DNA from: Dickeya aquatica
GTDB lineage: Bacteria; Pseudomonadota; Gammaproteobacteria; Enterobacterales; Enterobacteriaceae
Direction of reading: 5' to 3'
DNA: 64,000 nucleotides
Assembly (NCBI RefSeq): GCF_900095885.1
Contig: NZ_LT615367.1
Span: 620,001 to 684,000 of the forward strand
In this document: in pieces, positions 1-64,000 of the stretch
Numbering within the stretch: position 1 is the stretch's first letter
How the letters are laid out: each line of letters opens with the position of its first letter
Position numbers and translations under genes: made by a program
The notes under the pieces: generated by a model
Databases searched by the model: none
Told to the model about the DNA's origin: nothing
The model's input: only the letters and a program-made list of their open reading frames with translations

Positions 1-1058
1 ACGCCGCGGATGAATATCTGTTACGGGAGCTTTCGACCATCCCTTCCGGGCCGGGGCCGACGCTGATTTTTAACGATGCGTTCGGCGCGCTGGCCTGTGC
101 GTTACAGGCGCAAGCGCCGTATAGCATCAGCGATTCCTATCTCAGCCAACTGGCGACACGCCATAATCTGGCCCTCAATGGCTATCCTGAAGAGTCGGTC
201 ACGCTGCAAGATAGCCTCTGTGCCCTGCCGGATGCGCCATCCTTGGTGGTGATAAAGGTGCCCAAAACGCTGGCGCTGCTTGAGCACCAGTTGCGCCAGC
301 TGTGCGCAGTGGTGACAGCGCACACGGTGGTGATAGCGGCAGCCAAAGCGCGCGATATTCACACCTCTACGCTTGAACTGTTCGAGCAGATTCTGGGGCC
401 GACGCGCACGTCGCTGGCCTGGAAGAAAGCGCGGTTGATTCACTGTCAGCCGCAGGCCGATAGCGCCAGGGCCACGCCCGTTATCACCCGTTGGACGCTT
501 GATGACAGCGGTTATTGCATCAACAACCATGCCAATGTGTTTGCCCGCAGCGGTCTGGATATCGGTGCCCGTTTTTTTATGCAGCATCTGCCAACCCAGA
601 TCGAGGGCAAAATCGCCGATTTGGGCTGTGGTAACGGCGTCATCGGTCTGGCGGCACTGGCACTTAACCCACTGGCGTATGTCAGCTTTTTCGATGAATC
701 CTATATGGCGATCGCCTCCAGCCGCCTTAATGTAGAGGAAAATCGGCCACAGGATAGGGCGCGCAGCAGCTTTGTGGTCAACCACGCGCTGGCCGGTGTG
801 GCGAAAGAGAGCCTCCAGGCGGTGCTATGCAACCCGCCGTTTCATCAACAACAGGCGCTGACCGATGATGTCGCCTGGCAAATGTTTCTCGATGCGCGCC
901 GCTGCCTGATGACCGGGGGGGAACTGCGCATTGTCGGCAATCGTCATCTGGATTATTTCCACAAGCTCAAGCGCCTGTTTGGCAACTGTGAGAATGTGGC
1001 CAGCAATGCGAAGTTTGTGGTGCTGCGCGCGGTAAAAACTGCGTCAGGCTCACGCTAA
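1..1058 (+). CDS. rlmG: RlmG, 23S rRNA m2G methyltransferase (5' end outside window)
   Basis: RlmG methylates N2 of G1835 of 23S rRNA in the cytoplasm, using S-adenosylmethionine. The open frame is already running at base 3, so only about 352 C-terminal residues of a protein normally near 378 are present. The N-terminal half is the degenerate methyltransferase domain typical of the RsmC/RlmG family. The C-terminal half has SAM motif I ([10 protein letters not shown]) around base 615-645 and the catalytic NPPF motif around base 832-843. No defect is visible, and the gene ends in TAA. The family match is strong; RsmC is the closest alternative, but the sequence agrees better with RlmG. Confidence 0.9.
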
Positions 1059-1148
1059 GCGCGGGCTGGCCCGGCACGTCCGTCGGGCATTTGTTGTCAT
1101 ACGGGCCTGCCAGTATAATCCGCAGGGTATATCAGCGAAGGAAGGGTT

Positions 1149-1445
1149 ATGTGTATTGACGAGTTGCAGGCACGGCTGGAGAGTGCATTGCAGGCGCTGG
1201 AAGTCAGTGTGGGCCGCCAGCAACAGGTCTGGCAACGTGATTATCAGCATCTTCATCTGCAATTGGTTCAGGCGCGCCAGCGAGAGGCGGAGTTATGCGC
1301 GCGTCTTAACGAGCTGGTGAGCCGGGTCAACCTGATGGATGTCTCGCCCGAGCGCAATCCGCTGTTGCAGAAAGTTAGCCTGATCCGCGCCCATATTGAG
1401 GCGTTAGCGGCCGAAGCCGCTGCCTTTCACCGTTCCTTGCTGTGA
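1149..1445 (+). CDS. Small predicted coiled-coil protein of unknown function
   Basis: I do not recognise this 98-residue protein. It is rich in Gln, Leu, Glu and Arg with heptad-like spacing, which predicts one long coiled coil. It has no signal peptide or membrane segment. A good Shine-Dalgarno sequence (GAAGGAAGGG) precedes the ATG, which favours a real gene. It lies alone between rlmG and uhpA on the same strand, about 90 bp after rlmG and 180 bp before uhpA, so the context gives no function. Confidence 0.6.
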   Translation: MCIDELQARLESALQALEVSVGRQQQVWQRDYQHLHLQLVQARQREAELCARLNELVSRVNLMDVSPERNPLLQKVSLIRAHIEALAAEAAAFHRSLL

Positions 1446-1628
1446 CCTGACGGTGCCCTGATTGCACGGCAAGCGTGGCAGCAGGATGGCGAAATACGCG
1501 CTGGTGCCGGTTTTTCGCGCTGGGTTCGCGCACAGGCTCACAGAACGAGGGTTGACCATTGCTCAGCGCTTGAACACATGCGGGCTTAACGCTAAGGTAA
1601 GCGCCTCTTTGCTTGTCCTGGTTACATC

Positions 1629-2219
1629 ATGATTACCCTCGCCCTGATTGACGATCATCTCATTGTGCGCTCTGGCTTTGCCCAGTTGCTGGGGCTTGAG
1701 CCAGATATGCAGGTGGTAGGCGAATTCGGCTGCGCGCGTGAGGCGCTGGCCGGTTTGCCGGGGCGCGGTGTGCAGGTGTGTATTTGTGATATTTCCATGC
1801 CGGATATGTCGGGCCTTGAACTGCTCGGCCAACTGCCCAAAGGCATGGCGGTGATCATGCTCTCCGTACACGACAGCCCGGCGCTGATTGAGCAGGCGCT
1901 CAATACCGGCGCGCGCGGCTTTCTCTCGAAACGGTGCAGCCCTGATGAGCTGGTGGCGGCGGTGCGAACCGTGGCCGGTGGCGGCTGCTACCTCACGCCG
2001 GACATCGCACTGAAACTGGCGTCTGGCCGCCAAGACCCGCTGACCCGGCGTGAGCGGCAGGTGGCGGAAAAACTGGCGCAAGGCATGGCGGTGAAAACCA
2101 TCGCCGCCGAGCTTGGGCTGTCGCCGAAAACCGTGCATGTCCATCGGGCGAATCTGATGGAAAAACTGGGTGTCAGCAATGATGTCGAGCTGGCGCGCCG
2201 TATGTTTGAGGGGTGGTGA
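1629..2219 (+). CDS. uhpA: UhpA, response regulator for hexose-phosphate uptake
   Basis: UhpA is the NarL/FixJ-type regulator that activates uhpT when external glucose-6-phosphate is sensed through UhpC and UhpB. The receiver domain covers about residues 1-120, with the acidic pair at D8-D9 and the phosphoacceptor D54 in CDISMPD, the same position as in E. coli UhpA. A LuxR-type helix-turn-helix fills residues about 137-196 ([15 protein letters not shown], then [17 protein letters not shown]). The length of 196 residues is normal. The stop overlaps the start of uhpB by 7 bp, so the two are translationally coupled in a uhpABC operon. Confidence 0.93.
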
Positions 2220-3730
2220 CGGGCGTGTTTGTCACCGGACTTATCGCCGCACTGGCCAGTGGTTTTACCTTTTCCGCCGCCTGGTTTTGTTTGTGGAGCA
2301 TCAGCCTGCATTTGGTGGTGCGCCCGGATCTGGCGATATTGCTATTTCCGTTTGGCTTGCGCCTCGGGCTGATGCTGCAAGCGCCGCGCCGTTTCTGGCC
2401 GGTGTTGCTGGCCAGCGAGTGGGGGCTTACTGCCTGGCTGGTGACGGAAGTGAAACTGGCGCACTCGTCGCTGCTGCTGCTCGGTAGCCTGTTGACCTTG
2501 CTGCCGGTGTTGCTGGTATCGCGCCTGCCGCGTCGGGATGACTGGCATACGCTGTTGTGGCAAGGCGGCGCGCTGGTGACGGCGGCGCTGTTGCAGTCGC
2601 TGCCGTGGCTTGGCCGGGGTGAGGAGACGTTTACCGTCCTGCTGCTGACGCTGACCGGCGGGTTAACGCTGTCACCGGCCTGCCTGCTTATCTGGCACTA
2701 CCTGTCCAGTGCCACCTGGCTGCCGCTCGGCCCGGCGCTGGTTTCCCAGCCGGTGAACTGGCGCGGGCGTCATCTGCTGTGGTATTTGCTGCTGTTTGTC
2801 ATCAGCCTGTGGCTGCAACTGGGTTTACCGGCCGAACTGTCGCGCTTTACGCCGTTTTGTCTGGCGTTGCCTATTATCGCGCTGGCCTGGCACTACGGCT
2901 GGCAAGGGGCGCTCATCGCCACGCTGATGAATGCCATTGCCCTGATAGCCAGCCAGACCTGGCATGAACACCCGGTGGATTTACTGCTTTCGCTGCTGGC
3001 CCAGAGTCTCACCGGGCTCTTGCTGGGCGCGGGCATTCAGCGCCTGCGCGAGCTAAACCTGTCGCTGCAAAACCAACTGCTGCGTAACCGCCGGCTGGCG
3101 GAGCGGCTGCTGGAAACCGAGGAGAGCGTGCGCCGGGATGTGGCGCGCGAGCTGCATGACGATATCGGTCAAACGATCACGGCAATTCGCACCCAGGCCG
3201 GTATTTTGCTGCGCCTGACGCCGGTACACCCCAGCGCCCGGCAAAGCGGGGCGTTGATAGAAAAACTCTCGCTCAGTGTCTATGACTCGGTGCGCCGCCT
3301 GATGGGACGCCTGCGCCCGCGCCAGCTTGATGACCTGACGCTGGAGCAGGCGGTGCGCTCATTGCTGCGTGAAATGGAGCTGGAAGCCTATGGCATCGTC
3401 AGCCACCTGCGTTGGCAAATTGATGAAACCTCACTCAGTGAAGGGGTGAGGGTGACGCTGTTTCGCGTCTGTCAGGAAGGGTTAAACAACATTGTCAAAC
3501 ACGCCAATGCCAGTGCGGTGACGCTACAGGTGCAGCAGGACGGGCAGTGGCTGACGCTGGTGATTGAAGATGATGGTTGCGGGTTGCCGCCGGGCTCCGG
3601 CGCACACGGATTTGGCTTGCTTGGCATGCGCGAGCGCGTCACCGCGCTGGGCGGCACGTTACAGCTCTCGTGTACGCACGGCACCCGCCTGACGGTCACA
3701 CTGCCACTGCCTGATACCGGGGTGTCCTGA
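2213..3730 (+). CDS. uhpB: UhpB, sensor histidine kinase for glucose-6-phosphate
   Basis: UhpB is the inner-membrane kinase that phosphorylates UhpA after UhpC binds glucose-6-phosphate. The first ~280 residues are strongly hydrophobic and hold about eight membrane segments. The HisKA_3 H-box ELHDDIGQT places the phosphorylated His at about residue 313, as in E. coli. The ATP-binding domain shows an N-box (GLNNIVKHA) and a G-box ([11 protein letters not shown]). Translation starts at GTG, overlapping the uhpA stop; a second GTG one codon later is equally possible. The TGA stop overlaps the ATG of uhpC. Confidence 0.93.
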
Positions 3731-5169
3731 TGCGCGGTTTTTTGAACATTCCAGCCAGTGCGCCCGCGCTGCGCGACCCGGCGGCGATCGAGTCCACCTA
3801 TCGCTACTGGCGACGCCATATTCTGATTACGCTCTATCTCGGCTATGCGTTGTTCTACTTCACGCGTAAGAGTTTTAATGCCGCCGTACCGGAAATTCTC
3901 GCCAGCGGGCTGATGGCGCGTACCGATATCGGTTTGCTGGCGACGCTGTTCTACGTCACCTACGGGGTATCAAAATTTGTCTCAGGCATCGTCAGCGATC
4001 GCTCGAACGCCCGTTATTTTATGGGGATCGGTTTGCTGGCAACCGGCGTGGTCAATATTCTGTTCGGCTTTTCCTCTTCGCTGTGGTCGTTTGCCATCTT
4101 GTGGATGGTGAATGCCTTTTTTCAGGGCTGGGGCGCGCCGGTGTGCGCCCGCTTGTTGACCAGCTGGTACTCACGCACGGAGCGCGGCGGCTGGTGGGCT
4201 GTCTGGAACACGGCGCATAACGTCGGCGGAGCGCTTATCCCGATGATGATTGGTGCTGCGGCACTGCACTACGGCTGGCGTGCGGGCATGATGATAGCGG
4301 GTGGGCTTGCCATCGTCGCCGGGCTGTTTTTGTGCTGGCGGCTGCGCGACCGCCCGCAGACGCTCGGTTTGCCAAGCGTGGGCGAGTGGCGTCGTGATGC
4401 GCTGGAGATAACCCAGCAGCAAGAAGGCCTAGGGTTATCCCGGCGCGAGATCCTGCGCAAATATGTGTTTACCAACCCCTATATTTGGCTGCTGGCTTGC
4501 TGCTACGTGCTGGTGTACGTGGTGCGCGCGGCCATCAACGACTGGGGCAATCTGTATATGTCGGAAACGCTTGGCGTTGATCTGGTGACGGCAAACTCAG
4601 CCGTGACCATGTTCGAGCTGGGCGGGTTTATCGGCGCACTGGTCGCGGGCTGGGGCTCTGACAAGCTGTTTAATGGCAATCGCGGGCCGATGAACCTGAT
4701 TTTTGCCGCGGGTATTTTGCTCTCCGTCGGGTCGCTGTGGCTGATGCCGTTTGCCAGCTATGTGATGCAGGCCGCCTGCTTTTTCACTACCGGATTTTTC
4801 GTGTTCGGCCCGCAAATGCTGATTGGCATGGCGGCGGCAGAGTGTTCGCACAAAGACGCCGCCGGTGCTGCGACCGGGTTTGTCGGGCTGTTTGCGTATC
4901 TGGGCGCATCGCTGTCTGGCTGGCCGCTGGCGCGCATTATGGAAGTCTGGCACTGGACGGGTTTTTTTGCCGTTATCGCGGTGGCGGCCGGTGTTTCTGC
5001 GCTGTTGCTGCTGCCATTCTTGCGCGCCTCCTCTCCACGCCCGTCCCCCCTCTGGCGTGATTCGCTTCACTGTTTGCCGTCAATAGCGCCAAAACCGGGA
5101 AAATTTCCTAGCAGGAGCAGGACGTTCCCTCAGGCCTGGCAGCGCGCGGTTTTTTACAATTTCGCATGA
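3730..5169 (+). CDS. uhpC: UhpC, membrane sensor of glucose-6-phosphate (MFS/OPA fold)
   Basis: UhpC is a UhpT-like membrane protein that works as the glucose-6-phosphate receptor for UhpB rather than as the main transporter. The sequence is a 12-helix OPA-family protein with the N-terminal FYFTRKSFN signature and a [12 protein letters not shown] segment in the second half. Its ATG overlaps the uhpB stop (TGATG). At 479 residues it is about 40 longer than E. coli UhpC. The extra tail, from about base 5030, is Pro/Arg/Ser rich, non-hydrophobic and unlike the family. It runs into the DNA where the UhpA-activated uhpT promoter should lie. Confidence 0.9.
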
Positions 5170-5224
5170 CAACCGTTCGATTCGCTATAACAACAACAGC
5201 GCCTGTCCTGTAAGGGGAAATCTC

Positions 5225-6616
5225 ATGCTCAATTTTTTAAACCAGGTGCGTCGGCCGACGCTGGATCTGCCGCTCGAGGCGCGGCGCAAGATGTGGTTCA
5301 AGCCTTTCATGCAGTCCTATCTGGTGGTGTTCATTGGCTACCTGACCATGTACTTGATCCGCAAGAATTTCAACATCGCTCAAAATGACATGATCAGTAC
5401 CTATGGCCTGAGCATGACCCAGCTTGGCATGATTGGCCTTGGTTTCTCTATCACCTATGGGGTGGGGAAAACGCTGGTGTCTTATTACGCCGATGGCAAA
5501 AATACCAAACAATTTCTGCCGTTTATGCTGATCCTCTCCGCCATTTGTATGCTGGGTTTTAGCGCCAGCATGGGCACCGGCTCGGTCAGCCTGTTTTTGA
5601 TGATAGCGTTCTATGCCCTGAGCGGCTTCTTTCAGAGTACCGGCGGCTCGTGCAGTTACTCCACCATTACCAAATGGACACCGCGGCGCAAGCGGGGCAC
5701 CTATCTGGGGCTGTGGAACATCTCCCATAATCTGGGCGGTGCCGGGGCGGCGGGCGTCGCGTTGTTCGGTGCCAACTACCTGTTTAACGGCCATGTTATC
5801 GGCATGTTCGTTTTCCCCTCCATTATTGCGTTGATTGTCGGGTTTATCGGCCTGCGCTTTGGCAGCGATTCGCCGGAATCTTACGGGCTGGGTAAAGCAG
5901 AAGAGCTGTTTGATGAAGCCATTTCTGAAGAAGATCAGGAAGCCGAAGACGCCAGCATGAGCAAATGGCAGATCTTCGTTGAGTACGTACTGAAAAACAA
6001 AGTGATTTGGCTGCTATGCTTCTCCAATATTTTCCTGTATGTGGTGCGCATCGGTATCGATCAATGGTCTACCGTGTATGCCTATCAGGTGCTGAAATTA
6101 TCCAAAGACGTCGCCATTCAGGGCTTTACCCTGTTTGAAGTCGGTGCGCTGGTGGGCACGTTACTGTGGGGCTGGCTGTCTGATTTGGCCAATGGTCGTC
6201 GCGGGCTGGTGGCCTGTGTCGCACTGGCGCTGATTATCGCCACGCTCGGGGTGTATCAACATGCCAGCAATCAGTATGTCTATCTGGCTTCCCTGTTTGC
6301 ACTCGGCTTTTTGGTGTTTGGCCCGCAGTTGTTGATTGGTGTGGCGGCGGTCGGGTTCGTGCCGAAGAAAGCCATCAGCGCCGCTGACGGCATCAAAGGC
6401 ACCTTCGCCTACCTGATTGGCGACAGCTTTGCCAAACTCGGCCTTGGCATGATTGCCGATGGCAAGCCCATCTTTGGGCTGACCGGCTGGGCGGGCACCT
6501 TTGCCGCGCTCGATACTGCCGCAATCGGGTGCATCATCCTGATGGCGATGGTTGCCATCATGGAAGAGCGCAAAATCCGGCGTGAAAAACGCCTGTTGCA
6601 GGCACAACAAGCATAA
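5225..6616 (+). CDS. uhpT: UhpT, hexose-6-phosphate:phosphate antiporter
   Basis: UhpT imports glucose-6-phosphate and related sugar phosphates in exchange for inorganic phosphate. It also takes up fosfomycin. The 463-residue protein has the usual OPA-family layout of 12 membrane segments, the conserved [14 protein letters not shown] region after the first helix, and a charged central loop around residues 215-245. AAGGGGAAA gives a strong ribosome binding site before the ATG. A UhpA-dependent promoter is expected just upstream, within the 3' end of uhpC. A hairpin terminator follows at 6676-6719. Confidence 0.95.
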
Positions 6617-6675
6617 TGAAACCGCTATCGCCGGGTGAGGCTGATGCCGCCCGGCGCTACGCCCGCTATTGCTCT

Positions 6676-6719
6676 GGCCGTTTGTCTGGCGAACCGCGCA
6701 GGACAACGGCCTTTTTTAT
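6676..6719 (+). terminator. Probable Rho-independent terminator of uhpT
   Basis: GGCCGTTTGTC pairs, with one bulge, to GGACAACGGCC and is followed by six Ts. It lies 60 bp after the uhpT stop on the coding strand. A second GC-rich repeat (GCCGGGTGAGG / GCCGCCCGGC) lies just before it. Confidence 0.65.
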
Positions 6720-6905
6720 TCCCGCATCGCGCCGCGCTTACGCAATATTGTCACCTTCTCCACAATTGGCCGAATTGTGAATATCGCCCTTGCACAGCTT
6801 TACCCACGCCCCCGGTTTACTGAACTTCAGCGGCCTATACTCATCACAAAGGTTGATGCACAGCCGTGCATTGATAACGAAAACCGCAATGTGAAGGAAT
6901 GTTTT

Positions 6906-7370
6906 ATGTCTAAATTAACTGCGATTATGGTGGCCTCTGTTCTGGCGTTGGGAAGTGCTGGCGCGGCTTATGCTCAGGATAACACCCCACCCGAACAGGG
7001 CGGGCGTATGATGAAACACCACGGCGGTGAGCGTGGCATGGAACATGACATGATGTTTAAAGGGCTGAACCTGAGCGACGAGCAACGCCAGAAAATGCGA
7101 GACATCGTTGAAAACGCTAAAAAAGACAATTCCCGTCCTTCGGCTGAACAGCGCAGCGAATGGCACAGTCTGATTGCCTCGGACAGTTTCGATAAAGCCA
7201 AGGCTGACAGCGTGGTTAACCAAATGGCGCAGGCCAATAAAGCTCAAATGCTCAAACACCTGGAAATTCAGAATAAAATGTACAATGTGCTGACGCCGGA
7301 GCAGAAAAAGCAGTTTAACGAGAATTTTGCTAAACGCCTGAAAGAGAAAACCCCGCCAGCGGCGCAATAA
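6906..7370 (+). CDS. spy: Spy, periplasmic ATP-independent chaperone
   Basis: Spy is a small cradle-shaped periplasmic chaperone induced by envelope stress through Bae and Cpx. The 154-residue protein begins with a Sec signal peptide (MSKLTAIMVASVLALGSAG, cleavage near AYA-QD). It contains two copies of the LTxxQ-type motif (LSDEQRQKM and LTPEQKKQF) and closely follows E. coli Spy in segments such as MMFKGLNLS and NVLTPEQKKQFN, so Spy fits better than CpxP. The ATG at 6906 is preferred because GAAGGAAT precedes it and the signal peptide starts there; an in-frame extension to 6669 runs through the uhpT terminator. Confidence 0.88.
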   Translation: MSKLTAIMVASVLALGSAGAAYAQDNTPPEQGGRMMKHHGGERGMEHDMMFKGLNLSDEQRQKMRDIVENAKKDNSRPSAEQRSEWHSLIASDSFDKAKADSVVNQMAQANKAQMLKHLEIQNKMYNVLTPEQKKQFNENFAKRLKEKTPPAAQ

Positions 7371-7392
7371 ACCCGACGCTGACCCCCTGTGC

Positions 7393-7418
7393 GGGCGCGT
7401 TGATTCGCGCCCGTTTGC
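7393..7418 (+). terminator. Terminator hairpin after spy
   Basis: GGGCGCG, loop TTGATT, CGCGCCC, then GTTTGC. The stem is strong but the T-run is short. It lies 23 bp after the spy stop. Confidence 0.6.
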
Positions 7419-7530
7419 TCTCCCTTCCTGTTTTGTTCTGCGTTTAAACAACTTTTCGCCATTTGTTACTTTCCAATCGCTGCCGCTTGCTCTATCAATA
7501 GCGCGTCATTGTGATTCAGGAGTTTTTCTC

Positions 7531-8577
7531 ATGGCGACGAGCGCCCTTAAATCGGTATGGCTGTGTGCTGTTATCGGCCTGTTAAGTGCCTGTAAACCGG
7601 CAACCACCGAAGTATCACGCCCATTGACGGTGTTTGAAGGTAAAACGATGGGTACGTTTTATAGCGTGAAAATCAGCGGCGAGTTGCCGGTGCAAAGCGC
7701 GCAATTGCAGCATGATATCGATGCCGTGCTGGAACAGGCGAATAACGATATCTCCACCTACCGCAGTGAGTCGGTGCTATCGCGTTTTAATCGCTACAGC
7801 GGCAGCGACCCGCAGCCAATTCCCAGCGGCATGGCGGATATCATTCTGGCGGCGCAACGTATTGGCCGTGCGACGGGCGGCGCGATGGATATTACCGTCG
7901 GGCCGTTGGTTAACCTGTGGGGCTTTGGCCCGCAAAAGCAACCTGTGACTATCCCGACACAGGCGCAAATTGATGAGGCGCGGCGTAAAGTCGGGCTGGC
8001 GCACCTGCGGCTTATCAGCAATCACCAGGGGGAGTGGCTCCAGAAAGACTTGCCGGATCTGTATGTGGATTTGTCCACCCTTGGCGAAGGCTATGGCGCG
8101 GACTTGCTGGCGCAATTGATGACCCGCAACGGCATCAGCCATTATCTGGTCTCCGTCGGCGGGGCCATTTCCAGCCGTGGCGTAAACGGGCAGGGGCAAC
8201 CCTGGCGGGTGGCCATTCAGAAACCGACCGATAAAGAGAACGCGATACAAGCCGCCGTTGACTTACAGGGTTACGGCATCAGCACCTCCGGCAGCTATCG
8301 CAACTACTTTGAGCAAGACGGCAAACGCTATTCTCATGTGATAGACCCGGCCACCGGGCGGCCGATTACCCATCAGTTAGTTTCAGCCACGGTGATCGCC
8401 CGCACCGCGCTGGAAGCGGATGGCTGGGACACCGGCCTGATGGTGCTGGGCCCGGAAAAAGCGCTGGAACTGGCCAAACAGCAGGGGCTGGCGGTTTACC
8501 TGATTACCAAGACCGATAAAGGCTTTGAAACGATGATGACGCCGCAGTTTAAAGCGTTCTTATTGCCGTCGCCTTGA
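7531..8577 (+). CDS. apbE: ApbE, FAD:protein FMN transferase (lipoprotein)
   Basis: ApbE transfers FMN from FAD to a Thr or Ser in the DxxSGAT-type motif of target proteins such as RnfG, NqrC or FMN_bind domains. The 348-residue protein starts with a lipoprotein signal (LLSAC, lipidated Cys near residue 21), so this copy faces the periplasm. Family motifs visible include GKTMGTFYSV, the DLSTLGEGYGAD segment, GGAISSRG, and SHVIDPATGRP near the C-terminus. It is monocistronic. A second, cytosolic ApbE is encoded 3.6 kb downstream. Confidence 0.93.
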   Translation: MATSALKSVWLCAVIGLLSACKPATTEVSRPLTVFEGKTMGTFYSVKISGELPVQSAQLQHDIDAVLEQANNDISTYRSESVLSRFNRYSGSDPQPIPSGMADIILAAQRIGRATGGAMDITVGPLVNLWGFGPQKQPVTIPTQAQIDEARRKVGLAHLRLISNHQGEWLQKDLPDLYVDLSTLGEGYGADLLAQLMTRNGISHYLVSVGGAISSRGVNGQGQPWRVAIQKPTDKENAIQAAVDLQGYGISTSGSYRNYFEQDGKRYSHVIDPATGRPITHQLVSATVIARTALEADGWDTGLMVLGPEKALELAKQQGLAVYLITKTDKGFETMMTPQFKAFLLPSP

Positions 8578-9257
8578 TAAGCTATCGTTGCACTGCACGC
8601 TTAGAGAGAGCAGAACGGGCAATATGGCGTGATGGGTATTCTCTGCTGATGTTTTGCCTTCACCTTCACGGTGAAGGCGCATCGGAAAACATGCGCCGAA
8701 TAATCGCATGCGGTAAAGAATATCGGCTGCCGCCCCTATGGTCTTTTTATCTGTCAGATTCTTTTATGATTGTACGGTAAATTAAAATATAAACCTGTGT
8801 TTTATTTTTTATTTTAACGCTGCTTTTTTATTTGCTGATTTTCCCTCTTCATTTTCTGTCTAACCGGAATATGCCTTGCGCGATTTTTCGTCATTTATGT
8901 CATGATAAATACGATGGTTTTTCTGTAGTGTCTCGTTTTTTAAGGTTTTTTCCCGGCACCTTCGCATAACAAGACCGATTTTATCGCGTCACTGTATATA
9001 CCCGCCATTATCTCAGGTAAATAAAACGTTACGCCCTTTTGAGTGAATGTGACTAAGTTATTTTTTACTGAATCACGATTTAAACAACATAGTGACATTG
9101 TGCTGAATAATTAGTTAATTAACTAATTTGATTATTTATAAACTAAAAAGACACTCATATTAACGTTATGACATCGGCCCACTAAGCAAAATCAAAAACA
9201 ATAAACCGATACCCCATTTCAAGCCTATAAAACATTGTTAATTTACGGAGTCTATTT
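8578..9257. other. 680-bp intergenic region before the fumarate reductase gene
   Basis: This stretch is AT-rich and I find no convincing gene; a 68-codon frame at its start overlaps the apbE stop and has no recognisable content. It holds a perfect 9-bp-stem hairpin (GCCTTCACC / GGTGAAGGC, 8656-8678) without a T-run, and a perfect 20-bp palindrome at 9109-9128. The length and AT content suggest a heavily regulated promoter for the gene at 9258. Confidence 0.5.
9109..9128. promoter_or_regulatory. Perfect 20-bp palindrome, candidate operator
   Basis: AATTAGTTAATTAACTAATT is exactly self-complementary and lies about 130 bp upstream of the OYE/fumarate reductase start. The symmetry suggests a dimeric regulator. 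I cannot name the regulator from the sequence. Confidence 0.4.
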
Positions 9258-12035
9258 ATGACGAATCATGACCAGGTCTTCAGCCCGTTTATCTTGCCCA
9301 ACGGCGTTGAGCTGAAAAACCGCCTGCTGATGGCCCCGATGACCACCTGCACCGGCTTTTATGATGGGTCTGTCACCAAAGAGTTGGTGGAATACTATCA
9401 GGTACGCGCCGGTGAGCTGGGCGCGGTGATTGTGGAGTGCTGCTTTATTGATGACGGCGGGCTGGCCTTTCCGGGGGCGATTGGCATTGATAACGACAAC
9501 AAAATCGATGGCCTGGCCAGAATTGCCTCGGCGATTAAAGCCCAGGGCTCAAAAGCGATTGTGCAAATCTATCACGGTGGCCGGATGGTGGAGCCGAAGC
9601 TGATTGGCGGGCGCACGCCGGTTGCGCCAAGCGCCATTGCCGCACCGCGCGAGGGCGCGGTGGTGCCGCGTGCGCTCAGTGGCGACGAAGTTGAGGCCAC
9701 CATCGCCCGCTTTGGCGCTGCCGTGCGCCGGGCGATTGCCGCCGGGTTTGACGGGGTGGAAATTCACGGTGCCAATACTTACCTTATCCAGCAGTTCTAT
9801 TCTGAACACTCTAATCAGCGTGACGATAAATGGGGCGGCAGCCGCGATAATCGTGCCCGCTTTCCGCTGGCCGTGCTGGATATCACGCATCAGATGGCGC
9901 GCCAGTATGCCGGGAAGGATTTTATTATCGGCTACCGTTTTTCCCCCGAAGAGCTGGAAGTGCCGGGCATTCGTTTTGACGATACGCTCTATTTGCTGGA
10001 AAAACTGGCGGCGCGCGGCCTGGATTACCTGCACTTCTCAATGGGGCATACGCTGCGCTCGTCCATCGTTGATACCACTGACCCGACGCCATTAATCAAA
10101 AAATATTGCGCCATGCGCTCAGATACGCTGGCTCAGGTGCCGGTTGTCGGCGTGGGTGGCGTGGTGAATAAAATTGACGCTGAAGTGGCGCTGGAGCACG
10201 GCTACTCGCTGGTGGCGGTGGGTAAAGCCTGCATCGCCTACCCGGATTGGGCAGCCCGTATCGCCGCTGGCAACACGCTTGAGCTGGTGATGGATAGCAC
10301 CCAACGCGAAGCCCTGACCATTCCTGAACCGCTGTGGCGTTTTTCGCTGCTAGAAGCGTTAATCCGCGACATGAGCCTGTCTGCGAAGAAGTTCAAAGCA
10401 GGCGTGTTTGAGGAGTCGGTTGCGAATGAAAGCCATGAGATGGTGATAAGCGTCAGCCTGGAAACCGATCGCATTGCCGATGTCGTACTGCAACAAGACA
10501 CGGCGCAAGATCCGGCGTTTCGCCAGCATTTTGCGGTGATCCGTCAGCGCATTCTTGAGGCCAACAGCCCGCATGTGGATGCCGTGTCCGGCGCGACCAC
10601 CCAGAGTGAAGCGGTGAAAAAAGCGGTGTCCCGCGCCATGGCGAAATCGACCAAGGCGGCCATCCTCGCCGAAGGCGGCAACCCTTCAAAAATGCACCGT
10701 TATGATGTGGTGGTGGTCGGCAGCGGTGGCGCAGGTCTGGCGGCGGCGATTCAGGCCAGCGATGATGGCGCGAGTGTGCTGATCGTCGAGAAAATGTCAA
10801 CGATTGGCGGCAACACCATTAAGGCATCGGTCGGGATGAATGCGGCGGGCACGCGTTTTCAGAAGATGAAAGGCATTGACGATAACCCCACGCACTTCTA
10901 CGAGGAGACGCTGAAAGGCGGTAAGCATAAAAATAATCCCGAATTGCTGAAACGATTCGTCGATGGTGCGCCGATGGCGATTGAGTGGCTGGCGGAGCGC
11001 GGCATCGAACTGAACGATATCACCATCACCGGCGGCATGAGCGTGGACAGAACCCACCGCCCGGCGGATGGCTCGGCGGTCGGCGGCTTTTTGATAAGCG
11101 GGCTGGTGAAAAACATCAATCAGCGCAATATCGATGTGATGCTGGACACGTCGCTTATCGATATTGAACACCGCGACGGCGCGATTTGTGCCGTGCGGGT
11201 GCGTAATGAAGATAATGATGAGTTGACGATTGCCGCCAAAGGCGTGGTGATTGCCACCGGTGGCTTTAGCGCTAACCGCGATATGGTAGTGAAATACCGC
11301 CCGGACTTGGCCGGTTTTGTCACCACCAATCATCAGGGCGCGACCGGCAGCGGTATTCATATTCTCAGGAAAGTCGGCGCGGATACGGTGGATTTGGGCG
11401 AAATTCAGATTCACCCAACGGTGGAGCAAGGCACCTCTTATCTTATCTCCGAGTCGATTCGCGGCGGCGGGGCGATTTTGGTGAATCAGCAAGGGCAGCG
11501 CTTTTTCAACGAAATGGAAACCCGCGACAAGGTGTCGGCTGCCATTATCGGCCTGCCGGAAAAATACGCCTACATTGTGTTTGATGAGCAGGTCAGGCTG
11601 AAGAATAAAGCGGCCGACGAATACCTGGCCCGTGGCTTTGTGGTGAGTGCGGTCTCTTGCGCTGAACTGGCTGAGAAACTGGCAATGGACGCACAGACGT
11701 TATCGGCAACGCTTGCGCGCTATAACGGCTTTGTTGCCGGGCAGCATGACGGTGACTTTGGCCGTAAGACGGCGCTGCGCCACCCGCTCAATCAGGGGCC
11801 GTTTTACGCCATTCGTATTGCGCCGGGCGTGCATCACACCATGGGCGGGGTAGTGATTAACAGCGATACCGCCGTGCTGGACAGCAAAAAGCGGGTGATC
11901 CGTGGCGCGTTTGCCGCCGGTGAGGTGGTCGGCGGTATCCACGGCGGTAACCGTATTGGCGGCAATGCGGTGGCGGATATCATCGTATTCGGGATTCAGG
12001 CGGGCCGTAACGCCGCCTCTTACGCCCGTTTGTAA
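9258..12035 (+). CDS. Cytosolic NADH:fumarate reductase-like fusion (OYE + FMN_bind + FAD flavoprotein)
   Basis: This 925-residue protein joins three flavin domains. Residues ~1-365 are an Old-Yellow-Enzyme NADH:flavin oxidoreductase (FILPNGVELKNRLLMAPM at the start; HGANTYLIQQFYS). Residues ~385-460 are an FMN_bind domain with the flavinylation motif DAVSGAT, whose acceptor Thr is residue 447. Residues ~479-925 are a fumarate reductase/KsdD-type flavoprotein (VVGSGGAGLAAA; GGIHGGNRIGGNA at the end). There is no signal peptide, so it acts in the cytoplasm. The architecture is that of the soluble NADH:fumarate reductase described in Klebsiella, which also has an ApbE partner. That would make it a route for anaerobic NADH reoxidation with fumarate. 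The exact acceptor is inferred. Confidence 0.88.
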   Translation: MTNHDQVFSPFILPNGVELKNRLLMAPMTTCTGFYDGSVTKELVEYYQVRAGELGAVIVECCFIDDGGLAFPGAIGIDNDNKIDGLARIASAIKAQGSKAIVQIYHGGRMVEPKLIGGRTPVAPSAIAAPREGAVVPRALSGDEVEATIARFGAAVRRAIAAGFDGVEIHGANTYLIQQFYSEHSNQRDDKWGGSRDNRARFPLAVLDITHQMARQYAGKDFIIGYRFSPEELEVPGIRFDDTLYLLEKLAARGLDYLHFSMGHTLRSSIVDTTDPTPLIKKYCAMRSDTLAQVPVVGVGGVVNKIDAEVALEHGYSLVAVGKACIAYPDWAARIAAGNTLELVMDSTQREALTIPEPLWRFSLLEALIRDMSLSAKKFKAGVFEESVANESHEMVISVSLETDRIADVVLQQDTAQDPAFRQHFAVIRQRILEANSPHVDAVSGATTQSEAVKKAVSRAMAKSTKAAILAEGGNPSKMHRYDVVVVGSGGAGLAAAIQASDDGASVLIVEKMSTIGGNTIKASVGMNAAGTRFQKMKGIDDNPTHFYEETLKGGKHKNNPELLKRFVDGAPMAIEWLAERGIELNDITITGGMSVDRTHRPADGSAVGGFLISGLVKNINQRNIDVMLDTSLIDIEHRDGAICAVRVRNEDNDELTIAAKGVVIATGGFSANRDMVVKYRPDLAGFVTTNHQGATGSGIHILRKVGADTVDLGEIQIHPTVEQGTSYLISESIRGGGAILVNQQGQRFFNEMETRDKVSAAIIGLPEKYAYIVFDEQVRLKNKAADEYLARGFVVSAVSCAELAEKLAMDAQTLSATLARYNGFVAGQHDGDFGRKTALRHPLNQGPFYAIRIAPGVHHTMGGVVINSDTAVLDSKKRVIRGAFAAGEVVGGIHGGNRIGGNAVADIIVFGIQAGRNAASYARL

Positions 12036-12045
12036 GCCGGACTTC

Positions 12046-12076
12046 GGCCCCTGGCACCGTAACGGCGTCAGGGGCC
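12046..12076 (+). terminator. Hairpin between the fumarate reductase gene and apbE2
   Basis: GGCCCCTG and CAGGGGCC form an 8-bp stem around a 15-nt loop that can pair further. There is no T-run, so it may attenuate or stabilise the transcript rather than end it. apbE2 follows 67 bp later. Confidence 0.4.
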
Positions 12077-12143
12077 GTCTCTGCAAGGCTGTTTGCACGC
12101 GACAGGCAGGCCGCCGTTTTCGCATCCATCAGGAGGTCTTGCC

Positions 12144-13133
12144 ATGTCACCGGATAACCTGTCTTGCCACCACGCCGGTGCCTGTACCTATGCCACGGTG
12201 CTGATGGGGTCGCCGATTCACTTAACGTTACCGCAAGCAGACCCGGCATTGGCGCAGCGCGTTTTTGCACGCATCGCGCAGCTCGAGGACGCGCTGACGG
12301 TGAACCGTGAACACTCCGAGGTGATGGCGATTAACCGGGCGGCGGGCCAGCACCCGGTGGTGGTGAGCCAACGGCTGTTTAACCTGATAAAACGCGCCCG
12401 TGACGTCAGCCTGCTTGCCGACAGCGCCTTTAATGTCGCCATCGGGCCGGTGGTGAAGTGCTGGAAAGTCGGCTTTCAGGGGCAGCGGGTGCCCGCAGCC
12501 GAGACGTTAAGCGCGGCGCTGGCGCTGACCGACCCGCGACAGATAGTGCTCAATGAGCAGGCCTCGTCGGTTTTTCTGGCGCTTACGGGGATGGAGCTGG
12601 ATTTAGGGGCGATAGCGAAGGGGTACGTGGCGGATGTCATCAAACAGTTTTTATACCAGCAGCACTGCTACCATGCCCTGCTCAATCTGGGCGGCAACGT
12701 GCAAACCCTTGGCCGCCCTCGCCATACAATGCAGGCCGGTTGGTCGATTGGGCTGCAAAAACCGTTTGGTGCGAACGGTGAACTGCTCGGGGTGATACAG
12801 GTTGTGGATAAATCGGTGGTGACGTCCGGCATTTATGAGCGCTATTTCGAGTGCGACGGGCGGCGCTATCACCACATTTTTGACCCGCGAACCGGCTACC
12901 CGCTGGATAACGAACTACTCAGCGTCACCATTATTTCCGATGCCTCAATCGAGGGGGATATCTACACCACGCTGCTGTATGGCATGGGCGTGGAAAAAGG
13001 GCTGGCCTATTTGTCGCAGCACCCGGAAATAGAGGCGATTTTCGTCACCCACGACCAACGCATTATTCTCTCTTCGCAGCGCCACTGCCATTTTACGCTG
13101 CGGGATACGCAGTATACGCTCGCGTTAATGTAA
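12144..13133 (+). CDS. apbE: Second ApbE-family FMN transferase, cytosolic form
   Basis: This 329-residue ApbE protein has no signal peptide or lipobox, unlike the copy at 7531. It therefore probably flavinylates a cytoplasmic protein, most simply the FMN_bind domain of the fumarate reductase encoded just upstream. Family segments include GSPIHLTLP, LDLGAIAKGYVAD, NLGGNVQTLG and HHIFDPRTGYPLD. The start is set by AGGAGG seven bases before ATG 12144; a frame open from 12093 has no such site. The same gene pair (multidomain fumarate reductase plus downstream apbE) is known in Klebsiella. Confidence 0.88.
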   Translation: MSPDNLSCHHAGACTYATVLMGSPIHLTLPQADPALAQRVFARIAQLEDALTVNREHSEVMAINRAAGQHPVVVSQRLFNLIKRARDVSLLADSAFNVAIGPVVKCWKVGFQGQRVPAAETLSAALALTDPRQIVLNEQASSVFLALTGMELDLGAIAKGYVADVIKQFLYQQHCYHALLNLGGNVQTLGRPRHTMQAGWSIGLQKPFGANGELLGVIQVVDKSVVTSGIYERYFECDGRRYHHIFDPRTGYPLDNELLSVTIISDASIEGDIYTTLLYGMGVEKGLAYLSQHPEIEAIFVTHDQRIILSSQRHCHFTLRDTQYTLALM

Positions 13134-13145
13134 CGGCCCGATGTA

Positions 13146-13727
13146 CTACGCTTCGCTCAGTAGCGCTGTTTGGGCGGCGGCGAGAAAGGCATCCGACAGC
13201 GGATCTCCGGCCGTCGCGCGCGACAGCATCAGTGCGCCGACGAGCAGGACGGTTTGCGTCAACGCCTGCTGCCTGCGCTGTTCATCGTCTTGTGTGTCGC
13301 AAAGGGACTCCAGTCTGCTCAGCATGGCTTTCACACCATTGAGATATACCTCACGTACCGGTTTTTCTGCACTTTCCCGGGCAACGTCACCGGCTAAGGC
13401 GGTGATGGCGCACCCGTCCTTGACGGCATCACGGTGGCGGGCAGACAGGTAGTTTTCCACCAGCGCAGACAGGCTGTTTTGCCCCGGCTGTTGACCGAGC
13501 GCCTGCCAGTGGCTATCGATATCTTCGAACGCCTTGTTACTGGCGATAGCGGCCAGTTCATCCTTGGAGGTAAAGTGGCCATAGAAACCACCGTGGGTTA
13601 ATCCCGCTGCCGCCATCAAGTCATTCACGCTAACGCCATTCAGGCCACGTTCACGAAAGAGCTGCGACGAAACCTGGATGATTTCTTCGCGGTTTCGCGC
13701 CATCTGCTGTTTTGATACACGGGCCAT
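13146..13727 (-). CDS. TetR/AcrR-family transcriptional repressor
   Basis: This 193-residue protein has a TetR N-terminal helix-turn-helix at about residues 12-60 (REEIIQVSSQLFRERGLNGV, then GLTHGGFYGHF with the usual xxGFYxHF ending). It is followed by an all-helical ligand-binding domain resembling the AcuR/NemR-type branch. It reads away from the aldo-keto reductase gene in the same direction, 92 bp downstream of it, and converges on apbE2 with only 12 bp between stops. Such regulators respond to electrophiles or small organics. The CATCATCTATT-like sites before both minus-strand genes are its likely operators. Confidence 0.82.
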   Translation of the reverse strand: MARVSKQQMARNREEIIQVSSQLFRERGLNGVSVNDLMAAAGLTHGGFYGHFTSKDELAAIASNKAFEDIDSHWQALGQQPGQNSLSALVENYLSARHRDAVKDGCAITALAGDVARESAEKPVREVYLNGVKAMLSRLESLCDTQDDEQRRQQALTQTVLLVGALMLSRATAGDPLSDAFLAAAQTALLSEA

Positions 13728-13751
13728 TGCTTTCTCCTTATCTTAGGCAGG

Positions 13752-13803
13752 CATCATCTTAGGGCATGAAAATACCGGACTCAATAGATGATGCCTTTCA
13801 TCA
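13752..13803 (-). promoter_or_regulatory. Candidate TetR operator in front of tetR
   Basis: AATAGATGATG at 13783-13793 is followed by CATCAATAAT, giving an imperfect dyad, with a further CATCATCTT at 13752-13760. The same CATCATCTATT word recurs upstream of the aldo-keto reductase at 14922-14932. Confidence 0.45.
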
Positions 13804-13819
13804 ATAATGATCAAACGGC

Positions 13820-14869
13820 TCAGGCGCGTGGCGGGCGTAGCGCGGCGATGCGCGCGCTGTCACCGCCCTGAGCGCGGGGCAGACTGCCTGCTATCTGATC
13901 GTGCGGCGTGCCGGGTGAGATGGCGCTGGCGCTATCAAGGCGCGCCATCTGCTCATCAGTGAGCGTCACCTCCAGAGCCGCCAGAGTATCATCCAACTGA
14001 TTCAGGGTACGGGAGCCCAGAATCGGGATCAGACTGGTGCTGGAATGGGCCGCTTTCTGTCGCAGCCAGGCAATGGCAATGTGTAGCGGCTGCCGCTGAT
14101 GCTCTTGTGAGATGGCGATGACTTCATCGAGCAGCACGGTATCCTGTTCGATGTGCACCAGCCTGCCGCCGAATCCTTGCAGACGGCCTTCATTACTGTT
14201 GCGGTATTTTCCTGTCAACAGCCCGCCGCCCAGCGGAGACCAAAGCGTTGCCGCCAGCCCCAGCGCTTCGGCCATCGGCAGCAGTTCCCGCTCAGCGGTG
14301 CGCTGCGCCAGGCTGTATTCCACCTGAATACCGGCAATACGTGACCAGCCCCGCAGCTCCGCTATCGTATCGGCGCGGGCGATACGCCAGGCCGGAAAAT
14401 TGGATAACCCGGCATACTGGATTTTCCCTGCGCGGATCAGGTCATCAAAAGTGCGGACTATCTCTTCCAGCGGGGTTAGCTGGTCGTCAAAATGCGCCCA
14501 CAGGATATCAATGCGGTCGGTTTTCAGTCGCTTAAGACTGCTTTCCACCGACGAAATCATGTTTTTACGGCTGTTACCGGTTTGAGAGATGCCCGCGTCC
14601 GGCATTGCGCTTAGGGTGTATTTCGTCGCGACGACAAAGTGATCGCGATCGGCGGCGATGAACTCGCCGACGAACTCTTCAGACTGGCCAAACTGATAAG
14701 CATCAGCCGTATCAATAAAGTTGCCACCAGCATGGGTATAGCGATCAAATACCTGCTTCGCCTCTTCTTTTTCCGAACCATACCCCCAACGGGTACCAAA
14801 GTTGCCAGTGCCGAGCGCCAGCTCGGATACGCGTAAACCGGTGTTACGGCCAAACGTGGTGTAGTGCAT
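13820..14869 (-). CDS. Aldo/keto reductase, NADPH-dependent
   Basis: This 349-residue protein is an AKR-superfamily TIM barrel that reduces aldehydes or ketones with NAD(P)H. The catalytic tetrad can be placed: Asp and Tyr in DTADAYQFGQSEE, Lys in VVATKYTL and His in WAHFDDQLTPLEE. Cofactor-binding features follow (YSLAQRTAERELLP; IPILGSRTLNQL). The N-terminus LRVSELALGTGNFG is typical of the YajO/oxidoreductase-like branch. It lies upstream of the tetR gene in the same direction and shares an operator-like motif with it, so TetR probably controls it. The substrate is unknown. Confidence 0.87.
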   Translation of the reverse strand: MHYTTFGRNTGLRVSELALGTGNFGTRWGYGSEKEEAKQVFDRYTHAGGNFIDTADAYQFGQSEEFVGEFIAADRDHFVVATKYTLSAMPDAGISQTGNSRKNMISSVESSLKRLKTDRIDILWAHFDDQLTPLEEIVRTFDDLIRAGKIQYAGLSNFPAWRIARADTIAELRGWSRIAGIQVEYSLAQRTAERELLPMAEALGLAATLWSPLGGGLLTGKYRNSNEGRLQGFGGRLVHIEQDTVLLDEVIAISQEHQRQPLHIAIAWLRQKAAHSSTSLIPILGSRTLNQLDDTLAALEVTLTDEQMARLDSASAISPGTPHDQIAGSLPRAQGGDSARIAALRPPRA

Positions 14870-14901
14870 GCTATGACTCCTACATTATAAATGTCGATTA
14901 A

Positions 14902-14960
14902 CATCTATAATATATGTCATTCATCATCTATTTTGCAAACATGATGATCGTCATCTATAA
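14902..14960 (-). promoter_or_regulatory. Repeated CATCTAT sites upstream of the aldo-keto reductase
   Basis: ACATCTATAA (about 14901), CATCATCTATT (14922-14932) and TCATCTATAA (14951-14960) lie 30-90 bp before the start codon. They match the motif in front of tetR, which suggests one regulon. Confidence 0.45.
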
Positions 14961-14982
14961 ACCAATAGACCAGAGGACGATG

Positions 14983-15022
14983 TGTAAGCACACCCATTTT
15001 AGCTCCAGGCACTTTTTGAGGG
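14983..15022. repeat. Dispersed 40-bp repeat, copy 1
   Basis: The stretch from TGTAAGCACACCCAT to TTTTTGAGGG matches 28817-28856 at 34 of 40 bases. Neither copy lies in a recognisable gene. Both lie at the edge of decayed mobile DNA. Confidence 0.5.
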
Positions 15023-15159
15023 AGAAGGTCACGCACATTTTCAGCCAACGTAATCACTCGTAACGTGACGAATGGTCACCACTCTTCACTAACCTGAACG
15101 GCGGAGTCAGTCATGCTGATGGTAGGGGGCAGTCCAGTTGAGCTAGCTTTTTATCCTAG

Positions 15160-16079
15160 GCTGTGTCCCGTAACTGTTTTTTGTACAATCAGGGACATGA
15201 TTTTGCCACAAAAAGTACTTCAATTTGGCTCGTTACGATTTTCCCGATGATGCATGGGCGCTGATTTCTCCCATGCTGCCGCCTGAAAGAGGCTCTTCCA
15301 GAGGCGGCCGTCCTTACTTTGCTCACCGGCATGTCATGAATGGCATATTTTGGGTGCTTTGCTCCGGCGCGCCATGGCGGGATTTACCTGAGCGTTATGG
15401 TCAATGGAAAACGATTTACAACCGCTTTAACCGGTGGTCTAAAGCCGGAGTAATAAACAGTATTTTCAATAAATTACTCCAGATTCTGGATGAGGGCGCA
15501 CTGATTGACTGGGATGTTATCGCGCTGGATGGCAGTAACGTTCGCGCCCTGAAAGCGGCCGCTGGTGCGAAAAAAAACATCCCGATGAACACGAGGACCA
15601 TGGGCTGGGTCGCTCACGCGGCGGCTTTGGCACCAAAATCCATCTGGCGACAGATGGCACAGGATTACCGCTAAGTTTTTGCCTGAGCGGTGGACAGGCC
15701 CACGAAAGCCGGTATGCGGAAACGTTGCTTAACCGCGTCGGGATTATCCGAAGAAGTGGGCATCTGAAATCGCGTCCGAAAGCGGTACTGGCGGATAAGG
15801 GTTACTCAAGTAACAGCCTCCGCATTCATTTGAAAATAAAGGGAATAAAAGTGGTAATTCCGTTTAAATCGAATGAAAAAGCCAGTCAGGACAGACGTCG
15901 GCCCCTCGACAGAGGCCTGTACAAAAAACGCAATGTCGTGGAGCGCTGCTTTGCGATACTCAAAGAAAATCGTCGTATCGCTACACGCTCGGAAAAAACA
16001 GCCAGAAACTACCTGAGTATGCTAAAGCTGGGGGCGATCAGGTTATTTTTAAAGCGGTTGTTAAGTTAAGGGACACAGC
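15160..16079 (+). mobile_element. IS5-family (IS427-like) insertion sequence
   Basis: Ends GCTGTGTCCCGT and AGGGACACAGC are inverted repeats, and CTAG flanks both sides (15156-15159 and 16080-16083) as the likely target duplication. The element is 920 bp and encodes one transposase in two frames. It is inserted exactly at the 3' end of the yjjJ-like gene. Confidence 0.85.
15225..16069 (+). CDS. IS5-family DDE transposase, made by -1 frameshift
   Basis: The first frame (15225-15674, 149 codons) has the DUF4096-type N-terminus (RYDFPDDAWALISPMLPPE) and the first catalytic Asp region (DWDVIALDGSNV). The second frame continues through HGLGRSRGGFGTKIHLATD, LADKGYSS (second Asp) and NVVERCFAILKENRR (Glu). 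The frames meet at a run of eight As (15570-15577); a -1 slip there gives a continuous DDE transposase ending at 16069. This is the normal expression mode of the IS427 group, so the element may be active. Confidence 0.82.
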
Positions 16080-17379
16080 CTAGACGGGCGATACGTGATC
16101 TGGCCTCGTCAAGATGATGGCGTAATGTCTCAAGGCATGGGACGAAATTGGCGGAGAAACGCTCGCAACTGCTAGCTATAACAAAGAAGTCCTCAGCCAA
16201 GCTTAGCGCTTCCTGCCAGATATCCCGGCTAATTACTTCGGGTAGTGATGCAGGCCGAAGCTCGTTCACGATTGCGCCTCCCGTTCTGGGAGCGAACCCC
16301 ATAGGCAGAATGTCGTAGGCCGGTGCAAGGTGATACGGGCGACCGTGGCTGCTGATGAACGACAAGTTCCCGTGATGCATGTCGGTATTGCCAATTAGCA
16401 TCCCAAATGCCCAAAGCCGGGCGGTACCTGTTGCAGCATCCGGATGGACATGCCCTTCCGTAACAAGGCTGTTAACCAGAACAGGCCAGGGGGCTCTGGC
16501 ATTGCCGACAAACTCTGCATCAAGTGCCCTCAGCGAGAAGACGCCAATACGACCCAGTTGGCCAACGCGGTCGAATCGGGGGATCTCGAGGAAGCGCTGA
16601 CTACCAAAATCATATACCTCAGTTTCCACACCAAGCACCCTTAACGCCAAGTGCTCGGCCAACAGAAGGTCGCGCCAACGTTCGCTAACCGGATTATCGT
16701 CTGGAGCCGAGAATTTTACTAAGACGTGACCGCGCTCTGTATAGGTGCAAAATTTCGGCTGTTCACCTCCTGCAGATGATCCCGGTGCTTCACCGGCTCC
16801 AGCCGCCAACGCCAACGCGGGGTAGGTTGCGGCGCGCTCAACTGGGGTGGGTTCAGGCATTTCAAGGAAACGCTCTCGTGCTTGCTCCCCTACCAGCAGG
16901 TTACCGATAGCATCATGGCCATGTGCAAGCAATGCCCTGACGACATCTGAGTCAGCCCATTGCTCTGGATTCGCTGGCAAGCCGAGATCAGCCGCATACG
17001 TTGATGCGTAGGCTCGCCCGAGATACCCTTGTGGTCGCATGTCAAACAGCCACCATGGTAGTCCATCGCTATGGAGGCTTACGTTATTGGTCTGCACCAT
17101 GACAAATCCCTCAGGATGAACCGGGATGAGCTCGCCAAGGGGTTTAACGCGTCCTTCATCAGTGATGCGGTAAATGGGTGCAGACCTGAATCCGCGATAA
17201 ACATCGCGTAGAGCGTATTGAATAGATGGACCAGCTCCTACTCGAACAATGTCATCGCCAATATCTCTCAATGCGCGGGACAGCGTTGGCTGGCTAATAC
17301 CTATTATATCAATGAGTTGTCGAGCTTGCATCGGGCCTTGGCTGAGCAACCGGCGTATCCTGTCAGAGCGAGTAGGCAT
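16066..17379 (-). CDS. yjjJ: YjjJ-type HipA-family kinase with N-terminal HTH
   Basis: This is a 437-residue HipA-like Ser/Thr kinase of the YjjJ type. An N-terminal winged helix (about residues 1-50, IIGISQPTLSRALRDIGDD) substitutes for a separate HipB. The kinase signs are GGEQPKF (Gly-rich loop), NTDMHHGNLSF (catalytic loop) and APAYDILPM (metal loop). The start ATG 17379 fits family N-termini; the frame is open 28 codons further up only because of a 12-bp tandem repeat. The last residues (GCVP) and the stop come from the IS5 end, so the native C-terminus is replaced. The length is still close to E. coli YjjJ, and activity is plausible. Confidence 0.82.
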   Translation of the reverse strand: MPTRSDRIRRLLSQGPMQARQLIDIIGISQPTLSRALRDIGDDIVRVGAGPSIQYALRDVYRGFRSAPIYRITDEGRVKPLGELIPVHPEGFVMVQTNNVSLHSDGLPWWLFDMRPQGYLGRAYASTYAADLGLPANPEQWADSDVVRALLAHGHDAIGNLLVGEQARERFLEMPEPTPVERAATYPALALAAGAGEAPGSSAGGEQPKFCTYTERGHVLVKFSAPDDNPVSERWRDLLLAEHLALRVLGVETEVYDFGSQRFLEIPRFDRVGQLGRIGVFSLRALDAEFVGNARAPWPVLVNSLVTEGHVHPDAATGTARLWAFGMLIGNTDMHHGNLSFISSHGRPYHLAPAYDILPMGFAPRTGGAIVNELRPASLPEVISRDIWQEALSLAEDFFVIASSCERFSANFVPCLETLRHHLDEARSRIARLGCVP

Positions 17380-17392
17380 AATGTTGAATCTC

Positions 17393-17452
17393 TTTTTGAA
17401 TAAATTTATGAATAGATTTATGAATAGATTTATGAATAGATAGGTGAATGTA
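17393..17452 (-). repeat. 12-bp tandem repeats upstream of yjjJ
   Basis: TTTATGAATAGA occurs three times without change (17405-17416, 17417-17428, 17429-17440), with degenerate copies on both sides. They lie 14-75 bp before the yjjJ start. The HTH kinase itself is the likely binder, giving autoregulation; this is inference from position and repeat form. Confidence 0.6.
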
Positions 17453-17560
17453 TACCCTATCACTTAATTTACAACTAGTCACCCCGGAGGGAATAGCCCT
17501 AACACCGTGGTCGGAGTTTGTCGTGATGTTATTGGATAGTTAAATTCAGCTATATCAATT

Positions 17561-17782
17561 ACAGCAACAGAGTCGTATCAGCCGGGCTCTGGAGACCTGG
17601 TGCTGGCTAATAAGTTAGGGATCACTGATGAAGAGGAAATGGAGGCGCTGGAATCTGGCCTGTTGCTGATGCTATATGAACAGCTATTTATCGAAGGCCA
17701 GCTGCACAAGGTTATCCAGTGCCATTGCTTTATGGAAAACGCCGTATTGGTGGCGCGATTACTTCTGCTGGGATTTATGTAG
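17561..17782 (+). pseudogene. Fragment resembling a Fic protein N-terminus
   Basis: The frame reads ESYQPGSGDLVLANKLGITD and then EEEMEALESGLLLM. This fits the opening of many Fic-domain proteins (a short PG-x-VLxNKLGI-D-EELE motif). The rest of a Fic protein, including the HPFxxGN site, is absent. The following codons (QLHKVIQCHCF) look unrelated, so this is a fused remnant. It lies just upstream of a phage tail gene remnant. Confidence 0.35.
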
Positions 17783-18027
17783 AGGATCAGCTGTGACAAA
17801 TCATCCTCAGTTATGGCCGGAAGGTGAGACATTCATCCGTGAGGTGCGGATACCAACAAAATATGAGCCTTTGCCCGTTTTGGTGACTTACACCGTTCCT
17901 CCGTTTGATGCTGTTGTGGCGACGTGGCGGAACACAGACCCGGAAAAGGCGTACTCACTATTTCGGCAGTTCATCGTTGACTGGGATCAGCAGGACAAGC
18001 TCACAGATGACATTCTGATGTCTTTTT

Positions 18028-19256
18028 TGGACTGCCCCCACCCCGGTAGACGATCCTGCTCTATAGTTTGAGCATAGGGGAGCATATGGGCACACCACGA
18101 TTTACACCTGAATTTAAGGAAGAAGCCGTCCGTCAAATAACGGAACGCGGTTATTCCGTTGCCGAAGTATCTGACCGTCTGGGGGTTTCTGCACACAGCC
18201 TCTACAAGTGGCTACGGGCTATCAAACCTGATAACAGTGAACAGCATGCCCGTGATTTACTGGAAGCCAAAAGCGAGATCCTGAAACTACGGGCGCAGCT
18301 AAAACGCACCGAAGAAGAACGGGATATCCTGAAAAAGGCCGCGCGGTACTTTGCAAGGGAGCCCGACTGAAGTACCGCTTTATCAATGAGCACCGCAATA
18401 TATGGGGTGTGATGACGATGTGTCGGGTACTGAATGTCGCCCGGGCCGGGTTCTATGCGTGGCTGCATAACCCTGTCTCGGCGCGTGATAAAGATAACGA
18501 GCGCCTGCTGATGCTTATCCGTGACTCATACTCACTGAGCGGAGGCGTGTATGGTTACCGGCGGGTTCATGGCGACCTGAACGAAATCGGGGAAACCTGC
18601 GGTAAAAACCGGGTGAGCCGCATCATGCAACTGAACCGGATTAAAGCTGTGCGCGGCTATAAAGCGCCACGCCGTATCGCTGGCAGACCCTCAGTAGTCG
18701 CGCCTAATCGCGTGCAGCGGCAGTTTACTGTTGTCCGGGCCAATCAGGTCTGGGTCACCGACATCACTTATATCCGCACCTGGCAGGGCTGGTTGTATCT
18801 GGCGGTAGTTATCGACCTCTTCGCCCGTAACGTAGTGGGCTGGTCGATGAAGCCGACTCTCTCACGCGAACTGGCGCTGGATGCGCTGATGATGGCTGTC
18901 TGGCGACGTAAACCCGACGGCGAGGTCATCGTACATAGCGATCAGGGCAGCCAGTACGGCAGCGATGACTGGCAGCGCTTCTGCCGGGCCAATAACCTGG
19001 CCCCGAGCATGAGCCGGCGTGGCAACTGCTGGGATAATGCGGTGGCCGAATCGTTCTTCAGTTCACTGAAAAAAGAACGCATCAGAAAGAGAATATACAA
19101 AACCCGGGATCTGGCCCGAGCGGATATCTTCGATTACATTGAAGTGTTTTACAACCGGGCCCGGCGCCACAGTCATCTCGGCGGCGTCAGCCCGGAGGCC
19201 TTTGAACAGGCCTCGTCGTGAGGACAGGTTTTGTCTACTGTCGTGGGGTCAGTCCA
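18028..19256 (+). mobile_element. IS3-family insertion sequence (IS51-like)
   Basis: Terminal repeats start TGGACTGCCCCCAC on the left and end GTGGGGTCAGTCCA on the right, with TTT duplicated at the target. It is 1229 bp long with two overlapping transposase frames. It interrupts the phage tail gene described at 17793. Confidence 0.85.
18086..19221 (+). CDS. IS3-family transposase OrfAB
   Basis: OrfA (18086-18370) has an HTH_Tnp_1 domain (TPEFKEEAVRQI; GVSAHSLYKWL) and a leucine-zipper-like tail. OrfB holds the rve integrase core with VTDITYIRTWQGW (first Asp), HSDQGSQYGS (second Asp) and the NAVAESFFSSLKKE Glu region. The reading frames join by -1 slippage at A-AAA-AAG near 18332. All catalytic residues are present, so this copy may be active. 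Confidence 0.85.
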
Positions 19257-19382
19257 TTTTGGTGACGTTTCCCGGTACAGATAAAGCTATTTTTGACGCT
19301 TGGGTAGAACACATGAAAGATCGGCTTGCTGCAAGCCTGGCTGTATTTGCGCAGAGTACTAACTCCATCAACTGAGGTGAAC

Positions 19383-19511
19383 ATGCTTGATGAGGACGAC
19401 CTTAAAAAGTCAATAAAGGGAATAGCTCGTCTGCAGGGCCGTGAACTGAACGGGCAGGAGCGGCTAATCATCCGTACCCGCCTTAACAGCGGCTTGTCTG
19501 CTAAAGAACGT
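19383..19511 (+). pseudogene. Phage gene fragment cut by the second IS3 element
   Basis: ATG 19383 with an AGGTG site starts a frame (MLDEDDLKKSIKGIARLQGR and on) of 43 codons before the IS left end at 19512. It follows the tail-chaperone remnant by 8 bp and would be the next tail gene. I do not recognise its family. Confidence 0.4.
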
Positions 19512-19582
19512 TGACCTGCTCCCCATTGATTAACACACGACGATGTTAGTAATGTCTTCATCAGCAACATGAGGACAACCCC

Positions 19583-19846
19583 ATGAAGAAGCGTTTTTCC
19601 GACGAACAGATCATCAATATTCTTCGCGAAGCCGAGGCGGGTGTTTCCGCCCGCGAACTTTGCCGTAAGTACGCCATCTCCGACGCCACGTTTTATACGT
19701 GGCGTAAGAAGTTTGGTGGCATGGACGTACCTGAAGTAAAAAGGCTTAAGTCACTTGAAGAAGAGAACGCCCGCCTCAAGAAGCTGCTCGCCGAAGCCAT
19801 GCTGGATAAAGAGGCACTACAGGTGGCTTTGGGCCGAAAGTACTGA
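19583..19846 (+). CDS. IS3-family transposase OrfA
   Basis: This 87-residue HTH_Tnp_1 protein ([35 protein letters not shown]) ends in a short coiled coil ([20 protein letters not shown]). It binds the IS ends. Its reading frame ends just past the point where OrfB enters at -1. Confidence 0.85.
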
Positions 19847-20703
19847 CGACAGACCAGAAGCGGGAAGCCGTGACAGTGATGTGCAAAGCGACAGGTCTGT
19901 CGCAACGGCGTGCCTGCAGGCTGACAGGTTTGTCCCTGTCGACCTGCCGTTATGATGCGCACCGCCCGGCTACTGATGCGTATCTGTCTGCACGTATCAC
20001 CGAACTGGCAATGGAACGCCGACGTTTCGGTTACCGGCGTATCTGGCAGCTTCTGCGTCGTGAAGGCCTTTGCGTTAACCACAAACGGGTCTACCGCATC
20101 TATCATCTCAATGGCCTGGGCGTAAAACGCAGACAGCGCCGTAAGGGTCTGGCGACTGAGCGGCTTCCGCTTCTTCGCCCGGATGCGCCGAACCTGACAT
20201 GGTCGATGGATTTTGTCATGGATGCACTTGCCAGCGGCCGCCGGATTAAGTGCCTGACTTGTGTGGATGATTTCACGAAGGAGTGTCTGACGATCACTGC
20301 TGCTTTCGGTATTTCAGGCGTTCAGGTCACGCGTATTCTGGACAGCATCGCGCTCTTTCGTGGCTATCCGGCGACAATAAGAACCGATCAGGGCCCGGAA
20401 TTTACCTGCCGTGCGCTCGATCAATGGGCCTTTGAGCATGGTGTGGAGTTGCGACTTATCCAGCCAGGTAAGCCAACGCAGAACGGATTTATTGAGAGTT
20501 TCAACGGTCGCTTTCGGGATGAATGCCTGAATGAACACTGGTTCAGCGATATTCTTCATGCCCGGAAAATCATTAATGACTGGCGGCAGGACTATAACGA
20601 GTCCAGACCTCATTCATCGCTGAATTACCAGACGCCGTCTGAATTTGCAGCAAGCTGGAGAAATGGAAAATTAGAAGGTAAACAAACCGATATTACTAAC
20701 TGA
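19843..20703 (+). CDS. IS3-family transposase OrfB
   Basis: The integrase-core transposase shows an HTH_21 domain ([16 protein letters not shown]) and the DDE triad regions [26 protein letters not shown] and [17 protein letters not shown]. The first convincing codons begin at 19843 in the -1 frame relative to OrfA, which implies frameshifted OrfAB expression. ATG 19870 is an alternative internal start. It appears intact. Confidence 0.82.
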
Positions 20704-20732
20704 TCGTTGTATCTAATACTGGGGGCAGGTCA

Positions 20733-21001
20733 GGGCTTTTGCAGAAGAACGTCCACTGAAAACAGTGAAAGGAATTTCAGCGTTTTTCAGCTTTTTGGAT
20801 CAATAAAGGATCGCTTTGAAATTGCAACTGTAAGAAATAAAAGGGTTTTGTGTGGATTTGGTCAGTTTTGAATGGATCTCTGAGCGTGAGCAGGCGTTAT
20901 CTTGGGCCACCTTGTTTGCAGCAATGATGCGGGTTTGGGTGTGGTGAAGCTGTTTGCAGGAACTGAAAAGCGGTGAACCCCGCCAGGGCGGGGCGAGGTG
21001 C
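20733..21001 (+). other. Short non-coding or decayed flank
   Basis: One frame right after the IS reads RAFAEERPLKTVKGISAFF up to a stop near 20804 and looks like the end of a lost gene. A GC hairpin (CCCCGCC AGG GCGGGGC) lies near 20978-20995. Nothing else is seen. Confidence 0.3.
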
Positions 21002-21508
21002 TTAAAGTTTGCCTTCGGTAATCCTAAAATCGACGATGCTCTTACCTTGAAGGTCATAGGTGCAGTTGTATGTCATGGTTATTTTTGCATTGAAACCGTT
21101 GGTAAACTTCACTTTGTCACCGATGAACGTCATTTGTTTTTTAGCTTCGTTCAGACGGAAGTGTGAAAACATGGGGGTCATCATGCCGTCAGTCCATTCG
21201 AAATCATACTTGGATGACTTTTCTACCAGAGGACGGCAGCGTGATGCTGCTTCAATCCAGTTTTTATCAAACAAGCATTGATCGTCATTTGCTGCGCAAC
21301 TCTTTGGGGTGTCAGCTTTTGCGGTAGGCTTATCATCATCACTTCCGCCAAAGATTTTTGTAGCACCCCAAACCAATAACACCAGAACTACAAGACCACC
21401 GATTGCCTGACCTGCTGTGGTACCAGGATTCTTAACGCCACAGTGTGGGCAAACTTTTGCAGAGGTTGATACTTCTTTCTTACATTCTTTGCATTTTGTT
21501 AAAGCCAT
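21002..21508 (-). CDS. Zinc-ribbon membrane protein of unknown function
   Basis: The 168-residue protein starts with a zinc ribbon (CKECKKEVSTSAKVCPHC, four Cys as CxxC...CxxC, residues ~6-23). One membrane helix follows (about residues 34-52, AIGGLVVLVLLVWGATKIF), then a soluble domain of about 100 residues with several Cys (CAANDDQC, CRPL, YNCTYD). The TM orientation suggests a cytoplasmic ribbon and an outer-face domain. Such proteins are common in prophages and islands. The start ATG 21508 is the only sensible one. Function unknown. Confidence 0.65.
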   Translation of the reverse strand: MALTKCKECKKEVSTSAKVCPHCGVKNPGTTAGQAIGGLVVLVLLVWGATKIFGGSDDDKPTAKADTPKSCAANDDQCLFDKNWIEAASRCRPLVEKSSKYDFEWTDGMMTPMFSHFRLNEAKKQMTFIGDKVKFTNGFNAKITMTYNCTYDLQGKSIVDFRITEGKL

Positions 21509-21627
21509 AAATCAAGTCCTATTTGATTCAATTTAAAAGACCCTAATTATATGACAAATAAAGCATCAGATTGGAGGCGGTTTTAATAGTGGGGGGACAA
21601 AAAAGGGACACAGATATCGGAGTAATA

Positions 21628-21655
21628 AAAAAGCCACCTGCTGATAGGTGGCTTA
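21628..21655 (-). terminator. Original terminator of tRNA-Ile2, displaced by the island
   Basis: Read on the minus strand, AAGCCACCTATCAGCAGGTG pairs with itself and then runs into GGCTTTTTTATT. It lies just beyond attL, where DNA downstream of the tRNA would have been before integration. The tRNA now uses an island-encoded hairpin instead. Confidence 0.55.
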
Positions 21656-21677
21656 ATTATATGATTCTAAAGCTAAA

Positions 21678-21727
21678 ATTTGGTGGCCCCTGTTGGGTTT
21701 GAACCAACGACCAAGCGATTATGAGTC
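21678..21727 (-). repeat. attL: 50-bp copy of the tRNA-Ile2 3' part
   Basis: Bases 21678-21727 are identical to 52726-52775. That sequence is the tRNA from the anticodon loop to the 3' CCA plus three bases. The 5' half of the tRNA is missing here, so this is the crossover copy at the far end of the island. Confidence 0.95.
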
Positions 21728-21851
21728 ATAAAATTGACATGTTTTTAATTGTTCGCCTTTGTCTCTGTTTGTGTTTTTAATTGTCTATAATCAATTGGTT
21801 ATGAAGTTATTTTTGTTTCTGATTGGTTGTCTCGTTTCTCCATTGTACTAT

Positions 21852-21899
21852 CCTTACCTGACCCATTACCTGACCCAAAATGGGCATCGGGTCAGGTAA
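21852..21899. promoter_or_regulatory. Integrase arm-type sites, left end
   Basis: TTACCTGACCC occurs twice in direct order (within 21852-21879) and once inverted (GGGTCAGGTAA, about 21889-21899). The 28-bp block 21852-21879 recurs exactly at 52646-52673 near the other end. These are likely integrase arm or excisionase sites, and they overlap the int promoter. Confidence 0.6.
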
Positions 21900-21924
21900 C
21901 GCTTATCCTTAGAAAGGTAAACTC

Positions 21925-23241
21925 ATGGCCGCTAATCTTACCGAGACTGCTATACGTGGATTGAAGACAAAAAGCACGTCGTACTACGTGTGGAGCAACA
22001 GCGCTCAACGCGGTACCGGCAGGCTTGGCGTTAAGGTTCAGCCTTCAGGCAGCAAAGTTTTTTATTTCCGTTACTACGTTGAGAAAGGGAAGAAAGAGAA
22101 ATTTATTCAATTGGGCATCTGGCCGGAGATGAAACTGGTAACGGCCAATGAGCTGGCGAAAAAATATGGTGCCTGGCTTGTTGAAGGAAAAGATCCTCAG
22201 CAAGAACTGGAGCAACAGCGCCTGGCCGAGCAGCACATTATGCAGCTACATCGTTCTCAAGGATCGTTTGAAGAACTGGTGCATGGCTACGTTAATAAGA
22301 TGAAGCTCGACAACAAGCGAACCTGGGCCGATGTCCTGAAACGTCTTGAAAAAGAGTGCTATTCGGTTATTCCTCGTGAAACCAAAGCGAAGGATGTCAC
22401 ACCGTTACAGATCAAAACCATTCTCTCGGGCATTATCCAGCGTGATGCGGTGGTCCATGCAAACCGGATTCGTTCCTACCTGATGGCGGCGTTTAACTAC
22501 GGTCTTAAAGCCGATAACGATCCGATGAATACCAGCGTGGGCATTACGTTCGGGCTTGAAGTAAATCCGGTATCGGCCATACCGAAGCAGTCCTCGGCGG
22601 AGAAAGTGGGTGATACATGGTTAACGCTGGAGGAGCTGCGTGTTGTCATGGAGCAGTTCGCTCAGGCAACTAACGTTGGGCCGTTGATGCAGCACCTTAT
22701 ACGCTTTTGTGTTTATGCCGGTGGGCAGCGCCCATTTGAAATGATTGCCAGCCAGTGGAGCGCCATTGATTGGCAGCAAAAGACGTTATTGGTTATTGCC
22801 GAGGTATCGAAAAACAAGCGTGAGCATCTGATCCCGCTGACTGAATCGGCATTACGGGAATTAGCCTCAGTGAAAGAGCTGACTAAGGAAAGTAACAGTC
22901 CCTATATCTTCCCACTTTCGACCAACGGTGAGCGACCGGTGCGCACCGATAGTCTGGCGCGTTCCATCATGTATTTCCGGGCGTTCAATCCTGAGTTTAA
23001 AGTTTTCACGGCGCGAGATTTACGTCGCACCTGCAAGACGCTGATGGGGGAGGCGGGGATCAGCAAAGAGATCCGCGACCGTATTCAGAATCACGCGTTG
23101 AACGATGTCAGCTCGAAACACTATGATCGTTATGATTACCTGCCTGAAAAGCGCAGAGCGCTTGAGATCTGGGAGGATAGAGTGAATAACTATCAGCGAC
23201 AGCAGGAAAACAACGTTGTAAACCTGTTTGGGCGGAGGTAA
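21925..23241 (+). CDS. int: P4-type tyrosine integrase of the island
   Basis: This 438-residue recombinase would integrate and excise the island at tRNA-Ile2. The N-terminus is a DUF4102-type arm-binding domain (TETAIRGLKTK; YFRYYVEKGKKEKFIQLG), then a SAM-like core-binding region, and a catalytic domain from about residue 225. Catalytic signs are Arg in GGQRPFE, RDLRRT in the second box (Arg in place of the usual His), and the C-terminal HALNDVSSKHYDRYDY with the Tyr nucleophile. It reads into the island from attL, 198 bp after the core, with AAAGG before ATG. It is intact, and the length is typical. Confidence 0.93.
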   Translation: MAANLTETAIRGLKTKSTSYYVWSNSAQRGTGRLGVKVQPSGSKVFYFRYYVEKGKKEKFIQLGIWPEMKLVTANELAKKYGAWLVEGKDPQQELEQQRLAEQHIMQLHRSQGSFEELVHGYVNKMKLDNKRTWADVLKRLEKECYSVIPRETKAKDVTPLQIKTILSGIIQRDAVVHANRIRSYLMAAFNYGLKADNDPMNTSVGITFGLEVNPVSAIPKQSSAEKVGDTWLTLEELRVVMEQFAQATNVGPLMQHLIRFCVYAGGQRPFEMIASQWSAIDWQQKTLLVIAEVSKNKREHLIPLTESALRELASVKELTKESNSPYIFPLSTNGERPVRTDSLARSIMYFRAFNPEFKVFTARDLRRTCKTLMGEAGISKEIRDRIQNHALNDVSSKHYDRYDYLPEKRRALEIWEDRVNNYQRQQENNVVNLFGRR

Positions 23242-23394
23242 GAGCTTGGCAAAATATGAGCTTAATTCAGCAGAAGAGCGTCATCTGGTTGACTTTCCTC
23301 TAAACCGCTGCTGATTATAAATGAAGTCATCTATCATGAAGCCAGTCAGGCATTGTAGGATGTTATTTCTGAAGGGGAATGCGTAAGGGATCCT

Positions 23395-23961
23395 ATGGGA
23401 ACAGCACAGGAACACAGGGATAAAAGAGAAGTTGCGTTAAACTTGGCATACGATGGATTTGTTGATGCCTTTCTCGACATACTTCCTGTCGATGATATCT
23501 CGTTGGAAAGAATTCGGCCGGAGCACTGGTCGATTGTTCATCCCGCTTGGCGTAATCACCCAGATCGCCAACATTTGAACATAGATTTTAACTGGTTGCG
23601 TCAACGTAATAAAAGGCGGGACAAGCTGGATGCGAGTATTTGGTGCGATGGACATCTCTGCGGTTTGTTTCTAGCCAAATTGTCCAGAAGACGTGTCAAC
23701 GTTGCTTTGAGATATCTAGAAGGCAACCCTTATCCGACGCCACTCAGTGGATATATGATCCCGATAGGCTTAATCATTGCCGAAAGCTTTGCCCGTGCTT
23801 ATGGAGCGAAGGAAGTTATGGTAAGTCAGCCCGATAAACAGCTTGTATCCTTGTATCGTGAACAGGGTTTTGAACTAACTCAGGCAGATCTATCACGAGA
23901 AAGGCGATCCTGCAATATACGTGCAAAAGTTCTGGTTAAGAAACTGACGGACACCGTGTGA
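23395..23961 (+). CDS. GNAT-like acetyltransferase fold protein
   Basis: The 188-residue protein has a C-terminal half like the GNAT acetyl-CoA-binding core: beta strand VNVALRYLEG, then GYMIPIGLIIAESFARAYGA, a VMVSQPDKQLVSLY segment and the YREQGFEL ending found in many N-acetyltransferases. The N-terminal part is Asp/Arg rich and unassigned. AAGGGAT precedes the ATG. It lies directly after int and 56 bp before a small basic protein with which it may form a pair. The substrate is unknown; a role in defence or toxin function is speculation. Confidence 0.55.
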   Translation: MGTAQEHRDKREVALNLAYDGFVDAFLDILPVDDISLERIRPEHWSIVHPAWRNHPDRQHLNIDFNWLRQRNKRRDKLDASIWCDGHLCGLFLAKLSRRRVNVALRYLEGNPYPTPLSGYMIPIGLIIAESFARAYGAKEVMVSQPDKQLVSLYREQGFELTQADLSRERRSCNIRAKVLVKKLTDTV

Positions 23962-24017
23962 GTGTAAAATGAACAGATATGATATAATCCCTCTTATAGC
24001 AGAAACGAGGTGACGAG

Positions 24018-24419
24018 ATGGCTAAAGTTAAACGCAAATCTGTAAATGCTACGCCAGCAACCGGGAATACCATTGTTTCCGTTCATGTAGAGAACGGAAA
24101 AAAACCGGGTCCACTCACTCTTGATGATTTCACTAGCGAATATCGTGTGGTGGTAAAAGAGCTTCTGACACTTAAAAGACAAAATGCAATTAAATCAGGC
24201 CATTTTGATAATCCCATTCTCAATAGGGTCGTTGAACAGGCTGTCATGCGTATTGTGTATGTTGGTCAGAAGCAGAGAATAGCGCCGTCTAAAGTCAGAC
24301 AGATGGTTACAAGTGGCTCAAACTCTGCACGCAGCCAGCGCAACTGGCAGCCTCAAAAGGTCCTCGAACGGAGTAGCGGCATGTTAGCTGGTGCATCCCG
24401 GTTGCGTAAGATCAGTTGA
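24018..24419 (+). CDS. Small basic protein of unknown function next to the GNAT gene
   Basis: I do not recognise this 133-residue protein. It has a Lys-rich start (MAKVKRKSVNATP), a central region with FTSEYRVVVKELLTLKRQNA, and an Arg/Ser-rich tail, which suggests nucleic-acid binding. A strong site (GAGGTGACGAG) precedes the ATG. A TATAAT-like box near 23980 suggests its own promoter. It could be regulated or bound by the GNAT-like protein upstream; nothing proves this. Confidence 0.5.
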   Translation: MAKVKRKSVNATPATGNTIVSVHVENGKKPGPLTLDDFTSEYRVVVKELLTLKRQNAIKSGHFDNPILNRVVEQAVMRIVYVGQKQRIAPSKVRQMVTSGSNSARSQRNWQPQKVLERSSGMLAGASRLRKIS

Positions 24420-24614
24420 TATAAGGTAAATGTGTCCGGTCAACTCACATTGCTTAGCTGTGTGAGTTGTAATGGAGATATTGTGGGTGCCAATAAGACA
24501 TAAAAATTAACACGTGATAAAACCAATAACTTCAACCTAAATACGGTTCTATTTCACTGAAAGGTGGTGTGTATATTTGTGCGGTTTCTTGCTTCCCCCT
24601 TACCCAAATTCAGC
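24420..24614 (+). other. Intergenic stretch with one hairpin
   Basis: CAACTCACA and TGTGTGAGTTG pair around a 9-nt loop near 24440-24468, with no T-run. Nothing else is visible. Confidence 0.3.
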
Positions 24615-24761
24615 TATAACTCCTTAACGCCTCAGGAAGGGATTGTAGATTATTGTTTATGGGATAAGCACAAGGCGTTTTACTTCAAGGCAATTCAGGC
24701 AGGCGTATCAGGAAACTACAGCCCCATGATGCAACTGGTGAGCGACATCTTGCCAAATTAA
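24615..24761 (+). pseudogene. C-terminal remnant resembling a Fic-family protein
   Basis: The reading frame YNSLTPQEGIVDYCLWDKHK, then FYFKAIQAGVSGNYSPMMQL, resembles the last helices of Fic proteins (W/D-K-xx-Y-xx-A-xx-A-G-xx-x-N-Y-x-P-M). The Fic core with the catalytic HPFxxGNGR is missing, so no AMP transfer is possible. The stop overlaps the stop of the convergent 48-codon gene by four bases. Confidence 0.4.
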
Positions 24762-24904
24762 CGGGAAAGGCCGACGGCTTTCGCCTGTGTCTGATTTTTT
24801 TTGAGTTGCTGCTCAATTTGTTGCACAGAAACACCCGTTTCAATAGCGGTTGAGCTGGCTACGGCACGATAAATCTGGGCTTTTGTTATAGGCGCTTTTT
24901 TCAT
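24758..24904 (-). CDS. 48-residue protein, possible Fic antitoxin remnant
   Basis: The ATG at 24904 has a GGGAGAT site. The protein (MKKAPITKAQIYRAVASSTA, then IETGVSVQQIEQQLKKNQ) is helical. It contains AVASSTAIETG, which recalls the S/T-x-x-x-E-G/N inhibitory helix of VbhA-type Fic antitoxins, although the last position is T. It converges on the Fic-like remnant rather than preceding it, so the usual antitoxin-toxin operon is not kept. A frame open further upstream to 24982 lacks a better start. Confidence 0.4.
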   Translation of the reverse strand: MKKAPITKAQIYRAVASSTAIETGVSVQQIEQQLKKNQTQAKAVGLSR

Positions 24905-25056
24905 GATGCCGTATCTCCCTGAATTAGTCTGGAAATTGTAGAGGGTAACGAGAATGCTTGCAAGGCATAGGATGAGTTCCACTTTAAGTTATATAAATCA
25001 ATATATAAAGTACGTATAGTAAAAACGGAAAGGCATCACACAGGACGACCCATTGA

Positions 25057-25845
25057 ATGACATCAAAGCAGCCTGATTTTTATCCTTTGTCTCTGGCATC
25101 TGAAAAATGCCGTATAACGCCTGACGATATACTACATGATTGGTTTGAGCATAAGATCCCACTCTACATTCGGCTGGATGCATTGCCATGCCAGATCGTC
25201 AGGTACCTTGGTGGAGGTCGATTTCTTCTGAAAGACTGGCAGAGGAAAATTAAATCGGGCATGGATTTTTATCAGAATGAAGAAATGCCAGAGTTTAAAA
25301 TAAGGCAGTTTTATCCAGAGAAAAATACAGAAATAGAGGCCCGACTTCTGGATGATGATTTGGGATTATGCCGTTATACCTATAATGGACATGCACATGG
25401 TTACTGGCGCGTAAAAGCGACGCCTGTAACTCAGTTTGCTGAAGGCCATTACGTGCTAGCGGATATGGATACTGTCAGAGAGAATAATAATGTTGCAGGT
25501 GCAATTTCTGTATATGGTAGAGATGACTGGGATTACTTGATATTCCCAAATAAAGTATACAGGGATAAATCAGAATTGTTTTTTGACGCGAATACGTTAT
25601 TGCCACAGATCGAGGTATCTATGCCTGAAGAGAAAAAAGAAAAACAAACTCGCATTTCAAGACCAGAAAGAATAGCCCTGTATGTCATGCTGAAAGAGCA
25701 TTACCTTGATGGCAATGGTGAGGTTAATTTTTCAAAAATGGCGGAGATGCTTACGGTGACGGCCAGAAAACATGGCTTCAGTAACACATTCAGTGATGAC
25801 ACTATTGCAGAATGGATAAAACGTTTCGACGATAAAAAAGAATAA
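25057..25845 (+). CDS. Island protein of unknown function (262 aa)
   Basis: I do not recognise this family. The protein has a first part with DDILHDWFEHKIPLYIRLDA, a middle with GHYVLADMDTVREN, and a C-terminal helical part (RISRPERIALYVMLKEHYLD) that resembles small DNA-binding or stress-protein tails in P4-like islands. There is no signal peptide or membrane segment. The coding strand is AT-richer than the chromosome. It lies between integrase-side genes and alpA, the slot that usually carries variable island genes. Confidence 0.6.
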   Translation: MTSKQPDFYPLSLASEKCRITPDDILHDWFEHKIPLYIRLDALPCQIVRYLGGGRFLLKDWQRKIKSGMDFYQNEEMPEFKIRQFYPEKNTEIEARLLDDDLGLCRYTYNGHAHGYWRVKATPVTQFAEGHYVLADMDTVRENNNVAGAISVYGRDDWDYLIFPNKVYRDKSELFFDANTLLPQIEVSMPEEKKEKQTRISRPERIALYVMLKEHYLDGNGEVNFSKMAEMLTVTARKHGFSNTFSDDTIAEWIKRFDDKKE

Positions 25846-25849
25846 AAAA

Positions 25850-25945
25850 TTAATACTCAATCTCCTGCTGGTAGCGAATCGCCACAAAATGGTAAAGCCG
25901 TTGCACGTCCGCCAGTGCAGAGTGTGTCCATATCAGTCGTGGCAT
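25850..25945 (-). pseudogene. ParE/RelE-type toxin, truncated to 31 codons
   Basis: ATG 25945 begins a frame reading MPRLIWTHSALADVQRLYHF and ending IRYQQEIEY. This is the typical opening of RelE/ParE toxins (MPxxIWxxxALxDVxRLYxFL). A normal toxin is about 95-100 residues, so two thirds are missing. No ParD-like antitoxin gene is readable upstream; only a short decayed stretch is present (25946-26035). Confidence 0.5.
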
Positions 25946-26037
25946 TTAGGCAACGCCGTATCATCGCCCACGGTCATGCTTTCCTGCCGGTTGGCCCGTG
26001 ACCGACCGTAACCGCATTAAGCTCCGCAATAAGCGTT

Positions 26038-26056
26038 GACACCTTAATAAGGTGTC
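26038..26056. promoter_or_regulatory. 19-bp palindrome upstream of alpA
   Basis: GACACCTTA, one base, TAAGGTGTC: two perfect 9-bp arms with a single central base, too tight for a terminator loop. It lies 62 bp before the alpA start and probably binds a dimeric repressor. Confidence 0.45.
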
Positions 26057-26118
26057 TGCTGCTTTTATTCAGTTACCCTCCTGCGACATGCTGTATCCAC
26101 TGAAACAAAGGAGGCAGT

Positions 26119-26355
26119 ATGAGTACAACATTTATTTCCCCAACCCCAGAACAACGTTTGCAAGTCCTGCGCAATTACGGTGAGCAAGGCGATCGCCTGG
26201 TGCGTGAACGTGAGCGCCAGAGAATCACGTCCATTTCCCGCTCTACCGCGTGGAAACTGGAACAGGTGGGTAAGTTTCCACAACGTAAGTCTATCGGCCT
26301 GAAATCCTGCGGATGGCTGTTAAGTGACCTGCTTTGTTGGATCAATGAGCGTTAG
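26119..26355 (+). CDS. alpA: AlpA-family DNA-binding regulator
   Basis: This 78-residue MerR-like helix-turn-helix protein contains RQRITSISRSTAWKLEQVGK followed by FPQRKSIGLKSCGWLLSD and a final Trp-Ile helix. This is the standard AlpA pattern (x-ITxISRSTxWxLxxxGxFPxxxxIG). AlpA proteins of P4-like elements activate excision genes. A GGAGG site lies six bases before the ATG. It opens the core block alpA / DUF3987 / YfjJ-like, in the same order as CP4-57. Confidence 0.85.
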   Translation: MSTTFISPTPEQRLQVLRNYGEQGDRLVRERERQRITSISRSTAWKLEQVGKFPQRKSIGLKSCGWLLSDLLCWINER

Positions 26356-26491
26356 CATCAGGATTTTTTTGGCATTTATTTTTTGCTTTTTTTCCTGAAT
26401 GCCCCGTGTTCATCCTGCTATTTCTGCCATTAATAGCGGAATAGCAAGGTAAGGGGAATCGTTTTAAACATTAACTGAATAAGAGGTATCT

Positions 26492-27901
26492 ATGCTGTGT
26501 GGTCGTCCTTTTCCTGTACACGTGTTTCCGCAGATCATCAAAAACGCGGTTTATGAAGTGGAGCAGCACACTCAGGCTCCCACGGGCTTGATTGCCGCAT
26601 CGGTACTGGGGGTTATTTCGCTTGCCTGTCAGAACCGGATTGATGTGTGCCGACTGAATAATTTGCGCAGCCCGGTATCGCTTTTTTTACTGACGCTGGC
26701 GGAATCTGGTGAGCGAAAAAGTACGGTTGATAAACTGCTGATGAAGCCATTACATCAACTGGAGGAAAATTTATTTAAAAAGTATACGCATGATCTTGCC
26801 ATCTGGCGAAATGATGAAACGGCTTTTAATGTTGAGAAGAAAGCCCTGATGTCAAAACTGAAATCAGACATTCGCCTTAACAAAGAGCATTCCATAACGA
26901 ATGAACGACTGAAAGCACTGCTGGCGGCGTACCCGGAGGCACCGGTAAGGTACAAACAGATATTCAACGATGCCACACCAGCGGCGATAAAAGATCACCT
27001 CTGTGGGCGCTGGCGATCTGTCGGTATTATGTCTGATGAGGCAGGCACTATTTTTAACGGTTACACGTTGAACGAGCTGCCTTTCATCAACAAGATGTGG
27101 GATGGTGCAATGTTTCCCGTAGAAAGGAAAAAAGAGCCTGATAAATTAATCAGGGATGCCAGAATGACGCTGTCGCTGATGATTCAGCCTGATGTTTTTA
27201 AGGCCTACATCGATCGGAAAGGCGATATGGCAAAAGGGATAGGCTTCTTCGCACGGTGTCTTATGTGCCAGCCTAGCTCAACACAAGGCTACAGACAAAT
27301 TACCAGTTCGGTTGTCTCAAGTGAGCATCTGCCGATATTTCATCAGCGACTGATGGAGATCGTTAATGAGAGCATAGCCAAAAACGATGAAAATGAGCGT
27401 CAATGCTTGCACTTCTCTCCTAAGGCAGAAAAACGCTGGATCGAATTTTATAACAAAGTCGAGTCGGAAATGGGCCTGATTGGCTTCCTGTCTGACTTTA
27501 AGGATTATGCGTCTAAGATCGCAGAGAACATGGCAAGGATTGCTGCACTGCTGCATTATTTCAACGGTGATGAAGGAGACATATCTCTCAATGCCGTGGA
27601 ATCAGCCGTAGAAATAAGTGCCTGGTATGCAGATGAATATGTGCGAATTTTCTCTAAGCCCGAGCCCCTGATTCTGGTAAGTTCCGAAGCGGATGAACTT
27701 TACGCGTGGATAAAAGATTATTGCTATAAGTGTTTCGTGCCATATGTCAGGAAGACAACTATCCTGCAATATGGTCCGAACCGGTTCAGGAACCGGAGTA
27801 AAGTGAATGAACTACTCAGTACGCTTTACTCGCAAAAGAAAATACGGGCAGAGAAAAGAGGGAAAACCCTTTTTATACAACCTGCCGATAGTTTTATGTA
27901 A
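26492..27901 (+). CDS. DUF3987 protein (YfjI-like), probable replication/primase-associated
   Basis: The 469-residue protein matches DUF3987/YfjI proteins of CP4-type elements. N-terminal APTGLIAASVLGVISLACQN and the P-loop-like LLTLAESGERKSTVDKLLMKPL are characteristic; here Ser/Arg replace parts of a classical Walker A. DEAGTIFNGY serves as the second acidic motif. The C-terminal part has a winged-helix look (YVRKTTILQYGPNRFRNRSK). Family members are thought to act in element replication or maintenance. It follows alpA by 136 bp. Function is inferred from context. Confidence 0.8.
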   Translation: MLCGRPFPVHVFPQIIKNAVYEVEQHTQAPTGLIAASVLGVISLACQNRIDVCRLNNLRSPVSLFLLTLAESGERKSTVDKLLMKPLHQLEENLFKKYTHDLAIWRNDETAFNVEKKALMSKLKSDIRLNKEHSITNERLKALLAAYPEAPVRYKQIFNDATPAAIKDHLCGRWRSVGIMSDEAGTIFNGYTLNELPFINKMWDGAMFPVERKKEPDKLIRDARMTLSLMIQPDVFKAYIDRKGDMAKGIGFFARCLMCQPSSTQGYRQITSSVVSSEHLPIFHQRLMEIVNESIAKNDENERQCLHFSPKAEKRWIEFYNKVESEMGLIGFLSDFKDYASKIAENMARIAALLHYFNGDEGDISLNAVESAVEISAWYADEYVRIFSKPEPLILVSSEADELYAWIKDYCYKCFVPYVRKTTILQYGPNRFRNRSKVNELLSTLYSQKKIRAEKRGKTLFIQPADSFM

Positions 27902-27916
27902 CGGATAAGCCAAATT

Positions 27917-27938
27917 TAAAACGATAATAATCGTTTTA
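27917..27938. other. AT-rich hairpin in the 240-bp gap before the Gp2-like gene
   Basis: TAAAACGAT and ATCGTTTTA flank a 4-nt loop, followed by TT. This is a weak terminator or a replication-related element. Nothing else is seen between 27902 and 28141. Confidence 0.35.
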
Positions 27939-28141
27939 TTAAAGAGTCATCATTGCAACTAATTGCAGAGTAACTTTTAATCAGTCATCGCAGGCTGTGG
28001 CTATTTTTTTCTGAAATAGAGTGTCGGATAGTTATTATATTGCTATTAACGTATTGTCATTAACCATGCCTGTATATCCACTACGCTAATAAGATATAGC
28101 CAGTAATGCGATGACTGTTATCCATCAAGGAATAATTTATT

Positions 28142-28765
28142 ATGAATATCTACGAGAGCGAGTATGGAAGTCATGTTAAATCATACAAACAAAGGATTAT
28201 CGAAGTCATTAATAAGGCTGTTAAAGAACACAACCGTACACTGGCAATACGGGTGGATCTTCATGACCCGGCTATTCTGGATAATGGTGATACCATTTCC
28301 TGTATCGCTAATACTGATTCAGGTGCTATATCAAGATTTACCAGTTCACTGAAAGCCAAACTGGCAGCAGATGAACAACGTAAACGTAAAGATGATAAAA
28401 GGGTACACCCAAATACGCTCCGTTATGCGTGGGTACGGGAGTTTACTCAGAATGGTAAACGTCACTTTCATGTATTTCTGTTCCTGAACAAAGATGCTTA
28501 TTACCACCTGGGTGATTTCAATCTGGATGAAGATACGCTAAGAACCATGATCACCTCGGCATGGTGTAGTGCATTAAATCTGACCCCCGAAGAGGGACAG
28601 CACTTGGTACAATACCCTACTAATGGTAAATATACCCTGAACCGTGACGATATTCTCAATAATATTTATCCCAGAGATTTACTGAACCGGATTGATTATC
28701 TCACCAAAGTGAAAAGTAAGATTTTTGGTGAGGGTGATCGTAATTTTGGCTGTAGCCTAGGTTAA
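28142..28765 (+). CDS. YagK/YfjJ-family (inovirus Gp2-like) protein
   Basis: The 207-residue protein matches the inovirus Gp2/YagK-YfjJ family, often seen as a replication initiator-like rolling-circle relative in integrated elements. Key segments are VDLHDPAILDNGD near residue 40, the RYAWVREFTQNGKRHFHVFL stretch (HxH-like metal motif at HFHVF), and NRIDYLTKVKSKIFGEGDRN at the end, with a candidate Tyr. The order alpA-DUF3987-YfjJ repeats the CP4-57 layout. It is intact, with an AAGGA site before ATG. Confidence 0.8.
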   Translation: MNIYESEYGSHVKSYKQRIIEVINKAVKEHNRTLAIRVDLHDPAILDNGDTISCIANTDSGAISRFTSSLKAKLAADEQRKRKDDKRVHPNTLRYAWVREFTQNGKRHFHVFLFLNKDAYYHLGDFNLDEDTLRTMITSAWCSALNLTPEEGQHLVQYPTNGKYTLNRDDILNNIYPRDLLNRIDYLTKVKSKIFGEGDRNFGCSLG

Positions 28766-28780
28766 TTTATTTTTACAGTA

Positions 28781-28808
28781 TTGGCCTTTCTTATGCGAGA
28801 AAGGCCAA
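28781..28808. terminator. Strong hairpin after the Gp2-like gene
   Basis: TTGGCCTTTCT, a 6-nt loop and AGAAAGGCCAA form a perfect 11-bp stem 16 bp after the stop. No good T-run follows on the coding strand. Confidence 0.5.
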
Positions 28809-28816
28809 ACTAATCT

Positions 28817-28856
28817 TGTAAGTACACCCATATTAGTTCCATGCATTTTTTGAGAG
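28817..28856. repeat. Dispersed 40-bp repeat, copy 2
   Basis: It matches 14983-15022 at 34 of 40 bases. It lies exactly between the P4-like core genes and a decayed gene, so it may mark an old recombination joint. Confidence 0.5.
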
Positions 28857-28889
28857 CCCGCCAGATTGACCCTGACCAAAAATCAGTGC

Positions 28890-29517
28890 AGTGCTAAATC
28901 AGAGATCTTTGTCTTCGCCTGGTTGAACAAAAACCGTGCCGATCGCGATTCCAAAATCGCCCACTTGAAAGAGAAAGCCAAAAATGAGCCTCTGAGCAAA
29001 AAAGATCAGAACGCACTGTAGAAGTACAAACAGCAAAACGCCGTCGATCAGGAAAAATTGGCGCGAGCTGGATGAAGTGGTGCGCAAGCAGTATGAAAGC
29101 AGTCTTCGTTGGGGCTACTACAGTAGTACGAAATTCGGTGCATATTTACTGAAAACCAGCGCTGTCGAAGTTGGAAAAATGGGGCTACAGCAGGCTATTT
29201 AGATGCAGAGCTGAAGATTGCTGTCAGCGGCGCATTCGTCATTGGTGGCGTACTGCTTGAAGAGTACCTCAGCAAAACTCTCGTCGCGATGTTTGCCGTT
29301 CTGCCCAGCGGACTGGTCACGACTCTGGTAGCTGTGCTGACGGGGTGCGTCACCCGCCTTGGTACTGTATAACGGTCTATCTGCTCGATAGGTTCTATCT
29401 GTTTGGCGCGCAGCACCAACAGGGCGACAATGCAGTACTAGCGATGTTACAGGACGGTAAGGCGCAGGCCGATGCGCGTTTGCTGGCTCTGTTAGGATCG
29501 GTCCCAGGACCAGCCTA
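28890..29517 (+). pseudogene. Decayed gene, frameshifted and stopped
   Basis: The coding signal moves between frames. One frame reads SEIFVFAWLNKNRADRDSKI, then ends at a TAG near 29019. Another reads RELDEVVRKQYESSLRWGYY, and after a stop near 29200 a third reads AELKIAVSGAFVIGGVLLEE and on to LVTTLVAVLTG, which looks like membrane helices. A last part reads LFGAQHQQGDNAVLAMLQDG and ends at TAA 29517. A single ancestral membrane protein with several lesions fits best. The family is not recognised. Confidence 0.5.
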
Positions 29518-29635
29518 AATACAGTAAAGTTGCTGAGGGGATATACGCAGAGAATTGGTGTTTGAAACATACACTGCAAAAGATTTCTATTTGTACCAAA
29601 TTGAATTTTTTTGAAAATATGGCGGAATATTATAT

Positions 29636-30664
29636 ATGGACTTACATGGTCATTTGCTTTATGTGGATATCACCCAGATCTGCGGCATCGGCTGTGCGTT
29701 CTGCATGTATGCGGATAAGCACGTAACGGGTAAGAGTATGGTGCTGTCAACGCAGGCACGTGACAACCTGTCGGCGCTCATTAATGATCCATCCGTAAAA
29801 CGTATTTCCGTGAGTGGCGAAGGTGAACCGCTCAATAACATTCATACCTTTTATGAGCTACTGGCGTTATCCCGAGGGGGCAACAGCTTTGAGTTTATTA
29901 CCAGCGGATTTTTTCGCCATGAGAAAATGGAAAAGATCTTTGATGAGATCAATCGTCTTGTCTCCGCCAATGGTGATACCTGTAATATTCGCCTGAGTTC
30001 AGATAGCCACCATATTGGAAAAGTAAAATGGCGTGCACATGGATTTAGTCTGGATTATGTTCAGCGCAAAAAACCGTCATCGCTCAGTTTTTCATTTCGC
30101 TCAATTGATACCGATCGGGCCTTCACTCGCGAATATCTGGTGAGTGAACTGGCCTCATGGGGAATTAACGCCAGCATAAAGCAAGTCAGCGTACTGGAAG
30201 ACAAATTATTGATAGGTGCGGACACGTTTAACATCGACTACAAAAATCTGGTTCATCCGGCAAGAGATACGCCGGAGGGTTATCTGGACTTGCAGGGATA
30301 TATTGCCGCGATTGAGTCCAAAATGGATAAACCTTTTACCTTTGGCAGCCTGAACCGTGCGCCCCAGCCCAATGGCATGGACGTGACAATTAAACCCAAC
30401 GGCGATGTGTTTCTGTACGGTATTGAGACCGAGCGTGTGGCGAATATCCATTCTGATGCGATCGACTGGCATCATCTGGCGAGCCATGTGCGGGAAAATC
30501 CCTTGTCGCGCGCGTTATATACTCAGCCGTTAACCGAACTACTGGCGCGGCTAGAAAACACCCCGCAGCTTCGCGCGATCATCGCGACTGCCAATAATCC
30601 TTACTGGCTGGTCAAAGAGATGGCGAAGCATTCCGGGTTGCTTGAACAATGGAAGGCCGCATGA
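29636..30664 (+). CDS. Radical SAM enzyme of unknown substrate
   Basis: The 342-residue protein has the radical SAM cluster motif CGIGCAFC (Cys16, Cys20, Cys23), which binds a 4Fe-4S cluster that cleaves SAM to a 5'-deoxyadenosyl radical. VSGEGEPLNNIHTFYEL is the GE motif region. There is no SPASM or twitch Cys cluster in the C-terminal part, so it looks like a single-cluster enzyme. It opens a same-strand cluster: the PHP phosphoesterase start overlaps its stop (ATGA). Chemistry is unknown; the neighbours suggest small-molecule or sugar/nucleoside modification. Start: the ATG at 29636 lacks a strong SD. Confidence 0.8.
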   Translation: MDLHGHLLYVDITQICGIGCAFCMYADKHVTGKSMVLSTQARDNLSALINDPSVKRISVSGEGEPLNNIHTFYELLALSRGGNSFEFITSGFFRHEKMEKIFDEINRLVSANGDTCNIRLSSDSHHIGKVKWRAHGFSLDYVQRKKPSSLSFSFRSIDTDRAFTREYLVSELASWGINASIKQVSVLEDKLLIGADTFNIDYKNLVHPARDTPEGYLDLQGYIAAIESKMDKPFTFGSLNRAPQPNGMDVTIKPNGDVFLYGIETERVANIHSDAIDWHHLASHVRENPLSRALYTQPLTELLARLENTPQLRAIIATANNPYWLVKEMAKHSGLLEQWKAA

Positions 30665-31506
30665 TTGATTCCCATTGCCACTCGTTCTACTCGAAACATG
30701 CTGTTGGTACCATCGACGAACTTGTTTGTGCCTCGATTGCTGCGGGGGTGACGGTACTCACCATCACCGATCATGCTCCGTTCCCGGTGGATGCGCAGAA
30801 CCGTTTACTGGAATCGGAACTGGAGCGCTATTTCAGCGATATTGATAAGGCGCAGCAGACCTATAAAGGCGAGATCACGCTGCTACGCGGTCTGGAACTG
30901 GATTATATGCCGGGTACTGAGCGTTATAACCGGCAATTACTTGCCCGCTATCCGATGGATTTTGTCATCGGTTCAATTCACTATGTCACTGTTGCCGATG
31001 AAACGATGGTAAAGGTCTGGGAACTGCCCCGGTTGGAGGCAGCCTCCTTTCTGGACAAATACTTTGCTCATCTTGAAGCATTGCTGGAAAGCCAGTTGTT
31101 TGATGCGGTTGGACACGCTGACACGCTACTGCGCGCAATTCCAGAGGATGTGTTTTTGCGTCGCTTTGAACCGCTGATTGCGCCGCTCGTACGCAGCGGT
31201 ATCGCATATGAACTGAATGCTTCGGGCCTGCGAAAATCCAGCCTTGATCCTACGACGGGTAAAGAAATGACCGGAAGATGGTCCTATCCTTCCCGTGCTT
31301 TGCTGGAGAAATTACTGGGGAACAATGTTCCATTGACCATCGGATCCGATGCGCATGATCCGCTCGATGCCGGAGCGGGGATCGCCGAACTGGTGGCGGC
31401 ACTCAGGCCATTAGGGCTTCAATCCCTCAGCTATTATCAGCAGCGTCAACGCATTGATGTTTTGCTTGATGACCTTCAATTTCACGCTGCGTTAGCATCT
31501 CGCTAA
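30661..31506 (+). CDS. PHP-domain phosphoesterase
   Basis: The PHP family uses three metals to remove phosphate, as in histidinol phosphatase HisK and YcdX. All metal motifs are present in the 281-residue protein: DSHCHS (His5, His7), TITDHAPF, RGLELDY, GSIHYV, GHADTLL and IGSDAHDP. ATG 30661 is chosen because GGAAGG lies 8 bases upstream; an in-frame ATG 12 bases earlier has no site. Its start overlaps the radical SAM stop, so the two are co-translated. It probably dephosphorylates an intermediate of the cluster. Confidence 0.85.
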   Translation: MIDSHCHSFYSKHAVGTIDELVCASIAAGVTVLTITDHAPFPVDAQNRLLESELERYFSDIDKAQQTYKGEITLLRGLELDYMPGTERYNRQLLARYPMDFVIGSIHYVTVADETMVKVWELPRLEAASFLDKYFAHLEALLESQLFDAVGHADTLLRAIPEDVFLRRFEPLIAPLVRSGIAYELNASGLRKSSLDPTTGKEMTGRWSYPSRALLEKLLGNNVPLTIGSDAHDPLDAGAGIAELVAALRPLGLQSLSYYQQRQRIDVLLDDLQFHAALASR

Positions 31507-31517
31507 GGATCTTCACC

Positions 31518-32648
31518 ATGAATGGACTAAAAACCCCGAATTCACTTGCGTGGAACACGTTGCACAGCGAACCGCTCGCAACCCAGTTGGCAATGTTTCG
31601 CCAAGCCAGTGCACAGATCAATACGCAGGATGTTAAATCCGGTTTTCGCGCCTTCGCGGCCGATCTGCTGGCGCGCGGTTTGATCGACATGTCCGATTAC
31701 GTCGCGATTTTTGGTGGTACGGCGCTGCATTATCTGACGCCGAATGCGACTGGATCATTTTGCGATATGCGCACCGGTGCTGAAGCGACAATATTGGCGG
31801 GCATTTATAGCCGTGCGAAATATGGCGGAGTGAGCGAGATACGCTATCTTGCACGGTGCGTTATCGACTACCTTGTCGAAGAACTGGAAGACACCTCTTC
31901 ATCATGGTCAGGGTTATTTTGCCAGGCTAAAGAGGAAGGGGAGAGTGTCGTGATGATGACAACGGGCTGGCGTAATGTGCCTTCCACGGCCAATGTACTC
32001 TACGACATCGTGGTTGAGGAAATTAATCTCACGTTGGCGCATAAAGGATTACCCACCATTATCAACGTCAAACTGCCCAGGATTGCGCCGCCGTGTGAAA
32101 ATTATGCCAGCCTCAGCCAGGCCGAGCGCGATCGGGTCAATCTTGTGCAGGATCATGTGATTCCAGCGGAGAATTTTTACCGCTGGAGCGGCGTGCATGT
32201 CATTTTCGGAGATGACGTACTGGTGACTGGGGCAACGGCGGACAAAGTGTTGTATGAATCGCTGTGTAACGGTGCCCGGTCATTTCGTGCCATTTACCCT
32301 GTGGCGCTAGATCCCCGGGTGGCATTAACCGATGCGTCGGTGGAGGATCGCCTGAACAGCGTGAGCGTGAAACAGCATCTGGATGAAACTGTAGCGCAAC
32401 TGCTCTCTACGCCGGGCTATCAGCCTATTTTGCGTGCGTTGCGTCTGTTGTTTGGCGAAGACAACCGGGAGAGTTTACCGGCTTTCCTGCCAAATGTGCC
32501 GGTACTGACATGGCTTAATCTGTACAAATCGGCATTAAATAATGAGTTTTTGGCTCAGCCTGCATGTGCTCCATCGCTGGTGATGCTTAAAGCACATCTA
32601 ACGCAGAACGGGCTGCTGAGTGCGAAAGGTAAGGTGCTGGTGAAATGA
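31518..32648 (+). CDS. Phosphoribosyltransferase-like protein
   Basis: The 376-residue protein has a clear type I PRTase PRPP loop, GDDVLVTGAT (residues ~231-240), preceded by a KLPR...NYASLSQAERDRV segment. Similar segments appear in PRTase-like proteins of the tellurite-resistance-associated biosynthetic clusters. Residues ~60-110 (FGGTALHYL; GAEATILAGIYSRAKYGG) and the C-terminal 100 residues are unassigned. It may make or break an N-glycosidic bond with PRPP. It starts 11 bp after the PHP gene and overlaps the next by four bases. The family identity rests on one motif and context. Confidence 0.6.
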   Translation: MNGLKTPNSLAWNTLHSEPLATQLAMFRQASAQINTQDVKSGFRAFAADLLARGLIDMSDYVAIFGGTALHYLTPNATGSFCDMRTGAEATILAGIYSRAKYGGVSEIRYLARCVIDYLVEELEDTSSSWSGLFCQAKEEGESVVMMTTGWRNVPSTANVLYDIVVEEINLTLAHKGLPTIINVKLPRIAPPCENYASLSQAERDRVNLVQDHVIPAENFYRWSGVHVIFGDDVLVTGATADKVLYESLCNGARSFRAIYPVALDPRVALTDASVEDRLNSVSVKQHLDETVAQLLSTPGYQPILRALRLLFGEDNRESLPAFLPNVPVLTWLNLYKSALNNEFLAQPACAPSLVMLKAHLTQNGLLSAKGKVLVK

Positions 32649-33436
32649 CCCTCGACACTATCCATTACGTCAGTTACTGGGAAAACGCTCCGGGTCAGAC
32701 CATGTCGGCTTATGTTGCCCTGGCACTGGTTTCTATGCATAGAGCGTTGGGCGATCGTTTTCTTCTGCTTACGCCGCGAACAGTAAGCGAGTACATCGAT
32801 GCTGATATCATGAATAAAACTTGGGCCTTTGAACCGCTGACCTTTACGCTGGCGAACGGCATTGAAGCAATTGTGGCGAAAAGCGATTTCATTCGTATGG
32901 CGTTTGTGCATCGCTGGGGCGGGGCATGGTTGGATGCGGATACGTTGCTGTTTAGGGATCCGACTGTTGAGTTATTTCCGACAGGGCTGAGCCATAAATT
33001 GCACTGGCATAGCGAGTGTATTTTCGCGTCCCTGCCGGGAAACCCCATACTTGCGCAAGCCTTAGCTATAGGGCTTGAGAGCGAGAATCATGCTTGGGGT
33101 AATCCTGGGAGAATCAAAAATATCATTGCCCAGACTGCCGATGCTGCCATCCCGATTGGTGGGAGGGTCATCGATCCCGGATACCGTCCTCTTTACAACT
33201 TTGCTGGTTGCGAGGTGATGCGTCGCACCGATATTGCCGTCGGGGCGTTTTTGATTAACGACGTGGCCATTCTCAAACTTTACAACACCTATTTCCGGCG
33301 TACCGAAGCCCGGAGAGAAACCGTGGCTGAATTCCTGGCGGGTGGCTCGCTGCTGGCAAGACTGTTTTTGCATATTGAGGCGAATGCGGATTACTGGGTT
33401 GATGAAAGTGACAAATTGATAGCCTCAGTAGCCTGA
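32645..33436 (+). CDS. DXD glycosyltransferase (GT32 / capsule-synthesis type)
   Basis: The 263-residue protein has the Gly_transf_sug signature: YWENAPGQTMSAYV near the N-terminus, IVAKSDFIRMAFVHRWGGAW, then LDADT with the metal-binding DXD (Asp97-Asp99). This family uses a nucleotide-sugar donor and keeps the anomeric configuration. It has no membrane anchor. Its start overlaps the PRTase-like stop (ATGA), so it is the last gene of the plus-strand cluster. Its last 46 bp overlap the convergent GT9 gene, so read-through would give antisense RNA. Confidence 0.82.
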   Translation: MTLDTIHYVSYWENAPGQTMSAYVALALVSMHRALGDRFLLLTPRTVSEYIDADIMNKTWAFEPLTFTLANGIEAIVAKSDFIRMAFVHRWGGAWLDADTLLFRDPTVELFPTGLSHKLHWHSECIFASLPGNPILAQALAIGLESENHAWGNPGRIKNIIAQTADAAIPIGGRVIDPGYRPLYNFAGCEVMRRTDIAVGAFLINDVAILKLYNTYFRRTEARRETVAEFLAGGSLLARLFLHIEANADYWVDESDKLIASVA

Positions 33437-34932
33437 GTACCGCTTTCGCCCAGTACGATAGCCTCAGCGGGTAAGTGGAGTCGACAATGCGTGGCACCAT
33501 TGAGGTTAATGCGCGGCGCGATTGCTTCGTGAATGGTCGGCGTTCGGCGGTGAGGCGAGCCGTGGGCAATATACAGCCATGCGGGGATGCGTTCAGGTAA
33601 ATGGCTGAATTCAAGTTCAATACGCAATAGATCGAATATCTCGGTGGTGCGTCCACTGGGTGTCCAAGCCAACGGCGCGGTACGGTGATCAGGCCGCACG
33701 ACTGCGACAGGAACGCTGAATTCAAGGTTGATCGTCCCGGCATAACAGCCTGCAACTTCAGGAAATTTTTCGCAGATTAAGGGCAGTTGTCGCGCCAAAG
33801 TGCCCGTCGCTACCCCTAGCCCGGAGATGATTCTGGCGTTAAGCGACATGCTGTTTTTCGCTTCTGCTGGCAGCGTTAAGAGAGTCTGCAATGCGTTCAT
33901 TAATGATGTTAGCGAAAAAGCATCCATATTTTTTTTGCCCGTACGGCGGAGTGTGTCTGGCTGTTGCTCGCTGTAGATCACCTGTGTAAAAGGTGATCGA
34001 GGTGGCAGCCATGGGTTGTGTTGGCCTGTAATCAACGGGTAGATCGCCACCAGCTTCGCCTTCAGGCCGACAGCCATATGCACAATGGCTGTATCCACAC
34101 TCACAACCGTTTGGGCACGGCAAATATATCCTGCAACCTTTTCGGGCGTTAGCCCATCGCGCAAGACTGCCACATTGTCGCGTGCAACTGCGTTTTCCAG
34201 ATGCTGTGCACTGTGCAGTGTTGAAGGGCTGCAAAGAATGCCCACGGAATGGCTAGGAAACTCGTCGGTGATGGCTTGTAGAGCTGCGGTTGCCCGGGAA
34301 GGTGATAGCCCCTTGTCTTTTCGGCTGGCATAAGGATTAAAAAGTATTTGAGGGGAAAGAGTCGCAGGCGGGAGCTCGGCAGGCAACGGCACAATGTACT
34401 GGGTGTCGATTACCTTCGCGCCCAGATCTTGCAAAATATACTGATACTGCTCCACGATATTGAGCGTGTTTGCAGCAAAACCCATTTTACGATTCACACA
34501 GCGCAGCGAATCATCAAGCGAATAGAGACTCGCCGGGCGGAGTAACCGCATAAAAACGATTTCGGCAGGTTGCAGTCGTCCAACCAGATGAACAACGACA
34601 TCGACATTACTTAGCCGGTTCACCAATCTGCGTAGTTCACCAAGCCCTGGATGCGGATTCGTAACGATGACTTCATCCACACCGAAGGTGTTGGTATGCA
34701 TTTCAGCTAACTCGTTAACTGTAAGTACAGTCAATCGGGCATTGAGCTTACGTGATTCGCGAAAAAAGAAAGAAGATACGATGGCATCGCCCAATTTTGC
34801 ATCCCAGCGAAGCAGAAGAATATGCATTTTTTCACCGGGGACTTTCGTGGGCAGAGGTTTGTCCGCCAGAAGGCGAAATATCAACCTGGAAACCGCTTTG
34901 CGTAAAATCTGTAAACTCAACAATGTGCTCAC
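33391..34932 (-). CDS. GT9 glycosyltransferase fused to a DUF120 (CTP-dependent riboflavin kinase-like) domain
   Basis: Residues ~36-355 are a heptosyltransferase-type GT9 domain: MHILLLRWDAKLGDAI start, FNPYASRKDKGLSP, and SVDTAIVHMAVGL (278-290). Residues ~365-495 match the archaeal CTP-dependent riboflavin kinase family DUF120: ARIISGLGVATG, then CYAGTINLEF (397-405), then HEAIAPRINL (468-477), in the same order and spacing as archaeal RibK. A fusion with a GT9 enzyme is not one I know. The GTG start at 34932 gives a basic N-terminal helix found in GT9 proteins; Met36 is an alternative. It is transcribed toward the radical SAM cluster. Confidence 0.75.
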   Translation of the reverse strand: MSTLLSLQILRKAVSRLIFRLLADKPLPTKVPGEKMHILLLRWDAKLGDAIVSSFFFRESRKLNARLTVLTVNELAEMHTNTFGVDEVIVTNPHPGLGELRRLVNRLSNVDVVVHLVGRLQPAEIVFMRLLRPASLYSLDDSLRCVNRKMGFAANTLNIVEQYQYILQDLGAKVIDTQYIVPLPAELPPATLSPQILFNPYASRKDKGLSPSRATAALQAITDEFPSHSVGILCSPSTLHSAQHLENAVARDNVAVLRDGLTPEKVAGYICRAQTVVSVDTAIVHMAVGLKAKLVAIYPLITGQHNPWLPPRSPFTQVIYSEQQPDTLRRTGKKNMDAFSLTSLMNALQTLLTLPAEAKNSMSLNARIISGLGVATGTLARQLPLICEKFPEVAGCYAGTINLEFSVPVAVVRPDHRTAPLAWTPSGRTTEIFDLLRIELEFSHLPERIPAWLYIAHGSPHRRTPTIHEAIAPRINLNGATHCRLHLPAEAIVLGESGTQATEAINLSLSSTQ

Positions 34933-34938
34933 CAGTTA

Positions 34939-35145
<207 letters not shown>

Positions 35146-35240
35146 CTACATGCCGGACGAGAGCTCAGATGTGGCCATGTTTATAGGTGGCAATTTGTGA
35201 ACGCCATAATCTCACCACCACATGGCCGATCCTTTGTATC

Positions 35241-38200
35241 TTACTTGACCACTTCCATCAGCTTACCGAAGCTATCCACTACGTCATACTTCACGTTTTC
35301 TGGAGCAAACTTCTTGTTGATCTCATCGAAGAACTTACGGGCACATTTAATCTTGGTAGCTTCAATAGGCCGTAAATCCAGTGACGACATCGAGCCCTTG
35401 GTCTCAGCAACGAAATACACATGCTTGACCGAGCCATCTTTGAAGGAAATGGCCCAATCGGGGTTGTAATCGCCGACAGGGGTTGGGATCAGAAAACCAC
35501 GTGGCAACTTGGCATATACCACCACATCCTTGCTGGTATCCAGCTCTTCGACAAACTTACGCTCAATCGCAGAGTCGGTAAGCACGTAATCATAGATGTG
35601 ATTTTGCAATTTATTCCCGGCCTTACTGAGATCCTGTTTGCTCTGTCCCGTGGTAAAAATGTCCAAATCAAACTTGTCTTCTAGCGTGTCATAGGCCAGA
35701 TGCTCGATAATGACATTGGCCTTTTGTTCGTTGACCAGGCGAATGGCTTCGGCAATGAAGCTTTCCGGGTTGCTCTTGAATTGTGCGAAGACGTCAGCAT
35801 TGAGGCCTTTAAGAATTTCGGCAACAGTTCGTCTTGTAAGCAGAGTCCCCTCTGATAACTTGCCAATCAGATCGTACTGCACAGCGGAGAGGATGGAGGC
35901 GTTGTGCGATTCTGTTTCGGTAACTTTCAGCTCGAAGGCATTACCCTTTTTGAGGCCATCGTAAGTTGCCGTATCAGTCTGCTCGCCACGGTGAATGGTG
36001 TATTGTAACGGCGTCACTCGTAACCCAGCATTGTTGTCATTGAGCGCCTTGATCGCATTGTTCACTAGCTCAACATCATCAAACAACACGCTGTAAGTAG
36101 CCTTGCGATTGATTCGCCCCCACAGCGCCTTGAATTCCTGCTTTTCAAAGTTGGCATTGGTCTGCAGTCTTTTGGGCTTGCGACCATCTTCTACCTGCAT
36201 GAGTTGGCTTTCGCTGAATACGCTATCAATCAGCTGGAATACCTGCTCTGCATAGGACTGCAGCTCGTCCGGCAATGCCTCCAGCGAGCCGTCTTTTTTA
36301 GCTTGATGGTACTTCTCCGTGATATTGCGCTTCTTATCGACGTAGCCGTTCTGGATCAGATAAAACTCGATGTCCGTGGCCTGGTCGTCCGATACCGTAA
36401 TCGGGCCTTCCTTCGTGTTCAGCATCTTGCCCGTAAAGTAGGCCTTGTCCGCCACACGCGGACGAGCTGACAAGGACTCGCTAATGTCCTTCTGCAAGGC
36501 GGTCACGAAGTCCTTGTAACTTTCGCTGGCCACGACTGTCAGTACGTTAATGTCATGAACAATGGACGGGTGATCCATGCGATCACCATTTTGATTAACG
36601 GACAAACGCAGGCCACGCCCGACCTCTTGGCGGCGTGAAATGGTGTTATCACTATGCTTGAGCGTGCAGATAACAAACACGTTCGGGTTATCCCAACCCT
36701 CACGCAAGGCCGAGTGTGAGAAGATAAAACGCACCGGCTCAGCTAGCGATAATAACCGTTCCTTGTCTTTGAGGATCAGATCATAAGCATCTACGTCATC
36801 CGACAAGCCTGCATTTTCACCGCGCGCAGCGACTTTGGGATCGGTGAGGCGCTTGCTCTTCTTGTCGATGGAAAAGTAGCCGTTGTGCGTCTTATCGGCC
36901 GCAATGCGGCGTAGATATTTAGCATAAGGGGTATCCCCCTCCATAAACCCATTATCAAACGCTTCTTGAAGGTGCTTGGCGTACTCTTCTTCAAAGATTT
37001 TTGCGTACTCTCCCTTTTCATCAGCAGCGGAGTAGTCCCGGTACCTGGCTACTTCGTCGATAAAGAACAATGAGAGAACCTTAACACCTTTATCGAAGAG
37101 CTCCATCTCCTTATCAAAGTGCGCCTTGATCGTCTCACGGATCTGAATACGGCGCAGCGCTATCTCGGAAATATCACCAGTCGCATCACCCACCGTCAGT
37201 TCTACGCCATTGGTAAAGCTCAAGGTGTCCGTATTGGCATTGATATCCGATACCACAAACCCATCGCGGTATTGATCCAGCTCATTCGATAGCACAAACA
37301 GATTGTCACCCTTGCCCAGTTTTCGAGTGACGCGCTTGATGTTGCCACCGCTGAGTTTCTGTTCGAACTCCACAACCGCGACTGGCGGTTTTTTGTTTGA
37401 GATTTCGATGGCTTGTAAATAGAGATAGGCATTGGTTCCCGCCAGTCCCTTCACCGAGATACCGCGCACCTCAATCTTCTTCACCAGCTTCTGGTTGTAA
37501 GCATCGAGCGCATCCAGGCGGTGGATCTTGTTATGTGTGGTCTTGTGGGTAGCGGAATAGCGCAACACCATCAACGGGTTGAAATTAGCCAAGGAATCCA
37601 GCGTTTTTCCCCCCTCCATCCGCTGCGGCTCATCGAGGATCAAGATGGGCCGGTTGGCGCTGATCACATCGATCGGGCGACGTGACTGAAAATCATCGAG
37701 CGCTTCATAGATGCGGCGGTTATCTTTGCCGGTGGCGTTAAACGCTTGTACGTTGATCACCATGACATTGATACCGGCATCGGAGGAGAAGCTCTCCAGA
37801 TGGTGCAACTGCTTAGAGTTGTAAATAAAGAAGCGCGCCTTTTTGTGGTAGGTCTCCAGAAAGTGCTCGGCCGTGATTTCCAGCGACTTGGCCACGCCTT
37901 CGCGGATGGCAATGCTCGGCACCACTATAACGAACTTGCTCCAGCCGTACTGTTTGTTCAACTCGAAGATCGTCTTTATGTAGCAATAGGTCTTGCCAGT
38001 ACCCGTTTCCATCTCGATATCAAGATTTAGCCTGGCGACCGTGGTCTTGGCCAAGCTCTCCGACAACGGCAGATTTTTCTGGCGCTGCGCTTGTTGGATA
38101 TTATCAAGCAAAGCAACCTCACTGAGGGTTAGCTCAACATTCTTAAAACCGGTATCTACTGCAAACAGATCACCCATGCCGTTCTTGGTATTACCAGGGT

Positions 38201-38312
38201 CAAGACGATAGCTCATGGCCGCATCAGAGGCCGGTGGCTGCCCCTGAAAAATATCGACGACCGCCTGCACGGCCGCAGCCTGATAGGGCTGATGTTTGAA
38301 TTTAAGTTTCAT
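35241..38312 (-). CDS. Type III restriction enzyme, Res subunit
   Basis: The 1023-residue protein is the ATP-dependent helicase/nuclease subunit that cuts DNA together with Mod. An SF2 helicase core carries METGTGKT (101-108), DEPQRM (227-232) and SATH (253-256). [20 protein letters not shown] and the [20 protein letters not shown] box make motifs V and VI. The C-terminal end has a PD-(D/E)xK nuclease (GDYNPDWAI, then FVAETKG). ATP-driven cleavage between two head-to-head sites is the family mechanism. It starts 10 bp after mod and is the last gene of the seven-gene operon. Confidence 0.9.
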
Positions 38313-38322
38313 TGCGCGCCCC

Positions 38323-40341
38323 TCAGATACATTTCACTTCGGTAGCGGGCGACAAGAGCTTGAAAATCTGCTCGACGTTGATCTTGATCGCGCTGTTCTT
38401 GTAGCCCGCGTCGCGGAACACCACGCGCAGCGGCTGATGCTTGGCCAGTTCCTTCACAAAGGCTTCGTCGATACTACCGCTGGCGTCGAAGCAGGCGGCC
38501 AGGGCATTGCCATCGACAAAGAACACATCTTTACCTTGAATAGACTGTTTGTTGATGGGCAGGGCTAGATCGACGCCCCAATCCAGCATCACTTGGAACA
38601 GCAGGTCTTCAGGAGTGCGGTCGGGCTTGATGTTGTCAACGAACAGGTCGAGTTTGGCTTTGTCGAGCGCATCGGGCGTGTAGTAGACGTCGGCCAAGTT
38701 GGACGTATCTACCCGCAAAGAACGGAATCCAACGTCGGCTCTCTGACCTGACGGTTCAGCGCTTGAAGCAATCGACGCACCCGCTTTGCAGATTCGCGCC
38801 CGAGAGAGTTCCGCAATGGATTTATAGCCCTCTTTTGCTGCTTCTGACTTAGGATCAGGTACTTCATCAAGCTGCACCAAAATGAACCGGCGGTTTCCTC
38901 CATCTTCCGAATTGGCTTGCATAACGGCATGCGCCGTCGTCGCTGAGCCCGCAAAAAAATCGAGCACAACAGCGTCGCGAGTATTATTCGCCCACTTAAT
39001 CAACTGCTTAATTAGACGTACGGGTTTCTTGCCATTCGCATATGCAATACCACCTTCCTTGGCAACGTTCCCCATGTCTTGGTGGAAACCTTTCCAAAGA
39101 TCTCCCCGTATGACAGTTCTACCAAATCTAGGTTTGTAGTCATCAGACATTCGGAAGTTGAGGGAAAGTGGCATCAAGGCTTGCAGCGAGCCGTTAGCAA
39201 GTGTCGTTAGAAAATAGGTTCTATGGTCGACCTCAAAAGACTCCCATCGACCAATTTGGGTGGATTTCCCAGCTGCAGATACTGGCGCTCGATCGATACG
39301 TGCAATTTTCGCGAGATTCTTCGTGATAAAGGATTTGGCTGAATCAGATACGGCCAACAGCTTGTCCATATTCTTGATGCTAAATGAACCTCGCTCCACT
39401 AGTTCGAAGCGTCGAATGTCAGCCCCAACCTCCTTGTCCGCGATTAGTTGCTCTGCAAGGCTACCCAACGTTCCGTCTTCGTAAAGCCAAGCTGTGTAGT
39501 GCGTATCGTACGAGTCGATACCGTCTAAAAGAGGGGTGTGTGGGGTGCTATCAAATGCAGCCGATTTTCTATATACATGGACGAATTCAACGTTTTTTAC
39601 AATCGTTCCTTGTTGTGCATTAACTGTTTTTGGCCCGGAGGTTGTCGACATTTCCACGGCAATTGTGTCAATGAAGTTTCCCTCCCCAAAAATCTCGTCA
39701 AGGATATGCTTCAGATTCGCAGATTCATTGTCATCAATTGAAAGAAATATAACCCCGTCATCAGCTAGAAGGCTCCTCGCGAGCTTTAGCCGTGGGTAAA
39801 TCATGCTCAACCAGTCAGAATGGAAACGTCCATTTGACTCGCTGTTGGCAACAAGTCTGTTTCCATGAGTGTCTTTTTGATTCGAACGAAGAAGATATTC
39901 CTCTGAGTTCTCAGCGAAGTCGTCTTCGTAAATAAAATCACTGCCCGTGTTGTATGGTGGATCGACATAGATCAACTTGACCTTGCCGAGATAGGTTTCT
40001 TGCAACAACTTGAGCGCCTCAAGGTTATCGCCTTCGATAAACAGATTCTTCGTAGTATCGAATTCAACGCTCTCCTCTCGCACCGGGCGCAGCGTTTTAG
40101 CAATCGGCGCGTTGGCCGTAAGCAAGGCTTCACGTTTGCCCGGCCAGTTCAGGTGGTAGCGTTCCTGTGGTCCCTCGACAATCGAATCTGCCAGTTCCTG
40201 CCGTAATTGGTCAAAATCTACCGCCAGTTTCACTGTACCGTCCTCGCCCTTGGCTTCGGTGACGCAGCCAGGAAACAGATCGCGAATGCGGGCGATGTTG
40301 TCCTGCGTGAGATTGGGTGAATGCATTTTTAGCTTTTCCAT
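38323..40341 (-). CDS. Type III DNA methyltransferase, Mod subunit
   Basis: Mod recognises the site and adds a methyl group to adenine N6, and it guides Res. This is a beta-class N6 MTase: VDPPYNT catalytic motif (about residues 126-132 of the 672-residue product) comes before the SAM motif [12 protein letters not shown] near the middle, and the variable target-recognition region lies between them. AGGAGG nine bases before ATG 40341 fixes the start; an in-frame ATG 24 bases upstream has no site. It lies 59 bp after the DUF2130 gene. The recognition sequence cannot be read from the protein. Confidence 0.9.
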
Positions 40342-40400
40342 GTTCTTTTCCTCCTGACGCCGCACTATTGCGCAGTGTCCTAATTCTTTCTGGGCTGGCT

Positions 40401-41816
40401 TTATTCGGCGTCAGAATTGTTTTGGTGTTTGAGCTCGGCAAATTTGGCGGCCATTGTTGGGTTGCCGCGGGTGAGCCGCTTGACTGTCAGGTCTTCAGCT
40501 TTATCGTTGGCAAGCCGTAGATTGTTAGCCGACTTGTGCAGGGCTTCTTTGGTCTTTTCAAGATCCTTGATGGCTTCGTCGATGCGCTTGACCGCTTCTT
40601 CAAACCCATCTGAAGCCAAACGCCAGTTGCGACCGAATGCAGTCTTGAAGTCATCGAGCTGGGTTTCAAATTGGGTGATGTCGATGTTCTGCGCCTTCAC
40701 CAGCGCCAACTCGGACTTGTATTGAAGTGACTTCATCGCCGCATTGCGTAGCAGCGTGATGATGGGGATGAAGAACTGTGGCCGAACGACGTACATCTTC
40801 GGGTAGCGGTGAAACACGTCAACGATCCCGGCGTTGTAAAGCTCACTGTCGGGCTCCAGCAGGGATACCAGCACGGCGTATTCGCAGCCTTTTTCGGTGC
40901 GGTCCTTGTCGAGCTCCTTGAAGAAGTCTTCGTTTTTCTTCTTGGTGGCTGTTTCGTCACCTTCATTCTTCATCTCGAACATGATCGAGACGATCTCGGT
41001 GCCTGCATCATCCATATCCCGGAAGATGTAGTCGCCCTTGCTGCCGGTACGCACGTCGTTGTCTTTTTCGAAGTAGGCCTTTGGGAATGCGGTGGCCCGG
41101 AGACGGTTAAACTCAATCTCGCAATGCTGCTCCAGGGTTTCCCCAATCATCTTGGTCGACAGCCGTGCCTTCATGTCCCGAAGACGCACAATCTCACCAT
41201 CGCGATCCTTGAGCTGTGTTTCGTATTTATCTTTGAGTGCAGTCTCGGCAAGTTGCTTTTCCAGTGCAGCTCGATCTAGTCCGCTCTTGAGTTCGTCACG
41301 TTCCTTCGTCACCACGCTGACCGCTTCGGTGAGCGCGAGCTTTTGGGCAACTTCGCCCGCTGCAAGCTTGGCCTGCAGACGCTGAATCTCCGCATCCTTG
41401 GTGGCCTCGGCTTGCTGTAGATCACTTAATCGCTTCGCCTCGGCCAGTTGAGCTTTAGTTTCATTCTCTTGCTGTGCTTTTTCCAGTGCGTTCGCCAGCG
41501 CATCGCGATCTTTTTCTACCGCGCTCAGCGCCTCACTGACAGCAAGTTTTTGCGCAACCTCTCCTGCATCCAACCTGGCTTTTAATGCCTGGATTTCGGC
41601 ATCCTTTGCAGAAGCAGCCTTCTGCAATTCGCTGGTAACCTTAGCTTGAGCCAGTTCGACCGCGTTTTGCTTGTCCCTTTCGGCCAGCTCAAGGCGTTCA
41701 TGTAGCTGCTTCTCAAAGTCAGCATCGCGAACCTGTTTAAGAATGTCTGCGTAACCAGCTTCATCAATCTTGAAAGCCTTGCCGCAATGGGGGCAGATGA
41801 TTTCATGCATAGTCAT
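40401..41816 (-). CDS. DUF2130 coiled-coil protein, nuclease-fold
   Basis: The 471-residue protein begins with a CPHC knuckle (Cys8, Cys11). A long coiled coil (~residues 30-215) includes a 69-residue duplication ([12 protein letters not shown]... and [12 protein letters not shown]...). The DUF2130 domain is a restriction-endonuclease-like fold: GSKGDYIF with Asp262, then FEMKNE with Glu281 and Lys283, a D...ExK site. DUF2130 proteins are often near Mod or SbcC-like genes. The ATG overlaps the OLD stop (ATGA). It could act as a scaffold and nuclease within the operon; this is inference. Confidence 0.78.
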
Positions 41817-43693
41817 TTTCCTTCTACCTTGGCCAAAATTTGCTGGAGCATCTCTGGCACCGCCCCTGCGGCTTTGAGTGTCGCCGTGCGGTATGCGAGT
41901 TGATTCTTCGAGAGACTGATACCTGTGGCAACCTCGATTTCACTGCAGGCGGCTAGCCACTCAGGCCAGTTGGCTACGAGAAATGATTCCAGATGGTCTT
42001 CAAAAATGGCGACTGTGTCGCCGACGACAGCTTCCGGAAAATCCTCTTCAGTAATGCCGAAGTATTTCAGAGTGGTCCGGTTTTCCCGGGCGTTTTTTGC
42101 AAGTTCTTCATCGATCTTGTTTTGCTGTTTTCCTTTGGCTTTTGCTCGTGCCGCACATGCTCTGTCAGCATCGAAAAGCGCATAAACCGGGATACCGAGT
42201 GCGGACAGGATGGCATGGACAAGAGGGATCGACGTCTTGCCTCCGACTGGGACAATGGAAATGCCAGCGGCTTCAAGCGCACCAAGAGATATTTTGTCGC
42301 CTATACCGTGGAACACCGATGACTCGGTGGTACCCTCCACAAGAAAAGCGCGATGGGCAAAGAGGGCTACAGCCAGCTGATCTGAAACGATGCCATCTAA
42401 CTGACGTTCGACAACATCAGTGTTCACTATCTGGTGCAGTCTGGTCTTTACATCATCAACGGAGGCAAAGTGGATAGTCACAGCCGGAGTCTCTCCAGAT
42501 GATCGCGTCAATCGCCTGACTTGATCAAAATGGCGGGCCTCAAGAAAATAAGGGCTGTGTGTCGCATACGTCACCTGGATACACTTGTCGGGATCTTCGA
42601 CAAGTGAGCGGAGCACTTTTGCAAACGCCTGTGCCTGAATCGGGTGCTGAAAGAGTTCTGGCTCCTCGATTGCCAAGCAGATGACCCCGTTGGCTGATGC
42701 AGAGCCGGACTGTGCCAAGAGCTGGAGCGCCGAGATCAAAATCGTCCGCTGAAAACCATGCCCCTGTCGCTCTACCGCTGTTTCGGTTGTGCCATCGAGC
42801 ACGGCTACTTCGAACGTGGTCTTGGGGGCTTTGAGCTCCACCTCTGCCGGGGCAACAGTGACTGCCCGACCCGGTGAATAGGACGCAACGACCGCGTTAA
42901 GCTGAGTCGTCATGACATCAAGTTGTGCTTTGAATTTCTCGTCGTACACCTTTTGCTGTTGTGTTCGTGATTCCTCGACGATCTTCGCAATCTCTTCATC
43001 AGCTGAAGCACGATCAACCGAACGCTCAAGAATGCGTCCAATGATGCTCGACTTTCCGTCGATTGATTCTTCACTTGCGCGAAGGTCTGCAGTCACCAGC
43101 ACGAAATCGAAAAGGCCACTCATCTTGCCGCCGCTGTTGAAACCGAAAAAGTTGGTCTGCAATGATTCGGGGGCGTCTACGAGTAGTTCTGTATGTGATG
43201 CTTCCCAAGTAGTCATTGCCTGGTCAATGGCTGTACCGGTAGTGGCTGTAGGAAGCTCCAGCTCTGGGCGACTAGTTCTGAGATTGGTATAAAGCTCCCT
43301 CTTCGCCGCTACACCATTTGCAGTTTTGATTGCGTTGAACTCTGGGAATCCCTTTGCGTTTGCAGAGAGCACATCGGTGCCGTCAGCCGCACGGCGCTTC
43401 CACGCCGTGAATGTAGCTGCGCCCTCTGGAGTGTACTTACCAAGCGCCTCCCGATCCTTTTCGGTGAGATCTGCGAACGTGACTTGCACCTCGATGTCTT
43501 CGTTAGTCTCTCCAAAAGAGCAGTCTTTCTCTGTCAGCGAGCCGGGCTTGCCGTTAAAGAACCAATCGAGTGCATGTAGCACTGTCGACTTGCCAGCGCC
43601 ATTGGGCCCTATGAACGTCGTAACGGAGTCGAAGGGAATCGTGACGTCTTTGAGTGCCCGGAAGTTCTTGATGCCAACGGATTGAATCTTCAT
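41813..43693 (-). CDS. OLD-family ATPase with TOPRIM nuclease domain
   Basis: The 626-residue protein has an SMC/ABC-type ATPase: GPNGAGKST Walker A (29-37), a coiled middle, a Q-x-HGFQRT-like signature, and [11 protein letters not shown] (Walker B/D-loop, 341-351). The C-terminal TOPRIM half has FLVEGTTE (Glu453) and the FDAD metal motif (508-510). This is the OLD/GajA/AriA architecture, known in phage-defence nucleases such as Gabija and in PARIS sensors. No UvrD-like GajB partner is adjacent; a larger SNF2 helicase and DUF4391 are instead. It begins 30 bp after DUF4391 with an AAGG site. Confidence 0.85.
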
Positions 43694-43723
43694 TTCAGTT
43701 TTATTCCTTTACACCTGTTGTTA

Positions 43724-44413
43724 TCAATGTTTGAGCTCTTCCAGTTCAACTTTCAACATCCGCAGTTCGGCGTTGATCTCTACCTTGCGGTTGAATTGTT
43801 TTTCTTTTGCAAGTCTACTTGCGGCTTTCTCAACTTCACGCCGCTTGGCTGCAACCAGTTCGACGCGTGCGACCAAGCCCGCGAGACTTTCTTGTGGGCG
43901 CGCGGGAGTGGGGATCAGACGGTGAAGCATCTGCTCATACAAGCCGCCCAAGTTGAGTGCCAAGGGCATGGCAGCGCGCTCACAGTCACTCGGCAACCAG
44001 ACTGTTGCAAAGTAGTCACTCAAGACCCAACGACTGGCGTCTGACTCATTGGGGCGTTTGTATGCAGCGATTACCTGTGTTCGGCCATCAAAGCTTAGCT
44101 CGAAGATGATGGGAAACGGCACCGCGCCATCAATGCAACGCAAAACGTCTATATTCAGCTCAGATGTCTTAAGCTGGATCGAGAAAATCTGAAGCTCTGG
44201 TACTCCCGGCCTGGCGGGCAGGTTGATCGTTTCCGGGGCCAACTTGTATTGCCAGACGATCTGCTCCACCTGCTCGACGAACAAGTCCTTCAACCTTGTG
44301 TTGGCACCGCTGTGTTCGTAGATTTTGTTCTTTGGCAGGGTGCGGCCAAAAGCGGCTTGCTTCGGGTAGTTGATGAATGCGGCGTTCGACTCGAATCGGG
44401 CGTGCAAACTCAT
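43724..44413 (-). CDS. DUF4391 domain protein
   Basis: The 229-residue protein matches DUF4391: PKNKIYEHSGANTRLKDLFV, then EQVEQIVWQYKLAPETINLP, and a C-terminal coiled-coil tail (KRREVEKAASRLAKEKQFNR). DUF4391 genes are typically next to SNF2-type helicases in defence loci, but the biochemical role is unknown. GGAGG lies seven bases before the ATG, which overlaps the helicase stop by four bases (ATGA), so the two proteins are probably made in fixed ratio. Confidence 0.78.
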   Translation of the reverse strand: MSLHARFESNAAFINYPKQAAFGRTLPKNKIYEHSGANTRLKDLFVEQVEQIVWQYKLAPETINLPARPGVPELQIFSIQLKTSELNIDVLRCIDGAVPFPIIFELSFDGRTQVIAAYKRPNESDASRWVLSDYFATVWLPSDCERAAMPLALNLGGLYEQMLHRLIPTPARPQESLAGLVARVELVAAKRREVEKAASRLAKEKQFNRKVEINAELRMLKVELEELKH

Positions 44414-47400
44414 CCGGCCTCCTGAATCACGATGAGGGTGATCAGTTCGAAGTCGTCCAGCCCGGCGATGGTATTGACCAGCGCGGTGGTTTTACCGCCG
44501 CTGAACAGGCTGTCCAGATCCTTCTCTTCCTTCACCTTAATCATTGAGCGGATGGCCTTGCCAAGCAGATCCGAATACACCTGCATCTTGCGGCCATCGG
44601 CCGTTTCCTCGTTGAATAGGAGACAGGCATCTGTAATAGGCTGGGCTTGTCCCTTGCAGCAACTGCGCACCAGATCCAGCAAACGCTTGACCTCGGTATG
44701 ATCGTGAATGACTTCACCTTCGCGGTTGATGTAGACGAGGTAGTAAGGGTGCAGACGGTTGTGCTGGCTGACATTGACGCTCGGATTGCGGTTGCGCAGC
44801 GTGAAGATCACGCCCGGGCGCAGGCCCAACTCCGGCTTGGCAGGCACCACAGTATGTATGCCGCTTGGCACGTTGCTCAATTCGCCATTGGCTTTCACAT
44901 AGTTGAGCAAGTCCATTCGGAAGTCATTGAGCCCGAGATCAGTGATCGACACGCCAGTCTTCAGGTCTTCCAGCTCGATCACTTCCTCTTGCAAACGTCG
45001 CAATTGCTCTTTGCGATAAGACACGTCGTTGGCTTGGGCGCTCAACACGTTGTCATCGCCGGTGGCCGTGACGTCGGCAATCATCATCCGGTTCTCAACC
45101 CGTTCCTTCAGGTTGATGTATTCGTCCAGCGAGATGTCTGGCCAGTAGTTGACCAGTTGGATGCTGCTGTTGGGCGAACCGATACGATCCACGCGGCCGA
45201 AGCGCTGGATGATGCGCACGGGATTCCAGTGGATGTCGTAGTTGATGAGGTAGTCGCAGTCCTGCAGGTTCTGGCCTTCAGAGATACAATCGGTGCCGAT
45301 CAATAAGTCAATTTCTGCCGCCTCATTCGGCAGTACAATGGTTTTCTCCTTCGAGTGCGGCGAGAAGAGGGTGAGAAGTTCCTGAAAGTCGTAGCTCTTC
45401 TTGAGCGTGGACTTCGGCGCACCTTTGCCAGTGACTTTCGCGCTGTGCAAGGTCTGTGTGGCCAGCAATTCCGGAGCCAAATTGGCATACAGATAGTCAG
45501 CGGTGTCGGCGAAGGCGGTAAAGATTAGCACCTTCTTGTTGCCGGGATTCAGCGGCGCTGCGATCTTCTCCAGAACCAGTGCCTTCAGATGCTGCAGTTT
45601 GGCATCATCGGCAGCCTTGATCTTGTTCATCGACGTCAGCAAGGCATCAATGATTTCCAGATCGACCTTCAGCTCATGCTCCCATGAAGGCAAGTCCATA
45701 TCGGCGAGGCTGATTTTGACCTTGCCGCCGATCTCGCTTTCGCTAATGTTAGGCAAGTCGTCGTCTGCGTCGAGGTTCTCTAACTGGTCGGTCAGGTCAT
45801 TGATTCTGCTGTCAATGCCACTGAGGTCGCCAGTTTGATTGAAAGCGCTGATCTTGCCCAGCGTATTCGTGTGGTTCGAACGCAGGGACTGGAGTGTCAA
45901 GCGGAAGGACTCAATCGAGCTTTCTAGGCGCTTGAGCAAGTTGGTCGTCATCAATGCCTGCAGACTCTTTTCGCGGTCGACTTGCTTAAGCTTGCCTTTG
46001 CCTGCGACCTGAGTGTCATACATCTCCTCGTACTTCTTGAGCCGACTGGGCAGAATGTAGCTGATCGGGGCGTAAACGGCGAGCTTGAGCAAAGACAACT
46101 GCTCGAAGATCTCGTTGAAGCTCATCACATCCGTTCGCTGCGTGAGCGGACAGTGGAACGACAAGGGTTTGCGGCGCTCGGGGAATTGACCGATTTCCTT
46201 GGTGTCGTAGAAGGTCTGGATATGCTTGCGCGAGCGTGCGATGGTGACGCTGTCGAGCAATTCGAAGAAATCGAAGTCCAACGAATCCAAGATGGCCCGC
46301 GCTGTGCGATCTTCCGATGGAAGCTTTGCCCATGCATTGAAGCTGGCCTGCGCACCACGGAAAATGTCCTCTACCGTCTTGCCGGTGCGCAGCTTCTTGC
46401 TGAGGTTCTCGGAGTCGCCCTCGTAGGCCAGTGCTAGTTGGTTGCGCAGGTCATTGAAGCGGTTGTTCACCGGGGTGGCTGAAAGCATCAGCACCTTGGT
46501 TTTCACGCCCTCCTTGATGACCTTGTTCATCAGCTTCTGGTAGCGGGTTTCCTTGTCCTTGTAGGCGTCATTGTTGCGGAAGTTGTGCGACTCGTCGATG
46601 ACGACGAGGTCGTAGTTGCCCCAGTTGATGCGATTCAGCGGTGTGCCGAACGACTCACCGCCCGTACGGCTGAGGTCGGTATGACAAAGCACGTCGTAGT
46701 TGAACCGGTCGCGAGCAAATATGTTGGTCTTGAGGTTGCGGCTGTAGTTTAGCCAGTTGTCTGCCAGCTTCTTGGGGCATAACACCAGAACTGACTTGTT
46801 GCGCAGTTCGTAATACTTTACCACGGCCAGCGCGGTGAAAGTCTTGCCCAAGCCCACGCTGTCGGCCAGGATGCAGCCGCTGTAGCTCTCAAGTTTGTTG
46901 ATGATCCCGGTGGCAGCATCTTTCTGGTAGTTGAAGAGTTTGTTCCAGATGAGCGTGTCTTGATAGCCCGTGCGGTCGTTCGGCAGGACATCCTCGTTGA
47001 TGTCGTCCAGAAACTCATTGAAGATATTGTAGAGCATCAGGAAGTAGATGCTCTCGGGCGAGTTTTCCTGGTAGACGGACGCAATATGGTCGCAGATCTG
47101 CGCCGTTACATCCTCCAGCTTATCGCGGTCTTGCCAGATCTGGTTAAACAGACTGAGATAGGCCGCCGTAAACGTCGGCTCGTCCATCTTGTTGACGAGG
47201 TTGGAGACCGCGTTGCCCTGCTGGTAGCCGAGATCGACGGCGGTAAAGCCGTGCAGTGGCATGTAGGCAGTCTCAACGGCAGCAGCCTGAACACAAGCAA
47301 ACTGCTGCATTGGTGCTTTGCTGCGATTGGACTTAAATGTTGCCTTGCGCCGCATCCAATCCGCGCACTCTTTTGCAATTGCGCGCTGGGTCAGTTTGTT

Positions 47401-47688
47401 GCGCAGCTGAATTTCGAATTCACTCCCATACAAACTCCGTTCGCGGTCAGCCTTCGGGATGTGGAATTCTTTGCGTTCCTTGCGAATCTTATCGGTAACC
47501 TCGTTAGCGGTAAACGTCGGCGAGGTAAAGATGAATTGCAGATCGTCGATTTTTTCCAGCTCTGCTTTGAGCGCTTCGAACGCGTACATCGAAAAGCAGG
47601 AGGCGGCGATCTTCAGGCGAGTACCGGGTTTGAGCGTCTGCTTTAGGTCGTCTCCGAGCAGGCGGTTGATATTGTCGATCAGTTCCAT
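44410..47688 (-). CDS. SNF2-type helicase with N-terminal PLD-like domain
   Basis: The 1092-residue protein has a SF2/SNF2 motor: SVGLGKT (277-283), VIDESHNF (363-370), LSATPVNNRF (402-411), then FTAFADTADYL and the DRIGS/QRFGRVDRIG box (motifs V-VI). Residues ~1-100 (RLKIAASCFSMYAFEALKAE; FIFTSPTF) resemble the N-terminal phospholipase D-like half found in helicases of this group, but I see no HKD catalytic motif. The motor probably tracks or remodels DNA or protein-DNA complexes. Start: ATG 47688 shares one base with the WYL stop; a TTG three bases upstream is possible. Confidence 0.85.
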   Translation of the reverse strand: MELIDNINRLLGDDLKQTLKPGTRLKIAASCFSMYAFEALKAELEKIDDLQFIFTSPTFTANEVTDKIRKERKEFHIPKADRERSLYGSEFEIQLRNKLTQRAIAKECADWMRRKATFKSNRSKAPMQQFACVQAAAVETAYMPLHGFTAVDLGYQQGNAVSNLVNKMDEPTFTAAYLSLFNQIWQDRDKLEDVTAQICDHIASVYQENSPESIYFLMLYNIFNEFLDDINEDVLPNDRTGYQDTLIWNKLFNYQKDAATGIINKLESYSGCILADSVGLGKTFTALAVVKYYELRNKSVLVLCPKKLADNWLNYSRNLKTNIFARDRFNYDVLCHTDLSRTGGESFGTPLNRINWGNYDLVVIDESHNFRNNDAYKDKETRYQKLMNKVIKEGVKTKVLMLSATPVNNRFNDLRNQLALAYEGDSENLSKKLRTGKTVEDIFRGAQASFNAWAKLPSEDRTARAILDSLDFDFFELLDSVTIARSRKHIQTFYDTKEIGQFPERRKPLSFHCPLTQRTDVMSFNEIFEQLSLLKLAVYAPISYILPSRLKKYEEMYDTQVAGKGKLKQVDREKSLQALMTTNLLKRLESSIESFRLTLQSLRSNHTNTLGKISAFNQTGDLSGIDSRINDLTDQLENLDADDDLPNISESEIGGKVKISLADMDLPSWEHELKVDLEIIDALLTSMNKIKAADDAKLQHLKALVLEKIAAPLNPGNKKVLIFTAFADTADYLYANLAPELLATQTLHSAKVTGKGAPKSTLKKSYDFQELLTLFSPHSKEKTIVLPNEAAEIDLLIGTDCISEGQNLQDCDYLINYDIHWNPVRIIQRFGRVDRIGSPNSSIQLVNYWPDISLDEYINLKERVENRMMIADVTATGDDNVLSAQANDVSYRKEQLRRLQEEVIELEDLKTGVSITDLGLNDFRMDLLNYVKANGELSNVPSGIHTVVPAKPELGLRPGVIFTLRNRNPSVNVSQHNRLHPYYLVYINREGEVIHDHTEVKRLLDLVRSCCKGQAQPITDACLLFNEETADGRKMQVYSDLLGKAIRSMIKVKEEKDLDSLFSGGKTTALVNTIAGLDDFELITLIVIQEAG

Positions 47689-48593
47689 CAAGAGTCAGCC
47701 TTTGTAGCGGTGCTATAGCCTGGTGCCAGTAAGGCGTTTTTCACGCCGTAAATCGCGAGATGATCTTTGAGCCATAATCGGTACTCCGGTCCACGAAGAC
47801 AATGATTGGGTGAGCAGTCCACCCGCCAGCGCAGCAACATATAGCCTGCTACCGCCGCGCGAACGCGCATCCTGATCGAGCCATCGGTCATCCCGTAGTC
47901 CATCTTGATGATCTCGGGGCGCTCAACGCTCGGGTGCGGCACGAAATCCAGCTCGACGATGCGCGTCCACTGAATGTCGTTATCCGGTTGTTCGTTGGCC
48001 TGTGGAGCCTCGATGAGCAATGTTGGCGCTTCGATGCGGGTGACGACGAAATCCCGAAACTCTCCACTTTTGCGATCAAAGGCCCGGACGTGCCAGCGCA
48101 GTCCGGTATCTACCAAGGCAAAGGGCACAATGACCCGCTCGGACTCGCCGCTGCTCATCGAATGGTAGCGGATGGCGACAGGTCGCTTGGTGTGGATAGC
48201 TCGGCAAATCGCGGCTAACACATCCATTTTGGGGATGCTCAGGGCTGCGGGAGATTCGCATGGTAGCAGCGCCTGCATTGGGCCGCTCACTCCATCGCCA
48301 AAGCCGAGAGCCAGCGCCGACAGAACACGCTGCGATGCGTGCTCAAACAACGGAGAGAACGCTTGCCCGATGCGATAGATCTTGTTGCTACCATCGAAGG
48401 TGATGTTATGCGGTGCAATTTCCCGGTATAAGGCCAGATCGCGTGTGGCTCCAGCCGGAGCCACACCGAAGCGCTCAATCAGATCTGGGCGACCGATCTC
48501 ACCGAAGAAGTAGAGCCGAAAATCGATGTAGGCGAGCCGCTCGCGCTGGACCAAACTCAAGCCCTCAAGCCGCTTAGAAGGGGAACTAGGCAT
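47688..48593 (-). CDS. WYL-domain transcriptional regulator (BrxR/CapW-like)
   Basis: The 301-residue protein has an N-terminal winged helix (DFRLYFFGEIGRPDLIERFG), a dimer region, a WYL domain (RPVAIRYHSMSSGESERVIV; RWHVRAFD) and a C-terminal domain (WCX) ending LKDHLAIYG. BrxR and CapW, which repress BREX and CBASS, have the same layout. It is the first gene of the operon; the stop shares a base with the helicase start. Repression of its own operon, relieved by a ligand or phage infection, is likely but not shown. The promoter should lie in 48594-48700. Confidence 0.83.
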   Translation of the reverse strand: MPSSPSKRLEGLSLVQRERLAYIDFRLYFFGEIGRPDLIERFGVAPAGATRDLALYREIAPHNITFDGSNKIYRIGQAFSPLFEHASQRVLSALALGFGDGVSGPMQALLPCESPAALSIPKMDVLAAICRAIHTKRPVAIRYHSMSSGESERVIVPFALVDTGLRWHVRAFDRKSGEFRDFVVTRIEAPTLLIEAPQANEQPDNDIQWTRIVELDFVPHPSVERPEIIKMDYGMTDGSIRMRVRAAVAGYMLLRWRVDCSPNHCLRGPEYRLWLKDHLAIYGVKNALLAPGYSTATKADS

Positions 48594-49015
48594 GAATCAT
48601 CACTATAGGGGAAAATGAAAATTGAATACGGTAATCCATAAAGTGCCATGGTTGTAATCAAATTGATGATAATCATGCATTAATACTTATGTAACAGCAA
48701 GAAATGATGTCTCAAACGTAGACAGTCATCGTATTGGCTGATTTCTCTATACCGCTAGATTGATGCCATCCAACTATAAAACCTTGCTGCCAATGCTCTA
48801 TAGCCCCTCAGGCAATTTGCCCTTATCCGCTGTTTTGGTCTGCGGGATGCCAGAATAACCTAACGACTCAAGGACTGGGATCACAGGAGGCAGTGGTTTG
48901 ACGCTTACCTCAATTCAAATAATTTTCAGATATATATCATTCTTCTGAACATACCCGATTAACGGCAGAATCTCACGATTCTGCCGTTTTTGTATTATTT
49001 TTCAGAGGAGTAGTA
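48594..49015 (-). other. 422-bp intergenic region between defence operon and YeeP-like gene
   Basis: It should hold the WYL operon promoter (minus) and the promoter of the GTPase gene (plus). No gene is seen. A hairpin (CGGCAGAATC TCAC GATTCTGCCG, followed by TTTTT) at 48963-48991 lies 24 bp before the GTPase start. Confidence 0.5.
48961..48991 (+). terminator. Terminator-like hairpin before the GTPase gene
   Basis: AACGGCAGAATC, loop TCAC, GATTCTGCCGTT, then T-run. No gene on this strand ends here, so it may be a leftover terminator or an attenuator. Confidence 0.6.
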
Positions 49016-49882
49016 ATGAACAATTCTGAAGGTTTGAAGTCGTTTCAGCAATCGCTTTCTGGCCTGCCGCAGTGGGCATCAGAGCGGATTCTGCAGCAAA
49101 TAAACCAGTTAACCCACTACGAGCCGGTTATCGGCATTATGGGCAAGACCGGTGCGGGCAAGAGCAGCCTGTGTAATGCGTTGTTTGCCGGTGAGGTGTC
49201 GCCGGTCAGTGATGTGGCGGCCTGCACCCGTGAGCCGTTGCGCTTTCGCCTTAACGTGGGTGAGCGTTGTATGACGCTGGTAGACCTGCCCGGTGTCGGT
49301 GAAAGTGAACGGCGTGATGCGGAGTATGCCGCGATGTATCGCCAGCAACTTCCGCATCTCGATCTGGTGCTGTGGCTTATCAAGGCCGATGACCGGGCGC
49401 TGGCGGTGGACGAGCACTTTTACCATCAGGTGATTGGCGAAGCCTGGCGGCACAAGGTGCTGTTTGTGGTCAGTCAGGCGGACAAGATTGAACCCACTGA
49501 GGGCGGCGTGAAGGCGTTGTCTGCCACACAGCGGCAGAGCCTTGCGCGCAAAATCACCCTGCTGCACACCCTGTTTTTGCCGGTGCATCCGGTCTGTGCG
49601 GTTTCGGTACGGCTGCGTTGGGGGCTGTCGCACATGGCGGCGCTGATGGTGGCAAGCCTGCCGCGCGAAGCCAGCAGCCCGCTGGTCACACAGCTACAGC
49701 CGCCCCTTCGTAGCGAACGTGTCACTCAAAAAGCCCGCGATGATTTTGCCGATACGGTGGGCAGCACGCTCGATACCGTCAGCCGTCTGCCGCTGATACC
49801 GGCCACGGTGCGCACGCTTATCCAGACGCTGCGCGATACCGTGGTGTCCGTGGCCCGCGCCCTGTGGGCGGTGTTCTTCTGA
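49016..49882 (+). CDS. YeeP/YkfA-family GTPase of CP4-like islands
   Basis: The 288-residue protein is an Era-like GTPase. G1 is GKTGAGKSS at ~residues 43-51, G3 is DLPGVGE, and G4 is SQADK. The C-terminal part has two hydrophobic stretches. YeeP, YafX and YkfA proteins occupy this place in CP4 prophages, before DUF932 and radC genes, as here. The start ATG has GAGGAG six bases upstream. Its role in the island is unknown; membrane or ribosome association is conceivable. It is followed by a terminator. Confidence 0.82.
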   Translation: MNNSEGLKSFQQSLSGLPQWASERILQQINQLTHYEPVIGIMGKTGAGKSSLCNALFAGEVSPVSDVAACTREPLRFRLNVGERCMTLVDLPGVGESERRDAEYAAMYRQQLPHLDLVLWLIKADDRALAVDEHFYHQVIGEAWRHKVLFVVSQADKIEPTEGGVKALSATQRQSLARKITLLHTLFLPVHPVCAVSVRLRWGLSHMAALMVASLPREASSPLVTQLQPPLRSERVTQKARDDFADTVGSTLDTVSRLPLIPATVRTLIQTLRDTVVSVARALWAVFF

Positions 49883-49915
49883 GCCGTTAATTCTGCATTA
49901 CCCATCCGTTTTCCG

Positions 49916-49950
49916 AGCCCGGTCGCCTGTGCGTCCGGGCTTTTTATTTT
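49916..49950 (+). terminator. Terminator after the GTPase gene
   Basis: AGCCCGG, a 12-nt loop, CCGGGCT, then TTTTATTTT, directly after the GTPase stop. The next gene starts 23 bp later, so transcription may need a new promoter. Confidence 0.65.
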
Positions 49951-49972
49951 CAGCTATCTCAAGGAGTCTGCC

Positions 49973-50794
49973 ATGACCCGTCTGGCCTCGCGCTTTGGCG
50001 CGGCAAACCTGATCCGCCGTGACCGCCCGTTAACCCGCGAAGAGCTGTTTCGCACCGTACCCAGCGTGTTCAGTGAGGAAAAGCATGAGTCCCGCAGTGA
50101 CCGATACACTGACATTCCGACGATTACCCTTCTGGATAATTTACAACGTGAAGGCTTCCAGCCGTTCTTTGCCTGCCAGACCCGCGTGCGCGACGACAGC
50201 CGCCGCGAGCACACCAAACACATGCTGCGCCTGCGTCGGGAAGGGCAAATCACCGGCCATCAGGTGCCGGAAATCATCCTGCTCAACAGTCATGACGGCT
50301 CCAGCTCGTACCAGATGCTGCCGGGGCTGTTCCGGCAGGTGTGCCAGAACGGGCTGATTTGCGGCGAAAGTTTTGGTGAGGTGCGGGTGCCCCATAAAGG
50401 CGATGTGGTGGGCCGGGTGATTGAAGGCGCGTATGAGGTGCTGGATACCTTTGAGCGCATCGGGGAAAAGCGCGATGCCATGCAGTCATTGCTGTTACCG
50501 CCTCCGGCGCAATCCGCGCTGGCAAACGCCGCCCTGACGTACCGTTTTGGTGAGGCGCATCAGCCGGTGACGGCCACGCAAATCCTGATGCCGCGCCGCT
50601 GGCAGGACGACCGGCAAGACCTGTGGACTACCTTTCAGCGTATTCAGGAGAACCTGATAAAGGGCGGGCTGCCCGGTCGCAACCCGCAGGGGAAACGGGC
50701 CCGCACCCGTGCCGTCAGCAGCATCGACAACGATGTGCGGCTCAACCGGGCGCTGTGGGTGCTGGCGGAATCGCTGCTGCAACATGCCGACTAA
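49973..50794 (+). CDS. DUF932 protein (YfjQ/YafZ-like)
   Basis: The 273-residue protein matches the DUF932 family of CP4-type islands: SRSDRYTDIPTITLLDNLQR near the start, QTRVRDDSRREHTKHMLRLR, and QVPEIILLNSHDGSSSYQ in the middle. Similar proteins sit next to radC and cbtA loci in E. coli, and their role is unknown. AAGGAG before ATG gives a good start. It is 30 bp upstream of the radC gene and same-strand, so probably one transcript. Confidence 0.85.
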   Translation: MTRLASRFGAANLIRRDRPLTREELFRTVPSVFSEEKHESRSDRYTDIPTITLLDNLQREGFQPFFACQTRVRDDSRREHTKHMLRLRREGQITGHQVPEIILLNSHDGSSSYQMLPGLFRQVCQNGLICGESFGEVRVPHKGDVVGRVIEGAYEVLDTFERIGEKRDAMQSLLLPPPAQSALANAALTYRFGEAHQPVTATQILMPRRWQDDRQDLWTTFQRIQENLIKGGLPGRNPQGKRARTRAVSSIDNDVRLNRALWVLAESLLQHAD

Positions 50795-50824
50795 ATCCTG
50801 TTTGTGTTTTCAGGGAGACCCCCG

Positions 50825-51298
50825 ATGAATCAACCGGTTTTACCGACCCCGTTTACCGAACATGAGCAGCGCATCATCCGCCGGGCCCAGCGCCTGCTGG
50901 AGCGCCACCTGCGCCAGCCGGACGAGCAGTTTACCGCCTCCTCTTATACCCGAATGTGGCTGCAACTGCATCTGGCCCCGCTGGAGCGGGAGGTGTTTAT
51001 GGTGCTGTTTCTCGATAACCAGCATCGCCTGATAGACCGGGAAATCATGGCGCTGGGCAGCATCAGCCATGTCGAGATTCCCACCAGAGAAATCGTCAAA
51101 GCGGCCCTGCGCCACAACGCGGCGGCGGTGATCCTGGCGCACAACCACCCATCCGGCCATACCGAACCGAGCACGCCGGACCGGGCGCTCACCGAGCGGC
51201 TGAAAAGCGCTCTTGAGCTGGTGGATATCCGCACGCTGGATCATCTGGTCATTGGCGGCAATCAGGTGGTGTCGTTCGCCGAACGCGGCTGGCTGTAA
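50825..51298 (+). CDS. RadC-family JAB-domain protein (YeeS/YfjY-like)
   Basis: The 157-residue protein has the JAMM-like zinc motif [14 protein letters not shown] (His-x-His plus Asp) and an N-terminal RadC-like region ([16 protein letters not shown]). The first catalytic Glu lies near REIMALGS. These short RadC proteins of mobile islands are not proven repair enzymes; a peptidase or nuclease role has been suggested. ATG 50825 is preferred over an ATG 21 bases earlier because GGGAG lies just before it. Confidence 0.87.
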
Positions 51299-51362
51299 TG
51301 CCAGCCTTCTTCTGGCTGTTGCCGCTTCACGTCCCTCACTCTTTTTCGCAAGGATTTTTACC

Positions 51363-51677
51363 ATGACCCACCACCCTGCATCGTCTCACGATGCGTTGCC
51401 GTTAACGCCGGTCCACATCTGGCAGCGCCTGCTGACGTACCTGCTGGACAAGCACTACGGGCTGACGCTCAACGACACGCCGTTTTGCGAGGAAGCCGAG
51501 ATCCAGGCCCACCTCGACGCCGGAGTTTCGCTGCCGGACGCCGTGAACTTTCTGGTGGAGCGCTATGAACTGGTGCGTATCGATCGCAGCGGTTTTAGCT
51601 GGCAGGAGCAAAAACCGTTTCTGAACGCGGTCGATATTCTCCGCGCCAGACGCGCCACCGGCCTGCTCAAGCCATAA
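51363..51677 (+). CDS. cbtA: CbtA/YkfI-family toxin, without its antitoxin
   Basis: The 104-residue protein fits the CbtA/YkfI/YpjF toxins that block MreB and FtsZ: the [20 protein letters not shown] segment, then [18 protein letters not shown] and [16 protein letters not shown] are all characteristic. AAGGA before ATG fixes the start. In E. coli islands cbtA directly follows cbeA (antitoxin, about 120 codons) after yeeT. Here radC is followed by a 64-bp gap and then this gene, so neither yeeT nor cbeA is present. Reduced activity or another control must be assumed. Confidence 0.85.
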
Positions 51678-51738
51678 AGACTGCGAGCAGCTTTCCAGTC
51701 ACACAACACCAAACCGATTAATCCTTCCCCCGATGCAT

Positions 51739-51767
51739 AATGCGCCAGCCTTACCGGCTGGCGCATT
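51739..51767 (+). terminator. Hairpin between toxin and DUF4942 gene
   Basis: AATGCGCCAGCC and GGCTGGCGCATT pair perfectly (12 bp) around a 5-nt loop. There is no T-run. It overlaps an upstream in-frame ATG (51733) and argues against that start for the next gene. Confidence 0.5.
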
Positions 51768-51792
51768 GGCTGTGATGTATGGACAACACACT

Positions 51793-52626
51793 ATGCAAAC
51801 TGAACCCGAGGTGTTAACCGGCCACACCGAGCTGATTGGCTCGACCAACATTGCGCGTATCGTCACTGGACGTGATGCCGCGCTGCAACAGATAGAACAG
51901 CTCATTACCCGGTTACAGGCTATTTCAACGCTAACGGCGACTATCGGTGGCGGCACCGCTGAAGACTGGGCATTGAAGCCAGGGCATCGCTATGATTGCT
52001 GGCTGACAGAAACGCCTGACAAGGCGATGCCAGCCATTATCCGCACGCTGGACAGCCATATCTGGCGCGACCTGATGCTGAAATCCGGCATGTTGTCACT
52101 GATGGACGCACAAGCCCGCAGCCAGTGGCATAAGAATCTGGACGAGGGCGATCTACCGACCATCAGCGAGGCCAATATTCTCAGCACGTTTGAACAGCTT
52201 CACCAGAGCAAGCGGGAGGTATTCGAACGCGGGGTGATTAACGTATTCAAAGGGTTATCATGGGATTACAAAACCAACCATCCTTGCTACTTCGGTAAGA
52301 AAATCATCATCAGTAATCTGGTGACGTACCACCGTTGGGGTTTTGGCCTGAACTGGGGCTGGCGACGCGATCAACTGGCCGATCTGGAGCGGATGCTGTC
52401 CTTGCTGGATGGCAAACCCATTCCTGATAACCGGGGCGATGTGACTATCCGGCTGATGAACCATATTCGTGATAATCCTCATCAGCAAGAATACGAAGAT
52501 GCGTATTTTAGTGTGCATTACTTTCAGAAAGGCACCGGGCATCTCATCTTTAAACGCCCTGACTTGATCGATCAGATGAACGACATTATCGCCAAACATT
52601 ATCCGGGGATGTTAGCGGCGAGGTGA
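51793..52626 (+). CDS. DUF4942 protein of CP4-like islands
   Basis: This protein of about 277 residues matches DUF4942, commonly encoded after cbtA in Enterobacteriaceae islands. N-terminal TNIARIVTGRDAALQQIEQL and C-terminal YEDAYFSVHYFQKGTGHLIF, then the final KRPDLIDQMNDIIAKHYPG are typical. A function has not been established. ATG 51793 is chosen since the region before it forms a strong hairpin; ATG 51775 and 51733 remain possible. It is the last gene before attR. Confidence 0.8.
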   Translation: MQTEPEVLTGHTELIGSTNIARIVTGRDAALQQIEQLITRLQAISTLTATIGGGTAEDWALKPGHRYDCWLTETPDKAMPAIIRTLDSHIWRDLMLKSGMLSLMDAQARSQWHKNLDEGDLPTISEANILSTFEQLHQSKREVFERGVINVFKGLSWDYKTNHPCYFGKKIIISNLVTYHRWGFGLNWGWRRDQLADLERMLSLLDGKPIPDNRGDVTIRLMNHIRDNPHQQEYEDAYFSVHYFQKGTGHLIFKRPDLIDQMNDIIAKHYPGMLAAR

Positions 52627-52645
52627 AGAGGGCTGGGAGGCAATT

Positions 52646-52673
52646 CCTTACCTGACCCATTACCTGACCCAAA
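52646..52673. repeat. Integrase arm-type site, right end
   Basis: This is an exact 28-base copy of 21852-21879, with two TTACCTGACCC words. It lies 52 bp inside attR, as the left copy lies 124 bp inside attL. In the excised circle the two would flank the joined core. Confidence 0.65.
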
Positions 52674-52689
52674 TTGCATCCAAAGAAAA

Positions 52690-52720
52690 AGGAGTTAGAC
52701 GATTTATCATCTAACTCCTT
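52690..52720. terminator. Bidirectional hairpin now terminating tRNA-Ile2
   Basis: AAGGAGTTAGA and TCTAACTCCTT form an 11-bp stem. On the minus strand it is followed by TTTTTCTTT and lies downstream of the tRNA. On the plus strand it follows the DUF4942 gene and runs into GTTTTAT. Confidence 0.6.
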
Positions 52721-52725
52721 GTTTT

Positions 52726-52775
52726 ATTTGGTGGCCCCTGTTGGGTTTGAACCAACGACCAAGCGATTATGAGTC
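52726..52775 (-). repeat. attR: 50-bp direct repeat inside intact tRNA-Ile2
   Basis: It is identical to 21678-21727. It covers the tRNA from anticodon loop to CCA plus three bases, so integration left the tRNA complete. Confidence 0.95.
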
Positions 52776-52804
52776 GCCTGCTCTAACCACTGAGCTAAGG
52801 GGCC
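52729..52804 (-). tRNA. ileX: tRNA-Ile2 (CAT anticodon, lysidine-modified)
   Basis: The 76-nt cloverleaf starts GGCCCCTTAGCTCAGTGG and ends in GGGGCCACCA. The anticodon is CAT, which annotation often labels Met. However, the body matches E. coli ileX almost completely, and ileX also lies beside rpoD. TilS converts C34 to lysidine so that it reads AUA. It is the integration site of the 31-kb island. Confidence 0.93.
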
Positions 52805-52963
52805 AAGCGGGTGTAGATTATAGGTAATCCGTTAGGTCGGGTCTATAGCCAGATGGCTATATGGTTGTTTTATGCCCACTTTACGGCAGGTTATTATCAC
52901 TTACCGTTGATTTGGTCGTTGTTGGGAAGATGGCCTGTGTCATACGTCTTGATGAGTCGAGTC

Positions 52964-52994
52964 AAAAAGAAAACCCCCGGTATAGCCGGGGGTT
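52964..52994 (-). terminator. rpoD terminator
   Basis: On the minus strand AACCCCCGGC TATA CCGGGGGTT precedes TTCTTTTTGAC. It ends the rpsU-dnaG-rpoD operon. Confidence 0.85.
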
Positions 52995-53029
52995 GATGGT
53001 TTAAAGAGATAGAGCGGGCGCAAACGCTT

Positions 53030-54871
53030 TTAGTCATCGAGGAAGCTGCGCAGCACTTCCGAGCGACTTGGATGGCGCAGTTTACGCAGTGCTTTGGCTT
53101 CTATCTGGCGAATACGCTCGCGGGTGACGTCGAACTGTTTGCCGACTTCTTCCAGCGTATGGTCGGTATTCATGTCGATACCAAAACGCATACGCAGTAC
53201 CTTGGCTTCACGCGCGGTCAGGCCAGCCAGCACATCATGGGTTGCAGAACGCAGGCTTTCTGAGGTGGCAGAGTCCAGTGGTAGCTCCAGCGTGGTGTCT
53301 TCGATGAAATCCCCCAGATGTGAGTCTTCATCGTCACCAATCGGCGTTTCCATCGAGATAGGTTCTTTGGCTATCTTCAGGACTTTGCGGATTTTGTCTT
53401 CCGGCATCAGCATGCGTTCAGCCAGTTCTTCCGGCGTCGGCTCGCGACCCATTTCCTGCAACATCTGGCGGGAAATACGGTTGAGTTTGTTGATGGTCTC
53501 AATCATATGCACCGGGATACGGATAGTGCGCGCCTGATCCGCGATAGAACGGGTGATCGCCTGACGGATCCACCAGGTGGCGTAAGTGGAGAACTTGTAG
53601 CCACGGCGATATTCGAACTTGTCTACCGCTTTCATCAGGCCGATGTTGCCTTCCTGGATCAGATCCAGAAATTGCAGGCCACGGTTGGTGTATTTTTTGG
53701 CAATCGAGATAACCAGACGCAGGTTCGCTTCTACCATCTCTTTCTTGGCACGACGCGCCTTGGCTTCACCGATAGACATACGGCGGTTGATGTCTTTCAC
53801 CTGCTCGATGGTCAGACCGGTTTCTTCTTCAATTTGCTGTAATTTTTGCAGGCTGCGCAGTACGTCTTCTTCAACTTCGCGCAACTTTTCACACCAGGGT
53901 TTGTTCAGTGACAGTGCTGCTTCGAACCATTTGCTGTTGGTTTCGTTGCCGGTGAACAGGGTGACGAAGTTTTTCTTCGGCATTTTGCACTGTTCAACGC
54001 ACAGTTTCATGATCTGGCGTTCCTGAGCACGCACGCGATCCATCATGGCGCGCATGTTGTTGACCAGCAGATCAAACTGTTTTGGCACCAGACGGAACTG
54101 TTTGAACACTTCGGACAGTTTGTTAATTTCTTCGATAGCGCTTGGATGACTGCGACCATGCGCCTTGATGCTCAGGCGGGTGGATTCGTACTGATCGCGC
54201 AGATCGGTGAATTTCTGGCGGGCCAGTTCCGGGTCGATGCTGTTATCGTCATCGGCGTCGTCGCTGTCACTTTCTTCGTTTTCATCTTCATCATCATCAT
54301 CGATGCCGTCGTCGGCCAATACGGTGCTTTCTGGCGCGGCGGCCGGTGCCAGGTCTTCTTCGGCATTCGGATCGACAAAGGCGGTTATCAGATCAGACAG
54401 ACGGCTTTCACCCGCCTCGACGCGATCATATTGCTCCAGCAGGTAGGTGATAGCTTCCGGGTATTCAGCAACAGAGCACTGCACCTGGTTGATACCGTCC
54501 TCAATGCGTTTGGCAATATCGATTTCACCTTCGCGAGTCAGCAGTTCGACCGTACCCATTTCGCGCATATACATGCGAACCGGGTCAGTTGTACGGCCTA
54601 TCTCGGATTCAACGCTCGACAGTACCTGCGCGGCCGCCTCGGCAGCATCTTCGTCGGCAGTATTTTCGGCCAGCATCAGATCATCGGCATCCGGTGCTTC
54701 TTCCAGCACCTGGATGCCCATGTCGTTAATCATCTGGATGATGTCTTCGATCTGGTCGGAGTCGATGATATCTTCCGGCAGATGGTCATTGACCTCGGCA
54801 TAGGTCAGGTAGCCTTGCTCCTTACCACGGGTGACAAGTAGCTTGAGCTGTGACTGCGGGTTTTGCTCCAT
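53030..54871 (-). CDS. rpoD: RpoD, RNA polymerase sigma-70
   Basis: This is the housekeeping sigma factor, 613 residues, as in E. coli. Region 1.1 starts [20 protein letters not shown]. An acidic non-conserved region lies between regions 1.2 and 2 ([19 protein letters not shown]). Region 2.4 shows [13 protein letters not shown], region 3 follows, and region 4 has the [20 protein letters not shown] helix-turn-helix near the end. It is the last gene of the macromolecular synthesis operon, 157 bp after dnaG, a gap that in relatives also carries a heat-shock promoter. It is intact. Confidence 0.97.
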
Positions 54872-55028
54872 AAGACGGTATCCACACTTCAGAATATTGG
54901 GGTTGGTGTCGGTCAGCGTAAATCGCTAACAATAACATTAGGGGAGTTTTTCTTATTGCCGCAGCCCCTGTAGCGGCACGCTGTAGGGATCAAACCCTAC
55001 TTTTTATCGGCAGTTAAGCCGCAGGAAA

Positions 55029-56783
55029 TCAGTTCTTTCGTGTTAGTGCCAGTTGCAACGACCACAGTTCTTTGCGTTCGTTTGTGCTCAACCCGTGTGT
55101 TCTTTCGCGGGCGATCAGCACTTCCATGCGTTGTTGTAGCAACTGGTCATAGAGCTCGGCCAGGCTGACCCGGAATTTTTCTTCGAGCTCGTCCTCTTCA
55201 ATCATATGGTCCCAGGACGCGAGAGTTTCAAGCTGCTTGCGATAATGACTCTCGCGATATTTTTCCAGCAGCAACCCCATATTCATCCCCGGACTCTCAT
55301 TACAGATGTTCACGATGTCTAAAAAGAGCGTTAACCCAGGCACTTTGCTCTCATCCACACCATCGAGCGCCAGTTCCGGCACCTCTTTAGACAGCCGTGG
55401 ATTTTGCACTAAAAGTCCTATCAGTATACGCATAGTTGTGACTTTTAGCCGTGGCGGCTGGTAGGACGACGCGGATTCCTGTTGTTTGGGTAACAGGCGG
55501 TCTAACTGGCTGTCGTCCAGTAACCCCAATTTGTTGCCAAGCTGCTGGCGTAAGTATAAGCGCAATGTTTCACCTGGTACCTGACTTATCAGGGGCAGCG
55601 CCAGCGTGCTGAGCTTGGTACGTCCGTCAGGCGTGCTCATATCAACCTGTTGCAGCAGAGAATCGAATAGGAATGCTGACAGCGGCATCGCCTGTTCGAT
55701 TCGTTGCTCAAAGACCGTGTGGCCTTCCTTACGCACCAGTGTATCCGGGTCTTCGCCGTCTGGCAGGAACATAAAGTGCAGTTGCCTGCCGTCATCCAGA
55801 TAGGGGAGTGCGGTTTCCAGTGCCCGCCAGGCCGCATCACGTCCGGCACGGTCACCGTCATAACAGCACACCACTTTATCGGTGGCGCGAAACAGTAACT
55901 GGATGTGATCCGCGGTGGTCGATGTGCCAAGCGAAGCGACGGCATAATCAATGCCAAACTGGGCCAGAGCAACCACATCCATATAGCCTTCTACTACCAG
56001 CAGCCGTTTTAACGTTGGATGACGCTGCTGGGCTTCATACAGGCCATACAATTGACGGCCTTTATGAAAAACCTCAGTTTCCGGTGAGTTCAGATACTTG
56101 GGCGTGCCATCTCCCATGACTCGTCCGCCAAACGCAATAACACGGCCACGCTTATCACGGATGGGAAACATCACCCGATCGCGAAAACGGTCGTAAGTCC
56201 GGCCATTGTCATTAGTGACCAGCATGCCGGCATCAGTCAAGGTGGCCCGGTTATCGCTGTCGCGCCCAAAACGCTTTAAGGCGTTATCCCATCCAGGGGG
56301 CGTACAGCCAATAGCGAACTGCCGGATAATATCATCGCTTAATCCCCGTCTTGCCAGATAGTCTCTGGCGGGCGCACCGACAGGTTGATTTAAGGTATGT
56401 TGGTAAAAAGCACTTAATTGTTCCATCAACTCATACAAACTTTGGCGTTGATGGCGTTCTAGCTGAGTGGGGCCGTTGCCTGCTTCATAAGGCACATCCA
56501 GACCATGCATCGCCGCCAGCTCTTCGATGCTCTCAACGAACTCCAGACGATCATAGTTCATCAGGAAGTCGATGGCGTTGCCGTGGGCTCCGCAACCAAA
56601 ACAGTGGTAGAACTGCTTATCACCGTTGACGGTGAACGACGGGGTTTTTTCGTGGTGGAACGGGCAACACGCGTGATAATTTTTGCCCTGCTTTTTTAGT
56701 TTGACGCGTGCATCGATAAGGTCAACGATGTCAGTGCGTGCCAGCAGGTCATTAATGAATACGCGGGGAATACGTCCAGCCAT
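55029..56783 (-). CDS. dnaG: DnaG, DNA primase
   Basis: DnaG makes RNA primers for DNA replication and binds DnaB through its C-terminus. The 584-residue protein has a zinc ribbon (CCPFHHEKTPSF, then YHCFGCGAHGNAIDF), the RNAP/TOPRIM catalytic core with VVEGYMDV and YDGDRAGRDAA, and a helicase-binding C-terminal domain. ATG 56783 (MAGRIPRVFINDLL) matches all enterobacterial DnaG starts and has AAGGGG upstream; the frame is open 26 codons further without family support. Confidence 0.96.
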   Translation of the reverse strand: MAGRIPRVFINDLLARTDIVDLIDARVKLKKQGKNYHACCPFHHEKTPSFTVNGDKQFYHCFGCGAHGNAIDFLMNYDRLEFVESIEELAAMHGLDVPYEAGNGPTQLERHQRQSLYELMEQLSAFYQHTLNQPVGAPARDYLARRGLSDDIIRQFAIGCTPPGWDNALKRFGRDSDNRATLTDAGMLVTNDNGRTYDRFRDRVMFPIRDKRGRVIAFGGRVMGDGTPKYLNSPETEVFHKGRQLYGLYEAQQRHPTLKRLLVVEGYMDVVALAQFGIDYAVASLGTSTTADHIQLLFRATDKVVCCYDGDRAGRDAAWRALETALPYLDDGRQLHFMFLPDGEDPDTLVRKEGHTVFEQRIEQAMPLSAFLFDSLLQQVDMSTPDGRTKLSTLALPLISQVPGETLRLYLRQQLGNKLGLLDDSQLDRLLPKQQESASSYQPPRLKVTTMRILIGLLVQNPRLSKEVPELALDGVDESKVPGLTLFLDIVNICNESPGMNMGLLLEKYRESHYRKQLETLASWDHMIEEDELEEKFRVSLAELYDQLLQQRMEVLIARERTHGLSTNERKELWSLQLALTRKN

Positions 56784-56911
56784 AAGCCCCTTATATCTAT
56801 AAGCTTGTAAAACGACAATAAGCCGCGCATTCCTTTCGGAAAGCACGGCCTTCGTATGCAACTGCTAAGTCTGCGGATTAATCACGCGATGGAGGCCGGG
56901 CCTCCTGAAAA

Positions 56912-57139
<228 letters not shown>

Positions 57140-57353
57140 TCAGTAAATTCGGTTTGCCGCTGGCCTTGTGCCAGCCTTTTCAAAATGGTGCGGAATTCTA
57201 CTGCAACCCAGGCCAGTTTGTAAAGTCTATCGGCGATCATAAAACGTGCGATGCCGGTTTGCTCGTCTGTGTGTTGGCTTATGGTAGACTGCGCACAGCC
57301 TAAAGTCTGTGGCCAACGCTGGTCGCAGTAATGAAGTGAGAGTGAAAACAGCC

Positions 57354-58367
57354 ATGCGCGTATTGGGTATTGAAACATCCTGTGATGAAACCGGGGTCGC
57401 CATTTATGACACTCAGGCCGGATTACTGGCGAATCAACTTTACAGCCAGATAAAGTTGCATGCCGATTATGGCGGCGTGGTGCCTGAGCTGGCTTCCCGC
57501 GATCATGTGCGAAAAACGGTGCCGTTAATTCAGGCGGCGCTGAAAGAAGCGGGCCTGCAATCTGTGGATATTGACGCAGTGGCGTATACCGCCGGGCCGG
57601 GCCTTGTGGGCGCGTTATTGGTGGGGGCAACCATCGGCCGGGCGCTGGCGTTTGCCTGGAATGTTCCTGCGATACCGGTGCACCATATGGAAGGGCATTT
57701 GCTGGCACCGATGCTGGAAGATAACCCACCTGCGTTTCCGTTCGTGGCGCTGTTGGTATCTGGTGGTCATACACAACTTATCAGCGTAACCGGTGTGGGA
57801 GAATATCGGTTGCTTGGCGAGTCGATTGATGATGCGGCAGGCGAAGCGTTTGATAAAACCGCTAAACTGCTGGGGCTGGATTATCCCGGCGGGCCGTTGT
57901 TATCCAAAATGGCGCAACAGGGTGTCGCTGGGCGTTTTGTCTTTCCTCGCCCGATGACCGATCGTCCCGGGCTTGATTTCAGCTTTTCCGGTCTGAAGAC
58001 GTTTGCCGCAAACACCATTCGAGAGAAGGGTGGAGATGCGCAAACGCAGGCTGACATTGCCTGCGCGTTTGAAGACGCCGTTGTCGATACGCTGGCGATT
58101 AAATGCCGACGTGCACTGGATGAAACCGGGTACCAGCGGCTGGTGATTGCCGGTGGTGTGAGTGCGAACCGCACACTGCGCCAGCGTTTGGCTGAGTTCA
58201 TGACTAAACGTGGCGGCGAGGTGTTTTATGCACGCCCGGCATTCTGTACCGATAACGGCGCGATGATTGCTTACGCAGGCGCTGTAAGGCTGGCTCAAGG
58301 CTCACGCGATGAACTGGGGATTAACGTACGTCCGCGCTGGCCATTGGCTGAGCTGCCAGCGTTGTAG
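57354..58367 (+). CDS. tsaD: TsaD, tRNA t6A37 threonylcarbamoyltransferase
   Basis: TsaD (with TsaB and TsaE) moves threonylcarbamoyl from TC-AMP to A37 of ANN-decoding tRNAs, which include the tRNA-Ile2 of this window. The 337-residue protein starts [19 protein letters not shown]. Metal-binding His residues lie in [11 protein letters not shown] (H-x-x-x-H pattern). The ASKHA signature includes [10 protein letters not shown], and [10 protein letters not shown] lies near the end. ATG 57354 is chosen by family alignment. It is divergent from rpsU. Confidence 0.96.
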
Positions 58368-58446
58368 TGTGCGTATGCGCGCATTTGCGCCCGCTGTCCG
58401 TGGGCGCAACCCATGCATAAATGATGGGGTTGTGCATGGCTCGGGC

Positions 58447-58941
<495 letters not shown>

Positions 58942-58942
58942 T

Positions 58943-58981
58943 CATGCAATCATTATGCAGATGAATGAATTTTTATGCAAT
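58943..58981 (-). promoter_or_regulatory. Pair of ARG boxes controlling argR
   Basis: Two 18-bp boxes, CATGCAATCATTATGCAG (58943-58960) and AATGAATTTTTATGCAAT (58964-58981), are separated by exactly 3 bp. This is the standard spacing for one ArgR hexamer. They begin 26 bp before the argR start. Confidence 0.8.
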
Positions 58982-60328
<1,347 letters not shown>

Positions 60329-60360
60329 TTGTTAATCAGACAATTAAGCAATATGTAAAT

Positions 60361-60395
60361 GAGGCCGGAGAACACTCTCCGGCCTCTGTTTTTGC
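60361..60395 (+). terminator. mdh terminator
   Basis: GAGGCCGGAGA, loop ACAC, TCTCCGGCCTC, then TGTTTTT: an 11-bp stem 32 bp after the stop. It may also serve sfsB from the other side. Confidence 0.88.
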
Positions 60396-60401
60396 AGGCT
60401 G

Positions 60402-60671
60402 TTATTCGGCAGAGGGACGGATCAACTTCTTTCTATCAAGCAGTTCTTGAGTCTCAGGGTCGTAATAACGACTGGGCCATATTTCTGATGGATGAATGCC
60501 TAATGCATTAGCAATCAACCATTCACCCTTTGGCCATGGGCGTGATAGCGCATTAGCTAGTGTGGAAGAACTGAGTCCGGCAGCGCGCGAGACAGCGGCA
60601 AGTGTTGTCCCCTTCTTTCTTAAGGCCGCAATAATATCGGCGGAATGCCAGTCATTTTTCCTTGAATTCAT
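60402..60671 (-). CDS. sfsB: SfsB/Nlp, Ner-like DNA-binding protein
   Basis: The 89-residue protein matches SfsB/Nlp, homologous to the Ner repressor of phage Mu. The segments DWHSADIIAALRKKGTTLAA, then GLSSSTLANALSRPWPKGEW contain the helix-turn-helix. In E. coli SfsB acts on maltose-related genes with CRP. The gene is divergent from the Mu-type regulator at 60860, and a 12-bp-periodic site array lies between. It is intact. Confidence 0.9.
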   Translation of the reverse strand: MNSRKNDWHSADIIAALRKKGTTLAAVSRAAGLSSSTLANALSRPWPKGEWLIANALGIHPSEIWPSRYYDPETQELLDRKKLIRPSAE

Positions 60672-60760
60672 AATCCTTCCCTTATTGCTATTAAGACGAC
60701 AGCGTATTAATGGTATAACTAACAGCTAATGGTGAATGGTTTCGCTAACCACAAACCATT

Positions 60761-60815
60761 ATTTGGAAATAATATAGCACCAATTTCCTTAATATTTCCA
60801 AATTAATTTCCAAAT
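60761..60815. promoter_or_regulatory. Operator-like array between sfsB and the Mu-type regulator
   Basis: ATTTCCAAAT occurs at 60794-60803 and 60806-60815, a related AATTTCCTTA at 60782, all 12 bp apart, and the reverse form ATTTGGAAAT at 60761-60770. Either neighbouring regulator may bind here. Confidence 0.55.
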
Positions 60816-60859
60816 GGATCTGATTAGGTAACGAGTATCACTATCGGGATGAAAAGGAC

Positions 60860-61246
60860 ATGAAAAAAGAGTGGTTTGCGACCAGCGAGTTGGTTGGTAT
60901 TGGCGGACTCCCTAAATCACGGCAAGGATTGAATAAGCGAGCCCGAGAAGATGGTTGGGAAAAGCGTCGCCGCAAAGGTGTACAAGGACGTGGAGTAGAA
61001 TATTCTATTCATAGCTTGCCTCAGACTGTTCAGCAAACACTGCTGATGCAGGAAACGCCAGGTGAATATTCGGCTAAACCGTCGGATATGCTGTCGGTCT
61101 GGATCCAGATTTACCATCAACTGTCTGTGCCTGAACGGGAAAAGTTGATTGCGTATATTATGCGTGAAGGTGTCTCTTCTACCCTGAAGCAGCTAGGGCT
61201 TGTCAACGTGACAACCGCTTCTTTGATAAAAGATTTTTCTGATTAA
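60860..61246 (+). CDS. Mu-type HTH DNA-binding protein (YfeC-like), copy 1
   Basis: The 128-residue protein starts with a phage Mu transposase/repressor-type DNA-binding domain: EWFATSELVGIGGLPKSRQG and LNKRAREDGWEKRRRKGVQG, then GRGVEYSIHSLP. Helices after residue 80 (MLSVWIQIYHQLSVPEREKL) resemble the C-terminal part of YfeC-like proteins. It is likely a domesticated regulator. The ATG has AAAGGAC upstream. A paralogue follows 275 bp later. Confidence 0.7.
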   Translation: MKKEWFATSELVGIGGLPKSRQGLNKRAREDGWEKRRRKGVQGRGVEYSIHSLPQTVQQTLLMQETPGEYSAKPSDMLSVWIQIYHQLSVPEREKLIAYIMREGVSSTLKQLGLVNVTTASLIKDFSD

Positions 61247-61521
61247 ATTCTCTTATTAAACCCTTCAGCCATTCCCGGCGTTTGTTGTGGAATGGCTTCA
61301 TTAACTTCCCTCAACCTCTCTTGTCACACCATTCTGTTTCCGTTTGCTACCTTTGTTGCAATAACCCGCTGTTTCAGGTCGTCCGCTCCTTTGATTAGCT
61401 TTAATTTTAACAATTACGAATTAGTTGGTTGAATAAAATTAGTCTATTATATGGAAACGTAACGCGACTTTTTGGTAACATGGTTGCGTATTCATATCAG
61501 GATGAGCTGAAAGGGAGAACG

Positions 61522-61938
61522 ATGGTGGAAAAAACATGGTTTGCAACGAATGAGCTATTGGGCGTTGCCGGGTTGCCTAAAACGCGTCAGGGGCTGAACA
61601 GTAAAGCCAGAGCTCATGGCTGGGAGCGGCGGCGTCGAAAGGGAGGGCGAGGAAAAAGTGTTGAGTACGCAATCTGGAGTTTGCCCGAAGAGGTCAGGAT
61701 TTCATTGATATGCGGGAATTTAACTGACCGCCGCCAAATGAGTATGTACATGCGCTCTGCTGTGCATGAGTCTTCGGTGCCGGAATATGCATTAGCGGGC
61801 AACCTGGTGCAGGAAGACACCTGGATACAGCTTTACTATGAGCTTTCTGCTGAAGAGCGTACCCGTATCGTTGGGCATATTTTGCGCGAAGGCGCGAAAG
61901 GAATGCTGGCCCGTCTGGATGACAGGCCAGGGCAATAA
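61522..61938 (+). CDS. Mu-type HTH DNA-binding protein (YfeC-like), copy 2
   Basis: The 138-residue paralogue shares WFATNELLGVAGLPKTRQGL and the RRRRKGGRGKSVEYAIWSLP segment with copy 1, and the C-terminal LSAEERTRIVGHILREG block. A linker of about 30 residues between the halves is not conserved. AAGGGAGAA sets the ATG at 61522; a frame open from 61429 is not supported by alignment. It is convergent with ispB. Confidence 0.72.
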   Translation: MVEKTWFATNELLGVAGLPKTRQGLNSKARAHGWERRRRKGGRGKSVEYAIWSLPEEVRISLICGNLTDRRQMSMYMRSAVHESSVPEYALAGNLVQEDTWIQLYYELSAEERTRIVGHILREGAKGMLARLDDRPGQ

Positions 61939-61953
61939 ACAGATAAAGCGGGA

Positions 61954-62925
61954 TTAAAAATCGCGCTGAACGGCAAGATGGGCCAGCCCTTCGAGCGCGG
62001 TGCGAAACTCGCTTTCCGGCAGACTTTGCAGCGCGCTAATGGCTTTGTCTGCTTCCTCTTCCGCTCTCTGGCGGGTGTAGTTTAGGGAGCCACAAGACTG
62101 CATTGCATTCAGAACGGGTTCCAGAAGGTGGCGACCATTACCTTGCTCGATAGCCTCACGGATCATGGCTCGCTGTTCCTCATTGCCGTGATGCATAGCA
62201 TGCAGTAAAGGTAAGGTTGGCTTGCCTTCATTGAGGTCATCACCGGTATTTTTCCCCAGCGTTTGGCCGTCGGCACTATAATCAAGCAAGTCATCAATCA
62301 ACTGGAACGCCGTGCCGAGATAGCGGCCATATTCTTGCAGGGCTATCTCTTGTTCCTGACTGGCTCCGGCCAGAATCGCGGAGGCCTGTGCTGCGGCCTC
62401 AAACAGGCGCGCGGTTTTGCTGTAGATGACCCGCATATAACTCTCTTCAGTAATATCGGGATCATTACAATTCATCAACTGAAGGACTTCACCTTCGGCA
62501 ATCACGTTCACGGCATCAGACATCACTGTCATGACAGGAAGCGATGACAGGCTGGTCATCATTTGAAATGCGCGGGTGTAGATAAAATCGCCCACCAACA
62601 CACTGGCTGCATTACCGAATGCAGCGTTAGCGGTTGCCTTGCCGCGGCGCATATCTGATTCATCCACCACATCATCATGCAACAGGGTTGCAGTATGGAT
62701 AAACTCAATCAGTGCCGCCACAGTAATGTGTTTATCTCCCTGATAATTCAATGCCTTTGCGGCCAGTACCGCAATCATTGGCCGGATACGCTTGCCCCCG
62801 CCGCTGATAATGTAATGCCCTAACTGATTGATCAGCACAACATCGGAGTTGAGCTGATCCAGTATGGTCTGGTTGACGGCGGCCATATCCTGTGCGCTTA
62901 ACGCTGTGATTTGCTCTAAGTTCAT
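61954..62925 (-). CDS. ispB: IspB, octaprenyl diphosphate synthase
   Basis: IspB builds the C40 side chain of ubiquinone and menaquinone from FPP and IPP. It has 323 residues with both Asp-rich motifs: HDDVVDESD and LIDDLLDYS. GGGKRIRPM near the N-terminus is also conserved. ATG 62925 (MNLEQITALSAQDMAAVN) follows family starts; the open frame to 63090 is the rplU promoter region. It is divergent from rplU, as in E. coli. Confidence 0.95.
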   Translation of the reverse strand: MNLEQITALSAQDMAAVNQTILDQLNSDVVLINQLGHYIISGGGKRIRPMIAVLAAKALNYQGDKHITVAALIEFIHTATLLHDDVVDESDMRRGKATANAAFGNAASVLVGDFIYTRAFQMMTSLSSLPVMTVMSDAVNVIAEGEVLQLMNCNDPDITEESYMRVIYSKTARLFEAAAQASAILAGASQEQEIALQEYGRYLGTAFQLIDDLLDYSADGQTLGKNTGDDLNEGKPTLPLLHAMHHGNEEQRAMIREAIEQGNGRHLLEPVLNAMQSCGSLNYTRQRAEEEADKAISALQSLPESEFRTALEGLAHLAVQRDF

Positions 62926-63109
62926 TGTTTCTGCCAACTGATTGCTTGTGTTTCTGCCGTGAAAAGGGTGAGGGTATCGGCACTGAAAGCGGAACATAAG
63001 GGCCGATTGTACTTGAAAAACGACACAGATAAACGACAGTTCACGGGTTGTATCCTTTTTCTTCGTATTGATTGATTCTGCGCTTGTCATCAGTAGGTTT
63101 TTTGCGTAG

Positions 63110-63496
<387 letters not shown>

Positions 63497-63515
63497 GTTT
63501 TAGGAGAGCGGATTA

Positions 63516-63773
63516 ATGGCACACAAAAAAGCTGGCGGTTCTACTCGTAACGGCCGCGACTCAGAAAGCAAACGCCTTGGTGTAAAACGCTTTGGCGGTG
63601 AATCAGTTCTGGCTGGCAGCATCATCGTTCGTCAGCGTGGCACCAAATTCCACGCTGGTAGCAACGTAGGTTGTGGTAAAGACCACACCCTGTTTGCTCT
63701 GTCTAACGGCAAAGTGAAATTTGAAGTTAAAGGCCCGAACAACCGTAAATACATCAGCATCGTTGCTGAGTAA
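63516..63773 (+). CDS. rpmA: Ribosomal protein L27
   Basis: This 85-residue protein, [20 protein letters not shown] and on, is the L27 whose N-terminus reaches the peptidyl-transferase centre. AGGAG precedes the ATG. A terminator follows, so yhbE needs read-through or its own promoter. Confidence 0.97.
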
Positions 63774-63800
63774 TTATCCGGTATCAGGTTGAATCAAAAA

Positions 63801-63829
63801 GCCCTGCAACGTGTTGCAGGGCTTTTTAC
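63801..63829 (+). terminator. rplU-rpmA terminator
   Basis: GCCCTGCAAC GT GTTGCAGGGC followed by TTTTT, with AAAAA on the left, so it works in both directions. Confidence 0.9.
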
Positions 63830-63883
63830 ATTTGGGTCGTAAAGCAGAATGCGCAATAAAAAAGTGATAATACAGGTGATGTA

Positions 63884-64000
63884 ATGAAACAGAATGCTGG
63901 CATCGGATTTTGTCTGGCGCTGACCACGGCGGTATGTTGGGGGGCGCTACCAATCGCGATGAAGCAGGTTCTGGTGGTGATGGAGCCCTACACCATCGTC
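63884..64000 (+). CDS. yhbE: YhbE-like EamA/DMT-family transporter (3' end outside window)
   Basis: Only the first 39 codons are present: MKQNAGIGFCLALTTAVCWG, then ALPIAMKQVLVVMEPYTIV. This is the first EamA repeat with a Trp-Gly-x-x-Pro helix. The position after rpmA matches yhbE. The substrate is unknown. Confidence 0.82.
   Translation, partial: MKQNAGIGFCLALTTAVCWGALPIAMKQVLVVMEPYTIV

Follow-up and report, generated by a model that had tools for sequence, protein, structure and literature searches.

What does a type III restriction-modification (R-M) system gain from a helicase, a protein of the DUF4391 family and two nuclease-like proteins transcribed together with it? We asked this of a 64,000-nucleotide stretch of Dickeya aquatica DNA (hereafter, the window), in which seven minus-strand open reading frames at positions 35241–48593 follow one another in the transcription order WYL, HEL, DUF4391, OLD, DUF2130, Mod, Res. 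We consider it probable that this operon is a modular defense locus derived from type III R-M, in which a four-gene core, HEL-DUF4391-Mod-Res, forms a chassis carrying swappable backup effectors. The features discussed below, in window coordinates, are:

48657–48667, minus strand: candidate operator ATCAA-T-TTGAT, within a conserved block upstream of WYL (inferred)
48593–47688, minus strand: WYL-domain regulator, optional first gene; 301 aa, PF13280
47691–44410, minus strand: HEL, SNF2-type helicase/translocase, core gene 1; 1093 aa, PF00176 and PF00271
44413–43724, minus strand: DUF4391 protein, core gene 2; 229 aa, PF14335 (3.6e-58)
40366–43723, minus strand: slot A, the swappable stretch from the DUF4391 end to the Mod start, with allele-swap borders placed by BLAST
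43693–41813, minus strand: OLD-family ATPase with fused TOPRIM (AAA_15 and TOPRIM), cargo gene 1; 626 aa, PF13175 and PF20469
41816–40401, minus strand: DUF2130 protein, cargo gene 2; 471 aa, PF09903 (9.6e-91)
40365–38323, minus strand: Mod, type III DNA methyltransferase, core gene 3; 680 aa from the first GTG, PF01555
38312–35241, minus strand: Res, type III restriction subunit, core gene 4; 1023 aa, PF04851 and PF19778

Genes overlap by 4 bp at the WYL/HEL, HEL/DUF4391 and OLD/DUF2130 junctions and are otherwise separated by 30 bp (DUF4391-OLD), 35 bp (DUF2130-Mod, or 59 bp if Mod starts at the ATG eight codons after the first GTG) and 10 bp (Mod-Res), which bears out an earlier note on this DNA that described seven co-directional, tightly coupled genes. 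Within these genes, sites resembling promoters and terminators occur at or below the numbers expected by chance (4 versus 10.0 and 14 versus 15.3, respectively), so the case for an operon is built on how the genes overlap and are spaced. The arrangement is not an assembly artifact, because all seven genes recur in E. coli H5 and H6 (91.1% nucleotide identity across 92% of the region) and on two plasmids, from Enterobacter asburiae and Citrobacter freundii (93.4% identity over 92%).

Conservation and composition of the core

The linkage of these genes was examined in 94 loci, the window and 93 relatives; the 80 named loci among them are the best 80 of 573 HEL relatives, beyond which linkage may be looser. 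With seven loci that end too early set aside (L026, L029, L052, L053, L054, L068 and L082), HEL, DUF4391, Mod and Res occur together in 86 of 87. The sole exception is L041, where tblastn matched just the N-terminal part of Mod and detected no Res within the available stretch. By HMM, all four genes were found in 85 of the 94 loci, some of them split or cut, and DUF4391 of L090 was detected by tblastn. Two further plasmid loci, from Aeromonas media and Endozoicomonas, have the complete core, and of 13 loci with DUF4391 in the order, 12 also carry neighboring HEL, Mod and Res genes, the 13th being cut off by the end of its contig.

Across 72 loci, pairwise distances between the core proteins co-vary most strongly for HEL-RES (r=0.94; covariation of this pair holds between phyla as well), HEL-DUF4391 (0.87) and DUF4391-RES (0.80), followed by MOD-RES (0.73), HEL-MOD (0.72) and DUF4391-MOD (0.62), against a permutation maximum of 0.34; part of this covariation is shared host history. 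Comparison of the sequences shows that the four-gene core stays together over several phyla.

Mod and Res match type III models along their lengths with motifs intact, like the EcoP15I-type systems, from which the present locus differs by two conserved upstream genes, encoding the SNF2 helicase and DUF4391, and by two cargo slots. Mod (PADLOC MTase_III, 690 bits; PF01555 as its sole Pfam match) has N6/N4 methyltransferase motifs, with DPPY present in 86 of 86 proteins and a strict motif-I pattern in 40 of 86. Its middle part does not align between otherwise similar operons and is probably the target recognition region. Res (REase_III, 1108 bits) combines an SF2 motor with a C-terminal PD-(D/E)XK domain, the PD...ExK signature being present in 72 of 74 near-full-length relatives, including the window's Res (residue 951), and the sole solved relative found was EcoP15I Res (4zcf, 2.9e-77). 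In the window's proteins, we noted a set of motifs comprising 27 residues (not shown), as well as LVEG/DAD in TOPRIM, DPPY in Mod and GTGKT/DEPQ in Res.

The best PADLOC match of HEL is C3a139, labeled 'HKD+Snf2' (421 bits). Helicase motifs are present in 93 of 93 relatives; the HKD part of the label is unsupported, since HxKx4D lies within the first 250 residues in only 1 of 93, and HEL is accordingly not called a nuclease here. DUF4391 is modeled by AlphaFold (pLDDT 90) as an alpha/beta domain with a C-terminal helical hairpin. Foldseek returned no match to this model at E ≤ 0.001, an absence from which no new fold should be concluded, and VIA-align rows span mainly the hairpin; no function was readable from the model.

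Two slots and the cargo of slot A

Additional genes are inserted into the core at defined junctions: among 85 loci, insertions were found in 2 at HEL/DUF4391, in 13 at DUF4391/Mod (slot A) and in 36 at Mod/Res (slot B). Slot A holds nine kinds of cargo over its 13 filled loci. The cargo includes Schlafen, HEC-01, RhuM, YhcG and UvrD-like proteins, among others, and several match HEC/PDC models of PADLOC; for 16 of 24 cargo clusters, that of the window's OLD included, the representative has a PADLOC match at E ≤ 1e-20, three clusters being outside that search. In pairs of loci with RES identity of at least 75% and at least one slot filled, slot A cargo agrees in 0 of 38 and slot B cargo in 9 of 88 (the pairs are not independent). 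E. coli and Raoultella copies that are 91–93% identical to the window over WYL-HEL-DUF4391 hold in slot A a UvrD-like gene, 67% identical to the L017 protein, or a relic of it. BLAST alignments with the copies from E. coli PCP06171, CFT073 and Raoultella break off with 13 nt of DUF4391 left and pick up again 4–12 nt into Mod. These sequence comparisons show that the contents of slots A and B turn over much more rapidly than the core genes.

The window's own slot A cargo is the nuclease-like pair OLD+DUF2130. OLD scores best with the PADLOC model Old (195 bits), ahead of AriA (159) and GajA (100); its best solved relative is 6p74, of the OLD family (5.8e-26), and both PF13175 and PF20469 exceed their cut-offs in one chain, which places it among the OLD family nucleases. 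Among 8000 candidates scored in the OLD protein search, 2094 are relatives at E ≤ 1e-20. At E ≤ 1e-100, only the window was found in 321 genomes of the class, with one more hit in 246 genomes of the family and one more in 398 of the phylum, so that close OLD relatives appear patchy. DUF2130 contains CxxC, a long coiled coil and a predicted PD-(D/E)XK nuclease domain, in which D262, E281 and K283 are invariant in 19 of 19 aligned proteins; C8/C11 are conserved in at least 90%. Its AlphaFold model is too poor for structural comparison (pLDDT 57, below 50 in the predicted nuclease part). DUF2130 matches occur in 32 of 321 class genomes, 29 of them over the cut-off, mostly without OLD: in the 20 contexts examined, an OLD-like gene is adjacent in one, in reverse order. 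Profiles of DUF2130 and DUF4391 searched against PDB sequences gave two weak matches each, none informative.

The pair is found in 0 of the 93 other loci, four of which (L026, L029, L052 and L053) stop short of slot A; in L043, DUF2130 occurs alone at the slot A position. Conversely, OLD and DUF2130 are paired in four stretches, E. coli ET245, an IMG/VR contig, G688 and G1122, in which tblastn with the other five proteins found none. In ET245, the pair lies behind a type I operon, after hsdR, and the IMG/VR contig also bears an integrase. Judged by position, OLD+DUF2130 is therefore a candidate embedded defense module: it lies between host genes, in some copies only, and also occurs apart from the host.

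Proposed mechanism, alternatives and known systems

In type III R-M, one strand of an asymmetric site is methylated and cleavage requires two unmethylated sites. In the modular locus that we propose, Mod would methylate such a site, set by its variable middle, to mark self, and Mod-Res would cut DNA with unmethylated sites, as EcoP15I does. HEL, with DUF4391 as an adaptor, would be an extra translocase on Mod-flagged DNA, widening restriction beyond that afforded by Mod-Res alone. The slots would carry largely independent effectors under shared, WYL-controlled transcription. OLD+DUF2130 would provide a two-nuclease backup for infections in which a phage escapes or inhibits the core: the OLD ATPase and TOPRIM would sense either DNA ends or restriction that has been blocked, and DUF2130 would act as a PD-(D/E)XK nuclease. 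We see an even chance that the stronger claim also holds, namely, that HEL-DUF4391-Mod-Res is a distinct, as yet unnamed defense system descended from type III R-M, which dispersed as one unit across Pseudomonadota, Actinomycetota, Acidobacteriota, Verrucomicrobiota, Thermodesulfobacteriota and Spirochaetota and acts as a chassis offering two bays for cargo, and that OLD+DUF2130 is a new two-nuclease module moving among R-M operons, both type III-like and type I, and further locations.

Instead of being independent, the cargo could be wired to the core and fire when phage proteins, such as Ocr-like mimics, block Mod-Res or HEL, much as PARIS acts as a guard against Ocr. The concentration of cargo at two junctions inside the operon, 36 of 85 loci having cargo in slot B, is consistent with such guarding, as are the position of the pair behind a type I operon and that of a 45% identical OLD relative following a type ISP gene in Citricoccus. 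Likewise, one study describes OLD modules as backup effectors or nucleases inside BREX loci (PMC12839542). However, the cargo kinds are very diverse for a single shared contact, and in L217 and L220 no R-M gene was recognized among the neighbors of the pair that were searched, so we regard this alternative as possible but doubtful.

HEL and DUF4391 might themselves be an old embedded module, lodged upstream of one clade of type III Mod-Res and possessing its own defense activity outside restriction. A related Res is present in 28 of 295 genomes of the order, 14 of which lack PF14335; ten of these 14 Mod-Res regions were inspected, and neither HEL nor DUF4391 was found, the L169 contig ending inside Mod. 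On the Res tree, three of the ten fall within the core clade or adjacent to it, on long branches, so these two genes were acquired or lost on more than one occasion and Mod-Res does not always need them, which also weighs against the preferred reading; the HEL/DUF4391 label needs three changes on this tree. Furthermore, Aeromonas pHX3 retains an 81%-identical Res, Mod and both cargo kinds, with no HEL or DUF4391 detected by tblastn within 22 kb, and MOD co-varies less with HEL than RES does. Against this reading stand the near-absolute linkage and order of the core: in the loci examined, which include part of the 54 E. coli matches, HEL-DUF4391 was never found away from Mod and lacks Res only at stretch ends or in L041. 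We consider an origin of this kind unlikely.

The composite system of the earlier note, in which Mod marks self while the helicase, OLD and DUF2130 mount a second response, survives in part. Helicase, DUF4391, Mod and Res form a conserved unit that extends beyond Mod-Res, whereas OLD and DUF2130 are not integral to it; the independent occurrence that the note named as evidence against itself is seen for the latter two, not for the helicase and DUF4391. That all seven genes are obligate parts of one machine is very unlikely: the full set is kept in five records (the window, E. coli H5 and H6, and the E. asburiae and C. freundii plasmids), but the pair is in none of the other 93 loci, four of which are cut short ahead of slot A, similar cores hold a UvrD-like gene in its place, and the pair persists without the core in four contexts. 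Least credible of all is an ordinary type III system in a defense island with the helicase, DUF4391 and the rest as unrelated neighbors, for which the ten regions without HEL/DUF4391 and the island setting might speak, but which is at odds with a core present, over several phyla, in 86 of the 87 loci that could be judged, with the HEL-RES correlation and with the observation that all Res matches of at least 54% identity in the search of the order belong to DUF4391-bearing genomes.

The locus resembles several known systems and differs from each of them. DISARM likewise combines an SNF2 helicase with a DNA methylase, but HEL scores 141.1 bits with DrmD, far under the 610 cut-off, the Res here is of type III, and DrmA, DrmB and DrmC are the best PADLOC match of none of the seven proteins. 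The methylase, SF2 helicase, WYL regulator (compare BrxR) and embedded effectors recall BREX; PglZ, BrxC/PglY and BrxL are absent from the Pfam and NCBIfam domains listed for the seven proteins (for three proteins, PADLOC was covered by the best 25 rows). Hma, suggested earlier as a partial match, shares the association of helicase, methylase and ATPase and proved a poor fit: HmaB is an m5C methyltransferase (PMC8565338), whereas the window's Mod is of the N6/N4 type, and HEL scores 84 bits with HmaA against 421 with C3a139. The OLD ATPase is common to Gabija, PARIS and solitary OLD, and TOPRIM is fused to it as in GajA and OLD. In Gabija, however, the partner is the UvrD-like helicase GajB rather than DUF2130, and in PARIS an OLD ATPase without its own TOPRIM stands beside AriB; here OLD-like_TOPRIM is fused, and flanking DUF4391 and DUF2130 gave no PADLOC match that would identify an AriB. 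Neither protein matches any protein model of PADLOC-DB 2.0.0, searched at the protein level, in line with the earlier note, which was aware of no named system comprising all of these genes.

The idea of embedding defense genes in host operons is already published; a 2024 preprint by Payne et al. reportedly deals with embedded defense genes. Published examples are TgvAB (PMC11411939) and DarTG2 (PMC12255303), each within a type I operon. As in those cases, the cargo here lies between genes of an R-M-like host operon; the differences are that the host is HEL-DUF4391-Mod-Res, that slot A is finely mapped by allele swaps and that DUF2130 lacks a PADLOC model. The core and the pair are undescribed as units in the literature searched, which includes the available text of PMC9122601 and PMC10853773 and excludes bioRxiv and most subscription papers, and a search on DUF4391/DUF2130 returned nothing on either by title; this is weak evidence of novelty.

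Distinguishing machine genes from cargo genes provides a testable rule, and the two slots are a place to seek defense genes by position alone. Given that HEL and DUF4391, both uncharacterized, are conserved across phyla, a group of loci that carry a type III R-M annotation may function differently from EcoP15I. The natural allele swaps in similar enterobacterial copies allow asking whether the cargo needs the host system or just its promoter.

Upstream region and genomic setting

WYL, the first of the seven genes in the earlier note, lies near HEL in only 9 of 94 loci, once on the opposite strand, and is thus optional. Upstream of WYL, ATCAA-T-TTGAT was found in 6 of 6 aligned regions and matches once in the window against 0.04 expected; it touches the -10-like hexamer of a promoter-like site at 48695–48666, and we infer that it is a candidate operator. 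The operon lies amid island genes resembling those of CP4, next to rpoD and a tRNA, the sole Rfam match. Its identity to E. coli copies (91–93%) exceeds that of rpoD (84%), which we count as a sign of transfer. By score, H5 and H6 look like near-copies of each other, as do the two plasmids.

Operon layout and the four-gene core

Seven minus-strand open reading frames run from 48593 down to 35241: WYL, the SNF2-type helicase HEL, DUF4391, OLD (ATPase plus TOPRIM), DUF2130, Mod and Res. They overlap by 4 bp at three junctions, with the remaining gaps at 10–35 bp (59 bp if the later Mod start is used). Domain searches bore out the names that the earlier note had given to all seven genes, and a motif search recovered the expected motifs in HEL, OLD, Mod and Res. 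The modular anatomy described below is well supported; the mechanism of the operon is something we infer.

Of the 295 genomes of the order, 14 contain DUF4391 (PF14335). Twelve of the 13 loci examined besides the window have HEL before it and Mod and Res after it, and at the remaining one the contig ends. A HEL-alignment scan of named genomes, from which the best 80 of 573 relatives (61–94% identity) were used, placed these 80 in Pseudomonadota, Actinomycetota, Acidobacteriota, Verrucomicrobiota, Thermodesulfobacteriota, Spirochaetota and others. Over 94 loci (the window and 93 relatives), HMM matches were obtained for DUF4391 in 91, Mod in 90, Res in 86 and all four core genes (HEL, DUF4391, Mod and Res) in 85, counts that take in some genes split or cut by an end. 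Seven of the nine incomplete loci (L026, L029, L052, L053, L054, L068 and L082) come from stretches that end too early; at L090, DUF4391 does exist by tblastn, and at L041 the Mod match is N-terminal only, with Res not found by tblastn in the available stretch. All four core genes were thus found in 86 of 87 judged loci, and also in two additional plasmid loci, on Aeromonas media pE31A and an Endozoicomonas plasmid.

Across 72 loci with the four genes near full length, pairwise distances, to which host history contributes, correlated at 0.94 (HEL-Res), 0.87 (HEL-DUF4391), 0.80 (DUF4391-Res), 0.73 (Mod-Res), 0.72 (HEL-Mod) and 0.62 (DUF4391-Mod); no value in a permutation test exceeded 0.34. 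Because similar cores occur in separate phyla (L040, Desulfovibrionaceae, and L084, Spirochaetota, share 82% identity in Res, 80% in HEL and 70% in DUF4391), the core genes must travel as a group.

Helicase motifs were present in 93 of 93 HEL proteins; contrary to the PADLOC label (HKD+Snf2), an HKD motif occurred in 1 of 93. The DUF4391 model, a confident one, comprises an alpha/beta domain and a C-terminal helical hairpin, and a fold search with it gave no match. DUF2130 has two N-terminal cysteines followed by a long coiled coil, and its D262...E281-x-K283, invariant in 19 of 19 aligned proteins, reads at the sequence level as PD-(D/E)XK, the structure model of this domain being unusable. 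WYL lies near HEL in 9 of 94 loci, in one on the opposite strand. A block containing the palindrome ATCAA-T-TTGAT lies upstream of WYL in 6 of 6 copies; it touches a -10-like hexamer and is a candidate operator.

R-M-like operons with embedded defence genes are already published: TgvAB (PMC11411939) and DarTG2 (PMC12255303) lie in type I operons, and in BREX loci OLD modules and further nucleases are described as backup effectors (PMC12839542). The latter paper also reports pairing of OLD ATPases with PD-(D/E)XK nucleases. In the literature searched, we found neither the four-gene core as a named unit nor OLD-DUF2130 as a module, and the window DUF4391 and DUF2130 had no match among PADLOC protein models, the level at which the comparison was made.

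The host assembly is a single 4.5-Mb contig, in which the operon neighbours island genes (GTPase, DUF932, RadC, DUF4942), a tRNA and rpoD. Between this host and E. coli, rpoD shares 84% identity and the operon copies 91–93%; the operon therefore passes from one host to another. At 33391–34932 it is adjoined by a glycosyltransferase family 9 gene, and Raoultella plasmid p3045-3 also has one close to its operon (L204, 603–2177); therefore, a longer segment including this gene may have moved as one. Also in the window is:

29636–33436, plus strand: one cluster of radical SAM-like, PHP-domain, 376-aa (no Pfam match) and weakly capsular-synthesis-like proteins

Cargo at the gene junctions

In the 85 loci with all four core genes, same-strand ORFs of at least 150 aa occupy the HEL/DUF4391 junction in 2, the DUF4391/Mod junction (slot A) in 13 and the Mod/Res junction (slot B) in 36; either slot is filled in 42 loci and both in 7. 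The cargo of all 94 loci forms 24 clusters. Searched with one representative each, 16 of the 24 matched a PADLOC model at E≤1e-20 (L065/L079, L068 162 aa and L108 352 aa lay outside the search); the Schlafen, UvrD-like, DUF2779, DUF2130 and L088 313-aa representatives had no match at this threshold.

Cargo clusters of the 94 loci (number of members)
Schlafen AlbA_2 protein: 16
HEC-01A: 6
HEC-01B: 6
RhuM/PDC-S05: 5
Bro-N/PDC-S13: 4
YhcG/PDC-S02: 3
UvrD-like protein, ~900 aa: 3
DUF2130: 2, window counted
PDC-S46: 2
HEC-07-like protein: 2
L065/L079 pair: no name
Singles by match: PDC-M61B, HEC-04, SoFic, AbiD, SIR2, HerA, DUF2779, OLD
GmrSD-type proteins: two singles, at the HEL/DUF4391 junction
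Further singles: three, no name

Among locus pairs with at least 75% Res identity and at least one slot filled, which overlap, the same cargo was shared in 0 of 38 for slot A and 9 of 88 for slot B; the core is replaced more slowly than the cargo. The only other DUF2130 cargo in the 94 loci, at L043 (14987–16396), occupies slot A without OLD; slot A of L036, whose Res is 92% identical to that of L043, holds a HEC-07-like gene. DUF262 (GmrSD-type) genes immediately follow Res on two enterobacterial plasmids (L203, 2333–5585; L204, 2360–5585) and immediately precede HEL on A. media pE31A (L222, 15634–17508), so the operon ends are perhaps additional cargo sites.

The exchange in slot A can be followed at base level. 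All seven genes are present in E. coli H6 and on an Enterobacter asburiae plasmid, and a 900-aa gene replaces OLD and DUF2130 in E. coli PCP06171 and 0H26 (with IS30 inside Mod) and on a Raoultella plasmid, the PCP06171 protein sharing 67% identity with the UvrD-like protein from L017. A full-length slot A cargo gene is missing from CFT073 and two similar strains (L202, L209, L210), where the annotation puts no pseudogene flag on any of the four core genes. In operon orientation, the window aligns with PCP06171, Raoultella and CFT073 at 91–93% identity until position 4857, 13 nt before the DUF4391 end, and alignment restarts at 8233–8241, 4–12 nt into Mod. CFT073 slot A aligns to both ends of the PCP06171 UvrD-like gene with the middle absent, and is therefore a relic of it. 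Within Mod, the middle part of these copies cannot be aligned, as would be expected of a specificity region.

OLD-DUF2130 and Mod-Res apart from the core

By megablast, HEL-DUF4391 occurs in 54 of 5426 E. coli genomes and OLD-DUF2130 in 3, two of which are seven-gene loci. The third, ET245, is outside the 54 and carries the pair 100 bp behind type I hsdR; in its 27-kb stretch, tblastn with all seven proteins recovered OLD and DUF2130 and none of the other five. Further coreless pairs lie on an integrase-bearing IMG/VR contig (L217), close to type VI secretion genes in genome G688 (L220) and two genes behind a NERD-UvrD gene in genome G1122 (L221). These pairs, ET245 included, are 75–79% (OLD) and 77–84% (DUF2130) identical to those of the window. 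DUF2130 is commoner without OLD than with it, so the pair unites two families that are independent of each other. OLD relatives without DUF2130 were seen in Citricoccus (45%), behind a type ISP gene, and Rhodococcus (47%), following an Abi gene, where type ISP genes are 5.6 kb off (loci L214 and L216), as well as in Paraburkholderia (75%), behind an Eco57I-like methylase gene and one nameless gene, and Cupriavidus CH34 (76%), among mixed neighbours.

Res matches at E≤1e-50 occur in 28 of 295 genomes of the order, comprising all 14 DUF4391 genomes and 14 without PF14335. In 10 examined of the latter, no HEL or DUF4391 was found near Mod-Res (the L169 contig ends inside Mod). All Res proteins that this search gave at 54% identity or above belong to DUF4391-bearing genomes. 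A Res tree was built from 74 core rows and 10 with Mod-Res alone; on it the label requires three changes, and three long-branched Mod-Res-alone rows are placed close to the core clade or within it. HEL and DUF4391 were thus gained or lost more than once. On Aeromonas pHX3 (L206, 3071–12014), HEL and DUF4391 are absent from the stretch read, by tblastn; the locus has OLD ahead of Mod, HEC-01-like genes after Mod, a DUF2130 that lacks its middle part and a Res 81% identical to that of the window. At L173, a Mod-Res locus without HEL or DUF4391, 305-aa and 308-aa genes lie between Mod and Res, and slot B may thus be general to type III R-M.
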